DNA from: Candidatus Bathyarchaeota archaeon
GTDB lineage: Archaea > Thermoproteota > Bathyarchaeia > Bathyarchaeales > Bathycorpusculaceae
Direction of reading: 5' to 3'
Assembly (NCBI GenBank): GCA_018396705.1
Contig: JAGTQZ010000009.1
Location: 124,001-188,000, forward strand
DNA length: 64,000 nucleotides
Shown here one piece after another: positions 1-64,000 of this stretch (positions are counted from its first letter, which is position 1; every line of letters starts with the position of its first letter). Position numbers and translations under genes: made by a program. Below the pieces are notes generated by a model. That model saw nothing but the letters and a program-made list of their open reading frames with translations. It searched no databases and was not told where the DNA came from.

Positions 1-1
1 T

Positions 2-1333
2 AACCCTGCCAGGATCGGCTATGTCTTGGTTAAAAATTTGAGAGAATTTGGTTATGCTGGGAGAGTTTACCCAGTAAATCCGAAACTCAGCGGCAAGGAA
101 TTGCTGGGCTACAACGTTTACTCAAGTGTGTTAGACATTCCGGACAACATTGATCTAGCAGTTATAGCCGTAAGCGCTAAGGCAAGCATTTCAGTATTAA
201 AAGAATGTGCATTGAAAGGTGTTAAGTCAGCTATAGTGCTTGCGGCTGGTTTTTCAGAAAGTTCTCTTGAGGAAGGAAAAAGCATGGAGTTTGAAATTCG
301 GAAGATATCTGAGGAGAGCGGCATGATAATAGTTGGGCCAAATTGCTTGGGCATTTTAAGCGCTCCAAAAAATGTGTGCACATTTCCAGAGGCAGAGTAT
401 CATGGAAAAGTTGGAAAGATATCCGCTATTTTTCAAAGCGGCTCATTACTAGCAAGTTTCATGTCGATGGCAAATATAAGGGGAGCTTATCTAAATAAGG
501 GAGTCAGCACAGGTAACGAAGCCGTCACAACCCTGAACGACTTTCTAGAGTACTTTGTAGGTGATCCTGAAACAAACGTAATTGCAATGTATATTGAACA
601 AGTAAGGAACGGAAAAAGATTCATAGAAATTTGTAGGTCTACAACTAAGCCGCTTGTCGCCCTTAAAATCGGTAAGACTGAGATAGGTAGGTTAGCCGCT
701 AAGTCACATACAGCCGCACTGGCTGGTTCTATTGAAGTGTGGAACTCCGTTTGCAGATACGCTGGAATAATCCAAGCTAACACTTTTGAACAACTCTACG
801 ATTTCTCCATGGCTTTAGCCTCGCCCCTGAAACCACGAGGTCGCAATGTTGGAATAGTCACAGCTCCGGGTGGGCCGTCCGTGATCGCAACAGATATGTG
901 TGGTGAACATGGATTAGCAATTCCTCGACTAAGTAGCGCAAGCATCGATAAGCTCAAAAGTATGCTTCCACCGTTCGCATCCATGGCAAATCCGATAGAT
1001 ATGACAGCATCAGCACTCGAAGACTTAAGCATTTACCATAAAGTTTTAGAGGTTGTCGCATCAGATCAAAATGTAGATGTAATTTTAGTTATTTCCCCTC
1101 TAACGCACCACCTAGAAATAGCCCAAACCACTGCAAACATTGCCAATGAAATTCGAAAACCAGTCGTAGTGGCTTGGACCGGGCTTCTCAACATTGTAGA
1201 GCTTATTAAAGCCATGCGTTTTCTAGGCGAAAGAGGGATACCTAACTATTTTATGCCCGAAAGGGCTGTCGAAGCAATAGCAGTTATGTTACATCAAACT
1301 CAATTGGAAGCTACTAAACCTTACGCTTCATAG
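2..1333 (+). CDS. acdA: ADP-forming acetyl-CoA synthetase, alpha subunit (5' end outside the window)
   Basis: This subunit holds the CoA-binding and CoA-ligase domains of the archaeal enzyme that makes ATP and acetate from acetyl-CoA, ADP and phosphate. The first in-frame start is TTG at 26, but the frame is open back to base 2 and reads N-P-A-R-I-G-Y, which continues the family's Rossmann CoA-binding domain. The true start therefore lies before the window. The phospho-histidine motif KSHTAALAGS sits near residue 228 counted from base 26. The ATP-grasp beta subunit follows after 15 bases, so the two form an operon of separate subunits rather than a fused chain. A distantly related acyl-CoA synthetase with other substrate acids cannot be excluded. 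Confidence 0.88.
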   Translation, partial: NPARIGYVLVKNLREFGYAGRVYPVNPKLSGKELLGYNVYSSVLDIPDNIDLAVIAVSAKASISVLKECALKGVKSAIVLAAGFSESSLEEGKSMEFEIRKISEESGMIIVGPNCLGILSAPKNVCTFPEAEYHGKVGKISAIFQSGSLLASFMSMANIRGAYLNKGVSTGNEAVTTLNDFLEYFVGDPETNVIAMYIEQVRNGKRFIEICRSTTKPLVALKIGKTEIGRLAAKSHTAALAGSIEVWNSVCRYAGIIQANTFEQLYDFSMALASPLKPRGRNVGIVTAPGGPSVIATDMCGEHGLAIPRLSSASIDKLKSMLPPFASMANPIDMTASALEDLSIYHKVLEVVASDQNVDVILVISPLTHHLEIAQTTANIANEIRKPVVVAWTGLLNIVELIKAMRFLGERGIPNYFMPERAVEAIAVMLHQTQLEATKPYAS

Positions 1334-1348
1334 ACATGGAGGAATTAT

Positions 1349-2089
1349 TTGACCATGAGTCATATAATTAGCCAGGCATTAAAAGAAGGCAGAAACCTTT
1401 TATTGGAGCCCGAGGCTAAAAAGTTATGTTCACTTTATGGAATACCAGTACCACGGTACGCAGTAGTGTCAACAGTCGACGAGGCTGTAAAGGCTGCTAA
1501 AGGCATAGGTTTTCCAGTAGTTCTAAAAATAGTCTCCAAAGACATAATTCATAAAAGCGACTCTGGGTGCGTAGTTTTAAATATTAACAGCAGCGAAGAG
1601 GTTGAAAGAGCATTCAAGTATGTGGTAGCTAACGCCTCAAAAGTTGGCTCCAACGTTGAAATAAAGGGTGTGCTTATAGAGGAAATGTTGCCAAAAGGTT
1701 TAGAGGTGGTTGTTGGGGCCCTAGAAGACGCAGAGTTCGGTCCAATAGTGATGTTTGGATTAGGAGGAATATTCATCGAAGTGTTGAGAGATGTCACTTT
1801 CAGAGCAGCACCAATAACCATAGACGAAGCTAAGAAAATGATGAAGGAAGTGAAAGGATACAAACTATTAGAGGGGTACAGAGGGCAAGAACCGGCTGAT
1901 ACAAATGCGCTGGCGAAAATAATCACAGCTGTTTCCCGACTCATAATAGAAAACAAAGAGATATGCCAAATAGACTTAAATCCTGTTATTGTATGGCGGA
2001 ACGGCGCAAAAATCGCAGATGCAAGAATATTATTAAGGGGTGATGCCCAGACACGACATATATGCAATGACTCGGCAGTTTCCGAGTAA
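1349..2089 (+). CDS. acdB: ADP-forming acetyl-CoA synthetase, beta subunit (ATP-grasp)
   Basis: This is the ATP-grasp partner of the preceding gene; it moves phosphate from the alpha-subunit histidine to ADP. The 246 residues match the usual beta subunit of about 230-245. Visible family features are the FPVVLKIVSKDIIHKSD segment near residue 55 and the C-terminal DLNPVIV motif. A GGAGG at 338-342 of the second kilobase (1338-1342) sits 6 bases before TTG 1349 and 12 before ATG 1355, so either could start the protein; I keep the TTG. With the adjacent AOR this points to oxidation of aldehydes or 2-oxoacids with substrate-level ATP formation. Confidence 0.88.
   Translation: MTMSHIISQALKEGRNLLLEPEAKKLCSLYGIPVPRYAVVSTVDEAVKAAKGIGFPVVLKIVSKDIIHKSDSGCVVLNINSSEEVERAFKYVVANASKVGSNVEIKGVLIEEMLPKGLEVVVGALEDAEFGPIVMFGLGGIFIEVLRDVTFRAAPITIDEAKKMMKEVKGYKLLEGYRGQEPADTNALAKIITAVSRLIIENKEICQIDLNPVIVWRNGAKIADARILLRGDAQTRHICNDSAVSE
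2070..2087 (+). terminator. Small hairpin at the end of acdB
   Basis: ACTCGG and CCGAGT form a 6-bp stem that overlaps the acdB stop codon. There is no strong T-run after it, so a role in ending transcription is only a guess. The remaining 220 bases up to the convergent MoaD-like gene hold nothing I can name. Confidence 0.25.
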
Positions 2090-2307
2090 TTATTCCGGTC
2101 ATAAGTTTACTTTGAGGTCTTCTCTTAAATGCTATGCGGAAGCTCCATAACATTTTTATCAGAAAGAAACTATCGCTTTAATAATAATCTCTTTTAAGGA
2201 GCTTGCTAGCAAAAGCTAAACGGCTGAGACCTTGCACATGGAACTTAAAAACCTCTATTTAAGGGGTTGGTGAGTAAGTAATGTATTTTTGTGGTCATGT
2301 ACAATAT

Positions 2308-2574
2308 TCAGCCTCCGCCAACTATTGAGGCGATTACGACCTCGTCTAGGTCTTTTAGCTTTGCATGCAAACCTCCGATATGATCTATGCTTCTCCCGTT
2401 GATTAAAGCGATTATGCCTTCTTCACCTACATTGAATTTTATTCCCATTTCCGCTTCAATTTTGTCTAGAAGTCCCTTTAACGTTACCTCGACGTCGTTA
2501 TCGAAATAAAACCAAATGTTCTTTACCTTAATTAGATCATAAGGTCGTCCGACGAACTTAACGAGAACCCTCAT
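2308..2574 (-). CDS. MoaD/ThiS-like ubiquitin-fold protein
   Basis: An 88-residue protein ending in VGGG, the Gly-Gly tail on which MoaD/ThiS proteins carry sulfur as a thiocarboxylate. It lies 24 bases after the stop of the aldehyde:ferredoxin oxidoreductase gene on the same strand. Placement beside a tungstopterin enzyme makes a role in pterin dithiolene sulfur insertion the likely job; MoaD-like genes next to AOR genes are common in archaea. ThiS or an archaeal SAMP modifier are alternatives because the fold and tail are shared. Confidence 0.75.
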   Translation of the reverse strand: MRVLVKFVGRPYDLIKVKNIWFYFDNDVEVTLKGLLDKIEAEMGIKFNVGEEGIIALINGRSIDHIGGLHAKLKDLDEVVIASIVGGG

Positions 2575-2598
2575 TTAATTCACCAAAAAAGAGGGGGG

Positions 2599-4428
2599 CT
2601 AGGATATTTCTAATTCAGCTAACTTCTCCTTAGTGGGTATGCCTTGTTCGTTCCATCCTCTGACTTTATAGTAATCTTTAAGAAGACGGTCAAGCTCGAA
2701 CGTTTGGCCCTTTGCAGGATTTCTTGGATGCGGTTCCTTAAGAAGTCTTTCGGGCAAAGTATCATATTTGCCATCAACACCTTCCCTAACATTGAACATC
2801 CTCTCAAGGTTCCATATTCTTTCACCGACTGTCCAAAGATATTTTGGATCCTTAAAAGTTTCAATACCAGTAACCGCATATAATACTCTGCTATAGAATT
2901 TTGGATTAATCACGTCATGGTTTACTATAAGTTTGCAGAATACCGCAGTTTCACAAACTGCCATTTCGTCTTGCACATACTTGGTTAACTCCGCTTTTCC
3001 CTCAACTGTAAAGGGGTCAACCTTCTTAGGTACACCGAGTATTTCAAACTTATTCCAGCTTATTGCATGGCTGCCGCCTATTGTTCCAGTTACAAGACCG
3101 AGGCCTTGTCCTTTCATTGCTCGAGGATCGTAAGCCGGCATCTCTAATCCCTTAATGTGCATCGCGTATTTTTCAGCGCCTCGTCCAATGATCTCAGCAG
3201 CCCTTCTTACCCCTTCGGCCAATAAATTGCCTAGGTTTCCTATTCTAAGTGCTACGCGCCTTACAAGTTCTACTATAACTTCTGGCTTACCCCAACTTAA
3301 ATCCAGTCCATCAGTTTCAGTTTTGTCTATAATACTTTTTTCACATAGTTCTATGGCGAAGGCTATTGCTACGCCAGTAGAGATTGTATCTAAACCATAT
3401 AAATCACAGAGCATATTGGCATATGTTATGGCTTCTATGTTGTTAACTCCCGCAATCCCTCCAAGAGACCACTCAGTTTCAAGCTCGGGAAATTCCCATG
3501 CAATGCCCGCATATGGTCCATTAGTAATTCTGAAAATTTTTCCGCAACGCATCGCACATGCATAGCATCCTTTGTGCCCGATTATGTAACTTTCTAAAAT
3601 CTCGGGTCTAAATCTTTCTATACCTTCCCATTCTCTTTGCTGGAAATTATAAGTCGGAAAATGGCCTGTAACATACCATACATAAGTACCGGTGTTTGTT
3701 CCTAGTCTTCTAAAATCTGCAGGCGGTACGGCTGGCCACTCCCGGTAAGCTTTCAATTGCTCGTTTACTGCCTCGTCTAGAGTACGTTCATCATAAACGT
3801 CAGGCCTCTTTGATCCTTTCACAACTATTGCTTTTAGGTTTTTTGAACCCATTACCGCTCCACCACCACCTCTGCCCGCGGTTCTTGTATCGTCAGTTAC
3901 AATAGAGGAAAATTTGACAAGTTTTTCACCTGCAGGTCCTATCGTCACCATTCTTGCCTTCCTATCTGTTTCTTCTAGGAGAATGTCCCTCGTGGCCATC
4001 GTATTCAAGCCCCAAACCTTACTTGCATCCCTAAATTCCACGTTGTCGTCGTTTATCCATACATACGTTGATTTTTCTGATTTACCTCCCACGACTATGG
4101 CATCATAGCCTGCAAATTTGAGTTCAGCTCCGAAGCAGCCACCTCCAACGCTTCTGCAGTATATGCCAGTCAAAGGAGACTTAAACTGTGCAACCCATCG
4201 GGAAGCTGACTGAACCTTCGTGCCCGTTAACGGCCCCACAGAGATTACTAATTTATTTTCCGGACCCAGCGGATCGACACCAGCGGGCACTTCATCCCAC
4301 AAAACTTTGATACCAAAACCTCGTCCACCAATAAAACGTCTAATTAGACTGTCCTTTAGAGGTTCCACGGTTGCACTCTTATTTTTTAGATTTATTCGAA
4401 GCATTTTTCCTCCATACCCGTACATCAT
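2599..4428 (-). CDS. aor: Aldehyde:ferredoxin oxidoreductase (tungstopterin)
   Basis: Oxidises aldehydes to carboxylates and reduces ferredoxin, using a tungsten-bispterin centre and one [4Fe-4S] cluster. The 609 residues are the normal family length. The cluster ligands C288, C291 and C295 are in HKGCYACAMRCGK, with a fourth cysteine near residue 498 (VFCKL). The glycine-rich pterin region GRGGGGAVMGSKNLKA is at residues 185-199. Two ATG codons open the frame (4428 and 4425). The MoaD-like gene follows on the same strand. The substrate (acetaldehyde, indole- or phenyl-aldehydes, or glyceraldehyde 3-phosphate) cannot be told from sequence alone. Confidence 0.93.
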   Translation of the reverse strand: MMYGYGGKMLRINLKNKSATVEPLKDSLIRRFIGGRGFGIKVLWDEVPAGVDPLGPENKLVISVGPLTGTKVQSASRWVAQFKSPLTGIYCRSVGGGCFGAELKFAGYDAIVVGGKSEKSTYVWINDDNVEFRDASKVWGLNTMATRDILLEETDRKARMVTIGPAGEKLVKFSSIVTDDTRTAGRGGGGAVMGSKNLKAIVVKGSKRPDVYDERTLDEAVNEQLKAYREWPAVPPADFRRLGTNTGTYVWYVTGHFPTYNFQQREWEGIERFRPEILESYIIGHKGCYACAMRCGKIFRITNGPYAGIAWEFPELETEWSLGGIAGVNNIEAITYANMLCDLYGLDTISTGVAIAFAIELCEKSIIDKTETDGLDLSWGKPEVIVELVRRVALRIGNLGNLLAEGVRRAAEIIGRGAEKYAMHIKGLEMPAYDPRAMKGQGLGLVTGTIGGSHAISWNKFEILGVPKKVDPFTVEGKAELTKYVQDEMAVCETAVFCKLIVNHDVINPKFYSRVLYAVTGIETFKDPKYLWTVGERIWNLERMFNVREGVDGKYDTLPERLLKEPHPRNPAKGQTFELDRLLKDYYKVRGWNEQGIPTKEKLAELEIS

Positions 4429-4570
4429 TTTCCCTCAAACTGATTTTTCGTCAACTTTTCATAAATAATTTTCCCAAACGTTACCTTCTACACTTGGCAA
4501 CCCACGTCTACGAGGCTCGGACTAGAAAATGTAACACACTCTAGGAAGCTAGACTCCTCAAAAAGGTGAT

Positions 4571-4644
4571 GGACCGGGCGGGATTTGAACCCGCGACCTC
4601 AGCGATGCCAACGCTGCGATCATACCAGGCTGATCTACCGGCCC
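4571..4644 (-). tRNA. tRNA-Ala (anticodon GGC)
   Basis: The reverse complement folds as a complete 74-base cloverleaf: acceptor GGGCCGG/CCGGUCC, D-stem GAUC/GAUC, anticodon stem CAGCG/CGCUG with loop UUGGCAU, and T-stem GCGGG/CCCGC. The anticodon is GGC. The acceptor has the G3:U70 wobble pair that marks alanine tRNAs. CCA is not encoded. There is no intron. Confidence 0.96.
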
Positions 4645-4736
4645 AAAGATTAAACGTTACACGTTTTCTATTAAGGGTTTTGCTGGAAGGTTTTAATAGT
4701 TTCTTGTTGATTTCAGTATTGTGGAGGTTGTTGAGT

Positions 4737-5171
4737 TTGGCTGGGATCCTCCTTGTCAGAGATGTTATGTCGAAGGATGTTCGTGTCGTGCGTCCCGATT
4801 CAAGTGTCAAAGAGGTTGTTGCTACAATAAACAAGTTTGACATTGGTTCGGTGGTGGTTGTTCAAGGTGATAGGCCTGTTGGAATAATAACAAAAAGGGA
4901 TATTCTCAAGAGGGTTGTTGAGCCTTGTTTAGCTCCGGAAACTTTGACGGCAAGACAGATTATGACCAGCCCGGTGGTGACTATCAACGAAAACGCTAGC
5001 ATCAACGAAGCCGCTAAGCTTATGGCTAAAAAACGCATTAAGAGGCTTCTGGTTTCAAGAAACAATGACGAGCTTGCCGGTATAATAACCTTCACGGACA
5101 TTGTGACAAAGGTTCCAGATATGCTCAGCTTGTTGGAGGAGCTTGTACGGCCCCAGACCCGTAAATACTAG
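4737..5171 (+). CDS. CBS-domain pair protein
   Basis: A 144-residue protein made of two CBS repeats (V-R-D-V-M-S near the start and I-M-T-S-P-V near residue 82), each ending in a GIIT-type strand. CBS pairs bind adenosyl ligands such as AMP, ATP or SAM and often act as energy sensors. The open frame runs back through the opposite-strand tRNA, which cannot be coding. GGAGGT at 4723-4728 is 8 bases before TTG 4737, so I place the start there. It precedes pelA in the same direction, 33 bases away. The regulated partner is unknown. Confidence 0.82.
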   Translation: MAGILLVRDVMSKDVRVVRPDSSVKEVVATINKFDIGSVVVVQGDRPVGIITKRDILKRVVEPCLAPETLTARQIMTSPVVTINENASINEAAKLMAKKRIKRLLVSRNNDELAGIITFTDIVTKVPDMLSLLEELVRPQTRKY

Positions 5172-5204
5172 TTGGAATAGCCTTGGCTGTAGAGGAAACT
5201 TTCT

Positions 5205-6302
5205 TTGAAGATTCTGGAAATGAACTTGAGGAAGGGTTTTGTGAAGGTTATTCCAGAAACCTTTGACGATTTGTGGCATCTCTACAATATAATTTACAAG
5301 GGCGACGAGGTTTATGCTTACACTTCACGAGAAATAAAGCAGGACGAAAAATATGCAAGAACTAAACGGAGCGAAAGAGTTCCCGTTTTCCTTGGCGTGA
5401 AGGTGGAAAAAGTACTTTGGGATAAGCTTCTCGGAAGGCTTAGAGTTCATGGAACCATCTGTCAAGCACCTGAGACGGTTCCCATAGGCGCGCATCACAC
5501 GTTAAACATCGTCTTAAACACACCAGTGACCATAGTCAAGGAAGAGTGGCCCCGTCACTACGTGGAGAGACTTGAAGCAGCCAAGAAAGTTTCTGAAAAA
5601 CCAGTTATCATAGTTGCCATAGACGATGAATGCTACGTTGTGGCCACAACAACTCAATATGGAGTTGAAGTTAACGTTGAAGAGAGAACGAGACTTCCGG
5701 GAAAACTTGAAGCCGAAAAGAGAATCACAGCCCTAAAAGAGTTTTTCCAAAAAGCCCTAGAGAGTCTTCGCCAAACGTGGAGTGAAAACCATAACCCAAT
5801 AGCCGTTATAGGTGTTGGTTTCATCAAAAATGACTTCGTAGATTTCGTTAGAAAAGAGGCTCCGGAAATAGCCAAATCCATTGTGGACGTTAAAAGCGTG
5901 AACAACAGCGGTGTTGCCGGAATTTATGAGGCTATAAGGTCTGGTGTTCTAGCCAAAACTATGAGGCACCTGCGTATCATAGAAGAGACGGAAGCCATTG
6001 AAGAAATCTTGAAGAGACTTGGAAAAAATGAAAAAACTGTAGCTTATGGATTGAAAGATGTGCATAAAGCCACCGACTTAGGAGCTGTTGAACTGCTTGT
6101 TTTGACTGACGCATTGCTGCGTGAATCGTCAGATGTAGAACGCTTATCCCTTGAACAACTAATGAAAAATGTGGAGGCCAAAGGCGGGAAAATTCTAGTT
6201 GTAAGCACAGAACACGAGGCTGGAGCAAAATTAACAGCCCTAGGCGGAATTGCTGCCATGTTAAGGTATGCGTTGCCCGCAAACAGCTTAAACGCTTTTT
6301 AA
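5205..6302 (+). CDS. pelA: Pelota (Dom34) mRNA surveillance protein
   Basis: Archaeal Pelota occupies the A site of stalled ribosomes with aEF1A and recruits ABCE1 to split them. At 365 residues it has the normal length. The N-terminal Sm-like domain (opening near DDLWHLYNIIYKGDEV) is followed by the central eRF1-like domain (PVIIVAIDDECYVV) and the C-terminal domain with HEAGAKLTALGGIAAMLRY, which is characteristic. The start is TTG at 5205; GAGG at 5191-5195 can serve as the ribosome-binding site. It overlaps the convergent nucleotidyltransferase gene by 15 bases. Confidence 0.93.
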   Translation: MKILEMNLRKGFVKVIPETFDDLWHLYNIIYKGDEVYAYTSREIKQDEKYARTKRSERVPVFLGVKVEKVLWDKLLGRLRVHGTICQAPETVPIGAHHTLNIVLNTPVTIVKEEWPRHYVERLEAAKKVSEKPVIIVAIDDECYVVATTTQYGVEVNVEERTRLPGKLEAEKRITALKEFFQKALESLRQTWSENHNPIAVIGVGFIKNDFVDFVRKEAPEIAKSIVDVKSVNNSGVAGIYEAIRSGVLAKTMRHLRIIEETEAIEEILKRLGKNEKTVAYGLKDVHKATDLGAVELLVLTDALLRESSDVERLSLEQLMKNVEAKGGKILVVSTEHEAGAKLTALGGIAAMLRYALPANSLNAF

Positions 6303-6995
6303 TCTCCTCCGTACCGCCGGTTTTTCTTCCGCAAGCTTTTTTAGTGCTTGTTCAAAGGTTTCGCCTTCAGCCAGTTCGCGCTCAATGAAAACGCCTGTTC
6401 TACCAACTTCATCCCTTCTTAGGAGGGCGTGAACCCTGTCAAGAACTGTTTCCACAGATATTCCAAGAAGCTTTGCGATACGCTCTTCACATCCCAATAT
6501 AGAGCTTTCCCTATGCCCTTCATCTGTTGGTTCAATAAGCATTAGGCGTTTGTCTACACCTGGAAAACGTAGTCCAGCCTTTAAGTCCTTTAAAGTAGCT
6601 TCTCCGCTGAATCGGTAGAATTCGCGTTCCACCCTGCGCATCTTCATAAGCGGAAAAGAAAGGCTGGTTTTTTCATCTATTTCAATATAGCCTTTCATGG
6701 CGTAGACTGGTGTAGCCTGCACTACAAGCCGCCTGTTAGCCGTTATGCCAGCCCTTTCAAGGGCTGCCTCCACAAGAAAGGATGATGGTTGGTTTGGTAT
6801 GAAAACGTCTACGTCGCTTTTTTCTGTCACGTCTCCTCTGGCAATGCTGCCGTGAACGATGCATTCTATGTTGAAGCTTTCCAGCGCCTTCATAAGCCAC
6901 ATTGCTTTGGCCCTAAGTTCTTCAAGGAGCTTCCATCTTTTGCTTGTATATTTGACTTCATTGAACTCTAGGCGTCGCTGTGGTTTCTTAGCCAA
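6288..6995 (-). CDS. Nucleotidyltransferase of the MNT/polymerase-beta fold
   Basis: The signature of this superfamily is visible: GSIARGDVTEKSDVDVFI near residues 49-66, with the two metal-binding aspartates in SDVDVF. The rest matches a conserved archaeal family of predicted nucleotidyltransferases of about 230 residues; a helix-turn-helix-like segment (AKLLGISVETVLDRV) follows in the C-terminal half. The gene converges on pelA. Substrate is unknown. No HEPN partner gene is adjacent, which argues against a MNT/HEPN toxin pair. Confidence 0.75.
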   Translation of the reverse strand: MAKKPQRRLEFNEVKYTSKRWKLLEELRAKAMWLMKALESFNIECIVHGSIARGDVTEKSDVDVFIPNQPSSFLVEAALERAGITANRRLVVQATPVYAMKGYIEIDEKTSLSFPLMKMRRVEREFYRFSGEATLKDLKAGLRFPGVDKRLMLIEPTDEGHRESSILGCEERIAKLLGISVETVLDRVHALLRRDEVGRTGVFIERELAEGETFEQALKKLAEEKPAVRRRLKSV

Positions 6996-7068
6996 GTGTT
7001 TTCACTTTCAGCATTGAGAAACCCTTATCACGTTTAAAAACCTTAAGCGTAAACAGCAACCTAAACAA

Positions 7069-8034
7069 GTGACATCGCTTATGAATAATACTGTCTGCAC
7101 ATTTTGCAAACGTAAGCAAGCCTTCTTCTATAGGCAGTACTCTGGCGAAATGCTTTGCAAGGGCTGTTTCGTTAAGTCCATCGAGGGCAGGGTTAGAGCC
7201 ACCATAGCCAAATACAAAATGTTCGACTTCGACGATAGAATAGCCGTAGCGGTTTCAGGCGGCAAGGATAGCGTTAGTCTCCTACACATACTAGCAAAAA
7301 TAGAACATGATTATCCAAAAGCCTCGCTGGTAGCTGTTTCAGTCGATGAAGGAATTGCCGGCTATAGAGATGAAGCTCTAAAAATTGCTTCAGAAAACTG
7401 CATAAAACTTGGAGTTGAGCATTATATAATTTCGTTTAAGGAGCTTTACGGCTTCACCCTTGATGAAATTGTTGAAAATATTAGAGTGAGCGGTAAAAAA
7501 GGGTTAACACCATGCGCTTACTGTGGAGTTTTAAGAAGAAAAGCATTGAACACCGTCGCGAGGAAAGTTGGGGCGGATAAGCTTGCAACCGCCCACACGT
7601 TAGACGATGAAGTTCAAACAGTGCTTCTAAACATGCTTCATGGTGATGTCATGCGCATAGCCAGAGAAAAACCGGTTACGGATGAAGTGCATCCAAAACT
7701 TGTTAGGCGTGTCAAGCCTTTCTGCGAAATCCCAGAGAAAGAAACTGCTCTATTTGCATATGTCAAAAGGATAAAGTTTCAAAGTATGCCATGTCCTTAT
7801 GCCCAAGATGCGATGCGGAGCGACATCCGAATGTTTTTGAATAGGATGGAGGAAAAACATGCTGGGATAAAATATACGGTGTTTAGGGCTGCGGAGCGAA
7901 TTAGACAAGTTTTGAAAAAGTCAGCTGGTGCTGAAGCCTTGAGAGAGTGTCGCGTTTGCGGAGAGCCAACAATACAGGAACTGTGCAAGGCTTGTGAAAT
8001 GCTCAAAGAGTTAAAGCCTAAACCGATATCCTAA
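7069..8034 (+). CDS. tRNA 2-thiolation enzyme, Ncs6/TtuA family
   Basis: An adenylating sulfurtransferase for 2-thiouridine in tRNA. The PP-loop SGGKDS is at residues 64-69, an N-terminal zinc finger (CTFCKRK ... MLCKGC) precedes it, CAYCG supplies the central cysteines that hold the Fe-S cluster in TtuA, and a C-terminal zinc finger (CRVCGEPT ... LCKAC) ends the chain. The start may be GTG 7069 or ATG 7081. Whether it modifies U34 or U54 cannot be read from the sequence. MoaD-like proteins serve as its sulfur donors in archaea; one is encoded at 2308-2574. Confidence 0.87.
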   Translation: MTSLMNNTVCTFCKRKQAFFYRQYSGEMLCKGCFVKSIEGRVRATIAKYKMFDFDDRIAVAVSGGKDSVSLLHILAKIEHDYPKASLVAVSVDEGIAGYRDEALKIASENCIKLGVEHYIISFKELYGFTLDEIVENIRVSGKKGLTPCAYCGVLRRKALNTVARKVGADKLATAHTLDDEVQTVLLNMLHGDVMRIAREKPVTDEVHPKLVRRVKPFCEIPEKETALFAYVKRIKFQSMPCPYAQDAMRSDIRMFLNRMEEKHAGIKYTVFRAAERIRQVLKKSAGAEALRECRVCGEPTIQELCKACEMLKELKPKPIS

Positions 8035-8062
8035 TAAGGATACAGCTAAACCATAAGGCTTG

Positions 8063-8821
8063 ATGATTGATTTAATAATCATTCTCACATCCGTGACGAT
8101 TGTGAGTTTAATAGCCTTCGTGGGACTGATCTTCGCTGGAATGCGAGAGGAGAGGCTAAACCGCATAACAATGCTATTGGTTGGTTTTGCCTCCGGCACG
8201 TTAATTGGTGGAGCCTTCTTGCATCTGCTGCCGGAAGCCCTAACATCTGAAGGAGATGCGTCAACGGTATTCTTTTACGTAATAGCTGGCATAATCGTCT
8301 TTTTTGCCCTTGAAAAGTTCTTTTACTGGCGTCACTGTCACGAGAAAGAATGCCCAACTCACGCCTTTGTATATCTAAACCTTATTGGAGATGGAATCCA
8401 TAACTTCATTGACGGAATGATAATTGCAGCCGCCTACTTTGTTTCCGCAGCGTCCGGCAGTTACCGGTTAGGCTTTGCCACAACTGTAGCTGTACTTCTC
8501 CATGAGATTCCGCAGGAATTAGGTGATTTCGGAGTGCTAATTTATGGAGGGTTAAGTCGCAAAAGGGCTTTGGCCTTCAATTTTGTTTCAGCTGTAACCG
8601 CTATAGTTGGCGCATTATTGACATATTTCTTGGCTTCTATGCAAAGCATAGAAACGTTTCTTGTCCCGTTTGCAGCAGGCGGTTTCATTTACATTGCTGC
8701 CACAGACCTAATGCCTGAATTACACAAAAAAGCCCATGCCCGGGAATCGCTAACCCAGTTCTTTCTAATTCTTCTCGGAATAGGGTTAATGGCTCTTCTC
8801 AAAATGGTTTTTGAACCCTAG
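8063..8821 (+). CDS. ZIP-family metal transporter
   Basis: An integral membrane protein of about 252 residues with roughly seven to eight hydrophobic segments. The conserved transport-site helices are clear: HNFIDGMIIAAAY (helix IV) and HEIPQELGDFGVL (helix V), which bind zinc or iron in ZIP proteins. A histidine-rich stretch (WRHCHEKECPTH) lies in the cytoplasmic loop. I start at ATG 8063 rather than the TTG three bases earlier. The end overlaps the convergent zinc-ribbon gene by 23 bases. Confidence 0.88.
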   Translation: MIDLIIILTSVTIVSLIAFVGLIFAGMREERLNRITMLLVGFASGTLIGGAFLHLLPEALTSEGDASTVFFYVIAGIIVFFALEKFFYWRHCHEKECPTHAFVYLNLIGDGIHNFIDGMIIAAAYFVSAASGSYRLGFATTVAVLLHEIPQELGDFGVLIYGGLSRKRALAFNFVSAVTAIVGALLTYFLASMQSIETFLVPFAAGGFIYIAATDLMPELHKKAHARESLTQFFLILLGIGLMALLKMVFEP

Positions 8822-9008
8822 CCTTCTTCTCTTTAATTCTGCGCAATAAAACCGAAGCTTCAGCAGCAGTTTTAGCCGCGGCCACCTTTTGGACTTTTTC
8901 CATCAATATTTTTGAACTGCAATATGGGCATGTTCTTGTCTTCTGATCTGTTTTGGCTAGCAGATACCCGCCACATTTGCTGCATACAACAACTACGTAA
9001 CTTGTCAT
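8799..9008 (-). CDS. Small zinc-ribbon protein, DUF1922-like
   Basis: About 69 residues with a rubredoxin-like knuckle pair (CSKCGG and CPYCSS) near the N terminus and a basic helical tail. This layout matches archaeal DUF1922 proteins, whose function is unknown. The frame could begin at GTG 9035, but GGAG just upstream of ATG 9008 favours the shorter form. It converges with the ZIP transporter. Confidence 0.68.
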   Translation of the reverse strand: MTSYVVVVCSKCGGYLLAKTDQKTRTCPYCSSKILMEKVQKVAAAKTAAEASVLLRRIKEKKARVQKPF

Positions 9009-9069
9009 AAGCTTTTGCTCCGAAAACTTTTTCACAGTACAACTAGATAACGCTTAATGCCGCAAGAGG

Positions 9070-9441
9070 ATGTCAATGAACGCTGAAAAAACAGAATCAA
9101 AAGAGCAATTTAACCTTAAAAACGCGGTGACCCAGTATTTTCTTAAAAAGGGCTACAAAGTGGAGGAAAACGTTAGCCTAGAAGGATACCGTGGAATCCA
9201 GAGAAACTTCGACTTAATAGTCCAGAAGGGACGCCTAACACAGTGCGTCTGGATAAGAGACTGGAAAAGAACTATAGGCATAAATGTTGTAATAAATCTT
9301 GACAAGGCCGCGGAAGAGGTTGGATTGCCGAATCCAATAATTGTTGGGGAACAGTTCAGTGACCACGCGAAAGCATACGCCAACAGGAGAAAAATAATGC
9401 TCTTAACCACTAGACAGGTTCTTCAAAGCCTAAAAACCTAA
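9070..9441 (+). CDS. Restriction-endonuclease-fold hypothetical protein
   Basis: A 123-residue soluble protein. It reads like a small PD-(D/E)XK-fold domain: NFDLIVQKG supplies an acidic strand and IRDWKRTIG has the DxK-like step, followed by a helix and a late strand with LLTTRQVL. Archaeal proteins of this size are usually annotated as restriction-endonuclease-like with no proven activity. Catalysis is not established. It is flanked by the divergent zinc-ribbon gene and the convergent kinase gene. Confidence 0.6.
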   Translation: MSMNAEKTESKEQFNLKNAVTQYFLKKGYKVEENVSLEGYRGIQRNFDLIVQKGRLTQCVWIRDWKRTIGINVVINLDKAAEEVGLPNPIIVGEQFSDHAKAYANRRKIMLLTTRQVLQSLKT

Positions 9442-9451
9442 AAGCGCTTTT

Positions 9452-10036
9452 TCAAATTCGCAAATATTCTTCCAGAATTCCTTCCCGCTCCAGTTTGCCA
9501 AGCCAGTCCACAATTCCTATATAACATTGCCTAGAGCCATTCAAAATTTCGAGGATTTCCTCCACAACGTCCTCAACACTTTTGCCAGAAACGTCGATCT
9601 CGCATACTTTTTCACCATGAACCCTCAACGCGTCTATGAGGCAGACGTCTAAAATCTCTGCAGCTAAATTCTCCCAGAGCTTGCTGCCCGAAAAACCAGA
9701 TTTTTCCATGAAACGCCGCAGCTCCACCGGGTCCCGTCTTAAAACAAAAACATGAGTTGTAAGCTTTTTGGGGACAACGCTTGCAGCATAATGCCCATCA
9801 ATTACGATAGCTTGCTCCGGACTGTTTTTCACGATTCTGCCGATGATCTTCCTCATGCGTTGTTCATCCACAATCACGGTATTTCTTTTCTCGTCTCTGC
9901 CGAGAACAAGATTTTCCCTCATAGCCAAATCAGTTAAATTCACATATGAGGCGTTCAGTCTTTCAGCCAGTAAACGTGCCACGGAAGTCTTGCCTACACA
10001 AGGCGTACCAGTAACTAAAACAACTAGCCTACTCAT
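9452..10036 (-). CDS. Adenylate kinase AK6/Fap7-type
   Basis: A P-loop kinase of 194 residues. The Walker A motif is GTPCVGKTS at residues 10-18 (most homologues have GTPGVGKT, so the fourth residue is a cysteine here). DGHYA near residue 80 is the second strand motif seen in the AK6/Fap7 family. These proteins have adenylate kinase activity and act in small-subunit rRNA maturation. The extra C-terminal 20 residues (DWLGKLEREGILEEYLRI) are typical of archaeal members. Confidence 0.82.
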   Translation of the reverse strand: MSRLVVLVTGTPCVGKTSVARLLAERLNASYVNLTDLAMRENLVLGRDEKRNTVIVDEQRMRKIIGRIVKNSPEQAIVIDGHYAASVVPKKLTTHVFVLRRDPVELRRFMEKSGFSGSKLWENLAAEILDVCLIDALRVHGEKVCEIDVSGKSVEDVVEEILEILNGSRQCYIGIVDWLGKLEREGILEEYLRI

Positions 10037-10123
10037 GAAGTATCAACCGTCAAACAAATACATGCCACACATAAAATAAGCTTTCCAAAACATTTATGGT
10101 GCGCTTTCAATTCTAAAATATCT

Positions 10124-10442
10124 TGGGCTGGCGAGTTGGCGTGTGGCCTTCGGGCCGACTCTAATGGGGCCTGAGGAAACTCCGCCCACATGTAGAAGTG
10201 CAACGCCCGCAAGGGCGTAGGGCGAGAGCCCTGGCAACGGAGCAGAAACGAAACGTCCACCCAGCAAGTGCTAATGAGACATGCTAAGTTGTCGAAAATG
10301 CTGGGTGGAAACGGTGAAACGGCCGTCCTGCACGTGGAAAGGGCAAACAGCGCTGATGAGGAGTCTACCCAAAGCGCAGGTAGCCCGATTAGCCGAATGC
10401 CACATAAAACAGAAGGCGGGTTACAGCCAACACGCCAGCCCA
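10124..10442 (+). ncRNA. rnpB: RNase P RNA
   Basis: The catalytic RNA of RNase P, which trims tRNA 5' leaders. The 5' end TGGGCTGGCG (10124-10133) pairs perfectly with CGCCAGCCCA (10433-10442) to form P1, and GTTGG with CCAAC gives P2 next to it. The universal core is present: GAGGAAACTCC near 10171 and ACAGAAGGCGGGTTACAG near 10409-10426 form P4 and its flanks. Length is about 319 bases, normal for archaeal type A. Reading frames on either strand here are incidental. Confidence 0.93.
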
Positions 10443-10623
10443 TTGATGCTGTAACCCGGACAGCTATAGCGCGGGTTTCACCAGTCACTTGCGTGCTTGT
10501 TTCTGATTTTTCGCCAAAATGGACTGCCGTAACTTGGACCCTTAGAGTTACCGCTTTAACTCTTAGAAGCATTTATTACTGGACTTAAAGAGAAGTTGGG
10601 TGAAAATGCAAAATGAATGGTGA
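10443..10623. other. Spacer between RNase P RNA and hdrA
   Basis: 181 bases with no convincing gene. CCCGGACAGCTATAGCGCGGG could form a weak hairpin near 10457-10477, but no tRNA or box C/D structure closes around it. Confidence 0.5.
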
Positions 10624-13080
10624 TTAACGTTTTTCTTTTCGTTTAAGCATGTTTTCTAGGATTGGCTTTAGTTTCTGGTTTTCTGCTTTTATGCGTTCTT
10701 TTCCTAGTGTTCGCATTTGTTCTGCCATTTCGCGTATTAGCTCTGCAAATTTTACGCCTTCCGCTGCTGAGATGTATTCTACACGGAACCGTTCTGGGCT
10801 TAAGCCTAGCTTGTGGAGCATGGGTGCCAAGGCATCCATTCTAGCTTTCATTTTCCAGTTTCCGCTGATATAGTGGCAGTCGTAGGGTAGGTGGCAAGCT
10901 GCCACAAGCACCATGCCCGCGCCCAGCCGGAATGCTTCGAGCACGAAGTCGCGATCAACTCTGCCGGAACACATAACACGTATTGGGCGGATGACGGGTG
11001 GATACTCAAAGCGACTTGTTCCAGCCAAGTCAGCGCCTGCATAACTACACCAGTTGCATAAGAAAGCCAAAATCTTGTCCTCTGGGTCTTTCTCTAAAGC
11101 TGCGCGAAGCTGCGCCAGTATCTGTGCATCGGTGAAGTGCATTTGTTGAATGGTGTCAGCTGGACATTCGGCGACACAAGTTCCGCAGCCGTGACACATG
11201 GCAGTTATAACTTGGGCTGGCTTTTTTTCTTCAGCTTTTATAGCGCCGTAGGGGCAACGCTCGGCACAAATGCCACATTTAGTCGCGACATTGCGGCATT
11301 TACTCGGGTCTACAACCGCGATGATGGGTTCAATCTTCCAAGTCTTCTTTGAAAGCACCGTTGCGGCTCTGGCTGCGGCGCCGCAGCCTTGCGAAACGCT
11401 GTATGGGATGTCTTTTGGTCCTTGACATGCTCCAGCCAAGAATATGCCATCTGTCGGCGCGTCTAAAGGTTTAAGCTTCGGGTGGCTCTCCATGAAAAAG
11501 CCGTCTGCACCTCTTGTCAAGTTTAGGATTCGGGCAATATCCTCCGTGCCCTTCTTGGGGATGGCGGCTGTCGCCAAAACAACCATTTCCACTTCTACTT
11601 CTATGGGCATGCCGAGATTTGCGTCCTCGGCGTGAATAATCAGGTTCTTGGTCTTCGGGTCTTCGAATATGCGGCTTACTCTGCCGCGAATGAAATTTAC
11701 GCCCAGTTCGCGGGCACGTTGGTAAAACTCTTCAAAGCCTTTAAAGTTGGTTCTCATGTCCATGTAAAAAACGTAAACCTCAATGTCCTCTTTGTATTTC
11801 TCCTTAAGCTGAACCACGTGTTTAAGCGTGTACATACAGCAGAAGTTCGAACAGTAGGGGTACTTGTTTGTGTCCCTAGAGCCAACACATTGAATGAACG
11901 CCACGCTGTGAGGTTTCTGCCCGTCGGAGGCTCGCACAACCTTTCCGCCAGTTGGACCGGCTGCCAAAATCAGTCTCTCAAACTCTAAGGAGGTTATTAC
12001 GTTTGTGTATTTTCCATAGCCATAGAGCTGATTGTCATAAGGCAGATAGATGTCGTAGCCCGTAGCTACAATTATGGCGCCCACTTCAAGCTCGATTTCT
12101 TCAGGTTTCTGGTCAAAATTTATGGCTTGCCTGGCGCCACACGCGTCTACACACTTGTAGCATTCAATACAGTAGTCGCGGTTAATCGTGTAAACAAGCG
12201 GTACTGCTTGATCGAAGGGCACGGATATAGCTTTTCTAGTGCCAAGTCCCATGTCCCACTCGTTTGGATACTCTATAGGGCAAACGTCCTTGCACTCACC
12301 GCAGCCAGTGCAGTTCTCGGCAATAACGTAACGCGGGTTCTTTCTAATGCGGACTTTAAAGTTGCCTATGAAACCGCTGACGCTAAGCAAATCTGCATAC
12401 GAAATAATCTCTATGTTAGGATGTCTACCCACATCAACCATTTTTGGCCCTTCAATGCATATGGAACAGTCCAATGTTGGAAACGTTTTGTCCAACTGCG
12501 CCATGTGCCCGCCGATGCTTTCACTCTTTTCTAAAAGGTAGACTTTGAAGCCCATCTCAGCCAAGTCCAAGGCTGCGTTCATGCCAGCTATGCCTCCGCC
12601 AATAACTAGCGCCTTGTTGGTGACGGGCACCTCAATAGTTTGCAATGGCATCAGCAGTCTAGCCTTAGCCACAGCCATCTTGATAAGGTCTTTAGCTTTT
12701 TCAGTGGCTTCCTTAGGTGTGCTTGGGTGACACCATGAAGAAAACTCTCGGATGTTAGCCATCTCAAAAAGGTATGGGTTTAAGCCAACATCAGAAACTG
12801 TCCGCCTAAAAGTAACTTCATGCATGCGCGGTGAACATGCAGCCACCACAACACGATTAAGCCTATGCTCTCTAATGGCTTTTCGAATTTCCTCCTGACC
12901 TGGATCGGCGCACGTGTAGCGGTTGTCCTTCACGAAAACAACATCTGGAAGCGTCTTTGCATATTCGACGAGCTCTTTAATATCCAAGACACCGGCGATG
13001 TTCAAGCCGCAATGACATATGAAAACGCCTATGCGAAGTTCTTCAGGCTTGTTTTTAATTTGAGCTTGGCTTTCGACCAT
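10624..13080 (-). CDS. hdrA: HdrA-like electron-bifurcating subunit fused to an MvhD domain
   Basis: An 818-residue FAD/iron-sulfur protein. The N-terminal region has CHCG and CADPGQ; VIGGGIAGMNAALDLA is the FAD dinucleotide fold near residue 158. DCSICIEGPKM follows, then ferredoxin motifs CTGCGECKDVCP and CIECYKCVDACG, and later CGICAERCPYG and CHGCGTCVAECP. The last 150 residues (LCNWCSYAGADLAG, CSGRVD, CHLPYDCHY) are an MvhD/FrhD-like [2Fe-2S] module, usually a separate subunit. HdrA is the flavin-bifurcation site in heterodisulfide reductase complexes. No hdrB or hdrC is adjacent, so the electron acceptor is unknown. The polyferredoxin gene lies 2 bases upstream in the same operon. Confidence 0.9.
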   Translation of the reverse strand: MVESQAQIKNKPEELRIGVFICHCGLNIAGVLDIKELVEYAKTLPDVVFVKDNRYTCADPGQEEIRKAIREHRLNRVVVAACSPRMHEVTFRRTVSDVGLNPYLFEMANIREFSSWCHPSTPKEATEKAKDLIKMAVAKARLLMPLQTIEVPVTNKALVIGGGIAGMNAALDLAEMGFKVYLLEKSESIGGHMAQLDKTFPTLDCSICIEGPKMVDVGRHPNIEIISYADLLSVSGFIGNFKVRIRKNPRYVIAENCTGCGECKDVCPIEYPNEWDMGLGTRKAISVPFDQAVPLVYTINRDYCIECYKCVDACGARQAINFDQKPEEIELEVGAIIVATGYDIYLPYDNQLYGYGKYTNVITSLEFERLILAAGPTGGKVVRASDGQKPHSVAFIQCVGSRDTNKYPYCSNFCCMYTLKHVVQLKEKYKEDIEVYVFYMDMRTNFKGFEEFYQRARELGVNFIRGRVSRIFEDPKTKNLIIHAEDANLGMPIEVEVEMVVLATAAIPKKGTEDIARILNLTRGADGFFMESHPKLKPLDAPTDGIFLAGACQGPKDIPYSVSQGCGAAARAATVLSKKTWKIEPIIAVVDPSKCRNVATKCGICAERCPYGAIKAEEKKPAQVITAMCHGCGTCVAECPADTIQQMHFTDAQILAQLRAALEKDPEDKILAFLCNWCSYAGADLAGTSRFEYPPVIRPIRVMCSGRVDRDFVLEAFRLGAGMVLVAACHLPYDCHYISGNWKMKARMDALAPMLHKLGLSPERFRVEYISAAEGVKFAELIREMAEQMRTLGKERIKAENQKLKPILENMLKRKEKR

Positions 13081-13082
13081 TT

Positions 13083-14036
13083 TTAGGACACCTTCCGAAT
13101 GAACCTCTTTTCCACAGAGTTTAAAGCCCTAAGCGAACCTTTAGCCTTCAACTCTTTAGTCACTTCAAGAGGCGAAGCCAAACGCTCCAAGGCCTTGTTC
13201 CAAGCCCCAGAGCGGACAGGAGTATGCATAATTTTCGTCCTCTTTAGTTCCAGTGCCTCGTTTACGGGACAAACAACTTTGCATGTTCCGCAATAAACGC
13301 AGAAAGTCTCATTTACATGCACCTTCTTGTCAGCTTCAGAAAAGTAAAGTGCCCCAGTTACAGGGCAAACGTCCAAGCAGTCTCTACAGCCTTCCGGGCA
13401 CTTTTCTGGATAAATGCGAATCACACCATGGAAGGCTTTCCGTACATGAAGTACACCTTCTGGACATTTAAACTCGCAGACACGGCAACATGGACAGTGC
13501 TCCTTGTCCACTTCAACGTTGGCCTTCAACCCTTCCTTTTCCTTCGCAGATAGATTGCCCACATCCATAACAGTTTTGCCATCCGGAGTCTGCCATGAAA
13601 CCTTAATAAGGTTCAACGGACAAGCCTTCTCACATTCCACGCAACCCACCGGGCATTTGGCAGCATCCACCTGAATGTCGCGGACAAGAGTTGGAAAACT
13701 TTCCTTCTCCACCACATTTAGGACATGCTCGCCGTTAATGGTTACTTTTATGGCGCCATAGGGACATAGAATATCACATATCCCGCAGAAATTGCACTTT
13801 TCAAGGGTTATGTCAACCTTCGCCATTTGCGCTTTACCATCCGCACTTTTAGGTTGCTTTATAAGCTTGATAGCCTCCTTGGGGCATGCAAGGCTGCAGA
13901 TTTCACATCCAACACAAAGCTTCCTGTTTAGGGTTAACCGGTAATTTTTGACATGTAAAATCCATTCCAATGTAAGGGTTTCAGCATCTTCTTTCTTCAA
14001 GATTTTTATGGGCAAGCAACACCACCGAAGCTTCAA
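13083..14036 (-). CDS. Polyferredoxin with six [4Fe-4S] motifs
   Basis: A 317-residue electron carrier. Six CxxCxxCxxxCP-type motifs are visible in order: CVGCEICSLACP, CNFCGICDILCP, CPVGCVECEKACP, CPCCRVCEFKCP, CPEGCRDCLDVCP and CVYCGTCKVVCP. It most likely feeds or drains electrons of the HdrA-MvhD protein encoded 2 bases downstream, like MvhB/VhuB polyferredoxins beside Hdr-hydrogenase complexes. The start is TTG 14036; a second TTG 12 codons in (after ATAAAAATC) is also possible. The extra N terminus contains a stray cysteine pair (RWCCLP). Confidence 0.85.
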   Translation of the reverse strand: MKLRWCCLPIKILKKEDAETLTLEWILHVKNYRLTLNRKLCVGCEICSLACPKEAIKLIKQPKSADGKAQMAKVDITLEKCNFCGICDILCPYGAIKVTINGEHVLNVVEKESFPTLVRDIQVDAAKCPVGCVECEKACPLNLIKVSWQTPDGKTVMDVGNLSAKEKEGLKANVEVDKEHCPCCRVCEFKCPEGVLHVRKAFHGVIRIYPEKCPEGCRDCLDVCPVTGALYFSEADKKVHVNETFCVYCGTCKVVCPVNEALELKRTKIMHTPVRSGAWNKALERLASPLEVTKELKAKGSLRALNSVEKRFIRKVS

Positions 14037-14109
14037 GACATGAAGATTATAGCTTTAACATCTCACTTTCATATATATTTTAGGTATGCATCGTGCAAGT
14101 TTTTAATGT

Positions 14110-14670
14110 TTAACCTTTTACGCAAACGGCCACGTAGCACTTAAGTGCGTCGCTTTCATTCCTAATTTCAATCACTTTTAAATTAAACTTACGCAATAAA
14201 AACTCAAAAAAGGCCAAAGAAAACTTCTTTTTCAAACCTGTGACAACCAAGAAAGCGTTTTTGCGTGCAACCCTTTTAAGCTCGGCTAATGTTCTCTGTG
14301 GATCAGGCATGTTTTGCAGTAGTGTTACAGCAAACACATGGCTGAAAAAACAGTCTCGGAATGGCGCATAATCAGCATCAGCCAAGACCAAATACACGTT
14401 GCCAAACTTTTTGGTACGTTTTTTGGCTTCCTCCAGAACACTCTTTGAGATATCTAACCCCACAATCGCCTTAGCTTTCTCCGCCAAATATCCAAACAGC
14501 AAACCCGTTCCACAACCGCTGTCCAAGACTAGGCTGTCGCTGTCTATCCTAACTTTTTCAAGGGCTGTTTCGATTTTTGCTTTCTGTTCATCAGCGTATA
14601 ATTCATCGTACGATCTCGCCATCAAATTGTAATGTTGCATGGTATCGCGCTTTTGATTCCACTCGCTCAT
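14110..14670 (-). CDS. SAM-dependent class I methyltransferase
   Basis: A 186-residue Rossmann methyltransferase. Motif I is VLDSGCGTGLLFGYL at about residues 48-62, GLDISKSVLEEAKKR is motif II, and DADYAPFRD is the post-II acidic loop. It resembles the UbiE/Methyltransf_11 group. Substrate is not evident. It is divergent from nucS with a 42-base gap that holds both promoters. Confidence 0.8.
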   Translation of the reverse strand: MSEWNQKRDTMQHYNLMARSYDELYADEQKAKIETALEKVRIDSDSLVLDSGCGTGLLFGYLAEKAKAIVGLDISKSVLEEAKKRTKKFGNVYLVLADADYAPFRDCFFSHVFAVTLLQNMPDPQRTLAELKRVARKNAFLVVTGLKKKFSLAFFEFLLRKFNLKVIEIRNESDALKCYVAVCVKG

Positions 14671-14712
14671 ACTAGATCTTCAGAAATTTTATGTAGAAAA
14701 AGCTTCTAAATT

Positions 14713-15522
14713 TTGTCGGCGGAAAATTTGTTAAATTACAAGCTCCCTACGGTTTCAGTCAACCCAAACATAAACGATGCAGAAAAAATCATTAGGGTAG
14801 CCTTATCCCAACATAAAACACTGCTAATTGTTGGAAACTGCTGGGTTCACTATCATGGAAGGGCTTCCTCAAAACTTGAGCCGGGCGAACGTATCCTTAT
14901 CATAAAGGGGGACGGATCACTTCTCGTCCACCGTTCAGTCGGCTATGAACCAGTTAACTGGCAACCACCGGGCTGCATATTCCACACAAAAACAAGCGAC
15001 AACATTTTGGAGATTCATGCATTCAGACAGAAGCCTCCTGAAACTGTTCAAGTGTTTTTTGACAAAGTTTACATGATTTCAGCTCTAAGCCTAAGAGATA
15101 CAGGCGAATTCGCCCTCTATGCCAGCGAAGAGGACATGCAGAAAGCCATTCTCGCGGAGCCCTCACTTTTAGAAGAGGACTTTAAGCCCATAAGTTTCGA
15201 GAAGAAGGTGGAACCAGGATTCGTGGACGTTTACGGCGTAGATAAAAAGGGACGCCTCGTGGTTGTGGAGATTAAACGCAGAACAGCCGGGAAAGAGGCT
15301 GTCATGCAGCTTGCCAAATACATTGAGGCTGTTAAAACACGCACAAATCGTGAAGTGCGCGGAATCCTTGTAGCGCCAAACATTGCCAAAGACACGCGGA
15401 GGCTGCTGGAAACCCTCGGATTGGAATTTAAGGTTTTAAACCCGAAAAAGTGCGCGGAAATCCTGAAAAGGGCGGAAACAAAAGGACTTGAAGCCTATTT
15501 TAGGGAGGAAACCTCATCGTGA
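14713..15522 (+). CDS. nucS: Endonuclease NucS
   Basis: A mismatch- and branched-DNA-specific nuclease that works with the PCNA clamp. The 269 residues divide into an N-terminal beta-domain (VGNCWVHYHGRASSK) and a RecB-like catalytic C domain with GFVDVYG, VVVEIKRRTAGKEAVMQL (D, E-x-K and the Q of motif III) near residues 170-200. Start TTG 14713. It overlaps the following metallo-hydrolase by 4 bases (TGA/GTG), so they are co-transcribed. I do not see a clear PIP box at the C-terminal end. Confidence 0.9.
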   Translation: MSAENLLNYKLPTVSVNPNINDAEKIIRVALSQHKTLLIVGNCWVHYHGRASSKLEPGERILIIKGDGSLLVHRSVGYEPVNWQPPGCIFHTKTSDNILEIHAFRQKPPETVQVFFDKVYMISALSLRDTGEFALYASEEDMQKAILAEPSLLEEDFKPISFEKKVEPGFVDVYGVDKKGRLVVVEIKRRTAGKEAVMQLAKYIEAVKTRTNREVRGILVAPNIAKDTRRLLETLGLEFKVLNPKKCAEILKRAETKGLEAYFREETSS

Positions 15523-16430
15523 TTAAAAGAATCGTCCCATTAGGTTTTGATAGTTTCGGCGCACGTTCCATGGCGACTTTCGTGGAAACAGATAACTTAA
15601 AGGTTCTAATTGATCCGGGCGTTTCTTTGGCGCCCCTGCGTTACGGTTTAGAGCCGCATCCCCTTGAGTGGCGGAGGCTTGATGAAACATGGGAGAGCAT
15701 CAAACAGTATGCTGAAGAATCCGACGTGCTTGTCGTTACACATTACCACTACGATCACCACGATCCAGACTACCCGGAACTTTATCGTGGAAAAATAGTC
15801 TTTGTCAAGCATCCAAGCCGGAACATTAACTTGAGCCAAAAGAATCGCGCCGCCTATTTTCTAGAAGCCATAAAAGGCTTGCCTAAAAAGTTAGAGATCG
15901 CGGATGGCAAAAGCTTCACGTTGGGCGAAACCACGATAACTTTTTCAAGGGCTGTTTGCCACGGCACAAACCCACGGCTAGGCTATGTGACAGAAACATG
16001 CATAGCTTGTGGCGGCGAAAAGTTTCTCCACACATCCGACGTGGAAGGCCCATCCCTTGAAGATCAAATAGCCTTCATCCTAGAACAGAAGCCAGATGTG
16101 CTCTTCGTGGATGGGCCTATGACATACATGCTGGGATACCGCTACTCCTTCCAAAGCCTAGAGACAGCCAACGCTAACTTAATCAGAGCCATCAAAAAGG
16201 GGGAATTGCACACGCTGGTTTTAGATCACCATTTCCTCCGTGACCTAAACTATAAAGTGCGAGTGAAGCCCATTTACGAAGAAGCCCAAAGACACAGTGT
16301 AAAAGTCATAACAGCCGCGGAGTTCGCTGGAAGGAAAATTGAAATGTTGGAAGCCTTGCGAAAGGAGCTTTACGCCAAATATGACATGAAAGAATTCACA
16401 GTTAAAAAGCGTCCACTGAGAGAGGAGTAG
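15519..16430 (+). CDS. Metallo-beta-lactamase-fold hydrolase, UPF0282 type
   Basis: A 303-residue metallo-hydrolase. THYHYDHHDPD supplies the HxHxDH metal motif near residue 72, DPG occurs in the early strand, HTSDVEG is the later aspartate motif, and LDHHFLRD gives the C-terminal histidine. This arrangement matches the archaeal UPF0282 family; substrate is unknown. Start is GTG 15519 inside the nucS stop region. Confidence 0.8.
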   Translation: MIKRIVPLGFDSFGARSMATFVETDNLKVLIDPGVSLAPLRYGLEPHPLEWRRLDETWESIKQYAEESDVLVVTHYHYDHHDPDYPELYRGKIVFVKHPSRNINLSQKNRAAYFLEAIKGLPKKLEIADGKSFTLGETTITFSRAVCHGTNPRLGYVTETCIACGGEKFLHTSDVEGPSLEDQIAFILEQKPDVLFVDGPMTYMLGYRYSFQSLETANANLIRAIKKGELHTLVLDHHFLRDLNYKVRVKPIYEEAQRHSVKVITAAEFAGRKIEMLEALRKELYAKYDMKEFTVKKRPLREE

Positions 16431-16482
16431 CCTCACAAAAGTCTAAATACATGTTTAAACCTCTGGCTAGAGGTGTTTATCC

Positions 16483-17013
16483 ATGAATCTTTGGCGCGAT
16501 ATCCCATGCGGCGAAAAGCCTCCTGAAATCCTAAACATGATTATCGAAGTTATCAGTGGTTCAAGAGATAAATACGAGTATAATATTAAATGGGAAGCCT
16601 TTGTTTTAGACCGCATAATACCTTCCTCGGTGGTTTTTCCCGTCGAGTACGGTTTTGTTCCGCAAACATGGTTTGACGATGAAGACCCTTTGGATATTAT
16701 GGCGCTTAGCTATGAGCCCCTTGAAGTAGGCTGCCTCGTAAAGGTTAGGGTTATAGGCGCATTAATAATCGAGGACGAGAAGGGCATAGACCCAAAAATA
16801 TTGTCGGTGCTTGTAAACGACGCAAGGTTTGACGGCTACAAGGACATAAGCGACGTGCACCCCCACAAGCTTAGGGAAATCCAAGAATTTTTCGAAACCT
16901 ACAAGCGCCTAGAGCCCCACAAGTGGGTCAAGTTTAAGGAATGGAAAAACGCCAAAGAAGCCATGAAAATCGTGGAATACGCCATAAAAAAGTTTCGGGA
17001 ATCAAAGAAATAG
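16483..17013 (+). CDS. ppa: Soluble inorganic pyrophosphatase (family I)
   Basis: Hydrolyses PPi to two phosphates. The 176 residues are the archaeal family length. FPVEYGFVPQTWFDDEDPLDIM contains the catalytic DxDPxD metal motif near residues 65-69, and the second metal aspartates are in DEKGIDPK. The start ATG follows GGTG at 16472-16475. The window also encodes a phosphofructokinase (32493-33521) with residues typical of PPi users, so PPi hydrolysis and PPi use would compete. Confidence 0.94.
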   Translation: MNLWRDIPCGEKPPEILNMIIEVISGSRDKYEYNIKWEAFVLDRIIPSSVVFPVEYGFVPQTWFDDEDPLDIMALSYEPLEVGCLVKVRVIGALIIEDEKGIDPKILSVLVNDARFDGYKDISDVHPHKLREIQEFFETYKRLEPHKWVKFKEWKNAKEAMKIVEYAIKKFRESKK

Positions 17014-17017
17014 GCGG

Positions 17018-18643
17018 TTAAGCAAATTTTTGACTGAAGGCCTCAAACTCCTTATCAGAAAGCCAGCCTTCGTCCTTGAGTCTCTTTAAACCCTCACCAA
17101 TAGCCTCCAGCGTAGCCTCGCTTTTCAGCATGTTGGCTTTTTCTCCAGCTTCGTAGACTTCCCGGGCGAAGGCTGCATCCTTCTCTATCAATGCTGGAAG
17201 TTTTTCGAGAAGTGAACTTACAGCTCTGAACCTTGGGGTTAAGAGGTGTTTAACCTTTGCCTTGCCAAGGGCGCCTTTGAGCTTCGTAGTGAAGCCTATG
17301 CTGTTGACGGCGGAGGGTGAAAAAACCACGTAGCGCTTTTTGAGTTCTGCTTCAAAGCAAGCCATGTAAAACGGCACATATAGAAGGCTTAAGTTTTCAC
17401 ATTTTTGCTGGATTCCAAGGTTATTGAATCCGGCTAAATCTGCCTCTCGCATTTTCACAACGCTGTTTATTTGCTGAATTATTTTTGATGTGAGGCTTTC
17501 CAGCCGTGCCATTTCATCTTGATAGACTTGGATTTTGGCGTCTCTAGAAGCCTCAAGCTCAAGGAGATCTTTCCTTGCCTCTTTTATCCGCGTCTCCCAT
17601 TCGGACCTAAGCCTAAAAGATTCCGCTTCACGGCTTTCCTCAAGCTCCCTAATTCGATCCTCGGCTTCCTCGATCTTCCGCTCTATCTCTGAAAGCTCCC
17701 TTCTAGCCTCATTAGCCTTCTCCTTCCACCTTTTCTCCCCAGCAGAGTCGCTGCTAGCAGCACAAGACTTCGCCTCTAAATTGTACTGCTCTATTTTCCT
17801 GGCAATTTGGTCTCGCATTTTCTCTAGCTTGAGTTTTTCCTTCTGCAGCGGCATCAGCTGCTTTTCAAAGTCCTTCATAAGCTTCACCCTCTGCTCCTCA
17901 TACTCCTCGTTTAGACGGCTGATTTTCTGAGCCACGGCTTCTTCATGCTTTCGGATTTCCGCCTCAAACTCCTCCCTAACGGATTTTATCTTTCCACGAA
18001 TGTCTTTGACAAAACCCCTCGTTGTTCTGTTCAAAAGTTTTATGCAACTATTGAGGACCGCAGCTTCCGCCTCAAAATCCACCTTGAGCCTTTCAAGCTC
18101 TTCGGTGACAGACGAAACTGCCAGTTCATCCACGTGAGGCGTTATAAAAGCTTCTCGAGCCTCCTCCGCTTCTAAGGGTTTTGCCTCCGACAAGCACTGG
18201 GCAAATTCGCCGAGAAAAACTGAGTCCACCACCAAAGCGTCTAGGACCAATGCCTTCTCCTCGGCAGGCGCTTGGAAAAAGTTCACGTGGTCGGATAGGA
18301 AAGCCATATAAGCCTCCATAGACTTGGAGCTTCTGGAGGCATTTTCGAAAAATTCTCTGAAGCCTGGAATACCCTTATATGTAATAGTGTGGGACACCTG
18401 CTTTAGTCCATCAAAAACAAGGTTTAGTCCATTCCAAGGCGCAACCCAAAAGGGATAATGGAACTCGGCTAGGAAGACGGTTTTTTCTTCGGGCTTTTTT
18501 AGGATTAAGCCACCACCCTTCACCCTCTCAAGTTCAGTGAAACAGTATATGGCGGCCTTCTCCATTTTCTTCGTGAATAATTCCTTGCGGTTTTCAGCCA
18601 GAACCGTGAACGGCAACTTTAGCCTATCAATCTTGTTAGACAA
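17018..18643 (-). CDS. Long coiled-coil protein of unknown function
   Basis: A 541-residue soluble protein. Residues about 190-390 form a nearly continuous charged coiled coil (KLEKMRDQIARKIEQ, ARRELSEIERKIEEAE), flanked by globular N and C domains. I do not recognise the family. The N-terminal part (FHYPFWVAPWNG) and the C-terminal part (YVVFSPSAVNSIGF) are non-repetitive and could form a head. It ends four bases from the convergent ppa gene. SMC-like hinge or ATPase motifs are absent. Confidence 0.65.
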   Translation of the reverse strand: MSNKIDRLKLPFTVLAENRKELFTKKMEKAAIYCFTELERVKGGGLILKKPEEKTVFLAEFHYPFWVAPWNGLNLVFDGLKQVSHTITYKGIPGFREFFENASRSSKSMEAYMAFLSDHVNFFQAPAEEKALVLDALVVDSVFLGEFAQCLSEAKPLEAEEAREAFITPHVDELAVSSVTEELERLKVDFEAEAAVLNSCIKLLNRTTRGFVKDIRGKIKSVREEFEAEIRKHEEAVAQKISRLNEEYEEQRVKLMKDFEKQLMPLQKEKLKLEKMRDQIARKIEQYNLEAKSCAASSDSAGEKRWKEKANEARRELSEIERKIEEAEDRIRELEESREAESFRLRSEWETRIKEARKDLLELEASRDAKIQVYQDEMARLESLTSKIIQQINSVVKMREADLAGFNNLGIQQKCENLSLLYVPFYMACFEAELKKRYVVFSPSAVNSIGFTTKLKGALGKAKVKHLLTPRFRAVSSLLEKLPALIEKDAAFAREVYEAGEKANMLKSEATLEAIGEGLKRLKDEGWLSDKEFEAFSQKFA

Positions 18644-18959
18644 ATCCTCACCATTGTAAAATTGTCCTTGTGGATTTAAATTTCTTATTAAAACCCTCAG
18701 CTTCTTCGCCTTAACAACGGAATGCCAACAGCCTTAAGGCGCTTCTCTATTCTATAGATGGAGCACAAAATATTCGCGTTAAAAAAGAAGATCGTCAAAG
18801 GCACACATAGGACACTTGTGGACAAAATTGACCGCTTGAAAATTCTGATGCAAGACTGCATGTGTTCTATGATTTCTTTCTTCATACCCCAATACTGGGA
18901 AGAAGAATGTGTAAACCGTCGACAGAAACTTTCTAGCTTTCAGCACCTCTAAATCGCTT
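18644..18959. other. 316-base gap between the coiled-coil gene and nre
   Basis: Short frames occur on both strands (plus 18758-18952, minus 18697-18885), but neither has a convincing ribosome-binding site or recognisable content. I see no RNA structure. The region presumably contains the coiled-coil gene's promoter and the nre terminator. Confidence 0.4.
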
Positions 18960-20300
18960 CTAAATCTTCTCTAGGTAATCTGTTATCTTTTTCTGGAATA
19001 GGGCGTTCTTCAATAGAACGCTCTGCATTATCCATCGTTGGATTGGAATTTGGAAACGTCCTGCAATAAACTGTAGGGCTTCCTCCAGTGTTTTGAAGGT
19101 ATGTGGTTTTTTACGCATAGCGTTTCTGATGTTTTCGCGAACCTGCCATACGCCTACGGGCATTATGTAGCCTGGATGCGCCTCCCGAAGCACTATGACC
19201 GTGGCTTGACGCTGCTCCTTGACAAGTTGTTCACAGACGGCTAGACGCGCCGCGTAATAGCAGCCGCCGATTTCCGCATAGGTTGTGCGCCCCTCATGTC
19301 CTTCCCAATCCGAGTACATTATGATGTTTCTGCCATGTGGGTTCCAAATGGTTCCGGGGTACCACGCCTCTATTGATTCATAGCTCCACCTGCCCGGAAT
19401 CATCAAAACCTCGAAGATGTTATCCAAATAGCAGGACTCATAAACGCGGTACTCGCTTATTTCCTGGAAGGTTTTCACTTTCTCCATCAAAGCCTTAGAG
19501 ATTATGCTGTCCACGGCTGTTATACTCCAGCGGGTAGGCACAAGGCGGCGGTTCCGCTCTAAGCCAAATGCACCAACGCTGAAGGCTCGCTGAATCTTTG
19601 TGACTAACACGCCTTTCCGGTAGAGTTCTAAAACAGCTTCGGCAGCCCTCAAATCCGTGTCATAGTAGGCTTTCTCAATTTGGTGGTCCCAGCTGGTGTT
19701 TCTAACTCGTAAGTCGCGTATGGGCGCGGAAGGCCCAAAGGGCTGAACCTCATCGTCTAAAAGTATGAAGCCTCTTGGCTTTTTCTTCAATAGAAGCTCC
19801 ACGTCTACGGGTTTAACTGCTAGAGCCAGTTCCCGCGTCTTCTCAATGATTTTTCCGGCATCTTGAAACTTTTGCACGTGTACACGGTGTTTGCCGCGAA
19901 TAAGCATTGAGCGGAAACATACAATCTCGTCAATGGATTTTCCAAACCAGTATTCCGGCAAGTCGTAAAGGCTTGTGTCCTCTTGAACTGGGGGGACCAG
20001 TGGTCCAGCATAAACGTATGGATACCCAATTCTGCCTACAAAAACGCTTGGCGGGGAAGCTCCAGCGATGTCTTCGCTTTGCAGCAATGGAACACTCTTC
20101 AAAAAATAGTTTGCCCTAACAACAATTGGGCAACGTGTTTTGCCGCAGAGAAAACGGGAACCTTTACATGCAACGCATAAACCGCTACTGGAGGCCTTAA
20201 CAAAAATCTGCCCCTCATCATAACTTACGTCGGCGGCAGCGCCGGAACCTTTCAAAACCTCAAATAGCCAAATATTAGGCGAAAACCGATCTCTATGCAT
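18960..20300 (-). CDS. Nre family archaeal DNA repair protein
   Basis: About 446 residues. The N-terminal zinc-finger-like segment CVACKGSRFLCGKTRCP (near residues 42-58) followed by two conserved halves, including SAPIRDLRVRNTSWD and NPHGRNIIMYSDWEG, identifies the archaeal Nre family (DUF650/DUF651), implicated in repair of DNA damage with PCNA. The C terminus (LFQKKITDYLEKI) could hold a clamp-binding motif but is not a canonical PIP box. I choose ATG 20300 over the TTG five codons earlier. Confidence 0.83.
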   Translation of the reverse strand: MHRDRFSPNIWLFEVLKGSGAAADVSYDEGQIFVKASSSGLCVACKGSRFLCGKTRCPIVVRANYFLKSVPLLQSEDIAGASPPSVFVGRIGYPYVYAGPLVPPVQEDTSLYDLPEYWFGKSIDEIVCFRSMLIRGKHRVHVQKFQDAGKIIEKTRELALAVKPVDVELLLKKKPRGFILLDDEVQPFGPSAPIRDLRVRNTSWDHQIEKAYYDTDLRAAEAVLELYRKGVLVTKIQRAFSVGAFGLERNRRLVPTRWSITAVDSIISKALMEKVKTFQEISEYRVYESCYLDNIFEVLMIPGRWSYESIEAWYPGTIWNPHGRNIIMYSDWEGHEGRTTYAEIGGCYYAARLAVCEQLVKEQRQATVIVLREAHPGYIMPVGVWQVRENIRNAMRKKPHTFKTLEEALQFIAGRFQIPIQRWIMQSVLLKNALFQKKITDYLEKI

Positions 20301-20436
20301 AGATGAAAAGCTCAAAGCTGATCAAAACAGTATAGAAAACTCCAACTCATATTTTTTCCGAAAAACATACAGCAAAGACGGAGTAAGGCTCAAATACTAT
20401 AGCCTAAGAATCCTTTCACTACGCGGGAATGAAAGT

Positions 20437-21138
20437 ATGGCGTTACGTCTGCAATTTGACTCCCAACAAAAACAGAAACTGGCAACTTTAGTTAAGGAAG
20501 CAAGTACAATAGATTCAAAACTTATTGAGAAAGCCTTTGGCGGAACCCCTTACATTAAAGGGGCTGGTTTTGAAGCGTTGATTTTAGGGATAAAATATCT
20601 CGTCAAAATCTCTAATAATAGCGCAGAAGTTTTCTACGAAGATCCTCTGGGAAAAATGGAAGATGCGACCAAGCTTATAGCATACATGATTAACACTTTA
20701 GAAAGGGTCATAGCTGGCAAAGTAGCCTCCTGCAAAGCTAACTTAATAAAAATGGGCCAGCTAAAGGGAGGAGAATCCGCCCGGCTTTACGAAAAGAGAA
20801 TTACCACTTTTATAGCCACGGAGTTAGACAACTCAAACGCTTCAGGGGTTGAAAAAGCCGTCAAAAACATGGGAGGCCATTTGGTAAATCATCCAACAGC
20901 AACATGGAGCTTCGAAGTCTCCCCATTAAACGGCGTCAGGATAATCGTTGCTTACTGGCAGGGTGAGGAGGGCATACCATCAGGAGCATCAATTTTCCTC
21001 GGAGAGGAAGTCAAAGAAGTTGACATATCCATAGAAGAGCTCATGATAATTGTAGAAATAGCCATGAACCGGTTCGTCCAATTCTATAGAAAAGAAACAG
21101 GGAGAAAACCGAAACTCTACAACTCCCTATACCTCTAA
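20437..21138 (+). CDS. DUF3786-like hypothetical protein
   Basis: A 233-residue soluble protein. The second half (WSFEVSPLNGVRIIVAYWQGEEGIPSGASIFLG) resembles DUF3786 proteins, found in anaerobic archaea and bacteria and sometimes linked to corrinoid or Fe-S proteins, but without known function. It is preceded by a small AT-rich promoter region and is divergent from nre. Confidence 0.6.
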   Translation: MALRLQFDSQQKQKLATLVKEASTIDSKLIEKAFGGTPYIKGAGFEALILGIKYLVKISNNSAEVFYEDPLGKMEDATKLIAYMINTLERVIAGKVASCKANLIKMGQLKGGESARLYEKRITTFIATELDNSNASGVEKAVKNMGGHLVNHPTATWSFEVSPLNGVRIIVAYWQGEEGIPSGASIFLGEEVKEVDISIEELMIIVEIAMNRFVQFYRKETGRKPKLYNSLYL

Positions 21139-21282
21139 GACATCAAATTATCGTAAGAATGCATGTCTGAAGTCGAGTTTTCTATGCTGGAAATTGAGAT
21201 ATTTAAGGTTAAACGTCTCGAAAATAGAATTGAAACCGAAATTTAATGCGTTCAGAATCCTTACGCAGGAAAAGCTTGTTAT

Positions 21283-22827
21283 TTATTCCCATTCTATAGT
21301 TGCGGGTGGTTTGTGGGTTATGTCATAGACTACTCTTGTAACTTGCGGTATTTCATTGGTTATTTTTGTGGAGATTCTTTCTAGAAGTCTATAGGGAATT
21401 TTCGCGAAGCTTGCTGTCATGGCTTCACGGCTCTCCACAGCCCTTATAGCGACAACATAGCCATAGGCTCTCGCATCACCTTTAACACCCGTTGCCTTTG
21501 TGTCTGTTAAAACGGCGAAATATTGCCACAACTTCTCTTTTAATCCGGTTTTTTCAATTTCTTCCCTTACGATTTTGTCTGCTTTACGTGCAATCTCAAC
21601 TTTCTCCTCAGTTATTTCCCCTATAATCCTTACGGCTAGGCCTGGACCTGGAAAAGGCTGTCTAAAGACGATTTCTTTAGGAAGCCCAAGCAAGGCAGCA
21701 ACCTTCCTAACCTCATCCTTATACAAGTCTCGTAAGGGTTCAACGATCTTCTTAAACTTTAACCGCGTTGGAAGTCCTGCCACGTTATGATGAGTTTTTA
21801 TCTTGTCTGAAAACTTTCTAAACCCAGATTCTATTCTATCGGGGTAAATTGTTCCTTGGATTAAATATTCTGCGCCAGTTTTTTCGGCTTGTTCTTCAAA
21901 AACTCGTATGAACTCTTCACCAATAATTTTCCTTTTAGCCTCCGGATCAACCACGCCCTTAAGCTTTTTTAGAAACCTTTCCTTTGCATTCACAATTACT
22001 AGGTTTATTTTAAAATCTTGAAAAGTGTTCTTGACAAATTCCGGTTCATTTTCCCTCATAAAACCGTGATCAACAAAGACCGCTGTAAGCCTATCGCCCA
22101 ACGCTTTTGCAGCAATCACTGTAGCTACGCTGGAGTCTATGCCTCCGCTTAGGGCAATTATGGCCTTGCCTTCGCCAACCTCAGCTTTAACCTCTTCAAC
22201 CATCCGCTCTATAACGTCTTCCATCCTCCAGTTAGCCTCACACCTACACACTTCAAAGAGAAAGTTACGAAGCATTTGCATGCCTTTCTCCGTATGCGCT
22301 ACTTCTGGATGCCACTGCAAACCATAAATTGGCTTTACCTTATGCCTAAAAGCAGCGACGGGGCAATTTTCGGTATGCGCTAACACTTCATATTCATCGG
22401 GCACCGCAAAGACAGTATCACCATGACTCATCCAAACCTTTTCCCTTTTGTTTAAGCCTTTTAAAACTCCAACCGGCTTGTCAACAGTGACATATGTTGC
22501 GCCATATTCTTTTCTTTTAGCTGGCCCAACTTGTCCTCCAGCCATGTACGCTAACAATTGGTGCCCATAACACAAGCCTAAAACAGGCAATCCTAACTCC
22601 AAAACTTCCCTGTCTGGTTTAGGCCCCCCACTGTCAAAGACACTTAATGGTCCTCCTGACAAAACCAAGCCCTTGACATTGAATTTTTCGCTTAGACATC
22701 TGATTTCTTCAACTTTTATGTTGTAAGGAACTATCTCTGAGTAAACACCGTTCTCTCTTATGCGTCTTCCTATAAGATGACAATATTGACCGCCGAAGTC
22801 TAAAACCAGCACGGCATCGCACTTCAA
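21283..22827 (-). CDS. guaA: GMP synthase, glutamine-hydrolysing, single chain
   Basis: Converts XMP to GMP. The N-terminal glutaminase has its nucleophile in GLCYGHQ and the histidine/glutamate in LQWHPEV; the ATP pyrophosphatase domain has SGGIDSS near residue 226; the dimerisation domain ends with the family C terminus PPATIEWE. At 514 residues it is the fused form. Many archaea encode the two halves as separate genes (GuaAa and GuaAb), so the fusion is notable. Convergent and divergent gaps on both sides suggest a monocistronic unit. Confidence 0.95.
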   Translation of the reverse strand: MKCDAVLVLDFGGQYCHLIGRRIRENGVYSEIVPYNIKVEEIRCLSEKFNVKGLVLSGGPLSVFDSGGPKPDREVLELGLPVLGLCYGHQLLAYMAGGQVGPAKRKEYGATYVTVDKPVGVLKGLNKREKVWMSHGDTVFAVPDEYEVLAHTENCPVAAFRHKVKPIYGLQWHPEVAHTEKGMQMLRNFLFEVCRCEANWRMEDVIERMVEEVKAEVGEGKAIIALSGGIDSSVATVIAAKALGDRLTAVFVDHGFMRENEPEFVKNTFQDFKINLVIVNAKERFLKKLKGVVDPEAKRKIIGEEFIRVFEEQAEKTGAEYLIQGTIYPDRIESGFRKFSDKIKTHHNVAGLPTRLKFKKIVEPLRDLYKDEVRKVAALLGLPKEIVFRQPFPGPGLAVRIIGEITEEKVEIARKADKIVREEIEKTGLKEKLWQYFAVLTDTKATGVKGDARAYGYVVAIRAVESREAMTASFAKIPYRLLERISTKITNEIPQVTRVVYDITHKPPATIEWE

Positions 22828-22902
22828 TTTTCACACCTTTGAGCGATCTTCAGCAAAACGTTGCTCTTTAAGATGTTAAGCAAAAAGGAGCGCCAAAACA
22901 GG

Positions 22903-23181
22903 CTAGGATGCGTTTTGGGGCGGATGGAAAATGGATATTAGAGTTTCTGTATGAACGACATTTGGATGCTGTTCCACCATCTCATAAATTATTTTCTTAA
23001 GTTCCTCGAGGCTTTCAGCTTCGATAACGATTACGGCGTCAAACCTTCCCAAAACTGAATTAGCCATTTTAACACCCTTTATCCGCCTAGACCGCACAAT
23101 CTCTTCGGATGTACCAGGCTTCATGGTGACCATTACAAAGGCCCTTAAAGCTTTCTTGCGTAGATCCTTCTTTGAAGACAT
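22903..23181 (-). CDS. Stand-alone Lrp/AsnC ligand-binding (RAM) domain protein
   Basis: A 92-residue protein consisting only of the RAM fold (AFVMVTMKPGTSEEIVRSRRIKGV, FDAVIVIEAESLEELKKII), with no helix-turn-helix. Such single-domain proteins oligomerise and bind amino acids, modulating full-length Lrp proteins. It lies 24 bases downstream of a second RAM gene and glnA in one operon, which suggests glutamine or another amino acid as the ligand. Confidence 0.83.
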   Translation of the reverse strand: MSSKKDLRKKALRAFVMVTMKPGTSEEIVRSRRIKGVKMANSVLGRFDAVIVIEAESLEELKKIIYEMVEQHPNVVHTETLISIFHPPQNAS

Positions 23182-23205
23182 TACACATTACTCCTTTTGG
23201 GCATG

Positions 23206-23460
23206 TCAACTTGATAAGGCTAGTGAGGTTTCCGTGTGGATTATGTTTGGGTCCTTTTCGATGACCTTGTATACTATTTCGTTTATGTCTTCAAGTTTCG
23301 GTGCCTCTATGATTACTATGGCGTCGAATCTTCCGTAGATTGAGTCAGCTTGGACAACTTCCTTAACGTTGTTTTTTATTCGTTTGACAACTTCCTCTGA
23401 AGTTCCCGGTTTTGTTTTTATAAATATGTAAGCCCTCATTTTTGCTTTATCCCCCTCCAT
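23206..23460 (-). CDS. Stand-alone Lrp/AsnC ligand-binding (RAM) domain protein
   Basis: An 84-residue paralogue of its downstream neighbour (AYIFIKTKPGTSEEVVKRIKNNV, RFDAIVIIEAPKLEDINEIV). It begins 4 bases after the glnA stop codon on the same strand, so it is translated with glnA. It has no DNA-binding domain. The tandem pair could form mixed oligomers with the divergent Lrp at 25067. Confidence 0.84.
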   Translation of the reverse strand: MEGDKAKMRAYIFIKTKPGTSEEVVKRIKNNVKEVVQADSIYGRFDAIVIIEAPKLEDINEIVYKVIEKDPNIIHTETSLALSS

Positions 23461-23464
23461 AATC

Positions 23465-24928
23465 TTAATAGTCTAAATATTTCATAATTTCCCAGGGTGT
23501 TACATAGAGGCAGTACTGGTTCCAGTCGTTCATTTTATATTCTATGAATGCATCGAATATATGGCTTCCTAAGGTTTGATGTATTACTTCGTCGCTTTTC
23601 ATTTCCTCCAATGCATCTCTTAGTGTTGTTGGCAGTTCTTTTATTCCAAGGGCTCTCCGCCTCTCCACAGACATTTTATATACGTCTTCATCTACAGGAT
23701 CACCCGGGTCAATTTTCTTTTTTACTCCATCGAGTCCTGCGGCTAATAGACACGCGAAAGCTAGATATGGATTACATGAGGGATCGACACCACGATATTC
23801 CACTCTCTTTTGGTATGCGAACTCTGGACCTTTATAGTAGACCGGGATACGCACCAGCGCTGACCTATTGCGACGGGACCACATTATGTAAATTGGCGCT
23901 TCAAAACCTGGAACCAGACGCTTGTAAGAGTTAACTGTTGGACAGCATACGGCGCTCAGAGCTCTAGCATGTTCCAGAAGCCCACCGATGAAGTACCTGC
24001 CGATCTGGCTAATCTCTGCGTATTCATCGTTTTCATCGTACATCACGTTTCTTCCGCCTTTCCATAGGGATATATGCGTATGCATTCCGCTAGCGTTGTC
24101 GAGGTAAACCGGTTTCGGCATAAAGGTGGCTATTAAACCGTATTTTTTGGCAACGTTTTTTGCTACAAACTTGTAATATATGGCTCGGTCAGCGGTTTCA
24201 ACGAGAGGTCCATATTGGAAGTCTATCTCTATTTGTCCAGCTGTGGCCACTTCATGATGATGCTTTTCAATTCTGAAGCCGAAATAATCCTCTAGAATTG
24301 AAGATACTTCATTTCGGTACTGTATTGTTGTGTCTTCAGGGGGAGGCCTATAATAAGCTTCTTTCGGCCTTAGCACAAAGTTTCCAGGTGTTATTTCAGG
24401 AGACTGTGGCACAACTCTTGGAGGACCCCAAGAATCGCCCTCACCGCCTTTGGGGCTTACCCAAAGATCCCAAACAAGCTTCGTCGGATCTATAGATGCG
24501 AACACAAAGTATTCAAGTTCAGGAGCCATGAACACTTCAAAGCCTATTTCTTCAGCAGCTTTCACAGCTCTTTTTGCAACATAGCTTCTTGGACACACTT
24601 CTGAGGGGCCTCCGCCGTAGGCTTCATGTACATCACCCAAAATTATAGCGCTTCTCTGATTTTCGTTAGTTTCCCATGGCAGTATGGCCAAGGTTTTGGG
24701 GTCAGGCATGTAGGTCATGTCTGATTCATCTATGGATTTGAATCCTCTCACAGAAGAACCGTCAAACCCTAAACCTGACTTAAAGGCGTCCCCTTCAAGA
24801 TACTCCCTTGCGGGCACAATCATGTCCTGTAAAAGCCCTCGTATGTCAACGAAAGCTGAATGAACCCAACGTACCTTATGTGCTTTCAAAAGCTCCAAGG
24901 CTCTCTCGACATCCTCGCTCCTTTTCAT
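23465..24928 (-). CDS. glnA: Glutamine synthetase, type I
   Basis: Makes glutamine from glutamate, ammonia and ATP. The 487 residues carry GFDGSSVRGFKSIDESDM (N-terminal signature), EIDFQYG and HTHISLW (active-site metal and ATP segments), NSYKRLVPGFEAP and RSALVRIP. The adenylylation-site region of enterobacterial enzymes is not evident. The start ATG 24928 is preceded by GGTG and, further up, a TATA-like CATTTATATG (24971-24980 complement). The palindrome at 24981-24999 adjoins that box. Confidence 0.95.
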   Translation of the reverse strand: MKRSEDVERALELLKAHKVRWVHSAFVDIRGLLQDMIVPAREYLEGDAFKSGLGFDGSSVRGFKSIDESDMTYMPDPKTLAILPWETNENQRSAIILGDVHEAYGGGPSEVCPRSYVAKRAVKAAEEIGFEVFMAPELEYFVFASIDPTKLVWDLWVSPKGGEGDSWGPPRVVPQSPEITPGNFVLRPKEAYYRPPPEDTTIQYRNEVSSILEDYFGFRIEKHHHEVATAGQIEIDFQYGPLVETADRAIYYKFVAKNVAKKYGLIATFMPKPVYLDNASGMHTHISLWKGGRNVMYDENDEYAEISQIGRYFIGGLLEHARALSAVCCPTVNSYKRLVPGFEAPIYIMWSRRNRSALVRIPVYYKGPEFAYQKRVEYRGVDPSCNPYLAFACLLAAGLDGVKKKIDPGDPVDEDVYKMSVERRRALGIKELPTTLRDALEEMKSDEVIHQTLGSHIFDAFIEYKMNDWNQYCLYVTPWEIMKYLDY

Positions 24929-24980
24929 GCTAATACACCATTTAGGGCTCCGTATATTTTATTTCACAAACATATAAATG

Positions 24981-24999
24981 TTTTCTAATTGATAGAAAA
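24981..24999. promoter_or_regulatory. 19-bp palindrome between glnA and lrp
   Basis: TTTTCTA, a 5-base spacer ATTGA, then TAGAAAA: perfect 7-bp arms. It lies between the TATA-like box of glnA (24971-24980, minus) and that of the divergent lrp gene (AATATTTATA, about 24999-25008, plus). The size and AT-rich spacer fit an archaeal Lrp operator. That the adjacent Lrp binds here is inference. Confidence 0.6.
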
Positions 25000-25066
25000 A
25001 TATTTATATTTTTTTTAATTTGATGAATAATTGTTCAGCAGCAAACGCCTAGGCGATGAAAACAGC

Positions 25067-25531
25067 ATGACCGAGCAACTGGATGATTTGGATTTTAAGA
25101 TTCTTACTTTGTTACAGGAAGATTCAAGGCTTTCCTATAACAAAATTGCAGACAAGCTTGGAATATCAGTTGGCACAGCGTACAACCGAGTTAAAAGTCT
25201 AGAGGAAAAAGGGGTGTTAAAAAGATACACAATTCTAGTCGATCCAAACAAAATCGGTTATAACTTAACAGCGCTCATACTAATTCAAGCTGAGGGGAAA
25301 CATCTTATAGACGTTGAAAATGAAATCGCAAAAATGGGCAACATAATATCTGTTTACGATATAACAGGAGATTTCGATATTGCCGTAATCGCAAGATTCA
25401 GGGATAGGGATGGTTTAAACCAGTTCATAAAAAGCTTGCTGAGCTTACCCTACGTGAAAAGAACAGTGACTAATGTAGTTTTAAACGTTGTTAAAGAAGA
25501 CTTCAGACTGAAAATTTACAATTTCGTATGA
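25067..25531 (+). CDS. Lrp/AsnC transcription regulator
   Basis: A 154-residue full-length Lrp: N-terminal helix-turn-helix (LSYNKIADKLGISVGTAYNRVKSLEEKGV) and C-terminal RAM domain (GYNLTALILIQAEGKH ... DITGDFDIAVIARF). It is divergent from glnA and shares its intergenic palindrome, so it likely controls glnA and itself in response to glutamine or a related amino acid. ATG 25067 is chosen; the frame extends to TTG 25031 but lacks family sequence there. Confidence 0.88.
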   Translation: MTEQLDDLDFKILTLLQEDSRLSYNKIADKLGISVGTAYNRVKSLEEKGVLKRYTILVDPNKIGYNLTALILIQAEGKHLIDVENEIAKMGNIISVYDITGDFDIAVIARFRDRDGLNQFIKSLLSLPYVKRTVTNVVLNVVKEDFRLKIYNFV

Positions 25532-25548
25532 GGCTTTGTAAAGCCTCA
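25529..25548 (+). terminator. Hairpin at the lrp stop codon
   Basis: TGAGGCTTT and AAAGCCTCA give 9-bp complementary arms around GT, beginning at the lrp stop codon. No T-run follows directly, so it may stabilise the mRNA end rather than terminate. Confidence 0.4.
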
Positions 25549-25845
25549 AGCTCAAAAGCCTAGAATTTCTAAATAACCAGCCATGAGCTTTGGTTGGTGA
25601 CAAGACCGTTGGCTTGCCATGAAACCATTTTAGTGTAGATGACTGAAAATGGTGGAGTGGCACAGCTTATTTTCTATACCCCTCTCTATACATTGATTCT
25701 GTGGATGGCAAACAGTTGGTAAGTCCTTTTTAGTTTTGCGATATGTATGGAATTATACCGATACCTGATATACGATTTCCTAATAGAAGGATTTCACAGT
25801 TAAAAAGAATGGTTCAGCTTTAACAATCAAAACAAGCTTCATATT
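25549..25845. other. Gap between lrp and the glycosidase
   Basis: About 300 bases, AT-rich, without a credible frame or RNA that I can identify. Both neighbouring genes end here, so it is a convergent intergenic region. Confidence 0.4.
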
Positions 25846-27360
25846 CTAGATTTTCAGCTCCTCAATTATTTGCTTGTATGTTTTTATGCTTTTTCTTGCA
25901 ATTCGCTTTTTTGTCTGGAGGTCTACGTCGTATAAGCCGAATTTCATTTTGAAGCCCTTAGCCCACTCGTAGTTGTCAGTTAAGGCCCAGTGGAAATAGC
26001 CTCGGACGTCCAATTTTTCCTCTTTGACGGCTTTTTCTAAAACCGCCGTGTGGTCTTCCAAGAATTTTGGTCTAAGCTTGTCCTCAGCATCCGCCAAGCC
26101 ATTTTCCGTCACATAGAGCGGTTTGCCAAACTTTGCCATAGCCCTTAAGGCTTCAAGTAGTCCTTCTGGATAAATTTCCCAACCAGTATCCGACGTGGGG
26201 TTTCCGGCGGTGGACATGCTGTTGGGTTGGCATCCAAAACCGTAGCCGGGCACAATTTCTGGAACGGCTGGGATTCCGGCGAAAAGCCTAGCCAAAAAGT
26301 TGCGTTTTCCGCGGATGACAAACCGCGTGTAATAGTTTGCGCCAAGCCAGTCAAGTCGCTGTCCTAAATAGGCTTTAACTTCACTTTTCTCTCTCGCGCC
26401 GTTAAAGTTTTCATCCAGCCAACCCTCAGTCAGCGCCCTAGGAAAGAGTTGATTGTGCATGTTATCCATAAACCTCGCCGCGTCCACGTCAAGCCTCTCG
26501 CCGGCATTAAGCGGCTGGGCTGGGATAACATTGTGGATTAAGCCAACCCAAGCCGAGGCTGGACTGTCGCTGTCCGCCCTAACAGTGTCAAATCTTTTTA
26601 TGGCGTCATATGCCCGGGCGTGAGCCACAGCCAAGTTTCTCGCAGCCTTTTTAACCGCTTTAAAGCTGCTTACTCCCGGCGGAAAACCAGACTCCGGAAT
26701 CATATAGCCAGCTTCGCACACAGCCATAGGCTCATTGAAGGTCGCCCAGCAATCCACCAAGTCGCCGAGCCGCCAAGCCACATAAGCCGCATACTTAACA
26801 AACTCAACTATGTGGGTTTTGTCAAGCCACCCCCTTGGACCTTTCCGGAGTCTCGTAGCCCGCGCAATTATTGGGTTGTGAATCCATAGGGGAAGCGTGA
26901 AATGGTTTAGGCAGACGAAAACTTTGAAGCCCCTCGCCCTCAAATCTTCAATAATAAGCCTGTAATGGTTCAACGCATCTTTATCCGCCAGCCCATCCAA
27001 CTTTTCAAGGGCTTTGTCGTCTATTGATATGTTTGCGATGTTGCCATCCGAAGCCCTTTCCACGCCAACCTCGACGGCGGCGGTGCTTTTGGGAAAGAGT
27101 CTACTCCACTCCAAGCCAATCCTGTAGGCGTTTAAGCCAAGCCGCCTCGCAAGCTCATGGTCCTTCGCATACAAGTGCCAATAATCTATGCCATTTTCCG
27201 GCAAATCGCCGCTTACAACGCCCCGCCTAATGTTTTCGGCGTCATGAACCCAAACAAATCAGTCTGTGTTGGCGTCAACGCTTTTGCCAGATGGGTTGCC
27301 CATCTCAAACTGAAAACCGCTGGAGGAAACACCCCACAAAAACTCGCCCTTCAAACCCAA
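25846..27360 (-). pseudogene. Family 1 beta-glycosidase (LacS-like) with an in-frame TGA
   Basis: GH1 enzymes remove beta-linked sugars with two glutamates. The acid/base motif is TFNEPM and the nucleophile is in YVTENGL. An intact frame runs from TTG 27204 (452 residues), but family sequence continues upstream in the same phase: from TTG 27354/27360 it reads KGEFLWGVSSSGFQFEMG, the canonical N terminus, then NTD-stop-FVWVHDAENIRRG. The stop is TGA at 27259-27261 where GH1 proteins of this type have tryptophan. Full length would be about 504 codons, like Sulfolobus LacS. Either a recent nonsense mutation, a base-call error, or readthrough. A product starting at 27204 would lack the first barrel strand and sugar-binding residues. 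Confidence 0.82.
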
Positions 27361-27393
27361 ACATTACCACTCCACACAGCCAAAGCCGAAAGC

Positions 27394-27714
27394 GGCGGTG
27401 GGTCACTGAGGTTCGACGCCCAGAATCCGCCCACCCCCTCAAACCCTACACTCGCACCCGCACCCCCTTGAGCGCCGAACGTCCAGGCTTAGGTTGCTCC
27501 CTCCCGGGCCTAGCCAGGTTCACCCAGCAAACACCGTGGCAAGCCTCCCTACGGAGGCCGCCCGGCGACCGCCGACCCCAAGGGACGGATGGTCACCGCT
27601 TCGGAAGAGAGGGGGGTTGGGCGGCCACAGGCGCCTCAGCCTCAGCTTTCGGCCCGTCATATAGGGGGTTTACGGTACAGGGGACCCCTAGCCCCCCGCC
27701 TAAGACCCACCGCC
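27394..27714 (-). ncRNA. ffs: Signal recognition particle (7S) RNA
   Basis: The RNA scaffold of SRP, which targets nascent membrane proteins. The 5' end GGCGGTGGGTC (complement of 27704-27714) pairs perfectly with GACCCACCGCC (27394-27404) to close the molecule. The helix 8 hallmark GGTGAACCTGGCTAGGCCCG followed by GGAGGGAGCAACC is present around 27490-27530. The length is about 321 bases, and the GC content is far above the neighbourhood. A TATA-like CTTTATAG lies about 30 bases upstream, within the last codons of cutA. Open frames through this RNA are not genes. Confidence 0.93.
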
Positions 27715-27748
27715 AAAATGAAAATGGGATGACAAAAACTATAAAGCT

Positions 27749-28069
27749 TTACCCTAGGCTTTCGTCTAGCCATTTCAAGTAGTCTTTTGAGCCTTCTATT
27801 ATTGGCAGGGCGATTATTTCTGGGGTTTGGTAGCTGTGGAGGGCTTTCACCCTTTCAGCAACCTTTGCAAACAAATCCTTCCTAGTCTTCATGAGAATCA
27901 AGTATTCTTGGGTTATGTCGATTTTGCCTTGCCACCAGAAAAGCGAATGCACCAGGCCGACTATGTTGGCGCACGCGATCAGCCGCTCCTCAAGCAGCTT
28001 CCGGGCGATTTTTTCGGCTTCGTCCTTGCTGGATGCTGTTACAAGCATGATTATGTACTGTTTTTTCAT
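27749..28069 (-). CDS. cutA: CutA1 divalent-cation tolerance protein
   Basis: A 106-residue trimeric ferredoxin-like-fold protein. LVTASSKDEAEKIARKLLEERLIACANI and the terminal block YQTPEIIALPIIEGSKDYLKWL are diagnostic. Proposed to bind copper or other divalent metals; its cell role is unsettled. Its last codons overlap the SRP RNA promoter. Confidence 0.93.
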   Translation of the reverse strand: MKKQYIIMLVTASSKDEAEKIARKLLEERLIACANIVGLVHSLFWWQGKIDITQEYLILMKTRKDLFAKVAERVKALHSYQTPEIIALPIIEGSKDYLKWLDESLG

Positions 28070-28081
28070 GATTTTTCGCCT

Positions 28082-28897
28082 TTAAGCCGTCCTTATTTCT
28101 TCTATGCTTATTCCCCTCATCTTTCTTAATAGGAGGATGTTAAGCGCCATGAGAATTATTGACCATGCTATGAGGGATGCAAGCGCTATGTTTACGTCGA
28201 CCAGTGTGCGGTTGTTCTGCGCCATTGAGGTTAGATTGCCCGTTGGAGGAGCTTTTCCGGAAAGGTAGTAGTAGCATGTTGAAACTATACAGTTAAATGG
28301 AGACACATACGCTAGGTTTCCGAAGTCCACCCATAGCGCCGCATAAGCTGTGAAGGCAAATATGAGGGGCAGGAAGAAGATGAAGGAAGACGACTTCGGC
28401 GACCTTAAAACAACGACTACAGCGTTTAGGAAGAGAGCCAGCGCATAGATGAACACTGCGCCCAGAAGTATGCTGAGAAAGAGCCCGGCAGGGTTGGCTG
28501 GCAGTATGGTGAATCCGAATTTGGCATGGAATACGCCTACCACGGAAAGGAACATTATTGCGGAAATTGTTAAGAGGACGATCAAGGCTGATGCGAAGTT
28601 CTCCGTTAGGAAGCGTGTGGGCGAAAGCCTAGTGTACTTGGTTACATATCGTATTGATTTTGACCCGTATAGGAGCGTCGACGCTATGGTTATGGCTGCT
28701 CCAGACAGGGAGAGCATAAGAAGGTTTCCGTAGGCTGAAGCCATGTAAAGTCTTACGGTCTCCTCCATTTGTGGTATATAGTTTCCGAAGACGTATGCCC
28801 ACATGAAAACCCAGAATTCGATGAATAGGATTGACCAGAAAATTAGGTACGGGTTTGTTAGGAGGTGTTTGGCGTTCATCCAAAGATACTTTGTCAA
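28082..28897 (-). CDS. ABC-2 type permease
   Basis: A 271-residue membrane protein with about six hydrophobic segments (for example near residues 18-38, 55-75, 105-130, 140-165, 175-195 and 240-260). It overlaps the ATPase gene by 4 bases, so the two form one exporter. Substrate is unknown; single permease/ATPase pairs of this kind export drugs, lipids or peptides. Confidence 0.8.
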   Translation of the reverse strand: MTKYLWMNAKHLLTNPYLIFWSILFIEFWVFMWAYVFGNYIPQMEETVRLYMASAYGNLLMLSLSGAAITIASTLLYGSKSIRYVTKYTRLSPTRFLTENFASALIVLLTISAIMFLSVVGVFHAKFGFTILPANPAGLFLSILLGAVFIYALALFLNAVVVVLRSPKSSSFIFFLPLIFAFTAYAALWVDFGNLAYVSPFNCIVSTCYYYLSGKAPPTGNLTSMAQNNRTLVDVNIALASLIAWSIILMALNILLLRKMRGISIEEIRTA

Positions 28898-29700
28898 GTC
28901 TTCAGTCCCTCCGCTATCTCGTACATTTTGTCTAGGTTTTCGAGGCTGGTTAGCAGCTTGCCCTTACCTTTTCCCTTGATTATGCTTACGGTTTTTCCTG
29001 AAAGGCTAAGCCTGAGCAGAGAGCCGGGCTCTTCAGCCATGGATATTCTGGCATTTAAAAGGTCCTTAACTGTTAGGGGTCCATAGAGAATTCCTTCAAA
29101 CATTAGGAAGGCCTCCCAGTCTTGCAGGTTTTTCAGCAACCATGTTTCATGGGTGTTAATGAGAACCACACCCTCATACTCGTTTAGGTAGTTAACCATC
29201 CTCCCCTTGCGGGCTGGGTCAAGCTCTTCGAAGGGTTCGTCGAGCAAAACGTGCCTAGCCTTCATTGCTAGTGCAAGGGCTGTGCAAAATATTTTTGCTT
29301 GTCCAGAGGATAGTTCCCCAAGCTTCCTCTTTTTAAGGAAATCGGGGGTTATGCCGAAGTCCTCTATTATTTTGAGGGCAAGCTGCGGGTCTCCTTCGGC
29401 CAAGTCTGTGTACAGTCTTATCAGGTCGAAGGCTTTAGCATCTATAAGAGTGTAGATGTCTTGGAAGTTTGCTGAAACAACTCCTTTTGTGGCGTAAATT
29501 TCTTCGATGGGCTTTTCGTCTATCAAGATTTTTCCGGACTTTATGTTGGTTAAGCCGCATATAGCCCTAAAAAGGGTGGTTTTGCCCGACCCGTTCGGCC
29601 CCAAAATTAGGGATTTTCCCTTAAAAGTTCCGTTGACTCCTTTTAGGACTGGTTCTTGGCGCCATCTGTAGGTCACATGGAGATTTTGGCAAACAATCAT
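28894..29700 (-). CDS. ABC transporter ATP-binding protein
   Basis: A 268-residue nucleotide-binding subunit. Walker A is GPNGSGKTT, the signature is LSSGQAKIF (Q-A replaces the usual Q-R/Q-Q), and Walker B is HVLLDEPFEELD. The C-terminal 60 residues are non-catalytic. It is the first gene of a two-gene exporter operon and divergent from a phosphofructokinase gene. Confidence 0.88.
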   Translation of the reverse strand: MIVCQNLHVTYRWRQEPVLKGVNGTFKGKSLILGPNGSGKTTLFRAICGLTNIKSGKILIDEKPIEEIYATKGVVSANFQDIYTLIDAKAFDLIRLYTDLAEGDPQLALKIIEDFGITPDFLKKRKLGELSSGQAKIFCTALALAMKARHVLLDEPFEELDPARKGRMVNYLNEYEGVVLINTHETWLLKNLQDWEAFLMFEGILYGPLTVKDLLNARISMAEEPGSLLRLSLSGKTVSIIKGKGKGKLLTSLENLDKMYEIAEGLKT

Positions 29701-29739
29701 ATCAATGCAAATTTATCTACGGATGCAACTATTTGAAAA

Positions 29740-29762
29740 TTTTGCAGGTCACATGTGCAAAA
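29740..29762. promoter_or_regulatory. Palindrome upstream of phosphofructokinase
   Basis: TTTTGCA, nine bases, then TGCAAAA: 7-bp inverted arms midway between the divergent ABC ATPase and pfkA. It may be an operator for either gene. No matching copy was seen at the second phosphofructokinase. Confidence 0.4.
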
Positions 29763-29810
29763 TCTTTTACCGATGGCAGCAGAGACTTCTAACATTGGCG
29801 TGGTTGCAAA

Positions 29811-30773
29811 ATGAAAACTATAGGCGTGGTTACAAGCGGCGGTGATGCGCCGGGTATGAATGCGGCTATAAGGGCGATTACGCGTTTAGCGTATGCCAGT
29901 GGCTTTCAGGTTTTGGGTTTTGAGCGGGGCTGGGAAGGATTGATACAGAACCGTTTTAGGCGTTTGGACCCGCGTTCTGTAGGCGGCATAATCCAGTTGG
30001 GCGGCACCATCCTTTTGACTTCCCGGTGTCCAGAGTTTAAAACGCTTGAAGGCGTTAGGAAAGCCGCTCAAAATTTGGCGGCTAATAAGGTGGATGGACT
30101 TGTGGTTATTGGCGGCGACGGCTCTTTCCGGGGCGCCTATGAGCTTAGCCGTGAAACAGACACGCTTATTGTTGGGGTGCCAGCCACCATAGACAACGAC
30201 GTTTATGGCACAGACGAAACCATAGGGTTTGACACGGCTGTGAATACGGCGGTGGCGGAAATAGACAAAATCCGGGATACGGCGATATCCCATGAAAGAG
30301 TCTTCGTCGTGGAAGTCATGGGCAGAAAACGGGGCTTTCTGGCTTTGGCTGTAGGCTTAACCGTCGGCGCCGAAGTAATTCTCGTGCCAGAAGTGCCCCT
30401 AAACATGGAAGAAGTCTACAAAACCATAAGGGAGAACGCCGCCAAGGGAAAGCGATCCGGCATAATTGTGGCGGCTGAAGGCGTAGGCGACACAAGAAAA
30501 ATAGCTAAAGACATAGAGGAAAACACCGGCGCAGAAGTCCGCCTAAGCATAGTAGGCTATGCGCAAAGAGGCGGAAGTCCAACAGCCAGAAGCCGCCTAC
30601 TGGCAAGTCTATTCGCAGAAGAAGCCGTACACTTGATAACACAAGGAGTTGGAAACCGCGTGGTTGGACTGCAGAAAGGCACAATCACAAACATAGGCCT
30701 AGAAACATCATGCAAAAACCAAAAACCATTAAACCTAAGACTCTTAGAGCTAGCGAAAACACTAGCAACATAG
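29811..30773 (+). CDS. pfkA: 6-phosphofructokinase, ATP-type (PfkA superfamily)
   Basis: Phosphorylates fructose 6-phosphate in glycolysis. At 320 residues it has the bacterial length. The nucleotide site reads GGDGS, where glycine at the second acidic position marks ATP users, and PATIDNDVYGTD is the catalytic loop; EVMGRKRG and GYAQRGGSPTA bind the sugar phosphate. Most archaea use ADP-dependent kinases of another family, so a PfkA-type enzyme is itself uncommon. A second copy with PPi-type residues is 1.7 kb away. Confidence 0.9.
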   Translation: MKTIGVVTSGGDAPGMNAAIRAITRLAYASGFQVLGFERGWEGLIQNRFRRLDPRSVGGIIQLGGTILLTSRCPEFKTLEGVRKAAQNLAANKVDGLVVIGGDGSFRGAYELSRETDTLIVGVPATIDNDVYGTDETIGFDTAVNTAVAEIDKIRDTAISHERVFVVEVMGRKRGFLALAVGLTVGAEVILVPEVPLNMEEVYKTIRENAAKGKRSGIIVAAEGVGDTRKIAKDIEENTGAEVRLSIVGYAQRGGSPTARSRLLASLFAEEAVHLITQGVGNRVVGLQKGTITNIGLETSCKNQKPLNLRLLELAKTLAT

Positions 30774-30784
30774 GAATTGAATTA

Positions 30785-32383
30785 TTATTCGGGCTGGCAT
30801 TTCTTGCAGAATATCTTTTTCCTTATTAATCCAACCTTTGTTGTACAGTCGGGGCAGACAGACTTCCCGCAGTTATTGCAAACTTGTGCATGTTTTTTAC
30901 TGTAAGTTTTTCCACAAATGGGACATATTAGCTTGCAATCCTCACAGATGACCGAACCGCAAACGGTACATGTTGACAAATTGTGGTCTTTACAATAAAT
31001 TCTTTCACAACCTTCACATCGAACGCCATCATCTTCGCATAGCCACTTCCCGCAAATTGCACACTGAAACACGTGGGCATCACACAGTGCTAACCCGCAA
31101 ACCTCGCAAATGGCAAATGTTTCTTTTTTAAGAAGACCTATGTGTTTTGGACAGTATTTTAATGTATCCTCTAAAACTGTTCCAGAAAACGCAAGTACTT
31201 CTCTAGAGTATATCTTATTATTTGGCGCCTCGAAAGTAATGTCCCATCGTGGGACGAAAACTAGAGTTCTACCTTTTATGTTGATGTTTTTAACTTTGGG
31301 AACATATGTTTTCGTTTTTACTTCTGGGAAAAAGTCATCTCCACTTGTCTTTGGTGTATATCGAATGACCTCTGTGTTTTTCTGGACTATGTATTCTAAT
31401 GCTGACTTGTTAATTGAGCGATAACTAATAGAGGGTTGCAAAACTCTCACTTTGTAGCTTTCTCCAGCTCTCACCTCGTATTCCTTAATAGAGACGCTGT
31501 TCTCCAATTCCTCCATCAGTTTTTTATTCCGCTTGCTTTCTTCACGTTCTTCTTTTGATACAACAGTCTTTAAAGCCTTTGTAATCGTTTGAACGCCTTT
31601 AATAGGAGCAGGATTCAGAACAGTACCATCTAAACCATCAATTAAAACTTTACCCGAATCCCTAAATGTGTGAACCTTTTTTGTTGGATCCTTAACCTTA
31701 GCGAAGTAGGAGTAAGCAATGACATAATAAGGATGATAAGACAACATCCCATAGGCTTTAATTTTCTCTTTGTTTTGCAACCCTATTTTAGAAGCGTCTA
31801 AAAAGTTGACCTTTAAAGGAAGTGCGTTTTTAATCATGATGCCTTTTTCAACACTGACATATTCTGCTCTACCCATGTTGATAGCCCAAAATTCTTCTTT
31901 AAGGAAATCTGTATCCCACCTATCGATGTTATAATAGTCCGCATATTTTTCTGCCTCTTCAGTGAATCCACCGGGATAAGCTACGAAAATCCCGTGCCAC
32001 TGCGGTCCTAAATCTTTAAGTTTTGCCCAAAACTTTTCAATTTCATCTACACCCACGGGATTCTTCCAGTTTTTGCATTCAACCGCAATTATCTTATTGC
32101 CTTTGGTTGCAATAATATCAATTTCCTTTTCCGCACCGCTGATACCTTTCATTCGCACTCTACGTTGAGTATGGTATCCCTTGCTCGCCAGTATTTTTTC
32201 TACGCACTCTTCGAGTTTTTCACCAAGTTCATGAATCGTAGCTTGCACTCTTGCTTCTTCATACTCGTTCACTTGCATAGGGATTTCTCCCCGACGCTTT
32301 CTAAGGTCTGTGCCACAATTAGGACAAAAATTCGGATTTGGAACTCCAAGTTTTGTGCCACAGTTTGGGCAAAAGTTAGACAC
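30785..32383 (-). CDS. Zinc-ribbon protein with an Mrr-like nuclease domain
   Basis: A 532-residue protein with an unusual layout. Two zinc-ribbon knuckle pairs (CPNCGTKLG, CPNCGTDL) open it. A PD-(D/E)XK domain follows near residues 50-165: GAEKEIDIIATKGNKIIAVECKNW has the D, E-x-K residues of Mrr-type endonucleases. A middle beta-rich region of unknown fold comes next. The last 120 residues hold a chain of CxxC pairs (CEVCG, CAICG, CEGCE, CTVCG, CPICG, CNNCG, CKKC). No methyltransferase or restriction partner is nearby. DNA or RNA cleavage is inferred, not shown. Confidence 0.7.
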   Translation of the reverse strand: MSNFCPNCGTKLGVPNPNFCPNCGTDLRKRRGEIPMQVNEYEEARVQATIHELGEKLEECVEKILASKGYHTQRRVRMKGISGAEKEIDIIATKGNKIIAVECKNWKNPVGVDEIEKFWAKLKDLGPQWHGIFVAYPGGFTEEAEKYADYYNIDRWDTDFLKEEFWAINMGRAEYVSVEKGIMIKNALPLKVNFLDASKIGLQNKEKIKAYGMLSYHPYYVIAYSYFAKVKDPTKKVHTFRDSGKVLIDGLDGTVLNPAPIKGVQTITKALKTVVSKEEREESKRNKKLMEELENSVSIKEYEVRAGESYKVRVLQPSISYRSINKSALEYIVQKNTEVIRYTPKTSGDDFFPEVKTKTYVPKVKNINIKGRTLVFVPRWDITFEAPNNKIYSREVLAFSGTVLEDTLKYCPKHIGLLKKETFAICEVCGLALCDAHVFQCAICGKWLCEDDGVRCEGCERIYCKDHNLSTCTVCGSVICEDCKLICPICGKTYSKKHAQVCNNCGKSVCPDCTTKVGLIRKKIFCKKCQPE

Positions 32384-32492
32384 TTTCTATTCCCAAAAGA
32401 CTTTAACGTCTAGGAATATTTAAAATTAAAGCACAAGCACGCCTTACTAAACTCATGTCAGCTTCATGTAATCATTTATAAAACTACCTTGT

Positions 32493-33521
32493 TTAGCCGA
32501 AGAATGTGGTGGCTATGTTGTAGAGTTCTAGGTCTACTGTTTTTCTTTTGCCCACCACGTCTTTAAGCGGCACTGGCACAATGCGTTTTCCTTGGAGGGC
32601 TGGCATGTAGCCAAACTTTCCTTCGTGGGCGTAGTCTATGGCTGCTACGCCGAAGCGGGTGGCTAGTATGCGGTCGAAGGCTGTTGGCGAACCGCCCCGC
32701 TGCAAGTGGCCCAGCACGACCACGCGGGTTTCTATGCCTGTGCGCTGTTCTATCTCCTTAGCCAAATAGTAGCCGACTCCGCCTAGGCTTATGTGGCCGA
32801 ACTCGTCTATGCGTTCGCTGTAAACGATTTCTTTGCCGCCTTTTGGTTTAGCGCCTTCCGCCACCACGATGAGGCTGAAGTTTCTGCCCCGCCGCTGTCG
32901 GCTTCGGATGTGCTCGCAGACCTCTTCTATATCAAAGGGCTTTTCTGGAATTAGTATGGCGTCGGCTCCGCCAGCAAGCCCCGCGTATAGGGCGATATGC
33001 CCCGTATAGCGGCCCATGACTTCTAGGACTATGACGCGGTTGTGGGCTTCAGCCGTGCTATGCAGTCGGTCAAGGGCTTCCGTGGCTATGGAAACAGCCG
33101 TGTGAAACCCAAAAGTGTAGTCTGTTCCGACTAGGTCATTGTCGATTGTTTTAGGAACGCCTACACATTTGAGTCCGTAATCCGCCATCTTGTGGGCAAC
33201 GCTTAAAGTGTCGTCTCCGCCTATGGCGATAACCGCGTCCAAACCAGCCTTCTGGGCGTTTTCCATCATCTGCTCCGGACCCTTCTCCCGCTTGAAAGGA
33301 TTTGTTCTTGAAGTGCCAAGGATGGAGCCTCCACGGTAGAGAATCCCAGCAACTGCGTTCAAGTCTAATGGTGTAAAGCTTCCCTCTAGAAGGCCGCGCC
33401 ACCCGTCTTTTATACCTAATATCTCATCGTTATAAATTTGAATTCCACGCCTTACAACGGCTCTTATAACGGCGTTTATGCCCGGAGCGTCTCCCCCTCC
33501 GCTTAAAACACCAACCCTCAT
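32493..33521 (-). CDS. Phosphofructokinase, PPi-type residues
   Basis: A 342-residue PfkA-superfamily enzyme. In contrast to the ATP-type copy, it has GGDDT and PKTIDNDLVGTD, the aspartate and lysine that characterise PPi-dependent phosphofructokinases; EVMGRYTGH and GHLQRGGSPTA are the sugar-phosphate motifs. It would work reversibly in glycolysis and gluconeogenesis. The aldolase gene is 12 bases upstream on the same strand, making a two-gene operon behind the operator at 34462. Phosphoryl donor is inferred from residues only. Confidence 0.85.
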   Translation of the reverse strand: MRVGVLSGGGDAPGINAVIRAVVRRGIQIYNDEILGIKDGWRGLLEGSFTPLDLNAVAGILYRGGSILGTSRTNPFKREKGPEQMMENAQKAGLDAVIAIGGDDTLSVAHKMADYGLKCVGVPKTIDNDLVGTDYTFGFHTAVSIATEALDRLHSTAEAHNRVIVLEVMGRYTGHIALYAGLAGGADAILIPEKPFDIEEVCEHIRSRQRRGRNFSLIVVAEGAKPKGGKEIVYSERIDEFGHISLGGVGYYLAKEIEQRTGIETRVVVLGHLQRGGSPTAFDRILATRFGVAAIDYAHEGKFGYMPALQGKRIVPVPLKDVVGKRKTVDLELYNIATTFFG

Positions 33522-33533
33522 CCCGCCACCATC

Positions 33534-34451
33534 CTACGCCCTTCCGGAACTCCCAAACAAACGGATTTTAGCCTTAACCACCTCTTTCATGGCTTCCTTC
33601 GCCGGCCCAAGGATTTTTCTGGGGTCGAACTCTTTTGGCGAGTTTGCCAAAACCTCGCGGACTGTGGCAGTAAAAGCCAACCGCAAGTCTGTATCAATGT
33701 TTATCTTATTTATGCCAAGCGCAATCGCCCTTCTAATGTGATCCTCCGGAATGCCCTTAGCTCCAGCTAACTCTGCCCCATACCTTGCTGCTTTTTCTAT
33801 TATCCATTGGGGAACGCTGGAGGCCCCATGCAACACCAGCGGCACATCAATTCTTTCACGGATAAGCCTAAGCCTTTCAAAGTCCAGTTGGGGTTCGCCC
33901 TTAAACTTGTAGGCGCCATGAGAGGTTCCTATAGAAACTGCCAAAGCATCCACGCCTGTACGCTTAACAAACTCCTCCGCCTCACTTGGATCTGTTAGAA
34001 CAGCCTTCCGCTCTTCAACGGTCTTTTCCTCGACACCCGCAAGTCTTCCAAGCTCACCTTCAACCGAAACTCCCCGCGCGTGGGCAATTTCAACCACACG
34101 TCTTGTTAAGGCAACGTTATCCTCAAAGGGCAAATGTGAACCGTCAATCATGACCGAAGTGAAACCGGCCTCCAGACACTTACAGACGGTTTCAACGTCT
34201 TCACCGTGGTCCAAGTGAAGCGACATGGGCACCGACGCGTTCTCAGCTGCAATTTTAACAAGCATTGCTAAATATCTTAGCCCACCATATTTTATTGCAC
34301 TTGGAGTAACAGCCACAATAACCGGTGACCGCTCTTCAACAGCAGCCTCTACAACAGCAAGTAGGCTCTCAAGGTTTTGAATGTTGAAGGCGCCTACCGC
34401 GTAAGCCTCCCTTCTAGCGGCTAACAGCAATTCCTTATTTGTAACAAGCAT
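33534..34451 (-). CDS. fba: Class II fructose-bisphosphate aldolase family protein
   Basis: A 305-residue zinc-dependent aldolase of the Fba/GatY/KbaY group. SLHLDHGED gives the catalytic aspartate and zinc histidine, VEGELGRLAG the next metal glutamate, and VSIGTSHGAYKFKG and LVLHGASSVP the phosphate-site histidines. Pairing with a phosphofructokinase gene supports fructose 1,6-bisphosphate as substrate, although tagatose bisphosphate cannot be excluded. Many archaea lack class II aldolases and use FBP aldolase/phosphatase. Start ATG 34451. Confidence 0.85.
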   Translation of the reverse strand: MLVTNKELLLAARREAYAVGAFNIQNLESLLAVVEAAVEERSPVIVAVTPSAIKYGGLRYLAMLVKIAAENASVPMSLHLDHGEDVETVCKCLEAGFTSVMIDGSHLPFEDNVALTRRVVEIAHARGVSVEGELGRLAGVEEKTVEERKAVLTDPSEAEEFVKRTGVDALAVSIGTSHGAYKFKGEPQLDFERLRLIRERIDVPLVLHGASSVPQWIIEKAARYGAELAGAKGIPEDHIRRAIALGINKINIDTDLRLAFTATVREVLANSPKEFDPRKILGPAKEAMKEVVKAKIRLFGSSGRA

Positions 34452-34461
34452 ATAATTCCAC

Positions 34462-34481
34462 TAACAGTAATATTGCTGTTA
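34462..34481. promoter_or_regulatory. 20-bp palindromic operator before fba-pfk
   Basis: TAACAGTAATATTGCTGTTA matches its own complement at 18 of 20 positions. A TATA-like ATTATATAAATG (complement of about 34483-34494) lies just upstream for the aldolase gene, so a bound protein would cover the transcription start. It is 96 bases from the divergent hydrolase start and could also affect that gene. Confidence 0.65.
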
Positions 34482-34576
34482 ATCATTTATATAATTGTTT
34501 AATTGCTGAAAATCTCTACCCGCAAAACATCAAGGCGAGGAAAACAATAAATCCCCCTCTTTAAAAAGTTTTAATC

Positions 34577-35158
34577 ATGTCAGAAAGAATGGCTGTTATA
34601 ATAATCGATATGTTGAATGATTTCGTAACCGGCGATTTAAAGTGTGAAAGGGCAAAGTATATTATCCCGAATCTGAAGAGGCTGGTGGAGGCTGCACGCA
34701 AAAACGGTGTTCCAGTAATCTACTGTAACGATGCCCACTATCCTAACGATTTTGAAGTTGTAAATCGGTGGGGGAAACATGCCATAAAAGGCACGCAAGG
34801 CGCTGAGGTTATTCCGGAGCTTAAGCCGACCGACAAAGACTTTATTGTAGAGAAACGAGTCTACAGCGGCTTTTACGAGACCGGTTTGGATCCGCTTTTG
34901 AGAAGCCTATATGATGGTGAAGGCGTGAAAACCGTGATTTTGGGCGGGTTACACACGCATATATGTGTACGACATACAGCTGCCGACGCCTTTTTCAGAG
35001 GCTACAGAATAATAGTTGCAAAGGATGGAGTGGAATCATTCACACAAGAAGATCATGAGCAAGGCTTGCGCTATTTAGAGTACGTTTACAACGCAAAACT
35101 GATGACCGTAGACGAAATAATAAAGGAAATAGAAAGAAGCGGAAAAAATAATTGCTGA
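34577..35158 (+). CDS. Isochorismatase/nicotinamidase-family hydrolase
   Basis: A 193-residue cysteine hydrolase. The catalytic triad is visible as D in IIIDMLNDF, K in IVEKRVYSGFYETGL and C in GGLHTHICVRHTAADAF. Nicotinamidase is the likely activity because of the metal-like residues DAHYPND, but the family includes many other amidases. It precedes a flavodoxin by 18 bases in the same direction. Confidence 0.83.
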   Translation: MSERMAVIIIDMLNDFVTGDLKCERAKYIIPNLKRLVEAARKNGVPVIYCNDAHYPNDFEVVNRWGKHAIKGTQGAEVIPELKPTDKDFIVEKRVYSGFYETGLDPLLRSLYDGEGVKTVILGGLHTHICVRHTAADAFFRGYRIIVAKDGVESFTQEDHEQGLRYLEYVYNAKLMTVDEIIKEIERSGKNNC

Positions 35159-35176
35159 GGCAAACGGTGTTTTGTT

Positions 35177-35656
35177 ATGGCGAGGATTCTAATAGTCTAC
35201 GATTCGAAAACCGGGAACACGGAGAAGATGGCTTTCGCAGTGGCTGAAGGAGCAAAACAAGTAAAGGGTGTTGACGTGGTCGTCAAACGGGTTGAACAAA
35301 CGAGTTTGGATGATTTGCTGGCAGCAGACGGTATAATAATGGGTTCACCCACATATTATGGACAAATGTCCTCAAAGCTCAAAGCTTTGATAGATGAGTC
35401 TGTGAAAATTCACGGCAAACTTGAAGGCAAAGTAGGCGCAGCCTTCACAAGCTCGGGCGGAACAGTCACAGGCGCCGAAACAACGTTGCTATCCATATTA
35501 AACGCCATGATAATTCACGGCATGATTGTTCAAGGAAGAGCTGACGACAAACATTACGGCGCGGCAGCTGTGGAAACCCCGGACGAAGAAGAACTTGAAT
35601 ACTGCCGCGAACTTGGAAAAAGAACAGCCACTCTAGTCAAAAAATTGAAACATTAA
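35177..35656 (+). CDS. Flavodoxin/WrbA-like FMN protein
   Basis: A 159-residue FMN carrier. The phosphate-binding loop is YDSKTGNTEKMA, and GSPTYYGQMSSKLKALID and FTSSGGTVTGAETTLLS are the isoalloxazine loops of WrbA/FldA-like proteins. It may accept electrons from ferredoxin systems encoded in this window or act as an NAD(P)H:quinone reductase. A related but broken copy is at 62456-62901. Confidence 0.85.
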   Translation: MARILIVYDSKTGNTEKMAFAVAEGAKQVKGVDVVVKRVEQTSLDDLLAADGIIMGSPTYYGQMSSKLKALIDESVKIHGKLEGKVGAAFTSSGGTVTGAETTLLSILNAMIIHGMIVQGRADDKHYGAAAVETPDEEELEYCRELGKRTATLVKKLKH

Positions 35657-35657
35657 A

Positions 35658-35825
35658 TTGGAAATACCCAGATCAATAAAATCAAAATACTATTGTAAGC
35701 TTTTTGAAAACGGGTTGCAATTTGAGGAAATATTTGGCTCCGCCCACCTATGGTGGAAGGGCATTTATCAAGCTTCCGTCGACAAGGAGCTTGAAAGAGT
35801 GCTAGACGAAATACTACTATCATAA
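35658..35825 (+). CDS. Possible small protein (55 residues)
   Basis: A frame from TTG 35658, immediately after the flavodoxin stop codon, encoding a soluble-looking peptide with HLWWKGIYQ and an acidic helix DKELERVLDEILL. No ribosome-binding site is evident and I do not recognise it. It may be a remnant. Confidence 0.3.
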   Translation: MEIPRSIKSKYYCKLFENGLQFEEIFGSAHLWWKGIYQASVDKELERVLDEILLS

Positions 35826-35913
35826 GTTAAAGCTTGCTGAGCATCAAACTCCAGCGCAATGTTGCATGTTTTTCAAATTGTAAAAATCTAAGTCTCATTT
35901 TACCGGGAGTTAT

Positions 35914-35987
35914 GGGCCCGGCCGGATTTGAACCGGCGACCAACAGGTTATGAGCCTGTCGCTCTAACCTAGCTGAGCTACGGGCCC
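35914..35987 (-). tRNA. tRNA with CAU anticodon (elongator Met or Ile2), completed by the integrated element
   Basis: A complete 74-base cloverleaf on the minus strand: acceptor GGGCCCG/CGGGCCC, D-stem GCUC/GAGC, anticodon stem ACAGG/CCUGU with loop CUCAUAA, T-stem GCCGG/CCGGC. The lack of the G-rich anticodon stem and of A1:U72 excludes the initiator. Met and agmatidine-modified Ile2 share this anticodon and cannot be separated by eye. Positions 1-42 plus three upstream bases are repeated at 45972-46016, so the 5' part here is supplied by the element, and only the 3' part is original host sequence. Confidence 0.93.
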
Positions 35988-35990
35988 ACG
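35946..35990. repeat. Left attachment repeat (45 bp, inside the intact tRNA)
   Basis: Identical over 45 bases to 45972-46016; sequence identity stops at the bases on each side (A versus T before, T versus G after). It spans tRNA positions 1-42 and three leader bases. Confidence 0.95.
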
Positions 35991-35996
35991 TTTCTT

Positions 35997-36019
35997 TATC
36001 GGAAACTACGTTTCCGATA
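35997..36019. repeat. Perfect 10-bp inverted repeat beside the attachment core
   Basis: TATCGGAAAC, TAC, GTTTCCGATA: 10-bp arms and a 3-base spacer, 7 bases inside the left repeat. It lies within intN codons. It could be an integrase arm-binding site or an RNA hairpin just upstream of the tRNA. Confidence 0.7.
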
Positions 36020-36185
36020 CCTTCCTTTCCGTTTTTAAGGTTTTTCTGGTTTTCTGTCTGTTCTAGGGCTGCTTTTAAAGCTTGTTCAGCTATTCTGCTT
36101 ATGTTTAAGCCTTTGAGGCGGGCTTGAGCTATTAGTTTTGGCGGAAGCGTTATTCCCACTGTTTTCCGCAGTTCTCGTTTATGCC

Positions 36186-36224
36186 TTTTCACTCGAGTTT
36201 TTTGGCGGTTTTCACTCGAGTTTT
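36186..36224. promoter_or_regulatory. Two 16-bp direct repeats with a palindromic core at the integrase start
   Basis: The 16-base unit TTTTCACTCGAGTTTT occurs at 36186-36201 and 36209-36224, a 23-base period. Its core ACTCGAGT is self-complementary, and the first copy covers the intN GTG start. Tandem palindromic cores are typical ribbon-helix-helix operators, so the integrase's own N-terminal domain may repress its gene. Confidence 0.55.
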
Positions 36225-36568
36225 GAAAGGCTTTGTTCAGTGTGCAGCCCCAATCATTAAGGTTAAAATGCAGGCTGAATTTTTAAACTTTTCAGAGAAA
36301 CCTTCATTGTGCAACGTTTAAAGGGTTCATAAAATGGAGGACTGTGAGGTTTTCGTATTTCAGCCATGTTTAAACAAACAGCTAAAAGTTTAAAGAAACG
36401 TGAAAAAGTTTAAACAATGGCCATGATGAGGGGCTGCAGAAAACCAAGCCTTCCTAAATGGGGGCGATGCGGAAGATACCCTCGACTGAAGCAGGGGGCA
36501 TGTTCGCGACTAGGCATTTTTACACAACTTAGCTAGACTAAACCACGCAAAAATGGCTACTCTTGACT
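36225..36568. other. 344-base non-coding region with GTTTAAA iterations
   Basis: No gene is visible. GTTTAAA occurs at 36316, 36368, 36388 and 36408; the last three are spaced exactly 20 bases and two are extended to the palindrome GTTTAAAC. It sits next to intN and is the largest non-coding stretch of the element, so a replication origin or a regulator-binding array is plausible. The same heptamer recurs at 38592 and 38642. Confidence 0.5.
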
Positions 36569-36742
36569 TTAACCGTATTTTTCTAGGGCAGTTTGAATAA
36601 GTTGTATATCCTCTTCAAGCTGTGTTTTCGCCTTCCTAAAAATGTAGATTAGATTTCGCAGCCCGTTTAATTTTTCACCTGTTTCCACGAACCTTTTGAG
36701 GATTTCGCGTTCATGTTTTGTGAGGATGTAGGTGCGCGCCAT
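36569..36742 (-). CDS. Small coiled-coil protein (57 residues)
   Basis: Starts ATG 36742 and reads MARTYILTKHEREILKRF, then a charged amphipathic helix (FRKAKTQLEEDIQLIQTALEKYG). It is transcribed away from the 36826 gene, with a shared 83-base promoter region holding CATTTAAATATTT. Similar short basic helical proteins are frequent in archaeal elements; function unknown. Confidence 0.6.
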   Translation of the reverse strand: MARTYILTKHEREILKRFVETGEKLNGLRNLIYIFRKAKTQLEEDIQLIQTALEKYG

Positions 36743-36745
36743 TTT

Positions 36746-36826
36746 GACACGTCTCCGTTATTGTGTCTTTGTAATCGAAACATTTAAATATTTCGTCTGT
36801 GCTATTATGTCTTGGTGATAAAGACA
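36746..36826. promoter_or_regulatory. Divergent promoter region with two inverted repeats
   Basis: TATA-like TTTAAATA at 36783-36790 serves the plus-strand gene. GACAC/GTGTC (36746-36767) and TGTCTT/AAGACA (36808-36813 and 36821-36826) are two inverted repeats; the second encloses the ribosome-binding site GGTGAT and touches the ATG at 36826, so RNA folding or a repressor could limit translation. Confidence 0.45.
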
Positions 36827-37131
36827 TGACTGATGTGATAACGGTTAGGGGCCGCAGATACATCCGCTTGGACAGAACAACCTTCGCAGCCGTTGAGCCT
36901 TCAGTTGAATGGTTAATGGATGATGAAAGGTTTGTGGAAAAAGTCAGGCGGGCTTATAACGTGCAGGTTTGCTTAAACAACGGCTGGGGCTTCACGGTTA
37001 AGCATGAGGGCTACCGGATAAGGTTTGACTTGCCTAACGCAACAGGCTACAGGTTGCCAAACATATACGAAGGCTATGTGGAAGAGGAGCCTGAAACTGT
37101 CCAGCTAAGCCTCCTCGAGGTGACGGGTTGA
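36826..37131 (+). CDS. Hypothetical element protein (101 residues)
   Basis: Begins MTDVITVRGRRYIRLDRTTF at ATG 36826 with GGTGAT seven bases upstream; the frame extends to GTG 36799, but the ribosome-binding site supports the shorter form. Small, mixed alpha/beta, no recognised domain. Its stop overlaps the next start by one base, so it is the first gene of a small operon. Confidence 0.6.
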   Translation: MTDVITVRGRRYIRLDRTTFAAVEPSVEWLMDDERFVEKVRRAYNVQVCLNNGWGFTVKHEGYRIRFDLPNATGYRLPNIYEGYVEEEPETVQLSLLEVTG

Positions 37132-37343
37132 TGTTTGAGTATGAGGAATATGAAACAGTTCAAGTGAGGGTTCCTAAAGCGGTTCTCGATTTTCTAAGGG
37201 CTTTAAGAGTCAATGTTGAGGAATATCTGGAGAACACAATTATTGAGGGGTTTAAGGCGGATTTAAACGCGTCTTCCGGCCCATTCATGGAAAACATCAT
37301 TGAACGTTTTCCAGAGTTTAAGCGTTTCCTTGAAGGTTGTTGA
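37131..37343 (+). CDS. Small RHH-like element protein (70 residues)
   Basis: Starts at ATG 37131 inside the preceding stop (TGATG). EEYETVQVRVPKAVLDFLRAL followed by NVEEYLENTIIEGFKADL has the strand-helix-helix pattern of ribbon-helix-helix proteins. Probable DNA-binding regulator of the element; target unknown. Confidence 0.55.
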   Translation: MFEYEEYETVQVRVPKAVLDFLRALRVNVEEYLENTIIEGFKADLNASSGPFMENIIERFPEFKRFLEGC

Positions 37344-37379
37344 AGGATATCCGTTGTGGAATATGAGGGTTGAAAAGTT

Positions 37380-37805
37380 TTGCTGAATAGGGTTGAGGGT
37401 GTTTACATTATCAAGCTGCCGCCTGAGCTTTACGCCTGCATAGAACGCTTCGCAAAATTCAAACGTTTAAGCGTTGAAGAGGCTGCGTGTTACGCCCTAA
37501 AAAAGTTTCTGGAACATCAAAGCTTTTACGAAATCGCAAAACACGATTTAAGCTATTACCTGCGAAACCAGAGGATGGTGAAGGTTATACGGTTTTTAAG
37601 CCTTGGCAGCGGCTCACTAGGCCAAATTGCACGGGCTGTAGGCATCGACTATGGTAGAGCGAGAAGCCTTATTGAAAAACTGCAGGCCGCTGGAATCGTT
37701 TTAGTTTCACGTTTTGGAAAACGCGGCTACTGGATAACGTTAAACCATAGCAGCCCCATAACCCAAAAACTCCTCGAAATTCTAAACTCATGGTATGAAA
37801 AATGA
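37380..37805 (+). CDS. Predicted regulator with RHH-like and winged-helix parts (141 residues)
   Basis: The N-terminal part VYIIKLPPELYACIERFAKF with LSVEEAACYALKKFLEH looks like a ribbon-helix-helix, and the C-terminal part FLSLGSGSLGQIARAVGIDYGRARSLIEKLQAAGIV is a clear winged helix with wing RFGKRGYWITL. Start TTG 37380, after GAGGGTT. Two DNA-binding modules in one small protein suggest control of element promoters. Confidence 0.6.
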   Translation: MLNRVEGVYIIKLPPELYACIERFAKFKRLSVEEAACYALKKFLEHQSFYEIAKHDLSYYLRNQRMVKVIRFLSLGSGSLGQIARAVGIDYGRARSLIEKLQAAGIVLVSRFGKRGYWITLNHSSPITQKLLEILNSWYEK

Positions 37806-37840
37806 AGCATAAATTCAACCGTCAAATCTTCCTTTTAACC

Positions 37841-38569
37841 CTAAGTATTTGGCTTTAACGTGGAAAAATAAGCCTTTATGGGCCTTGTAACCTTTGGCGT
37901 TTCACCCTTTCTAATTTTCTCGGCGACTTTTTCAAAGTTTAAACCGTAAAGTTTCAAGGCTTCTTCTAACAGGCTGAAGTATGTCAGCTTCAAAGTTTCG
38001 TTGATTGTTAAGAGTTTTTGTTTGTTTGTGAAGGTGGCTTTGCAGATGTCCAAGGCTGTTTCAACAAGCTGTTCATATAATAGTTTAAATTGGTTTTCGA
38101 ATTTCTGGCTGCGCCACCATTCCTCAATTTCATTTTCTGAAAGGCTTTGTCCCAAAAAGAATGGCGGAGGGGTTAGGGTTGAAACAACCTTTGCCATGAT
38201 AAGGTGTAAAATGGCTTGAACCCATTTCAAAGTTTCCTCTAAGCCTTCTTCAGGCTTAGGCGGATATTCGCCTATCCATGCACGCCAAACCTCAAAAGGC
38301 ATGAGTATTATTGGAGTTTCCCCTTTAATTCGCCGGTAATAAACTGTAGGCGGATAAGTTGAAGCATCTACACGTCGACTAACTAGGCCTAAAGCCATCA
38401 GTCTCTTCAAATGCTTGGTTAGAGTTGCTCTGCTTATGCCCTGTTTTTCCGCCGTTCTAGCCAAAGTGGAGAAAGGTTTTTCTTCTTCTTCAAGCAGCTT
38501 TAGGATTTTCCTGGCTGATATCTCCATTCTTTCTTTGGGCGATACACCTGTAAACCATGGTTCAGACAT
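37841..38569 (-). CDS. Winged-helix regulator of the element (242 residues)
   Basis: Residues 20-70 form an ArsR/MarR-like winged helix (ARTAEKQGISRATLTKHLKRLMALGLVSRR, wing YPPTVYYRRI). The remaining 170 residues are helical with no known ligand domain. It is divergent from the AbrB-like gene, and GTTTAAATA sites at 38592 and 38642 lie between them, so it probably represses one or both. Confidence 0.68.
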   Translation of the reverse strand: MSEPWFTGVSPKERMEISARKILKLLEEEEKPFSTLARTAEKQGISRATLTKHLKRLMALGLVSRRVDASTYPPTVYYRRIKGETPIILMPFEVWRAWIGEYPPKPEEGLEETLKWVQAILHLIMAKVVSTLTPPPFFLGQSLSENEIEEWWRSQKFENQFKLLYEQLVETALDICKATFTNKQKLLTINETLKLTYFSLLEEALKLYGLNFEKVAEKIRKGETPKVTRPIKAYFSTLKPNT

Positions 38570-38677
38570 AGATTTACACCACTTAAACCAAGTTTAAATA
38601 AGAAAAACTTATATAAAACTTTTGCGCTTAATACTAAATGAGTTTAAATAACCTAAACTGACAGGGGCTAAGCGAAA
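38570..38677. promoter_or_regulatory. Divergent promoter with paired AGTTTAAATAA sites
   Basis: AGTTTAAATAA occurs at 38591 and 38641, exactly 50 bases apart, on either side of a TATA-like ATATAAAAC. The same core heptamer is iterated in the non-coding region at 36316-36415, so one element protein may bind all of them. Confidence 0.5.
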
Positions 38678-38833
38678 ATGCCATTAAGAAAAAAGCTGGT
38701 GAAGTTTGGAACAAGTCGCGCGGTAATACTGCCTAAACATTGGTTGGAGTTCCTTGAAGAGAAAACTGGGCAACGGATAGAGTATGTGCTGCTTGAAGTC
38801 AACAATGAGATACGAGTAATTCCCGAAAGTTAA
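38678..38833 (+). CDS. AbrB/MazE-type swapped-hairpin DNA-binding protein (51 residues)
   Basis: Begins MPLRKKLVKFGTSRAVILPKHW, the SpoVT/AbrB motif with the RAVILP strand, and ends EIRVIPES. Full AbrB domains are about 45-50 residues, so it is complete. It could be an antitoxin, but no toxin gene follows; a regulator of the replication protein downstream is more likely. Confidence 0.75.
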   Translation: MPLRKKLVKFGTSRAVILPKHWLEFLEEKTGQRIEYVLLEVNNEIRVIPES

Positions 38834-39085
38834 ACGAGGTAACTTTTGCTTTCCAAGGAGGTTATCATACGCGAGGTAAACCAGCGCTTGAAAATTGCCC
38901 GTTTCAAATCGCTGACAATCATGGATTGTTAAACTGTTTAGCTATTGATGGCACCGTCGGATATTGTAACTTCCAGCTTTGTCCGCGTCGGTTAAAACCA
39001 ATCAGGAGAATTTTACATCAAGCTTTCAATGATAACTTAAGGGTTTACTGCAATTTCAACCCTGAATTGATAAAGGTGGTGTCTA
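38834..39085. other. Spacer before the replication protein
   Basis: About 250 bases. A plus frame at 38926-39108 overlaps the next gene and has no ribosome-binding site that I trust. GGTGGTG at 39076-39082 is the ribosome-binding site of the PrimPol gene. Confidence 0.4.
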
Positions 39086-41473
39086 ATGCTTCTAAAAGAG
39101 GCTGCTAAAGCTTTTTGGCTTCAAGGATTCAACGTGGTGCCTTTTCGCTACGTTTATGAGGGTGGCGAGTTTAGGAAGCGTCCTCTGGTTGATTCCTGGC
39201 AGAAGTGGCAGATGCAGAGGCAAACATTGGAGGAGTTTGAAAACCTCAACTGGAATGATGCGGATGCTTTTGGGATAATCGCCGGTTACCCCAACCATGA
39301 GGGCTTATACATTGCATGCGTTGATTACGATGTAAAGCATGTTTCGGAAGAGGCTAAAGCAAAAGGAAAAGAGCTTCTTAAAAGGTTTCCAATAACGCGT
39401 ATGGAGTCCACGGTTAACAATGGTGTGCACTTGCTTTATTATAGTCGTGTAAAACCGCGGCCTGTTAAAGAGTTCCATGAAAGCCACGCCTTAGAGCTTA
39501 TCGCCGGCCCGCAGATAATATTGATGGCGCCAAGCAAAGGGTACAAAGCGTTAAACGATAACTCGCCCACAATCATCGAAGACGTTGAAGGATTGTTTTA
39601 CGAGGTTTTAGGTGTTTCGGATAGAAGGCAGCAGCCAACAATTGAGGATAGGGGGCTTCTTGAAGGCTGGCTAAACCAGATACTTCAAGCGTTGAATGTT
39701 AAAAGTGAGGGGCCAAACTATTACTATTGCCACTGTCCATTTCATCCGCCGGACAAGAATCCAAGCTTTGCAATAAATAAGCAGAAACTCTATGCGGTTG
39801 ACTATCATGACGGTAAAGTGTACAGTTTGAAGGATTTGGCGAAGGCTTTAGGGTTGCAGTTAGCCGGCTTAAATGAGGAAGGTGAAGGCCAACTTTACCG
39901 TTTCGCCGTAAAAATTCTAAAGTTTACGCCGATAGCTACGGACAGGCGCACGTATTTAATGTTCCGCTGGAATGGTAAAGCGTGGACGGATGACGCTGAA
40001 GGCTACATTCATGAAAAGCTTGTGGAGGCTGAGGGTGAGGACTTTAAACCTTATCATTTGACAACGTTGAGGGAGCTTGTTCAAGGCTTAACGTTTAAGG
40101 ATAACCTTGAGGAGCCGCCGCCCAACCTAATATGCTTCAACAATGGGGTGCTCGACTTAAACACGATGCAGTTGAAACCTCACAGCCCCGAATACTTTTT
40201 CAGAAACGTCATCCACGCGGACTACAACCCAAACGCTAAAGCTGAAAAGTTTCTAAAATGGCTTGAAGAAATCTTGCCAGACGAGGAAGCCCGCCGATGC
40301 ATCCAAGAAATGTTTGGCTACTGCCTGTACAGGGCGTATCCGCTGCATTACCTCTTCTTTCTAGTGGGCAACGGCCGAAACGGCAAAGGCACGTTAATGA
40401 GAACTTTGATTTCGCTTTTAGGCAGGGAAAACTGTGCAAGCGTGCCTTTGGAGAGGCTTCCAGAACGTTTCCAAACAACAAACCTGATTGGTAAACTGGC
40501 GAACATTGTTTCAGAGCCTAAAACCACCTTTGTAACAACGGAAATAATTAAAATGCTTACGGGAGAGGATTTAATAAGCGCTGAGTTCAAGGGTAAACAA
40601 AAGCTTGTGCAGTTTACAAATTATGCCAAGCTTATTGTTGTGGCTAACAGGCTGCCGCCCGTAAACGATACAAGCCTAGCATGGTGGAACCGCGTTATCG
40701 TAATCGAGTTTCCGGTGACAATACCGCCCGATAAAATTGTGCCAAACATAGAGGAACAGTGGCTTGACAGTCCGGAAGAGCGGAGTGGAATCATAAATTG
40801 GGCTTTAGAGGGGTTGAAAAGGCTGCTTGCAAACAGGCAGTTCACAAGAAGCATGGAAATGTTAGATGTTGTTGAACAGTATAAGCGGTGGAGCCAGCCC
40901 GCGCAATACTTCCTAGACAAATACTGTGAGTTTAAACCAAACTTATGGGTGGCTAAGAAGGAACTGTATGAAGCGTTCAAACTTGTTTGTGATTTGGAAG
41001 GACTACAAATAATCAGTGAAGAGGCCTTCAGCCGAGAGGTAAGAAAAAGGCCTAGAGTTTCAGCAGTGCAAAAGCGCGTTAATGGGAAAGTGACTTGGGT
41101 TTGGGTTGGTGTGGGTTTAAAGGCGGACTTAACGGTGTCATTAAAAGCGGAAGATGTAGGTGTAACAACTGTAACAAGTGTAACAAGTTCTCCGTACTCG
41201 TATAAAATGCAAGAAAACAATAGTGAAGAAGGAGAATTTTTAAGCAGTATAGAAAAACCTGTTACAGTTGTTACACTTGTTACACCTCCCTCTGTTGGTG
41301 AGCTTTTGAAGCAGTTTAGGGCTGCTTACCCTGAATGCTTTAACAACTGTGAGTTTTACGTTTGGTTTAACCGTAAAGGATTGCCAGCAAAGGAAATCGA
41401 AGCCCTCTTCAAGCTGCTGGTTGAACGTGGTGAGGTTTTCAGCACTTATGAGGGTGTTTGGAGGTGGGCTTAA
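39086..41473 (+). CDS. PrimPol-CHC2-SF3 replication protein
   Basis: The 795-residue replicase of the element. Residues 1-180 are an archaeo-eukaryotic primase/polymerase domain with the catalytic DYD in ACVDYDVKH and the histidine in NNGVHLLYY. A CHC2-like zinc finger (YYCHCPFHPPDKNPSF) lies near 210-225. The D5-like region and SF3 helicase follow, with Walker A VGNGRNGKGTL near residue 430 and the SF3 motif VVANRLPPVNDTSLAWWNRV near 517. A C-terminal winged helix-like tail ends it. This architecture is typical of small archaeal viruses and plasmids and of satellite elements. Confidence 0.9.
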   Translation: MLLKEAAKAFWLQGFNVVPFRYVYEGGEFRKRPLVDSWQKWQMQRQTLEEFENLNWNDADAFGIIAGYPNHEGLYIACVDYDVKHVSEEAKAKGKELLKRFPITRMESTVNNGVHLLYYSRVKPRPVKEFHESHALELIAGPQIILMAPSKGYKALNDNSPTIIEDVEGLFYEVLGVSDRRQQPTIEDRGLLEGWLNQILQALNVKSEGPNYYYCHCPFHPPDKNPSFAINKQKLYAVDYHDGKVYSLKDLAKALGLQLAGLNEEGEGQLYRFAVKILKFTPIATDRRTYLMFRWNGKAWTDDAEGYIHEKLVEAEGEDFKPYHLTTLRELVQGLTFKDNLEEPPPNLICFNNGVLDLNTMQLKPHSPEYFFRNVIHADYNPNAKAEKFLKWLEEILPDEEARRCIQEMFGYCLYRAYPLHYLFFLVGNGRNGKGTLMRTLISLLGRENCASVPLERLPERFQTTNLIGKLANIVSEPKTTFVTTEIIKMLTGEDLISAEFKGKQKLVQFTNYAKLIVVANRLPPVNDTSLAWWNRVIVIEFPVTIPPDKIVPNIEEQWLDSPEERSGIINWALEGLKRLLANRQFTRSMEMLDVVEQYKRWSQPAQYFLDKYCEFKPNLWVAKKELYEAFKLVCDLEGLQIISEEAFSREVRKRPRVSAVQKRVNGKVTWVWVGVGLKADLTVSLKAEDVGVTTVTSVTSSPYSYKMQENNSEEGEFLSSIEKPVTVVTLVTPPSVGELLKQFRAAYPECFNNCEFYVWFNRKGLPAKEIEALFKLLVERGEVFSTYEGVWRWA

Positions 41474-41773
41474 ATGGTTAAACTTGAAGTTGTACAGGGG
41501 CGGAAGGCTAAAGGCGACAAGGTTGTGCTGGTGACGGCCCACCGTGAACCCATGCGAATTGAACATGTCTTACAAATCATCAATGTCCTCTTTGAAAGCG
41601 AGGACGCATGTTATCCGCCAAGCGAGGGCTACATGGGACGGAAACTGCTTTACAAGGCGATAACCGCCGTTTACCATGGCGTTCCACTTCCAGTTGTCCT
41701 TGAAAAGTACAAACTGAAACAGGCGAGAAAAGGCCTCCACATCAGCTACCATTTAAAACGGGAGGGAGAATAA
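41474..41773 (+). CDS. Hypothetical element protein (99 residues)
   Basis: Starts directly after the replicase stop (TAAATG) and ends overlapping the next ATG by one base. GDKVVLVTAHREPM then a helical C-terminal half (YMGRKLLYKAITAVYHG). No recognised domain; conserved gene coupling suggests a replication or packaging accessory. Confidence 0.6.
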   Translation: MVKLEVVQGRKAKGDKVVLVTAHREPMRIEHVLQIINVLFESEDACYPPSEGYMGRKLLYKAITAVYHGVPLPVVLEKYKLKQARKGLHISYHLKREGE

Positions 41774-42057
41774 TGGTTCCTGAAAAAGCGTATGTTTGTA
41801 TGAAATGTTTACGGAGGGTGGATGAACATCAAAAAATCATTGTTCACCGTAACGGTGCAGCTTTCCTAACTTTCTGGTTCTGTCCGGACTGTTACCGTGA
41901 GCTTAAAAGCATATTAAACCAGCCGCCCAGCCTCGCGTTTTGCAAGTCATGTTTAGCCTCTTTTCTACATGACTTAATTCTGTGGGTGTTTTCCACAACC
42001 TGCGAGGATTTACATAAACATAAAATCTCCAAGGAGGCGGAGAAAATTGAATATTGA
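41773..42057 (+). CDS. Small zinc-finger element protein (94 residues)
   Basis: Two CxxC knuckles, CMKCLRR and CPDCYREL, about 35 residues apart form a probable zinc ribbon; a third CKSC follows. Start ATG 41773 overlaps the previous stop. It overlaps the next gene by 11 bases. Function unknown; such proteins often bind DNA. Confidence 0.62.
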   Translation: MVPEKAYVCMKCLRRVDEHQKIIVHRNGAAFLTFWFCPDCYRELKSILNQPPSLAFCKSCLASFLHDLILWVFSTTCEDLHKHKISKEAEKIEY

Positions 42058-42373
42058 AGATTCAGAAGCGTATTTACGGTTTAAATTAAAAACGCTTTTG
42101 AAGAGGCAGATTAAAAGAGAGAGGAAGTTTCAAAAACGTTTGGCAGATTTGAGGTTTCTAATCGATAAGTATGCAGAAACCGACGCTTATGAAAGCCTTC
42201 TCAATTTATTAAACGTTGCTTTGAGGGTTTCAGATTTCCATGTAGCCGCCCTCAAAGACATCCTCTCCGACTTTCACAGTCCTCAGTTTATGAGGATGAG
42301 ATTCGGCTCGATGAGGCCGACGGAGCCTGGCCACTCCGTTACAATGGAATACGGCTTAAACCGTAAAAGGTGA
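42047..42373 (+). CDS. Helical element protein (108 residues) before the capsid gene
   Basis: TTG 42047 is preceded by GGAGG. The protein is highly helical and basic at first (KTLLKRQIKRERKFQKRLADL). It lies 7 bases before the capsid-like gene, a place where scaffold or head-completion genes are common, but no such family is recognisable. Confidence 0.6.
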   Translation: MNIEDSEAYLRFKLKTLLKRQIKRERKFQKRLADLRFLIDKYAETDAYESLLNLLNVALRVSDFHVAALKDILSDFHSPQFMRMRFGSMRPTEPGHSVTMEYGLNRKR

Positions 42374-42380
42374 GTTTAAA

Positions 42381-43355
42381 ATGAGTGAACAGCCTGTTGA
42401 ACTTCACCTCAACCTAAGCGATTTATTGGAAACTGTGAAAATTGCTAAAACAGGCGGCAAAGGTGAAGTTTTGCCAACGCCAGTCAACGTTAACCGCCAT
42501 GCAAGAATAGCTGAGGCCCTGCGTAGAGGCAGCCTTAAAGAGCAGTGGGAAGCACCTATGCTTGGCGTTGACAAGCCAACCGCCAACATAATCGACTATA
42601 TTTACCGTTCAGACGAGATTCGCGGCCACCCTGGAGACGTAGTCAACCTAACAGTTGTTAAGCCCTTCAACGCTCAAGTGCTTGACACGCCTGGTTCAAG
42701 CTTAACCGCTGTTACAGGAATTTATAGCGTTATTCAAACAACGCTTCGCGAAGCCGGCTTCACCACTGAAATTCCCTACGCAGACGTTGAAAAAATAAGC
42801 GAAAGGCTGATAGCTGAAATTGAAGCTCAAGGGCAGACTGCAATTTTAAGAGCCATCGACAAAAAAATCTTAGACACAATAATAGCGGACACAGGCGTTC
42901 CAGAACTGAACAAGACAACTGCAGCCGTCTACTTTGACGCGGACTGGATAGCGGAGGCAATCCACACCATAGGCAGTCAAGGCAAAACCGTTAAACCCCA
43001 AGACTTTGTGCTAGTGATTAACTCATTAATGTATAAGGATTTGTTTGTAGACGTTGCCGGCTCTCAGCCTATTGTTTTCGCTTTACCAGAAACAATTAGG
43101 GAAGGCTTGATAACAACGCTTTTCGGCGTAAAAATTCTAGTAAGCGATTACTTGCCTACGCACACGACAAACAGTTACAGCGCCTTTCTAATCCATAAAA
43201 ACGCTGTGGTGTTTGCGCCTAAACGTGAAATGCTCTTTGAAACTGAAAGAGACACAGCGGCTAGAATTCTGAATTTGACTGGCACCTACACGTTTGGCAT
43301 AGCAATAGTCGACAACAAAGCAATATGCGAAATCAAAACCAAAGCCGTTAGCTAA
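42381..43355 (+). CDS. HK97-like major capsid protein candidate
   Basis: A 324-residue protein. The second half has the character of HK97-fold coat proteins: a backbone-helix-like segment (YADVEKISERLIAEIEAQ), then VLVINSLMYKDLF, GSQPIVFALPETIREG, LFGVKILVSDYLP, AFLIHKNAVVFAPKREMLFETERD and a terminal strand TFGIAIVDNKAICEIK. The pattern G-V-x-I-L-V-S-D followed by an alanine/valine strand and an acidic-arginine 'ERD' is seen across tailed-virus coats and encapsulins. GGTGAG lies before the ATG. An encapsulin-like shell is the main alternative. No protease or scaffold gene is recognisable. Confidence 0.65.
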   Translation: MSEQPVELHLNLSDLLETVKIAKTGGKGEVLPTPVNVNRHARIAEALRRGSLKEQWEAPMLGVDKPTANIIDYIYRSDEIRGHPGDVVNLTVVKPFNAQVLDTPGSSLTAVTGIYSVIQTTLREAGFTTEIPYADVEKISERLIAEIEAQGQTAILRAIDKKILDTIIADTGVPELNKTTAAVYFDADWIAEAIHTIGSQGKTVKPQDFVLVINSLMYKDLFVDVAGSQPIVFALPETIREGLITTLFGVKILVSDYLPTHTTNSYSAFLIHKNAVVFAPKREMLFETERDTAARILNLTGTYTFGIAIVDNKAICEIKTKAVS

Positions 43356-43406
43356 AACCAGCGGGACTCTTTGAGTAACCCCCCATTTTCCCCCTTTTTA
43401 GTCTTT

Positions 43407-43422
43407 GTTACCGTTCAACGTT
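43407..43422. repeat. 16-base GTTACCGTTCAA repeat, copy 1
   Basis: GTTACCGTTCAACGTT lies 23 bases before the tape-measure gene start. A copy differing at one base is at 44542-44557, before the RHH gene. Probable shared regulatory site. Confidence 0.5.
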
Positions 43423-43444
43423 CAAAAATTAAGGGAGGTGAAAA

Positions 43445-44524
43445 ATGTTGAGTAGTAATATTTCGATTCATATTTCAGCTGTTGATGAAGCTAGCCGAAT
43501 AATTGAGTCTGTGGGCACGGAAGTCCAGCAAACCTTAAGTGAAGTGAATAGTGTTGTTGAGGAGACGGGGCGCAACTGGAAGGAGACGCTTTTAACTGTT
43601 AAGGATGCAACTAAGGCTTTCAGCGGTTTAACCACAGCTGCGTGGAGCCTTTACCAGAGTATTGACAGAGTTCAGGACATGCAGTTGACGCTTGACAGGG
43701 CTAACTTGAAGGTTAAGGCTACGCTTAATGCTTTAGAAGACGCGCAGAGACGCTACAACGAGGCGGTAGCCAAATATGGCGTGGACAGTTCACAGGCCAA
43801 GGCTGCAGCCGACGACTTAGCTTTGGCTGAAGAACGACATAGACTGGCGGTTGAAGCTGCCCGCGAGGCGCATGAAAAATATAATGAAACGGTTTTTCAA
43901 ACGGCTATAATGGCGGTTCCACAGGCCATCACCATGATTTCAAGCCTTTCCGACTTACTGAAAAACTTGAAGCCCACCATTTCAAGTTTAAGCAGTGCAA
44001 TACAAGGGTTAAGCAGCAGCTTCACAGCTTTGAAGGGGCCGTTAACTGCGGCGGCGGTTTCCGCTGGAGCGTTTATGGCAACATTCACCGCTGGCTACGC
44101 GTTACTTCAAGCGTTGCCCGAGGATATTCGCGGCATAGCTGCAGCCTGTATGGTTGCCATAGGCGCGGTTACAGCTTTGGCGGTGGCTTGGATGGCGCTT
44201 CAGGGCGCCATGACTCTTGGAGTTGCAATTCCAATTATTATGGCGGCTGTAGGCTTTGCAGTTGCCGGAATCTTTGGACTCATCCAGCAGGCGAAGGCTA
44301 TGGCTGAAGGCGGCATAGTCACCAAGCCAACTTTAGCGTTGGTTGGCGAAAAAGGCCCGGAAGCCGTTATACCATTGCGGAAAGGCTTCAATTTCGGCGC
44401 ACAATACATCACTGTTTATCCAACCATCAACATTGGAACAGTTTCAAGCACTGTTGACTTGGAAACTCTACGTGAACATGTTGATAAGGGTATAGCGGAT
44501 GCTCTGCGGAGGCGGCTGCCATGA
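43445..44524 (+). CDS. Short tape-measure-like protein
   Basis: The 359 residues are arranged as in phage tail tape-measure proteins: an N-terminal coiled coil (residues 1-150; YNEAVAKYGVDSSQAKAAADDL), a hydrophobic middle (about 200-285, several membrane-like segments) and the C-terminal signature AEGGIVTKPTLALVGEKG followed by PEAVIPL, widespread at the end of tape-measure proteins. Typical tape measures are 600-2000 residues, so any tail built on this would be very short. Ribosome-binding site GGAGGTG. It follows the capsid gene by 89 bases. No other tail gene is seen in the element. Confidence 0.72.
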   Translation: MLSSNISIHISAVDEASRIIESVGTEVQQTLSEVNSVVEETGRNWKETLLTVKDATKAFSGLTTAAWSLYQSIDRVQDMQLTLDRANLKVKATLNALEDAQRRYNEAVAKYGVDSSQAKAAADDLALAEERHRLAVEAAREAHEKYNETVFQTAIMAVPQAITMISSLSDLLKNLKPTISSLSSAIQGLSSSFTALKGPLTAAAVSAGAFMATFTAGYALLQALPEDIRGIAAACMVAIGAVTALAVAWMALQGAMTLGVAIPIIMAAVGFAVAGIFGLIQQAKAMAEGGIVTKPTLALVGEKGPEAVIPLRKGFNFGAQYITVYPTINIGTVSSTVDLETLREHVDKGIADALRRRLP

Positions 44525-44541
44525 GTTGGCAAATAGACACT

Positions 44542-44573
44542 GTTACCGTTCAATGTTACCGGAAAATGTTACC
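44542..44573. repeat. Triple GTTACC iteration (13-base period)
   Basis: GTTACC begins at 44542, 44555 and 44568, exactly 13 bases apart, and the first copy belongs to the 16-base unit also found at 43407. It lies 24 bases before the RHH gene's GTG start. Confidence 0.55.
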
Positions 44574-44596
44574 ATTAAAATGGTGAGGGGGGCTAG

Positions 44597-45046
44597 GTGA
44601 AAAGGCAAATAGGCGTAAGAATAGACGCAAAAATTTGGAGTCAATTCAAAGAGCTGTGCAGCCAAAACCATTTAAGGCCTAACGAAGCGTTAGAAGCCTT
44701 CATTAAAACATGTTTAGATTATCAGAGCGTAGCTGATGTTTTAAGGAATTTGGAAGGAGCAAACGTTTCGGAAAAAAAGACTTACGAGATACAAGTTCGG
44801 AAAGTGTTAACTGAGCTGGATGCATATTTAACCTATGACATGAAACATGGCGAAGCGGAAAACTATTCAAACATTGTAGGCTGCATTGAAAACATTACAA
44901 AAATTTTGCCAAAAATCACCAATCAAAACTTAACCTCAGAAGCGGAAACAAAAATAAACGAGGCTTTGGCTTACTACCGGAAAATTTTCGAAAAAGGGGA
45001 AACACCGCCAGAAGACATCATCCTTTTCCGCGTAAAAATGAATTGA
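44597..45046 (+). CDS. Ribbon-helix-helix element protein (149 residues)
   Basis: GTG 44597 follows GGTGAGGGGGG. The N terminus MKRQIGVRIDAKIWSQFKELC with RPNEALEAFIKTCLDYQ is a ribbon-helix-helix; the rest is helical. It is the last plus-strand gene and converges with intC. Likely a late-region regulator or plasmid-type copy-control protein; the GTTACC iterations upstream may be its operator. Confidence 0.62.
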   Translation: MKRQIGVRIDAKIWSQFKELCSQNHLRPNEALEAFIKTCLDYQSVADVLRNLEGANVSEKKTYEIQVRKVLTELDAYLTYDMKHGEAENYSNIVGCIENITKILPKITNQNLTSEAETKINEALAYYRKIFEKGETPPEDIILFRVKMN

Positions 45047-45117
45047 AATGCTTAGCCCACTGCAAGTGAAATAAAAGCAGCTTGGAAAGCCTCCTAGAAT
45101 TTTACGAGGCATATAAT

Positions 45118-45971
45118 TCACAAGTTTATGTTTTTCGGTATTTCCGCCAAGCCTTTGAACACCCTATCCTTTAAGTCGGCTATCAAAGCTGGGTTGAAAT
45201 AGTTCCGCATAAAAACACTTCCGCTTATACGGCCCTGCAGAAAGTCTATTTCGCTTTGGCTAAGCCACCTAGTCATAAAGTTTGCATAAAACTCTCTAAC
45301 ATCTGGAAACCTACATTTTAAACCTCGCCTTTTAAGACTGTTCCAAACCTTGTAAACCGTAAGCTTCTCTTTCTGAGAAGCAACAGCCTCAACAAGGCTT
45401 TTGGGCACGATGCTTACAAAAACCTTTTTAGTTCTCCTCATAAACAAGTCGCGGAAACGGAAATGCTCAAGCGTTCCATTCTCCACATTATAATATTGAT
45501 GCAAGCAGCCTTTGCCTGCAAGCTCAACGATTAAATTATAACTGTTCACAGCCTCCTCAAGCCTCAACCCCGTTAAAACCACAAAATCCATAAAAATCCT
45601 AAGCTTTGAAACACGGCTCTTAACACGTCTAACCCAAGCTAAAACATTCTGGCCATCAACAGCCTTGGAAATCCTAGCTAAAAGAAGCTCCTCAGGCTTA
45701 ACATCCTTCCACTTCAACCCAAAATTTTTAACCAACACTTTAAACTCTCCATGAACCCCCAAAAACTTGGCAAGGCTTGAAAGCGCACACATAGCCGTGT
45801 TACGCATGCCTTCAGGCAACAAACATAAAGGCGTCAAGTCACCCGTAAACAAACAGGCAGCATACTTCTTGGCCATTCGAAACTTCGCCTTAGCAAACCT
45901 CCACGATTTATGGTTATCCAGCAGAAAACGTTTAAAATCACTCCAATTTACGTGAAAGAAGCCCAAAAAAT
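45118..45971 (-). pseudogene. Integrase C-terminal part (intC), SSV-type tyrosine recombinase
   Basis: The catalytic domain of the partitioned integrase. The first catalytic arginine is in TGLRLEEA, a second arginine in FPDVREFYANFM and the nucleophile tyrosine in MRNYFNP near the end, the layout of archaeal SSV-type enzymes. TTG 45966 is the only start-like codon, with no ribosome-binding site; the frame stays open upstream through the repeat, as expected for a gene cut by integration. Joined to intN it gives 366 residues. Excision should restore the whole gene, so it is not a decayed gene in the usual sense. Confidence 0.88.
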
Positions 45972-46016
45972 GGTTATGAGCCTGTCGCTCTAACCTAGCT
46001 GAGCTACGGGCCCACG
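45972..46016. repeat. Right attachment repeat (45 bp; tRNA 5' fragment)
   Basis: Second copy of the tRNA 5' part, lacking the 3' half. Because the tRNA is on the minus strand, this copy is the original host 5' end, and the TATA-like CATAAAAG complement at about 46036-46043 is its original promoter, 23-30 bases upstream of tRNA position 1. Confidence 0.92.
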
Positions 46017-46152
46017 GTTGATAGATTTTGTTGCGCTTTTATGAAAGTTTTACGGTTGAAATTTATATTAGATGCGGATAACCCTTTTAATTGTCTTTTC
46101 ATAGATTGTTTGCTGAATTTCCTATTTGTTGCTCCCAAGAATTGGTGGTTAA

Positions 46153-48462
46153 GTGAGCGCTGAAGACAGGCTGACCGTTGAGCGTTCAATAATAGAAATG
46201 ATGAGGGAGGCCTTTAAAGCCTCTCATAGAAGGCTCCTTGTTGTTTGTGGAGAAGAGGCTCTAAATGTTATGGCTTATGTGGTTTTGAAGCATCAAACAC
46301 TCAGAGGCGAAAATAGTGAAAGAGTTGTTTTTGTAAGTCACGGCGGAAACGACGGGATGGCAATCTACAATGGATTAATTGAAAAACTTAGAGAGATGGG
46401 GTGCCCGGCAACCCATCTTAAACACTGTACATATGAAGGTACTCACAAAATTATGGGAACTACCAATGACCTATTAATTCTCGATATGTCTGAAGGCGCA
46501 AGGCCCAACGACATCGGAAGACTTGTAGAAACCGTTAGAGGCGGAGGATTAGTAATACTATATAACCTTGACTTGAGGGCGGAGAAGCCTTGGAGCACAA
46601 GCATCCACAAAAAGCTTGCTTCCCCACCTTACACTGAAGACGACTTAAGGAACAGATTTGAAAAGTTTTTTGTGAGGAAGATTCTTGAACACCCATGTAC
46701 ATGGATCCTTGAAAACTGGAAAATTGTTAAGGGAGAACTCCTAAACCCGCCAAAAACTGTTAGAGAAAAACCTATGCCGCCCAAGAGAAGCAGGATCCCC
46801 CAAACGATTTTCAAGTTTACCCTAACCCGAGAGCAAATGGAAGCCCTAGAAGCCTTCGAGTTTCTCGACATTAAAAAGAAAGGCTTAATCATTTTAATTT
46901 CTAACCGTGGAAGGGGGAAATCAGCCCTTCTAGGACTTGGAGCAGCATCACTTCTTTCTTTAGGCTTTAAGAGGGTGATTGTCACCGCTCCGGCATGTGA
47001 AGAAGTTCAAACAGTTTTTGAAATGGCTGAGCGGGCTCTCTTGTCTATGGGCGAGAGAACTAAATGCGAACGCGCAAACGACTTGATTTACAAGCTTACA
47101 TGCAAGAAGAGCATCTTAGAGTTTGTACCACCTTATAGAACTATTGGCGAAGTCGCCGACGCCGTTCTTGTAGATGAGGCTGGCGGAATCCACGTTTCCC
47201 TGTTGTTTAGAGTCGCTGAAAAATTTCCGAAAACAGTTTTCGCTTCCACAGTGCACGGCTATGAGGGTGCCGGAAGAGGTTTCTCCATAAGGTTTTTGAA
47301 ATCTATTGAGAAGCTTGAAGATGTTAAACCTTACATGATCGAACTTAGGGAGCCTATAAGATATGCGCCCGAAGATCCCGTTGAAAAGTGGCTTTACGAC
47401 GCTTTGCTATTGAACGCTGAGCCAGCTGAACTTGAAGGCGAACAAATCAACCTTGAAGAATGCAAATATGAAAAGCCAAATCTAGACTTTTGGTTCGAAA
47501 AGGATGAGGAGAGGCTCCGCCAGTTTATAGGCATATATGCCTTAGCTCATTATAGAAACAGGCCTGACGACCTGCTTATACTTGGTGATGCACCGCATCA
47601 CTCAGCTAGGGCTCTTTTATCCGGTTCCGGCAAAGTTTTGGCAGCTCTGCATGTTAACGAGGAGGGACGGATGAGCGACGAGCTTCTGGAACAAGTTTTG
47701 AAGGGTAAGCCTCCATCAGGCCACCTTATACCTTCATGTATTGTGAAGTACAATCCGCAGCACGTGGCTTTTTCCAAGCTTAGGGGTTTAAGGGTTGTCA
47801 GGGTAGCAGTTCACCCGGAACTTATGCGTAGGGGTTTAGGAAGCTTGGCCCTAAAAAGGCTTTGCGAAGAGGCTGAGCGGGAAGGTTTTGACTGGGTTGG
47901 CGCCAGTTTTGGAGCGAACGCAGAGCTTATAGATTTTTGGCTTAAAAACGGTTTTGTACCTGTTCACATAAGCCCCATGCGTAATGTGGCTTCTGGAGAG
48001 TTTAGCATAATAGTTGTTAAACCACTGAACATTAACGTACAAAACATAGTGAAGGAAATCCACAGAGAATTTAAGCTCAGACTTTTAGACGCTTTACCAG
48101 ACACGTACTTTAACCTTGACCCCCAAGTGGCAGCGAGACTACTTAAGGGGCAAAATTGGGCAAGCCGTGAACCTTTTCAGCTTTCCAAATCCCAGCTGGG
48201 CAGGCTTCTTCAATACTCTGAGGGAAACCTTGCCTATGAGGGCGCATGCGACGCCGTAAAGCATCTTTTAAAGGTTCACTTTATGAGTTCCGGCGAGGCC
48301 AGATTGAATTTAGAAGTGGATGTTGAAGCTAAACTTGTGGCGAGATGTCTACAGGCTCGTTCATGGGGACATGTTACAAGAGCTTTTAAAACGACCTCCG
48401 CAAATCTTAAAGCTGAAGTGCGATCTTACATTGCAAAAATGATTGCCTTCTATAATATTTGA
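46153..48462 (+). CDS. tmcA: tRNA(Met) cytidine acetyltransferase TmcA
   Basis: An ATP-dependent RNA acetyltransferase of 769 residues that makes N4-acetylcytidine. The N-terminal part is DUF1726-like; the helicase domain has Walker A SNRGRGKSALLG near residue 255 and VLVDEAGGIH; the GNAT domain has VAVHPELMRRGLGSLAL near 555; a tRNA-binding tail follows. Bacterial TmcA acetylates the wobble C34 of elongator tRNA-Met; archaeal members act more widely. GTG start at 46153. Before integration it stood 140 bases from the divergent CAU tRNA gene, a plausible substrate. Confidence 0.93.
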   Translation: MSAEDRLTVERSIIEMMREAFKASHRRLLVVCGEEALNVMAYVVLKHQTLRGENSERVVFVSHGGNDGMAIYNGLIEKLREMGCPATHLKHCTYEGTHKIMGTTNDLLILDMSEGARPNDIGRLVETVRGGGLVILYNLDLRAEKPWSTSIHKKLASPPYTEDDLRNRFEKFFVRKILEHPCTWILENWKIVKGELLNPPKTVREKPMPPKRSRIPQTIFKFTLTREQMEALEAFEFLDIKKKGLIILISNRGRGKSALLGLGAASLLSLGFKRVIVTAPACEEVQTVFEMAERALLSMGERTKCERANDLIYKLTCKKSILEFVPPYRTIGEVADAVLVDEAGGIHVSLLFRVAEKFPKTVFASTVHGYEGAGRGFSIRFLKSIEKLEDVKPYMIELREPIRYAPEDPVEKWLYDALLLNAEPAELEGEQINLEECKYEKPNLDFWFEKDEERLRQFIGIYALAHYRNRPDDLLILGDAPHHSARALLSGSGKVLAALHVNEEGRMSDELLEQVLKGKPPSGHLIPSCIVKYNPQHVAFSKLRGLRVVRVAVHPELMRRGLGSLALKRLCEEAEREGFDWVGASFGANAELIDFWLKNGFVPVHISPMRNVASGEFSIIVVKPLNINVQNIVKEIHREFKLRLLDALPDTYFNLDPQVAARLLKGQNWASREPFQLSKSQLGRLLQYSEGNLAYEGACDAVKHLLKVHFMSSGEARLNLEVDVEAKLVARCLQARSWGHVTRAFKTTSANLKAEVRSYIAKMIAFYNI

Positions 48463-48510
48463 ATGGTTAATCAAAACAATTTTAAGGATGCATCCGGTGA
48501 AAATTAGAGT

Positions 48511-48840
48511 ATGGAAGGCTTCAGCGTTAATGTTCCCGAATTAAAAGTTTTCACTTTACCGACGTGCTCAAGCTGTCATGCTGCTAAGCAGATTGTGTTT
48601 GAGGTTGCCCGAAAACTCGGCTTAGCTTACCGAGAGGTGGATATGAACACCAAGGAGGGTCTAGAAGAAGGATTAGCTCACCAAATTATGAGTGCTCCAA
48701 GCATAGCCTTAAACGATGAGGTCATCGTTGCTGGGCGTTTAATTTCAAAAGAAAAGCTTGAAGAAGAAGTGCAGAAAAGACTGGCGAAGTGGCGCGCTAG
48801 GGCCTCTTTAGAGAATCCTTCCTCAATCTCTGAGAGCTGA
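48511..48840 (+). CDS. Thioredoxin/glutaredoxin-fold protein
   Basis: A 109-residue thiol redox protein with the active site PTCSSCHAAK near residue 17-25 and the cis-proline in MSAPSIAL. The CSSC pair is atypical of both thioredoxin (CGPC) and glutaredoxin (CPYC). Likely a thiol-disulfide oxidoreductase of small archaeal type. It is followed after five bases by a helical protein gene. Confidence 0.78.
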   Translation: MEGFSVNVPELKVFTLPTCSSCHAAKQIVFEVARKLGLAYREVDMNTKEGLEEGLAHQIMSAPSIALNDEVIVAGRLISKEKLEEEVQKRLAKWRARASLENPSSISES

Positions 48841-48845
48841 TTTTC

Positions 48846-49214
48846 TTGGCGGAAGATGATGTTAAAAAGGCCTTAACAGTGTTCAATTATGCAGAAAAAT
48901 TCAAAACAAGCCTTATTGTGGCTTCAAGTCTACTGGAGCTTCTAGGTGAAGTCAAAGAGGAAGCTGAATTAGCCGGCGCAGCGAAAATGCTCATAGCCTA
49001 TTTTAACGCCCTAATTCTGGAGGTAAACATTGCGGCTAACGCTTCAAAAGTTGAAGGGTTCAGGGAAATTGCCACAAATCTTCAGAAGGCTATTGGATAT
49101 GTGAGGCAACATAATCCCATCGTGGCGCAGAGGCTTGTTTCAGAAGCCATTTCTATGGCGACTACCCATGGCAATTGGGCGGCGCAAAAACTTAAAGAGA
49201 GAAACCTTATCTAG
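48846..49214 (+). CDS. Hypothetical helical protein (122 residues)
   Basis: All-helical, no signal peptide, start TTG 48846. VKEEAELAGAAKMLIAYFNALILEVNIAAN and VAQRLVSEAISMATTHGN suggest a four-helix bundle. I do not recognise the family. It is translationally close to the redox gene upstream and converges with the glycosylase gene. Confidence 0.65.
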   Translation: MAEDDVKKALTVFNYAEKFKTSLIVASSLLELLGEVKEEAELAGAAKMLIAYFNALILEVNIAANASKVEGFREIATNLQKAIGYVRQHNPIVAQRLVSEAISMATTHGNWAAQKLKERNLI

Positions 49215-49216
49215 GT

Positions 49217-50107
49217 TTAGGCTGTAGCTTTTCCTGCTCTAATCCTTTCAAAGTGGAATAGATATTCTTGGGCATAGCCAGCATAGCTTCCAAAATACTT
49301 TCTCCCGAAAAAGCTGATTTTTTCATATTCCGCATTTGTTAGCGACTTTTTAAACGAAATTCTCCTTAAAAAATCATTTTTGAAATGGTTTGTGTAATAC
49401 TTTATGATTACGCGTTTAATCCATACGTCCACTGGGAAGGCTTCAAGTTTTTCAAGGGAGAAAAGCAAAACACAGTCAGCTACTTTTGGGCCGACGCCTG
49501 GCAGGGTGAGCAATGCTTTTCTAGCGTTTTCAAAGGATTCCGCCCTCAACATTTCGATGTGTAACTCACCATCTGCGATGCGCTTGGCTGTCTCCGCCAC
49601 ATATTTACCTCTATAGCCTAAACCACAACAGGCAAGTTCTCGGAGGCTTGTCTTTGCAAGTCTTTGGGGCGTTGGGAAACTGTAGAAAACGCGATTTTCA
49701 AAAACCCTTTTTTCTCCAAACTTTTTAGAGAGATTAAAAAGCATCTGTTTTATGGCGGGTATGCTCTTGTACGTAGCGCAAATATAGGATATGAGGCATT
49801 CCCACGGGTCCTGACGTAAAATTCTCAATCCTTTGAGGGCCTTAACCACCTCTTCTACATGTCTGTCCTTCGCTATCTGCGTGAGAATTAAGGGCAAGTC
49901 GTCTCTTAGTCCAAAATACTTCTCCACAAAGTCTGAGCTTATGTTTTCAAACTCTAGCATGTTGCCGTTCTGCCGTACCTTGAAAGGCTTGTCAGTGACT
50001 ATGCCATACCACCATTCACCGTTTTTTTCCCACCGGAAGGCTTGTCCACAGCGGAGAGTTAAATCTAAATCAAATGGCTGATCAGGTGCCAAGTTTATTT
50101 TTCCCAT
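49217..50107 (-). CDS. ogg: 8-oxoguanine DNA glycosylase/lyase (Ogg1-type)
   Basis: A helix-hairpin-helix glycosylase of 296 residues. The HhH-GPD core LPGVGPKVADCVLLF contains the catalytic lysine, and FPVDVWIKR the catalytic aspartate. The N-terminal beta domain (LDLTLRCGQAFRW) with the OGG1-like opening distinguishes it from Ogg2 and AGOG. Start ATG 50107, 7 bases after the EF-2 stop on the same strand. Confidence 0.9.
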   Translation of the reverse strand: MGKINLAPDQPFDLDLTLRCGQAFRWEKNGEWWYGIVTDKPFKVRQNGNMLEFENISSDFVEKYFGLRDDLPLILTQIAKDRHVEEVVKALKGLRILRQDPWECLISYICATYKSIPAIKQMLFNLSKKFGEKRVFENRVFYSFPTPQRLAKTSLRELACCGLGYRGKYVAETAKRIADGELHIEMLRAESFENARKALLTLPGVGPKVADCVLLFSLEKLEAFPVDVWIKRVIIKYYTNHFKNDFLRRISFKKSLTNAEYEKISFFGRKYFGSYAGYAQEYLFHFERIRAGKATA

Positions 50108-50114
50108 GGAAGCC

Positions 50115-52325
50115 TCACTCTTCGTTCATAAAAATGTCCGGACTTGGTTTTTCCGGCGGTAAGCCTTTGCGTTCGCGGATTTGCCTAATAACCTCTGCGG
50201 CTATGTTTTCTGGAACTCTTTCCCAATTGTTGAAAGAGCATTGCCAAAAAGCATGTCCAGACGTGGCTGAACGCATTTCAGCCGATAAACCAAAGGTTTC
50301 CGCAACTGGTATAATCCCGTTAATCAATGTTAAGACACCCCTTTGCTCGGAAGCTAAAACTTTGCCTCTTTTTCTGGTTATGATTTCTATGCATTTGCCA
50401 ACCCATTGGGCTGGAACCGAAACCGTAATGCGGTACACCGGCTCCAGAAGTACTGGTCTAGCCGTTAAAAACGAGCCTAACATTGCCTTACGTATGGCCG
50501 GCAAGATTTGGGCTGGGCCGCGGTGCACCGGATCCTCATGAAGCTCTGCGTCTATGAGCTTAACTTTCACTCCGCGCATGGGTTCTTCACATAACGGCCC
50601 AGCCTTACACGCCCACTTGAAGCCGTCTATGATCATTTCCCTTATTTCGTGTAGGTGTTGCATGTCCTTAGCCATGTTTAATAATATGTTGCGGTGTTTG
50701 TCTATTGCCCAAACATTCTCAGCTTCTTCAATTGGCCAGTTAGCCTCTTTAAAAAGTGTGTTTTCAATCTGTTTTCCGTCAATTCCTTCAGTGATTTCGT
50801 TCTTCTCCATGAGAGTTATGGCCTTTTCCTCTAATGGTTCAACTTGAACCCAGAACTTGTTGTGTTTATTTGGGCTTTCAGCCATGACTACAGCACCCTT
50901 TTCTAAAATGCCCTCACGGTAAATAACTATGGGTTTTGATGTTATGATCTCTAAGCCTCCGCCGTAGTCTCGCAGAAACTTCACGGCAATTTCTAGGTGT
51001 AGTTCGCCCATTCCGCTCAGCAAATATTCACCAGTTTCCATGTTCACGGACGTAGCAAGATTGGGGTCTTCTATGGAAAGCCTGTTCATGGCGTCTATAA
51101 GGCGTGGCAGGTCTTTCGGATTTTTTGGTTCGACAGCTATGGTTATGACCGGCTCCGAAACGTATCTGATACGTTCAAATGGCACCATAACGTCTTTGTG
51201 GGTTATATCCACAAGAGTTTCGCCAGCCCTAGCTAAATCTAATCCCAAAAGGGCTGCGATGTTGCCGGCTGTCACTTTGTCCACAACTTCTCGGAAGGCC
51301 CCCATGTATATGGAAACTTGCTGGATTTTGTAATCCCTTCGAGCATCTACAAGATAGACATGGTCATCCTGCCTAATGGTGCCGCAGAAAAGTCTTCCAG
51401 TTGCCACAAGCCCCGCATTGGGATCCGTCTGAACCATCGTGATGCACATAACCGTTGGTCCATTGTCATCACAGTTAAGCATAGCTTGCCCAATCTCAGA
51501 GTTTACATTACCCTTCCATATTTTTGGCAGTCTATACTTCTGGGCTTCAATGGGGTTTGGAATGTTTTTCACAATCATGTCTAAGATGGCATTATGTAAC
51601 GGTATAAGCTTTGCAAGTTTTTGCCGTTCACCCTTATTGTAGGCGTCTATTATATCGCTGAACTTTACACCCTTTTCTTGGGCGATCTTTACTGTGAAGC
51701 CCCATTTGTGAAGCGCTGAGCCGAAAGCCACAGTCTCTTTTTGAGGGTCTACTTTCCATTTGTCCTTAAACTCTGGTTCGGCGTAAATTTCTATTAAACT
51801 GTTAAAGTCGCGGATTATTCGCAAAAACTTGTCTTGGATTTCGCCGGGTGTAAGCTTCAACTCATTAACTAAACGGTCAACTTTGTTTATGAAAAGTACC
51901 GGGCGGGTTCTTTCTTCTAGGGCTTGCCGTGTTACGGTTTCTGTTTGAGCCATAACCTCTTCTACGGCATCAACAACAACCACAACGCCGTCAATGGCCC
52001 TTAGGGCCCTGGTTACTTTACCCGTGAAGTCCACGTGTCCCGGCGTGTCAACAAGATTTATGAGGTATGGATGTCCAGCGATTTCATGTAAAAGTGAAAT
52101 GTTTGCAGTTTTAATGGTGATCCCGCGTTTCTGCTCCTCTTCCAAATAATCTAAGGCCCGTGCCTCACCGGCTATTTTAGGCGAAAGTAAACCAGCCTTC
52201 GCCAAAAGCGAGTCCGTCATGGTTGTTTTGCCATGGTCTATATGGGCTATTATACCAATGTTACGTATGTCCTCTTTCTTATGCATCAGTTTGAGTACTT
52301 CACTGGTTTGTTTAAATCTCGGCAA
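50115..52325 (-). CDS. fusA: Translation elongation factor EF-2 (canonical paralogue)
   Basis: The translocation GTPase. G1 is AHIDHGKTTMTD, switch I holds EEEQKRGITIKTANIS, G3 DTPGHVDF and G4 NKVDRL. Domain IV carries DPVHRGPAQILPAIRKAM, whose histidine is the diphthamide site. The frame begins at 52415, but TTG 52323-52325 gives MPRFKQTSEVLKLMHKKEDIRNIG, matching archaeal EF-2 N termini and a length of 736, so I start there. It is head-to-head with a divergent paralogue. Confidence 0.93.
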   Translation of the reverse strand: MPRFKQTSEVLKLMHKKEDIRNIGIIAHIDHGKTTMTDSLLAKAGLLSPKIAGEARALDYLEEEQKRGITIKTANISLLHEIAGHPYLINLVDTPGHVDFTGKVTRALRAIDGVVVVVDAVEEVMAQTETVTRQALEERTRPVLFINKVDRLVNELKLTPGEIQDKFLRIIRDFNSLIEIYAEPEFKDKWKVDPQKETVAFGSALHKWGFTVKIAQEKGVKFSDIIDAYNKGERQKLAKLIPLHNAILDMIVKNIPNPIEAQKYRLPKIWKGNVNSEIGQAMLNCDDNGPTVMCITMVQTDPNAGLVATGRLFCGTIRQDDHVYLVDARRDYKIQQVSIYMGAFREVVDKVTAGNIAALLGLDLARAGETLVDITHKDVMVPFERIRYVSEPVITIAVEPKNPKDLPRLIDAMNRLSIEDPNLATSVNMETGEYLLSGMGELHLEIAVKFLRDYGGGLEIITSKPIVIYREGILEKGAVVMAESPNKHNKFWVQVEPLEEKAITLMEKNEITEGIDGKQIENTLFKEANWPIEEAENVWAIDKHRNILLNMAKDMQHLHEIREMIIDGFKWACKAGPLCEEPMRGVKVKLIDAELHEDPVHRGPAQILPAIRKAMLGSFLTARPVLLEPVYRITVSVPAQWVGKCIEIITRKRGKVLASEQRGVLTLINGIIPVAETFGLSAEMRSATSGHAFWQCSFNNWERVPENIAAEVIRQIRERKGLPPEKPSPDIFMNEE

Positions 52326-52543
52326 GACAAAATCCCCAGCGCTAGCTTTTGGCAGTCCACAAGGGTTAAGAGACAAGGTTTCATGTAGTCTTAAAAGTCT
52401 TGTGTTTTCATGCAAAAAGTTAATATTGTTCAGTTCGCTTTTGCATGTAGCCTAATTTAACGAGTGGCATAAAATGTTTGCTGGAAATCATGCAGACCAC
52501 TTTCAGTTTTCAAGCTTTTGGTTAGTGTGGGGTATAATTAGCC

Positions 52544-54763
52544 ATGGGACGTTATAGGCAGATAGAAGACATAGTTAAACTAATGACACAAACCGAGCGA
52601 ATAAGAAACACAAGCATCATTGCCCACGTAGATCATGGGAAGACAACTCTTTCAGACAGCCTTCTGGCGGCAGCCGGCATCATAAGCGAGCAAGTTGCCG
52701 GCCAAAAGCTTTTCCTTGACTCTTGGGAGCTTGAACAGAAAAGGCAGATGACCGTTTTCGCCTCCAACATAAGCCTAGTCCACACCTACAAGGGCGTCGA
52801 CTATCTCATAAACCTCATTGACACGCCGGGACACATAGACTTCAGCGGAAACGTCACCAGAAGCCTAAGAGCTGTTGACGGTGCCCTCGTGGTTGTTGAC
52901 GCCGTAGAAGGTCCCATGACTCAGACCGAAACGGTTTTGATGCAAGCCCTCCGCGAGAGGGTTAAGCCCATTCTATTCATCAACAAAGTTGACCGCTTGA
53001 TTCGAGAGTTGAAGCTTTCCCCAGAAGAAATACAGAAGAGATTTGCAAGGATAATTACGCGAATAAACACCATCATCGAGAAATATGCACCTCCAGAACA
53101 CAAGAAAGATTGGCAAGTTAAAGTTGAGGACGGCCGGGTTGCCTTCGGCTCGGCACTTCACAAATGGGGCTTAAATCTGCCACACATGAGAGCTAAAGGT
53201 GTAACTTTCAAGGAGATTATTGAGGCCTACTCTGGTGAGCCAGAGGATGTTGGCCGTAAGGTTGACGCTCTTAGTAAACGCATACCCGTCTATGAACCAA
53301 TTTTAGACATGTTCTGTGAGCATCTCCCAAGCCCGAAGGATGCCCAACCTTATAGGCAAAGCCAAATCTGGCCAGGCGATGTTAACAGCCCCGTTGGAAA
53401 GGCCATGGCCAAGGTTGATCCAAACGGGCCTCTCCTAATGTGTGTAACGTTTATTGAAGTTGACCCCCACAGCGGTGTTGTCGCCATTGGAAGGGTTTTC
53501 AGCGGCACTGTAGAAAAGGGGAAAGTTGTCCGCCTTATAACAAGCCGACAGAAAGGCACAATACAGCAGGTTTACATGAGCATGGCTACCGACAGAGTTA
53601 TCGTCGAGCGGATTCCAGCGGGCAACATTGCCGCTTTGTCAGGCTTACCCTCCATACACGTTGGTGAAACCCTAGCCGAGGAAGGTGTTGAAACCGCACC
53701 TTTCGAAGCGCTGAAATATGTTTCAGATCCCGTTGTCACGGTGGCTGTCGAGCCGGAAAACGTTAAGGACCTTCCACTCTTTGACAAAGTTATTCATAAG
53801 ATTACGCTTGAAGATCCAAACCTCCACTTTAAAATAGACAAGGAAAGCGGTCAGTATTTGCTGAGCGGAATGGGCGAACTACACCTAGAAGTTACAGCTT
53901 ACCGAATGCAGGAAGCTGGTTTGAAGGTCAAAATGAGCAAGCCTATAGTTATTTACCGTGAAACCATAACCCGCGACTATAAAGGCCCGCCTGTTATGGG
54001 TAAAAGTCCAAACAAGCATAACAGGCTTTGGGTAACCGTTGAAAAGCTTCCAGAAGAAGTCATAGAAGCCATTAAAACCGGAAAGATTAATGAGATGCAA
54101 ACCCGCGACGAACGCCAGAAAATCCTAATGAAAGAGTATGGTTGGCCTGCTGAAGACGCCCGCAACGTGGTTGCTATAGAGGGCACAAACATCCTAGTCA
54201 ATAGAATTAAGGGAAGACAATATGTTGAAGAAGTTTTAGACCACATTAAGTCAGGGTTCCGCGACGCTGTCACCACAGGAGTTTTAGCCAAAGAACCCAT
54301 GTACGGGCTTAAAGTAAACCTTGAAGACGTTCTCATTCATGAGGATCCGGTGCACCGCGGCCCAGCCCAAATCTTGCCGATGACTTGGCGTCCTATCTGG
54401 GGCGCTTTCCTTTTAAGTGAGCCGAAGCTTTTAGAACCCATCCTAAGCTTTGAATGCAAAGTGCCGAACGACTTTGTCAGCCCAGTAATATCGCTGTTAC
54501 AAAAGCGAAGGGGCAGAATCCTCGATATGGTAAACGAGGAAGACATGGTCATAGTTAAGGCTGAACTTCCAGTAGCTGAATCATTCGGAATAGCTGACGA
54601 GCTTCGCTCCTCAACGCAAGGCCGCGCCTTCTGGGCAACCCAATTTAGCCGATGGGCTCCAGTGCCGGAATCCATGCAGGCAGATGTGATAAGACAGATT
54701 CGTGAACGTAAAGGCTTACCGCCTACACCACCGAAGCCGGAAGAGTTCTGCGAAGAAGAATAA
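52544..54763 (+). CDS. Translation elongation factor EF-2 paralogue (divergent)
   Basis: A 739-residue second EF-2. G1 AHVDHGKTT, G3 DTPGHIDF and G4 NKVDRL are intact, so it should bind GTP. Two functional regions differ from the canonical copy: switch I reads LEQKRQMTVFASNIS instead of EQKRGITIKTANIS, and the domain IV tip reads HRGPAQILPMTWRPIWGAF instead of HRGPAQILPAIRKAM. The diphthamide histidine is kept. EF-2 duplicates occur in several archaeal lineages, with unsettled roles; this one could act under special conditions or in ribosome recycling. Confidence 0.9.
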   Translation: MGRYRQIEDIVKLMTQTERIRNTSIIAHVDHGKTTLSDSLLAAAGIISEQVAGQKLFLDSWELEQKRQMTVFASNISLVHTYKGVDYLINLIDTPGHIDFSGNVTRSLRAVDGALVVVDAVEGPMTQTETVLMQALRERVKPILFINKVDRLIRELKLSPEEIQKRFARIITRINTIIEKYAPPEHKKDWQVKVEDGRVAFGSALHKWGLNLPHMRAKGVTFKEIIEAYSGEPEDVGRKVDALSKRIPVYEPILDMFCEHLPSPKDAQPYRQSQIWPGDVNSPVGKAMAKVDPNGPLLMCVTFIEVDPHSGVVAIGRVFSGTVEKGKVVRLITSRQKGTIQQVYMSMATDRVIVERIPAGNIAALSGLPSIHVGETLAEEGVETAPFEALKYVSDPVVTVAVEPENVKDLPLFDKVIHKITLEDPNLHFKIDKESGQYLLSGMGELHLEVTAYRMQEAGLKVKMSKPIVIYRETITRDYKGPPVMGKSPNKHNRLWVTVEKLPEEVIEAIKTGKINEMQTRDERQKILMKEYGWPAEDARNVVAIEGTNILVNRIKGRQYVEEVLDHIKSGFRDAVTTGVLAKEPMYGLKVNLEDVLIHEDPVHRGPAQILPMTWRPIWGAFLLSEPKLLEPILSFECKVPNDFVSPVISLLQKRRGRILDMVNEEDMVIVKAELPVAESFGIADELRSSTQGRAFWATQFSRWAPVPESMQADVIRQIRERKGLPPTPPKPEEFCEEE

Positions 54764-54839
54764 AAACCAAAAATTGCGCATGCCTTTTCTTTCCATCCTC
54801 ATCAGCTTTTAAAGTGAATTGCTATATGCCTATATCAGA

Positions 54840-55610
54840 ATGAAAATGAAGGCTGAAAACTCACGGGTGCCTCTTGAAAAGCTTATAGAAGAGCCATATG
54901 CCACCATAATTTGTTATCCAAAGCCGAGCAAGATTGAACTGCAAAAACGCATAAAAGAACTTAAAAAACTCGGCATCATCACCCTAGAATTCAATGGCGA
55001 AAAACAAGTTTTAAACCTACACGTTTTGGGCAAAGGATGCGTGGGCCTCGTGATAAAAGCCTACAAGGCGAATGATGAGCCTCTCGCCCTAAAAGTCAGG
55101 CGAGTGGACGCTGACCGTATAATGATGCAGCATGAAGCCGAAATGCTTAGAGCGGCTAATTCCGTTGATGTTGGACCAAAGCTTTTGGATGTCAGCAAAA
55201 ATTATCTTGTAATGCAATTCGTTGAGGGTGACTTGCTGCCCAACTGGTTGGAGAAATGTCGAAGCAAGATACGATTAAGGAAGGTTTTGAGGGAAATCTT
55301 GGAACAATGTTGGCGCCTTGACAAAGCCGGTTTAGACCATGGCGAGTTAAGCCACGCCCCAAAACACATAATCGTGGACGCCCAATACACGCCGGTCATA
55401 GTGGACTTCGAAACGGCAAGTCTAAACCGTAAGCCAGCCAACGTTACCTCTATTACACAATTTCTCTTTATAAGCGGTGTAGTGGCTGAAAAAATAAACC
55501 AGAAACTTGGGAGAAAAGATAAAAAAACCATAATAGAGACTTTAAGACAGTACAAGGTTCAGAGGAGTCGCCAAGCCTTCGAGGAAGTCTTGAAAGTCTG
55601 CGGCCTCTAA
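54840..55610 (+). CDS. RIO/Bud32-like serine/threonine kinase
   Basis: About 256 residues. An N-terminal winged helix-like part (KPSKIELQKRIKELKKLGI) precedes a small kinase domain: GKGCVGLVIKAY is the nucleotide loop, LALKVRR the lysine strand, DHGELSHAPKHIIVD the catalytic loop (aspartate and asparagine-like positions) and VIVDFETASL the DFG-equivalent. It matches a conserved archaeal family of predicted kinases of unknown substrate. ATG 54840 is preferred over TTG 54819, with TATA-like bases close upstream. Confidence 0.75.
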   Translation: MKMKAENSRVPLEKLIEEPYATIICYPKPSKIELQKRIKELKKLGIITLEFNGEKQVLNLHVLGKGCVGLVIKAYKANDEPLALKVRRVDADRIMMQHEAEMLRAANSVDVGPKLLDVSKNYLVMQFVEGDLLPNWLEKCRSKIRLRKVLREILEQCWRLDKAGLDHGELSHAPKHIIVDAQYTPVIVDFETASLNRKPANVTSITQFLFISGVVAEKINQKLGRKDKKTIIETLRQYKVQRSRQAFEEVLKVCGL

Positions 55611-55798
55611 ACCACATAATCTACGTTAGCACCAATATTCTGTTTGCTTGCTCCGCCGTCAGTTAATTCTAATTTCAACTCGTTCAGAAGTTGAGTTAAA
55701 TCCAGCCATGTCTCTACTTGGAGCTGTCTGGCAATTCTTCTTTTTTCATATAATAGTGGAATAAAATCAACGAAGAGCCAGCCGTAAGATTCAGCCAA
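55607..55798 (-). CDS. Small hypothetical protein (63 residues)
   Basis: TTG 55798 has a strong GGAGGAAGGAGAGATCA upstream, which supports translation. The peptide (LFVDFIPLLYEKRRIARQLQVETWLDL) is soluble and ends GANVDYVV. It overlaps the convergent kinase gene by 4 bases. No family recognised. Confidence 0.5.
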   Translation of the reverse strand: MAESYGWLFVDFIPLLYEKRRIARQLQVETWLDLTQLLNELKLELTDGGASKQNIGANVDYVV

Positions 55799-55889
55799 AT
55801 TGATCTCTCCTTCCTCCTGTCCAAGAAAATGGGTTCTCCGTTTATAACCTTGTATAGAAAAATCGTATAGAAAATAGTTCCATCAAGCT

Positions 55890-56975
55890 TTACGCGACAA
55901 TATCTTGTATTCTCCCCCTTTTCAATGCTTCCTTTATTTCTAGGGCGATTCTCCTGCCAGTATACATTTTCTCGCCGTATTTGAGGTAAGCGTATGGCGA
56001 AGTGCCAATGCCCACGTTTGTACCAGCGACTATACGCGCTGAAATCTCAAAAGTGTAAATCTCCAAGTTGTCAGTGACGACGGTTTCTAAGCAGAAAGGT
56101 CCAATTATGCCAGGTGGAGCCAACTCCTTGGCTGTTTTCTGCACATTATCGCCCATTCTTAAAAGTTCAGGCAACAACGACTCGCGGAGCGTGATGGGAA
56201 TATTTCCCACAATAGTGTAAGTGGGGCTTAAACCTATTTCCAATTGTTCGGCTGCGGGTACACGTCCAATTGCATCCACAGTTGACTCGTAGCGTTTGTC
56301 CACGCCTAGAAACTCCACATCGTCACGGATTATGGATGAAAAGTAGTGAGGGTAGACGTTCACTCCTAAAACGTATTCTTGCAGGTGTATGTGGTCCATA
56401 TCCTCTTTCCTGAGCAAGCCGCGGCGAATCATTTCCTTAACCCTTTTTTGGAAGTTTTCGGGAGAATTCACTAGAAAATAGCCTTTCCCTCCTTTCGCTC
56501 CTGGAAGCTTGGCTATCGCCAAGCTGCTTATTTCTTCTGATTTTCTAAAAGTTTTTGGAAGCTTAAGTCCTGCTCTTCTAAGCCATTCTGCCTGTTTTTC
56601 ACGGTCTGCCTCCCACTCGAGAAGCTGTCGGTTTCCAAGCATTGGTACATAAAAACGGTTCATAAGCTCCTCGGTGCTTAGGTAAGCGGTAAAAGAGCCA
56701 TGGGGCACGATCACCGTATTAAGTCTTCTAAGTTTTTCCTGCACTTTCTCGTCTAACAACTCTGTGAAACTGTTTACTATTATGAGCTCGTCTGCTAGGG
56801 GGAATTTTTTGTAGACGATTGTGTCACTTTCTTTGCATATGCAGACGGTCTTGAAGCCCTCTTCTTTGGCGCCCTTGAAAATGTTAAGCGCCGAATGAGA
56901 GCCTATAGTGCCTACCGCCAACTTTTTCAAGTCGTATTTGGCTATTAGCTGGCTTATTTCTTCACGTGTTATCAT
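55890..56975 (-). CDS. purP: PurP-like ATP-grasp ligase (second copy)
   Basis: 361 residues of the PurP family, which uses formate and ATP to turn AICAR into FAICAR, the archaeal substitute for folate-dependent PurH. GTIGSHSALNIFKGAKEEGF is the N-terminal motif; the ATP-grasp core has AKLPGAKGGKGYFL and GIIGPFCLETVVTDNLEIYTFEISAR. It overlaps the upstream purP by 4 bases. The two copies are clearly diverged, so one may have another acceptor or activity. Confidence 0.85.
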   Translation of the reverse strand: MITREEISQLIAKYDLKKLAVGTIGSHSALNIFKGAKEEGFKTVCICKESDTIVYKKFPLADELIIVNSFTELLDEKVQEKLRRLNTVIVPHGSFTAYLSTEELMNRFYVPMLGNRQLLEWEADREKQAEWLRRAGLKLPKTFRKSEEISSLAIAKLPGAKGGKGYFLVNSPENFQKRVKEMIRRGLLRKEDMDHIHLQEYVLGVNVYPHYFSSIIRDDVEFLGVDKRYESTVDAIGRVPAAEQLEIGLSPTYTIVGNIPITLRESLLPELLRMGDNVQKTAKELAPPGIIGPFCLETVVTDNLEIYTFEISARIVAGTNVGIGTSPYAYLKYGEKMYTGRRIALEIKEALKRGRIQDIVA

Positions 56976-58072
56976 GTTACAATATCCTCTAGTCTGCCCT
57001 CTTTAATGGCGCGTTTTATTTCCATGGCAACTCTTCTGCCCGGTCCAACCTCAACGCCATACTTGTACTTCATATATGGTGATGTTGGCTCTACACATGG
57101 GCATCCGGGTACGCGGGGGCTCACGTCAAACACATAGAATTCAAGGTTCTTAGTCACCGCCCCTTGCAGTGCGAAAAGTCCTATTATTCCCGGCGGGTAC
57201 TCTTTCTTGCATATTTCGACGAAGCGTTCTCCGGCTTCAAACACTTTTTCCAGCTGGCTTTCCCGCATGGTTACTCCCATATGTCCAATCTCAATGTTTT
57301 GAGTGGCTATTCCAATCTCTAATTGTTCTTGAGCTGGAAGGTCTAACACACCATCCAGGTCTGTTTGAATTCGTCTGTCAAAACCTAATAAGTCGAGCTC
57401 ATCGGTTAACGGCGACCAGAAAAAGTTTGCATTGAATTTGGCGCCTATAACATATTCCTCAATGACGGCTTTTTCAAGGGCTTCCCGGCTTATAATGCCC
57501 TTTGCTATACGCTCTTCTGATTTTCGTTTAAATTCTTCTGGCGAAGAGGCGTAGAAGAAGGCTCTTTCAATGGCGCGTTCCTTTTCTGGAACCTTAACTA
57601 TGACTAGGCGATCTATCTCACTCGGCGACTTGAAAACTTTTGGAGTTGGGATTCCCGCTTTTTCTAGGAGGTAATACTGGTTTTTAGGGACATTGCGTTC
57701 TTCAGTTTTGAGCATAAAACGATTTCCCATCATGGGCACGGTGAAACGTTTTTCAATGTTTTCGTAGCCAACGTAGACCGAAAAAGAGCGGTTTGGCACG
57801 AAAATCGTGTTTAGAGCGCGTAGCTTTTCAAGGTTCTCTTCGCGCGCTATGTCTGCGAACTTGTCCAGCAAAAGCACATGGTCAAAAAGGTTTCGGTAAT
57901 ATTTAGTGTAGGTTTTCTCCCGCCCCTTCTGGCAGACAACAATCGTTTCAAATCCCTCTTGTTTGGCACCGTGGGCTATTTCTAAAGCTGAATGAGAGCC
58001 TAAAACACCTATCCTAATGTGGCGGTCGTCATACTCGCTTACTATTTTATCGATTATTCTTTTGTTTATCAT
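56972..58072 (-). CDS. purP: 5-formaminoimidazole-4-carboxamide ribotide synthetase PurP
   Basis: 366 residues with GVLGSHSALEIAHGAKQEGF, the catalytic ATP-grasp segment IVKVPEKERAIERAFFY, and PPGIIGLFALQGAVTKNLEFYVFDVSPR. It lies between purC (4-base overlap) and the second purP (4-base overlap), so all are translated together. The following step, FAICAR to IMP, is not encoded here (no PurO seen). Confidence 0.9.
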   Translation of the reverse strand: MINKRIIDKIVSEYDDRHIRIGVLGSHSALEIAHGAKQEGFETIVVCQKGREKTYTKYYRNLFDHVLLLDKFADIAREENLEKLRALNTIFVPNRSFSVYVGYENIEKRFTVPMMGNRFMLKTEERNVPKNQYYLLEKAGIPTPKVFKSPSEIDRLVIVKVPEKERAIERAFFYASSPEEFKRKSEERIAKGIISREALEKAVIEEYVIGAKFNANFFWSPLTDELDLLGFDRRIQTDLDGVLDLPAQEQLEIGIATQNIEIGHMGVTMRESQLEKVFEAGERFVEICKKEYPPGIIGLFALQGAVTKNLEFYVFDVSPRVPGCPCVEPTSPYMKYKYGVEVGPGRRVAMEIKRAIKEGRLEDIVT

Positions 58073-59127
58073 AACTTTTCGCCCGCATATTCCCTGTACT
58101 TTTTCATTGTTTCAGCGAGGCTTGGTACATCAAAAAGCTTGCGGTTGGTGATTGCGTTCGCCGTCGCCATATACATTTCGCTTATCAAGTTTTTCAGCAT
58201 CGGATCCAGTTTTGGAGGTTGCATTTTAACAAGTGATTTCCAGTTTTCTAAGCCCTGTTCTCTGGCTTTTTGTTTTGCTTGTTCCACTTGTTTAGCCCAT
58301 TCCGTTTGCCTATAGTACATTCGGGCTACCTCCTTGCTTACGTGTAAGCCTTGGTAGGTGAATCTGCACTCGTCCAGTGTGCCAACGACGTCCGCCACCA
58401 TCAGCCTCCTTTTGTCGTCGAAGGCTAACTCTATTTTGCCATCCTCGTTCACCAAACCAGCCTTGGCAGCCAACTCTGTAATTGTTTCATCAACTTTTAG
58501 GAGCACGCCCTTTATTTCCTCTACCTCATTGTCCGTTAAGCATACCAACTGCTGGGCTTCTCGCCATGTTAAGTAGCGGTCTCCTCTCTCTAGCTTTGTA
58601 CTGACGTCAAAAATGGGGCTGGCAAGCCTTTCACCGGGCTTGGGGTGATGGTCTAAACCTAGATCTTTAAGGGTTATCAACCCCTGCTCAAGCCTTTTAA
58701 AAACCGATGAACCTTCAGGCAAGCCGTTTCGATAAATAATCTCTAATGGAATTAGAAAATTTTTCAGCTTAGGTGTGTAAACACTGTAGTCATATTTTAA
58801 TTTGCCATTTTCCACATAGATTTTCGGCTTATAAACATTCACAAGATGAAATTCCATAATGTTTGTTGGTTCCTCAAGCTCGTCGAAATGTATAAGCTTG
58901 CCTATCTTATCCACAAGCCCGCGGTAATGGGTTCTAATACCTTTCTCCTCAACTCTTTCAAAGCAGTAAGCCCCCATAAGGCATAAGGCTGCACCCTTTC
59001 CGTCTATATGATCGGGCATCTCACCCCAGTCGAAAACCGAGTAGCGGTTTGAAAAGTGGAATCTGCCAATACCCATGCGGGTTTTCGTCGGTTTTTCAAC
59101 TATTTCAAGGTCTTTAACGCTTCCCAC
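58069..59127 (-). CDS. purC: SAICAR synthetase PurC (long archaeal form)
   Basis: Condenses CAIR with aspartate. KTRMGIGRFHFSNRYSVFDWGEMPDHIDGKGAALC is split across the nucleotide and substrate sites typical of PurC, with IPLEIIYRNGLPEGSSVFKR as the signature block. At 352 residues it exceeds the 240 of bacterial enzymes by a C-terminal extension with a coiled segment (YYRQTEWAKQVEQAKQKA). It follows purE by 12 bases. Confidence 0.92.
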   Translation of the reverse strand: MGSVKDLEIVEKPTKTRMGIGRFHFSNRYSVFDWGEMPDHIDGKGAALCLMGAYCFERVEEKGIRTHYRGLVDKIGKLIHFDELEEPTNIMEFHLVNVYKPKIYVENGKLKYDYSVYTPKLKNFLIPLEIIYRNGLPEGSSVFKRLEQGLITLKDLGLDHHPKPGERLASPIFDVSTKLERGDRYLTWREAQQLVCLTDNEVEEIKGVLLKVDETITELAAKAGLVNEDGKIELAFDDKRRLMVADVVGTLDECRFTYQGLHVSKEVARMYYRQTEWAKQVEQAKQKAREQGLENWKSLVKMQPPKLDPMLKNLISEMYMATANAITNRKLFDVPSLAETMKKYREYAGEKL

Positions 59128-59139
59128 GCATTATGCACC

Positions 59140-59628
59140 TTAAGTTTTAGCTTTACCTTTCTTAACAGACTCATCCGCTTTTTCAATCTCTTCCTTTTTT
59201 GCGTTTTGGTAAACTTTCACACGCTCCTCAAGCCTCTTATCCGCCAAAGCGAGGATCTTAGCTGCAGCGATAGCGGCACCCTCCGGCTCAATAATCACAA
59301 CGGAGCCTACGCCGCTTGGAACCCTTAGCGAAGAATAAATGTCTGCCCCGGCGAACTTTTCCGAGTAAGGTGGACAGGCAATAACCGGTTTAGTGGTGTT
59401 AGCGTCTACAAAAGCGCTTAAAGCGTTAGATCTTCCAGCCACTGTGATGTAAACAACCGCTTCACTTTCATACTCTTTAAGAATTTTGAGAACTTTTTCC
59501 GGTGTTTTATGGGCTGAAGCAACCCGAAACTCGTAAGCTAAGCCGAAAATCTCTAAATTTTTGGCGATTTCCCTTGCGAAATCCAAGTCTTTCTCTGAGC
59601 CCATTAAAACTATAACTTTTCCAACCAT
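59140..59628 (-). CDS. purE: PurE, N5-CAIR mutase or AIR carboxylase
   Basis: VIVLMGSEKDLDFA is the PurE phosphate-binding loop and SAHKTPEK its active-site histidine motif. Class I mutases usually have SAHRTP, so the lysine hints at the class II AIR carboxylase, and no purK is seen in the window. I use ATG 59628 (residue 18 of the longest frame at 59679), which puts VGKVIVLMGS at the N terminus. First gene of the purECPP operon. Confidence 0.87.
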   Translation of the reverse strand: MVGKVIVLMGSEKDLDFAREIAKNLEIFGLAYEFRVASAHKTPEKVLKILKEYESEAVVYITVAGRSNALSAFVDANTTKPVIACPPYSEKFAGADIYSSLRVPSGVGSVVIIEPEGAAIAAAKILALADKRLEERVKVYQNAKKEEIEKADESVKKGKAKT

Positions 59629-59740
59629 CAACTTCACGGAACAGACTTTGCCGGGCCCGCTTATTAACTTTATCAACATAAGCGTGGTTAACGAAACTTT
59701 TAAGCAAAGCTTGCGCTATTCTCATTTAATAGTGAAGAGG

Positions 59741-60055
59741 ATGTCTGCTAGAAAAAGGCGAGAAAGAAATTTTATAGATGAACTTTTCGGCGGCTCCTTA
59801 TTTAGCGAGATGGAAAACTTTTTCAAAGACCTGAAGGGAGACACGTTCTCAAGCGGATACTCCATACGCGTGACTCAAACACCTCAAGGTATAAAAGTCA
59901 AGGCCAAAGTGGGCAAAGACGTGGACGTGAATGCCCTCCGCAAACAGCTTGAGAAACAGTATCCGAAAGCCCAAATAGAAATAGAAGGTGGACGGCAAGA
60001 ACCTCTAATAAGAGAGATATCAACAAGGCAAGTAAAAGAAGATGAAGAAACTTAA
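59741..60055 (+). CDS. Hypothetical archaeal protein (104 residues)
   Basis: Starts ATG 59741 after GAAGAGG and reads MSARKRRERNFIDELFGG; residues 37-75 (YSIRVTQTPQGIKVKAKVGKDVDVNALRKQLE) resemble a small two-strand-plus-helix domain seen in archaeal proteins of unknown function. The acidic C terminus is probably disordered. Divergent from purE. Confidence 0.65.
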   Translation: MSARKRRERNFIDELFGGSLFSEMENFFKDLKGDTFSSGYSIRVTQTPQGIKVKAKVGKDVDVNALRKQLEKQYPKAQIEIEGGRQEPLIREISTRQVKEDEET

Positions 60056-60073
60056 AAGGAAGAAAAATGGAAG

Positions 60074-60265
60074 TTATTTTGTTTCCCTGCTCTTAAGAAC
60101 GCCGCCAACAGCAAAATATGATTTAGGCATGTCAATAAACTGAATCCAAACAATCTCCCTGGGCACTCCGAGAATCTCTACCAAAGCGTCGGTGAACGCT
60201 TTTGCAATTTTCTCCCTCTCTTTCTCAGTTCGCCCCTCAAGCAAATGTACCTGAACGAAAGGCAT
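60074..60265 (-). CDS. 4-oxalocrotonate tautomerase-family protein
   Basis: 63 residues beginning MPFVQVHLLEGRTEKEREKI; removal of Met exposes the catalytic Pro1 of the family. The C-terminal segment (SYFAVGGVLKSRETK) has the GG turn typical of the fold. The natural substrate is unknown. The operon context gives no clue. Confidence 0.83.
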   Translation of the reverse strand: MPFVQVHLLEGRTEKEREKIAKAFTDALVEILGVPREIVWIQFIDMPKSYFAVGGVLKSRETK

Positions 60266-60426
60266 CCTAACCCTCCAAGACTTTTGAGTTAGAATAGAAA
60301 AATAGCTTATAAATAGTTTCTCACTAAGCTGGTGGGAAGAAACAGCGCTCTAAACATTTAGCCATACCAACGAAATCAAAACTTCCGGAAACACAAATAA
60401 GACAGAAGGATAACCATCCGATATAT

Positions 60427-60455
60427 GGGGTAGTCGTCTAGCTTGGTCAAGGATT
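60427..60455 (+). other. tRNA 5' fragment, possible attachment-site scar
   Basis: GGGGTAGTCGTCTAGCTTGG followed by TCAAGGAT has the acceptor 5' strand and D-arm of a Glu/Val-type tRNA, but no T-arm or anticodon stem follows. It ends 77 bases before a tyrosine recombinase gene. A tRNA 5' piece beside an integrase fits a decayed integration site. Confidence 0.5.
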
Positions 60456-60531
60456 TTTCTGGCGAATTCTCCCGCACAACCCCATCTTTTTCTTTGTGCA
60501 ACGTTTAGGAAGTCTTTAGAATTGTTGGGTT

Positions 60532-61500
60532 GTGGCGTATTTGACAGAGGCGCCCTTGAAGGTTGAAGATTGTTTTGAGGTTTGTTCTGAGGTTTCTGAG
60601 TTTCTTTCTTTTTTGAAGCCCGCGACGCGTAATGTTTATGGTCGTGGTTTAGCAGCGTTTCAAGAGTTTTACTCGAGTCGAGGCTCTATAAGGGATTTTT
60701 TGGATTGTGTGGAACAGGATAGGCTTTTACCAAGAATCCAGAGAAAGCATGTGGACCGCGTGACGCTTAACAATTTTGTGGTTTGGCTTCAGAGTAGGGG
60801 CTATTCTTCAAAGACTGTGAGGAGTTATGTGGGTGCTGTTCAAAGCTTAGCCAAATACTATGACATTTCTATAAGTTTACGCTATGTGCAACTACCGGCG
60901 GCTCAACCAGTCAACAAAAAGCATCCATGGACCATAGCGGAAGTATGCGATTTCATAGCCTTAATGGACAAGCCGCTCTATAGGAGTATAGCTGCTTCAA
61001 TTGTTCAAAGTGGGCTGAGCCTATCAGATCTTTTAGCTCTAAAATACGGCGATATAAAAGAAGAGTTTGAAAAGGGAATAACGCCTATATGCCTTAACCT
61101 AACAAGGAAGAAGACAGGCATAACTTTTATAACGTTCTTGGGCACCTGGTCTGTGGAGCTGCTTAAGAATTATTTAGCTGATCAGAAATTGAATAATGAG
61201 ACACCAGTTTATGACGTATCCTCGAGGGTTGTGCACGCCTACTTTCACAAAATCGCTCAAAAATTTACTGAAGATTTTAAGGGAAGAAATCCTTATAGCC
61301 CCCATTCGCTACGGGCTGCTTTCCGCACGTTTCTAAGCGATCACAAGGTTGATCCGCTCTACATCGAGTTTTGGATGGGCCATGCAATTCCAGAACAGCA
61401 AAAAGCCTACATGATCAAAAGCATAGAAAGCTGGAGACAAACATACCGCCAACAAGCAGAACCATGGCTAACACCACCCCAATACAAAAACAGCACTTAG
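60532..61500 (+). CDS. Tyrosine recombinase lacking the first catalytic arginine
   Basis: A 322-residue XerC/D-like enzyme: N-terminal core-binding domain (SEFLSFLKPATRNVYGRGLAAFQ, WLQSRGYSSKTVRSYVGAVQ) and catalytic domain with TRKKTG (lysine), PHSLRAAFRTF (HxxR), HAIPEQQKAYM (histidine and tyrosine). The position of the first arginine, normally TGLRxSELL, reads SGLSLSDLL. So one of the canonical residues is replaced by serine. Start GTG 60532. Whether activity is lost or the residue is supplied elsewhere is unknown. Confidence 0.82.
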   Translation: MAYLTEAPLKVEDCFEVCSEVSEFLSFLKPATRNVYGRGLAAFQEFYSSRGSIRDFLDCVEQDRLLPRIQRKHVDRVTLNNFVVWLQSRGYSSKTVRSYVGAVQSLAKYYDISISLRYVQLPAAQPVNKKHPWTIAEVCDFIALMDKPLYRSIAASIVQSGLSLSDLLALKYGDIKEEFEKGITPICLNLTRKKTGITFITFLGTWSVELLKNYLADQKLNNETPVYDVSSRVVHAYFHKIAQKFTEDFKGRNPYSPHSLRAAFRTFLSDHKVDPLYIEFWMGHAIPEQQKAYMIKSIESWRQTYRQQAEPWLTPPQYKNST

Positions 61501-61594
61501 CAGCGACTAACAGAATGCTAACGCTAACGTGTTGAAACTCGCTTACTTTATTATAGTGCTCTGCTGAACTCAGGGTTGTAGACTGTTTCTTGGG

Positions 61595-61990
61595 TTAACT
61601 ATTTACAATAGTCGTAATTTTTTTTAATATTTTCTCTCGCTTCTTCTTTTCGTCTTGATTTGCTATAAGAGCCCATCCGAAGAGCATGATGAGAGGTATC
61701 ATAATAGAATGTGGATCAGGCTTCCCAAATAGAAATTTATCTATTACGAGGAAAATAGGTATCAACAAAAGCGTTACAAGTGTTAACATCAGCCAATACC
61801 TTGTGAAATCATATGAAATCCTCAGCTGAGAGCCATCGCCCCTCGGCTCAATTTTCACCCTCACATGAGCATCGTAAAGATAGGCCTCAATAAAGCTTAC
61901 CTCATCTGTATTTGAGATTTTGAGGCCGCCAGCCAACTTTTGAAGCACATCTGGGGCGTTTAGCATGACGTTTAGGCAATCCTCTTTCAT
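61595..61990 (-). CDS. Small membrane protein of unknown function
   Basis: About 131 residues. The N-terminal half is soluble (TDEVSFIEAYLYDAHVRVKIEPRGDGSQLRI), then two hydrophobic segments (WLMLTLVTLLLIPIFLVID and SIMIPLIMLFGWALIA) precede a lysine-rich cytoplasmic tail (DEKKKREKILKK). I choose ATG 61990 (MKEDCLNV) over ATG 62014. No family recognised. Confidence 0.6.
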   Translation of the reverse strand: MKEDCLNVMLNAPDVLQKLAGGLKISNTDEVSFIEAYLYDAHVRVKIEPRGDGSQLRISYDFTRYWLMLTLVTLLLIPIFLVIDKFLFGKPDPHSIMIPLIMLFGWALIANQDEKKKREKILKKITTIVNS

Positions 61991-62014
61991 AAATGAAATC
62001 CAGCTAATATACAT

Positions 62015-62455
62015 TCAAAACAAAAATATTAATATAACTCATTTGAATTTGTCCGACAAAATAACACCAATTTTCAATTTTCTGTTAGCGATGATTAAAA
62101 GAACATCAGCCTAAACTTATTAACAAATACCAGGATAACTGGGTTTGTTTCATGCTTTGGATAGCGAAGCAACGGTCAAAGTTAAAGTGTCTGTAAATGC
62201 GAGAAAAGAACTAGTTGAGGCAGCCTGGAGTGGGAACAGAAGCAAACTGCCCCAGTCTTGTCAATTTTTAAGGATCCAATACCATTAAAAGTGAAATTAG
62301 AAATTGTCTAAAACAAGTCAAAACAACCAATAACCCCATTTTCTCTTTTTACGATAGCATAATATCTTTTCTTCTTTCTCATTTCTCATAACTTTACCCA
62401 AAGCTACATTTTAGATAAAAATGTGAGGGAACTAATTGTTTACGGCTTCGTTTAA
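62015..62455. other. 441-base gap with remnants
   Basis: No solid gene. A plus frame at 62145-62288 from TTG reads as a possible protein fragment (SEATVKVKVSVNARKELVEAAW) without a clear start signal or full domain. AT-rich flanks. This tail of the window looks like degraded accessory DNA. Confidence 0.35.
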
Positions 62456-62901
62456 TTATCTTGATAACGTGGCTTTAGCTAGTTTTTCTCCAAGTTTTTC
62501 TGCTTGTTCAAGGTCCTTTGCCTTAGGTGCGCCCTCAACAGCTACTCCGGGTTTTATCCATTTGGGGTTAAAAGTACCAAGAATTCTCTCCACATTTTCT
62601 AATGCTGTGACTTGGCTGCCGGCTCCTGTAGTAAATACTCATGCAGGTTTACCTGCAATCGCATGTCTGTGAGGGTATAAGTTTGTGAACATTGTTAGAA
62701 TTTCTCCGGACATTATGCTGAAATGAGATGGCGAGCCGAAAGCATAAGCGTCAGCACGAGATACATCGTCGGCGTAACATCCTTTGCCTTCTTCAGCACT
62801 ACCTCAACCCCAGAAACCTTACGCGCCCCTTTGGCCACCGCTTCAGCAAGCTTTTCAGTGTTCCCAGTTCGACTATCATAAACTACAAGAATCCGAACCA
62901 A
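62456..62901 (-). pseudogene. Broken flavodoxin gene (frameshift and in-frame TGA)
   Basis: The start MVRILVVYDSRTGNTEKLAEAV is a flavodoxin FMN loop. Family sequence then continues in another frame after about 62780 (ADDVSRADAYAFGSPSHFS), and an in-frame TGA at 62639-62641 interrupts GKPA-stop-VFTTGAGSQVTALENVERIL, followed by LEQAEKLGEKLAKATL to the stop at 62456. Two independent lesions suggest a true pseudogene. A related intact gene is at 35177-35656. Confidence 0.8.
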
Positions 62902-63120
62902 ACATCCCTACCTCCAATTATTTACCTTTAAAAGCATATCAGAATTTTTTTCTATTTTATTACTGATTAGCTAGTGTTTCTTAAACTCTAACTCTTAAAA
63001 CCATTAAGAGGGTAACCTCCCAAGCTTCACGTTGGAATTTGTTGTTATTAGCAAAATATCCAGCTTTTTAAACTTTCATCCCAGAAAAGGGGGACGTGAA
63101 AATTATTAATCGCCTTGTTT

Positions 63121-63426
63121 CTATTCTATGGGAACTTTCACTCCTTTCATTGGTTTAGCTAGCGGAACTGTGACCGTAAGCAGTCCATTTTTAAAGGATG
63201 CTTTTGCCTGTTTTGGCTTAACTTCGTGGGCGAAAATCCAACACCCGAAATATTCCACATCATTTCGCGGTGCGTTGAGGCATATACTTGTTTCGGCTAC
63301 TTCAAGGTTAATATTTTCTTTTGTAACTCCTGGCAACTCTATTTCAACAATGTACTTTTCGTCATCGTGATAAAAGCAAGCGTCCGGTAGAACTGGTATT
63401 CTCACCTTCTCTTCTTTTTTAGCCAA
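63121..63426 (-). CDS. Hsp20/alpha-crystallin small heat-shock protein
   Basis: An abbreviated alpha-crystallin domain: YHDDEKYIVEIELPGVTKENINLEV, then a short loop, then ASFKNGLLTVTVPLAKPMKGVKVPIE, with the NGLLTVTVP signature. About 101 residues and shorter than most Hsp20 proteins (no long N-terminal arm, truncated IxI tail). GGTGGT precedes TTG 63426, favoured over TTG 63438. Likely a holdase chaperone. Confidence 0.82.
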   Translation of the reverse strand: MAKKEEKVRIPVLPDACFYHDDEKYIVEIELPGVTKENINLEVAETSICLNAPRNDVEYFGCWIFAHEVKPKQAKASFKNGLLTVTVPLAKPMKGVKVPIE

Positions 63427-63507
63427 AAAGACCACCAATTATTTTTTGGAAATTTGAACTTAAAAAGTTTTGCGGAAATTCATACAATGCTAAGTCTTTA
63501 TTTTTGC

Positions 63508-63621
63508 TTAAAATCTCGTTAATAGGAATCTCTTTAAAACATCTTCACCTTCATAGAGCGCTTGTTTCAATGCCTCTGTTAAATTAATACCTGCCTTATG
63601 GAAAAGCTTGATGTTTTCCAT
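63508..63621 (-). CDS. Possible peptide (37 residues)
   Basis: ATG 63621 opens MENIKLFHKAGINLTEALKQ and ends RFLLTRF. It is helical and divergent from the desulforedoxin-like gene, but has no ribosome-binding site that I can point to. Could be a remnant. Confidence 0.3.
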   Translation of the reverse strand: MENIKLFHKAGINLTEALKQALYEGEDVLKRFLLTRF

Positions 63622-63682
63622 GCTTCTACAATTCACAACATTTTTAACCTATGCTAAACTTTAAGAAATAAGAGGTGAGAAA

Positions 63683-63802
63683 GTGACTAAAGTTGGAGAA
63701 ATTTACCTTTGTGAAATCTGTGGTAACAAAGTTAAAGTTATCGAAGCCGGAAAAGGAATGCTTGTTTGCTGCGGAAAACCAATGAAATTGACTAAATCGT
63801 AA
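63683..63802 (+). CDS. Desulforedoxin-like iron protein (39 residues)
   Basis: GTG 63683 follows GAGGTGAG. The peptide reads [18 protein letters not shown] then MLVCCGKPM: two CxxC and CC pairs forming an Fe(Cys)4 site, as in desulforedoxin and the N-terminal domain of desulfoferrodoxin. It is complete at 39 residues, without the superoxide reductase domain. A likely electron carrier for peroxide or superoxide defence. Confidence 0.8.
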
Positions 63803-63858
63803 AACCAATTTTCCATTGTCAAATAACATAGTTATATCCTGCAATTTTGTTTAAACGG

Positions 63859-64000
63859 CTATTCATCATTTTTATTCTTATCCACTCTAAAAACAGGGTT
63901 TGGCTCTATGCTATTGAAGCCTAGGCTCTTTAATTCTTCAAACTTTTTCCTATCTCGTGTTTGGAGTTTTTCCATTAATAATCTAAACTCTTCCCTCAAT
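63859..64000 (-). CDS. C-terminal end of a gene running out of the window
   Basis: 46 codons before a TAG stop at 63859, charged and helical (LLMEKLQTRDRKKFEELKSL) with tail FRVDKNKNDE. Too short to assign; its start lies beyond the window. Confidence 0.5.
   Translation of the reverse strand, partial: LREEFRLLMEKLQTRDRKKFEELKSLGFNSIEPNPVFRVDKNKNDE

Follow-up and report, generated by a model that had tools for sequence, protein, structure and literature searches.

What is a chromosomal element that encodes the coat and the tape measure of a tailed virus, yet neither a portal nor a terminase? The question is raised by a locus in the window, i.e., the 64,000 nucleotides analysed here (positions 124,001 to 188,000 of contig JAGTQZ010000009.1, assembly GCA_018396705.1, Candidatus Bathyarchaeota archaeon), where an earlier note, made from the letters alone, had seen a minimal or satellite virus. 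The best reading of the sequence is that the element is a plasmid-virus hybrid, in which an integrative plasmid carries a tailed-virus coat and tail ruler.

The limits of the element, which were absent from the earlier note, are set by the following features:

35912-35988, minus strand: tRNA-Met (CAT), the integration target (ARAGORN, Rfam), which in sibling species adjoins tmcA without insertion
35946-35993: attL, a 48-nt direct repeat (tRNA 5′ half), 98% identical to attR at a spacing of 10,026 bp
35994-36192, minus strand: int(N), the N-terminal part of a split integrase, ribbon-helix-helix-like, running on into attL; its frame joins that of int(C)
45118-45966, minus strand: int(C), the C-terminal catalytic part of the split integrase (PF16795, E = 1.5e-7; phrog_5127, E = 4.7e-12)
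45972-46019: attR, the direct repeat matching attL

The att repeats bound a 10,026-bp integrative element with intact ends in the Bathyarchaeia chromosome. When int(N) is joined through the att repeat to int(C), which begins just inside attR, an uninterrupted 366-aa integrase frame results. As in archaeal integrases of the SSV type, att lies inside the integrase gene, which is split on integration and whose frame is restored in the circle, and the target is a tRNA; the element departs from that type in its att, which overlaps the tRNA's 5′ half, and in the ribbon-helix-helix-like character of its N-terminal integrase piece. Homologs of int(N) also mark the far end of related elements. In two sibling species of the same genus the site is empty, with flavodoxin, tRNA-Met and tmcA forming a continuous stretch. 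The empty site and the intact ends therefore identify the element as a lineage-specific insertion. An Rfam scan for structured RNAs found only the tRNA-Met. Elsewhere in the window, two divergent full-length EF-2-like genes lie side by side in opposite orientation (50115-52415, minus strand; 52544-54763, plus strand).

Between its ends the element carries a replicase, a set of small genes and repeats:

36799-37131, plus strand: 110-aa backbone protein with homologs in related elements (G032:C12, G000:C4)
37128-37343, plus strand: 71-aa small protein (open reading frame)
37380-37805, plus strand: 141-aa winged-helix backbone protein; the second element of the same genome and G032:C12 have homologs
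37841-38569, minus strand: 242-aa winged-helix regulator (Pfam HTH_24, E = 4.5e-7)
38678-38833, plus strand: 51-aa AbrB/antidote-like protein (TIGR02609, E = 0.0016, below the cut-off)
39086-41473, plus strand: 795-aa primase-helicase replicase with a primase-like N-terminus and an SF3 helicase (TIGR01613, E = 1.2e-63; D5_N, DUF5906)
41152-41293: TTGTTACA(C/G) iterons in two inverted arms, within the replicase gene (sequence repeats)
41474-41773, plus strand: 99-aa backbone protein, a signature of the element family (homologs in L038, L330, L331, L342)
41773-42057, plus strand: 94-aa zinc-ribbon-like protein with CxxC pairs; no relatives found
42047-42373, plus strand: 108-aa charged protein immediately upstream of the coat gene; no relatives found
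43399-43422, plus strand: 24-nt repeat (TGTTACC motif), upstream of the tape-measure gene (repeat search)
44534-44573, plus strand: second copy of the 24-nt repeat, extended by three 13-bp TGTTACC iterons that precede the 149-aa gene (repeat search)
44597-45046, plus strand: 149-aa ribbon-helix-helix-like backbone protein, weakly matching a 63-aa protein that follows the replicase in the second element of the same genome

That the element encodes its own replicase of the PrimPol-SF3 type, as proposed earlier, is corroborated by the TIGR01613 match and by a profile match of residues 59-647, covering primase and helicase, to PDB 7ola. The replicase is 28% identical (E = 6e-32) to that of the 5,350-bp Sulfolobus islandicus plasmid NC_001771, which we take to be pRN1, and a plasmid replicon with a primase-helicase replicase is what a pSSVx-like satellite would have. 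The iterons within the replicase gene form 38-nt inverted arms of TTGTTACAC/G, encode VTVVT-like repeats in the protein and are a possible replication origin. Many genomes of the same family have relatives of the replicase, and int(C) split-integrase homologs are found in 31 of the 101 genomes searched. Where boundaries or gene maps were readable (L036, L038, L330, L331, L334, L335, L336 and L342), the related split-integrase or replicase elements of Bathyarchaeia are 3-8 kb long and free of capsid genes; the shared backbone includes the 99-aa gene after the replicase and, on the left side, the 110-aa and 141-aa genes. Judged by these genes, the backbone is that of an integrative plasmid and, since its relatives are without capsid genes, the element is read as a plasmid that gained virus genes, not as a small virus.

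Two other loci of the same genome resemble parts of this backbone. On the same contig, past the right end of the window, a second replicase-bearing element (L039, G000:C9:191-198 kb) encodes a 1018-aa primase-helicase and a 417-aa integrase adjoining tRNA-Pro, and has no structural genes. At a third locus (L361:9107-9418, G000:C4) a relative of the 110-aa gene, at 79% nucleotide identity, is followed by genes that resemble another small replicon.

The two virus-derived genes lie to the right of the replicase:

42381-43355, plus strand: HK97-fold major capsid protein (MCP), 324 aa (PHROG matches, AlphaFold2 fold, relatives)
43445-44524, plus strand: tail tape-measure protein (TMP), 359 aa (full-length homology to viral TMPs)

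The MCP frame closes an operon-like series, in which the genes for the replicase, the 99-, 94- and 108-aa proteins and MCP overlap or sit no more than about 10 bases apart. An HK97-like coat had been claimed for this frame, and the claim is borne out by matches to PHROG major head protein families (phrog_544, E = 1.7e-9; phrog_267, E = 2.5e-7), by the predicted fold and by its relatives. The AlphaFold2 model, built from a profile of eight relatives, is of moderate confidence (mean pLDDT 70.5, pTM 0.67), with very low confidence for the N-terminal 37 residues. Nevertheless, the comparison with HK97 coats and encapsulins that the earlier note had called for returned the HK97 fold rather than another one: the best 50 PDB matches listed are all HK97-fold capsids of tailed viruses or gene transfer agents (GTA), with no encapsulin among them (best E = 6.7e-15, probability 1.00), and matches in a viral library agree. 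The closest relatives are found in virus contig L127 (58% identity) and in Bathyarchaeia (pro)viruses (48%); the named ones, in Hecatellales and further Bathyarchaeota MAGs, place the host in the class Bathyarchaeia. The loci of the closest relatives have, unlike the element, portal and protease genes next to MCP, and also terminase on contigs of sufficient length. MCP retains 20 of the 23 positions that are invariant among its relatives, and the coat looks to be under constraint. Ahead of the conserved RRGSLKEQW motif, MCP has about 20 residues fewer than L123, the 48% relative. In tailed viruses, this part of the coat often serves as scaffold, and its shortening may bear on head size. Prohead protease and MCP are fused in one frame in several archaeal tailed (pro)viruses (L124:870-2387, L128:5601-7127, L213:8987-10858, L005:3-1925).

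The second protein had been described as a 359-residue tape-measure-like protein of "mini" size. Its tape-measure identity holds, as it is 42-47% identical from end to end with the 348-363-aa TMPs of complete tailed (pro)viruses (compared at full length with those of L099, L101 and L133-L138), and the homology extends over the whole protein, beyond the EGGIV tail alone. Its size is not unusual, however, and TMPs of full viruses in this group measure 348-395 aa. In the complete viruses the TMP gene follows the tail tube gene, with a further small gene in between, and precedes the distal tail genes; among the homologs, a longer one (530 aa) carries an insertion midway, as expected of a ruler. 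The branch of the element TMP is long (0.89), and 61 of the 83 positions invariant among viral TMPs are retained, versus 97-100% in most viral TMPs, so that the protein may be under changed or relaxed constraint. The 24-nt repeats on both sides of the TMP gene contain the element's own TGTTACC motif, which suggests that the region is under the control of the element. In the provirus of G086 (L103), the TMP and portal genes are each split in two frames (7376-8482, 11099-12377), which suggests that this provirus is decaying.

Beyond these two genes, searches of Pfam, PHROGs and NCBIfam matched no open reading frame of the element to a terminase, portal, protease, connector or tail tube. Just four proteins are longer than 250 aa (replicase, MCP, TMP and the integrase), all other frames encode at most 242 aa, and the sole ATPase found is the replicase helicase. 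Hence, the element lacks the portal and large terminase that define an autonomous tailed virus, and the earlier observation that terminase, portal, protease and other tail genes are missing is upheld. A terminase or portal under another guise was also looked for and is rejected on the same matches and frame sizes.

How did the pair come about? MCP and TMP are 90 bp apart in the element versus 3.6-9.2 kb in the 10 virus loci with both genes, and their close relatives all lie in tailed (pro)viruses. Among about 120 replicase-family loci, none besides the window (and copies of it) has MCP or TMP. Likewise, the search of related genomes for the order replicase-coat-tape came back empty: no second element with both genes was seen in 257 genomes of the class or in IMG/VR scans. 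Single-protein scans of IMG/VR with MCP and replicase gave no close relatives of the element, and the replicase profile gave only distant helicase matches there (24-36%), at loci with neither MCP nor TMP. In the MCP tree the element is sister to L127 (100/100). In the TMP tree it groups with the G117/L134-L136 lineage, within a clade supported at 99/97 and apart from the TMPs of L127 and L213. Forcing the element TMP together with L127 is rejected by the AU test (p = 0.0001), as is forcing it with L127 and L213 (p = 0.0006); these TMP tests carry the discordance between the trees, and the corresponding test of MCP with G117-type coats, which are almost unalignable, gave p = 0.097. The rejection argues that the pair does not derive from a virus like L127 and, as the nearest lineages of MCP and TMP differ, the pair looks assembled rather than left over. 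One viral TMP clade was found with two different MCP types. Since viruses in this group reshuffle the same modules, a single mosaic donor is possible, whereas simple decay of a provirus would hardly explain the pair.

What the pair might do is suggested by analogy with pSSVx (PMC4027180, PMC9608457) and pMP1 (PMC11921389), on account of which we regard a helper-dependent satellite of a tailed virus, with a pSSVx-like mode of life and with MCP and TMP acting in helper assembly, as the most likely single explanation, if still somewhat short of probable. In this scenario, the plasmid would excise and be replicated by the replicase that it encodes. On infection by, or induction of, a tailed virus, the element's MCP, alone or mixed with that of the helper, and its TMP would join the helper's assembly line, and the helper's portal, terminase, protease, connectors, tail tube and adsorption proteins would package and deliver the 10-kb circle. 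MCP and TMP set head size and tail length, and exactly these two genes would therefore allow particles fitted to a 10-kb genome. This size falls within the 8.1-17.1 kb that modelling gives for genomes in T=3 tailed capsids (PMC7762592). The earlier idea of a satellite that borrows its packaging from a helper virus thus stands as the best-supported reading, albeit one in which helper dependence and packaging are things we infer from a single instance, with no second element of the same gene set found and with a distant coat in the resident provirus. More tentatively, and with less confidence than in the satellite role as such, we suggest that the element may represent an archaeal satellite of a new class, in which an integrative plasmid would give only the coat and tape-measure "rulers", taken from different virus lineages, while the helper would give portal, motor and tail for particles sized to the 10-kb genome. 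Satellites with a coat but without portal or terminase are not described in the satellite literature cited here.

A complete tailed provirus with TerL (phrog_2, E = 9e-40), portal, protease and MCP resides in the same genome (C1:80-102 kb, L105-L107), and helper-type viruses therefore infect this host. Its MCP is only about 24% identical to that of the element, in the C-terminal part, and a search for packaging-site-like sequence common to the two gave only chance-level matches. Because its coat is distant and no such shared sequence was found, this provirus is not an obvious helper for the tailed-virus genes of the element, and the natural helper is more likely to be a virus of the L127/L213 type. 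The only tape-measure-like protein of the resident provirus is 181 aa long (phrog_28, E = 0.002; a homolog of similar size occurs in L216), implying an extremely short tail. A 26-nt perfect match to the element in G210 was discarded as a CRISPR spacer; it lies in ordinary sequence without repeats.

Comparison with known systems puts the element between several of them. pSSVx, the Sulfolobus plasmid-virus hybrid and SSV2 satellite, carries the SSV genes A154 and B251 (PMC9608457) and forms particles with the help of SSV2 (PMC4027180). Like the element, it is a small archaeal plasmid-type replicon with a few virus-derived genes. However, its helper is spindle-shaped where that of the element would be a tailed HK97 virus, and the element has acquired structural genes (coat and tape measure) and integrates into the chromosome via a split integrase. 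The 13.3-kb Marinitoga plasmid pMP1, which spreads in particles of the tailed virus MPV1 (PMC11921389), is bacterial and carries no known structural genes. The capsid-forming PICIs (cf-PICIs) and the Streptomyces satellites MulchRoom and MiniFlayer encode their own MCP (PMC10690885), together with terminase, portal and more, and borrow tails; the element has none of the terminase, portal, protease and connectors that accompany MCP in capsid-forming PICIs (PMC10690885), yet it has a tape measure. In P4 and the SaPIs, whose genomes are of similar size, the helper head is fitted to the small genome (PMC10690885). The idea is the same, but there scaffold-type proteins reshape the helper coat, whereas the element supplies coat and tail ruler. 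The other elements of its split-integrase family are without structural genes, and the source families of MCP and TMP, the head-tailed proviruses of Bathyarchaeia and Nitrososphaera Pro-Nvie1, differ from the element in having complete head, neck, tail and terminase modules. The Charybdis elements, which are about 4.6 kb long with a double-Greek-key putative capsid and no hallmark proteins (PMC12324425), were considered as kin and rejected.

Two further readings keep the coat and the tape measure but give them another role, or none. Foremost among them, although unlikely, is a passive hybrid: recombination with a single mosaic tailed virus, or the loss of most of a provirus module, would have left MCP and TMP in the plasmid as bystander cargo on the way to decay, with no part in particles. 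The single instance, the long TMP branch and the loss of family-invariant positions are consistent with this passive state, and the reshuffling of MCP and TMP types among tailed viruses means that one mosaic donor could explain the discordant trees. Yet both frames are complete and MCP is kept at family-invariant sites, TMP sits between copies of the element's own repeat motif, and random deletion would have to clear everything before, between and after two whole genes while sparing these, the att sites and the replicase. Still less likely, in our view, is an interference module, in which decoy coat and tape measure would co-assemble with those of an infecting virus and poison them, protecting host and plasmid, with the plasmid itself not packaged. 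Both genes are critical for assembly and divergent from those of the resident virus, and faster evolution of TMP would fit an arms race; against this, PADLOC gave no match beyond generic winged-helix/CARF-like ones, and the conservation of MCP is that expected of a working coat. We know of no precedent for a plasmid that uses whole MCP and TMP in this way, although interference with tail assembly is described as an antiviral strategy in bacteria (PMC11364771). The satellite role is placed ahead of both.

The remaining explanations are far less probable. The novel minimal virion that the earlier note offered as an alternative, i.e., an element that builds and packages its own particle by a novel mechanism, fits the small predicted capsids in genome length (10 kb; PMC7762592), but is disfavoured to the point of being barely plausible because the element has no packaging genes at all: it lacks portal, terminase, protease, tube, connector and adsorption protein, the replicase helicase is the only ATPase found, and wherever the flanks of an MCP relative are long enough to tell, the virus is one that uses portal and terminase. 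That the coat is a domesticated, encapsulin-like shell with no link to transmission is equally improbable. Encapsulins share the HK97 fold and the genome neighbourhood is small, but the best 50 PDB matches listed are to capsids of phages, archaeal viruses or GTAs, the nearest sequences are tailed-virus MCPs (58% and 48%), TMP lies next door, and 35946-46019 holds no cargo-like gene. Finally, virus reads could have been joined to a plasmid element during metagenome assembly, which here consists of 9 contigs and is judged from the assembled sequence. We consider such a chimera very unlikely: the operon-like frames run continuously from replicase to MCP, element repeats flank TMP on both sides, int(N) and int(C) are complementary at the two ends, and the contig measures 222 kb with host flanks that are syntenic in siblings.

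In bacteria, satellites that exploit tailed viruses are well documented, and the archaeal case discussed in the cited literature is a satellite of a spindle-shaped virus, pSSVx. A plasmid with exactly a coat and a tape measure would stand between piracy plasmids, which have no structural genes, and capsid-forming satellites, which have complete head modules. The satellite reading would place such parasites in the abundant and largely uncultured Bathyarchaeia, and the element offers a testable case of a plasmid starting to become a virus.
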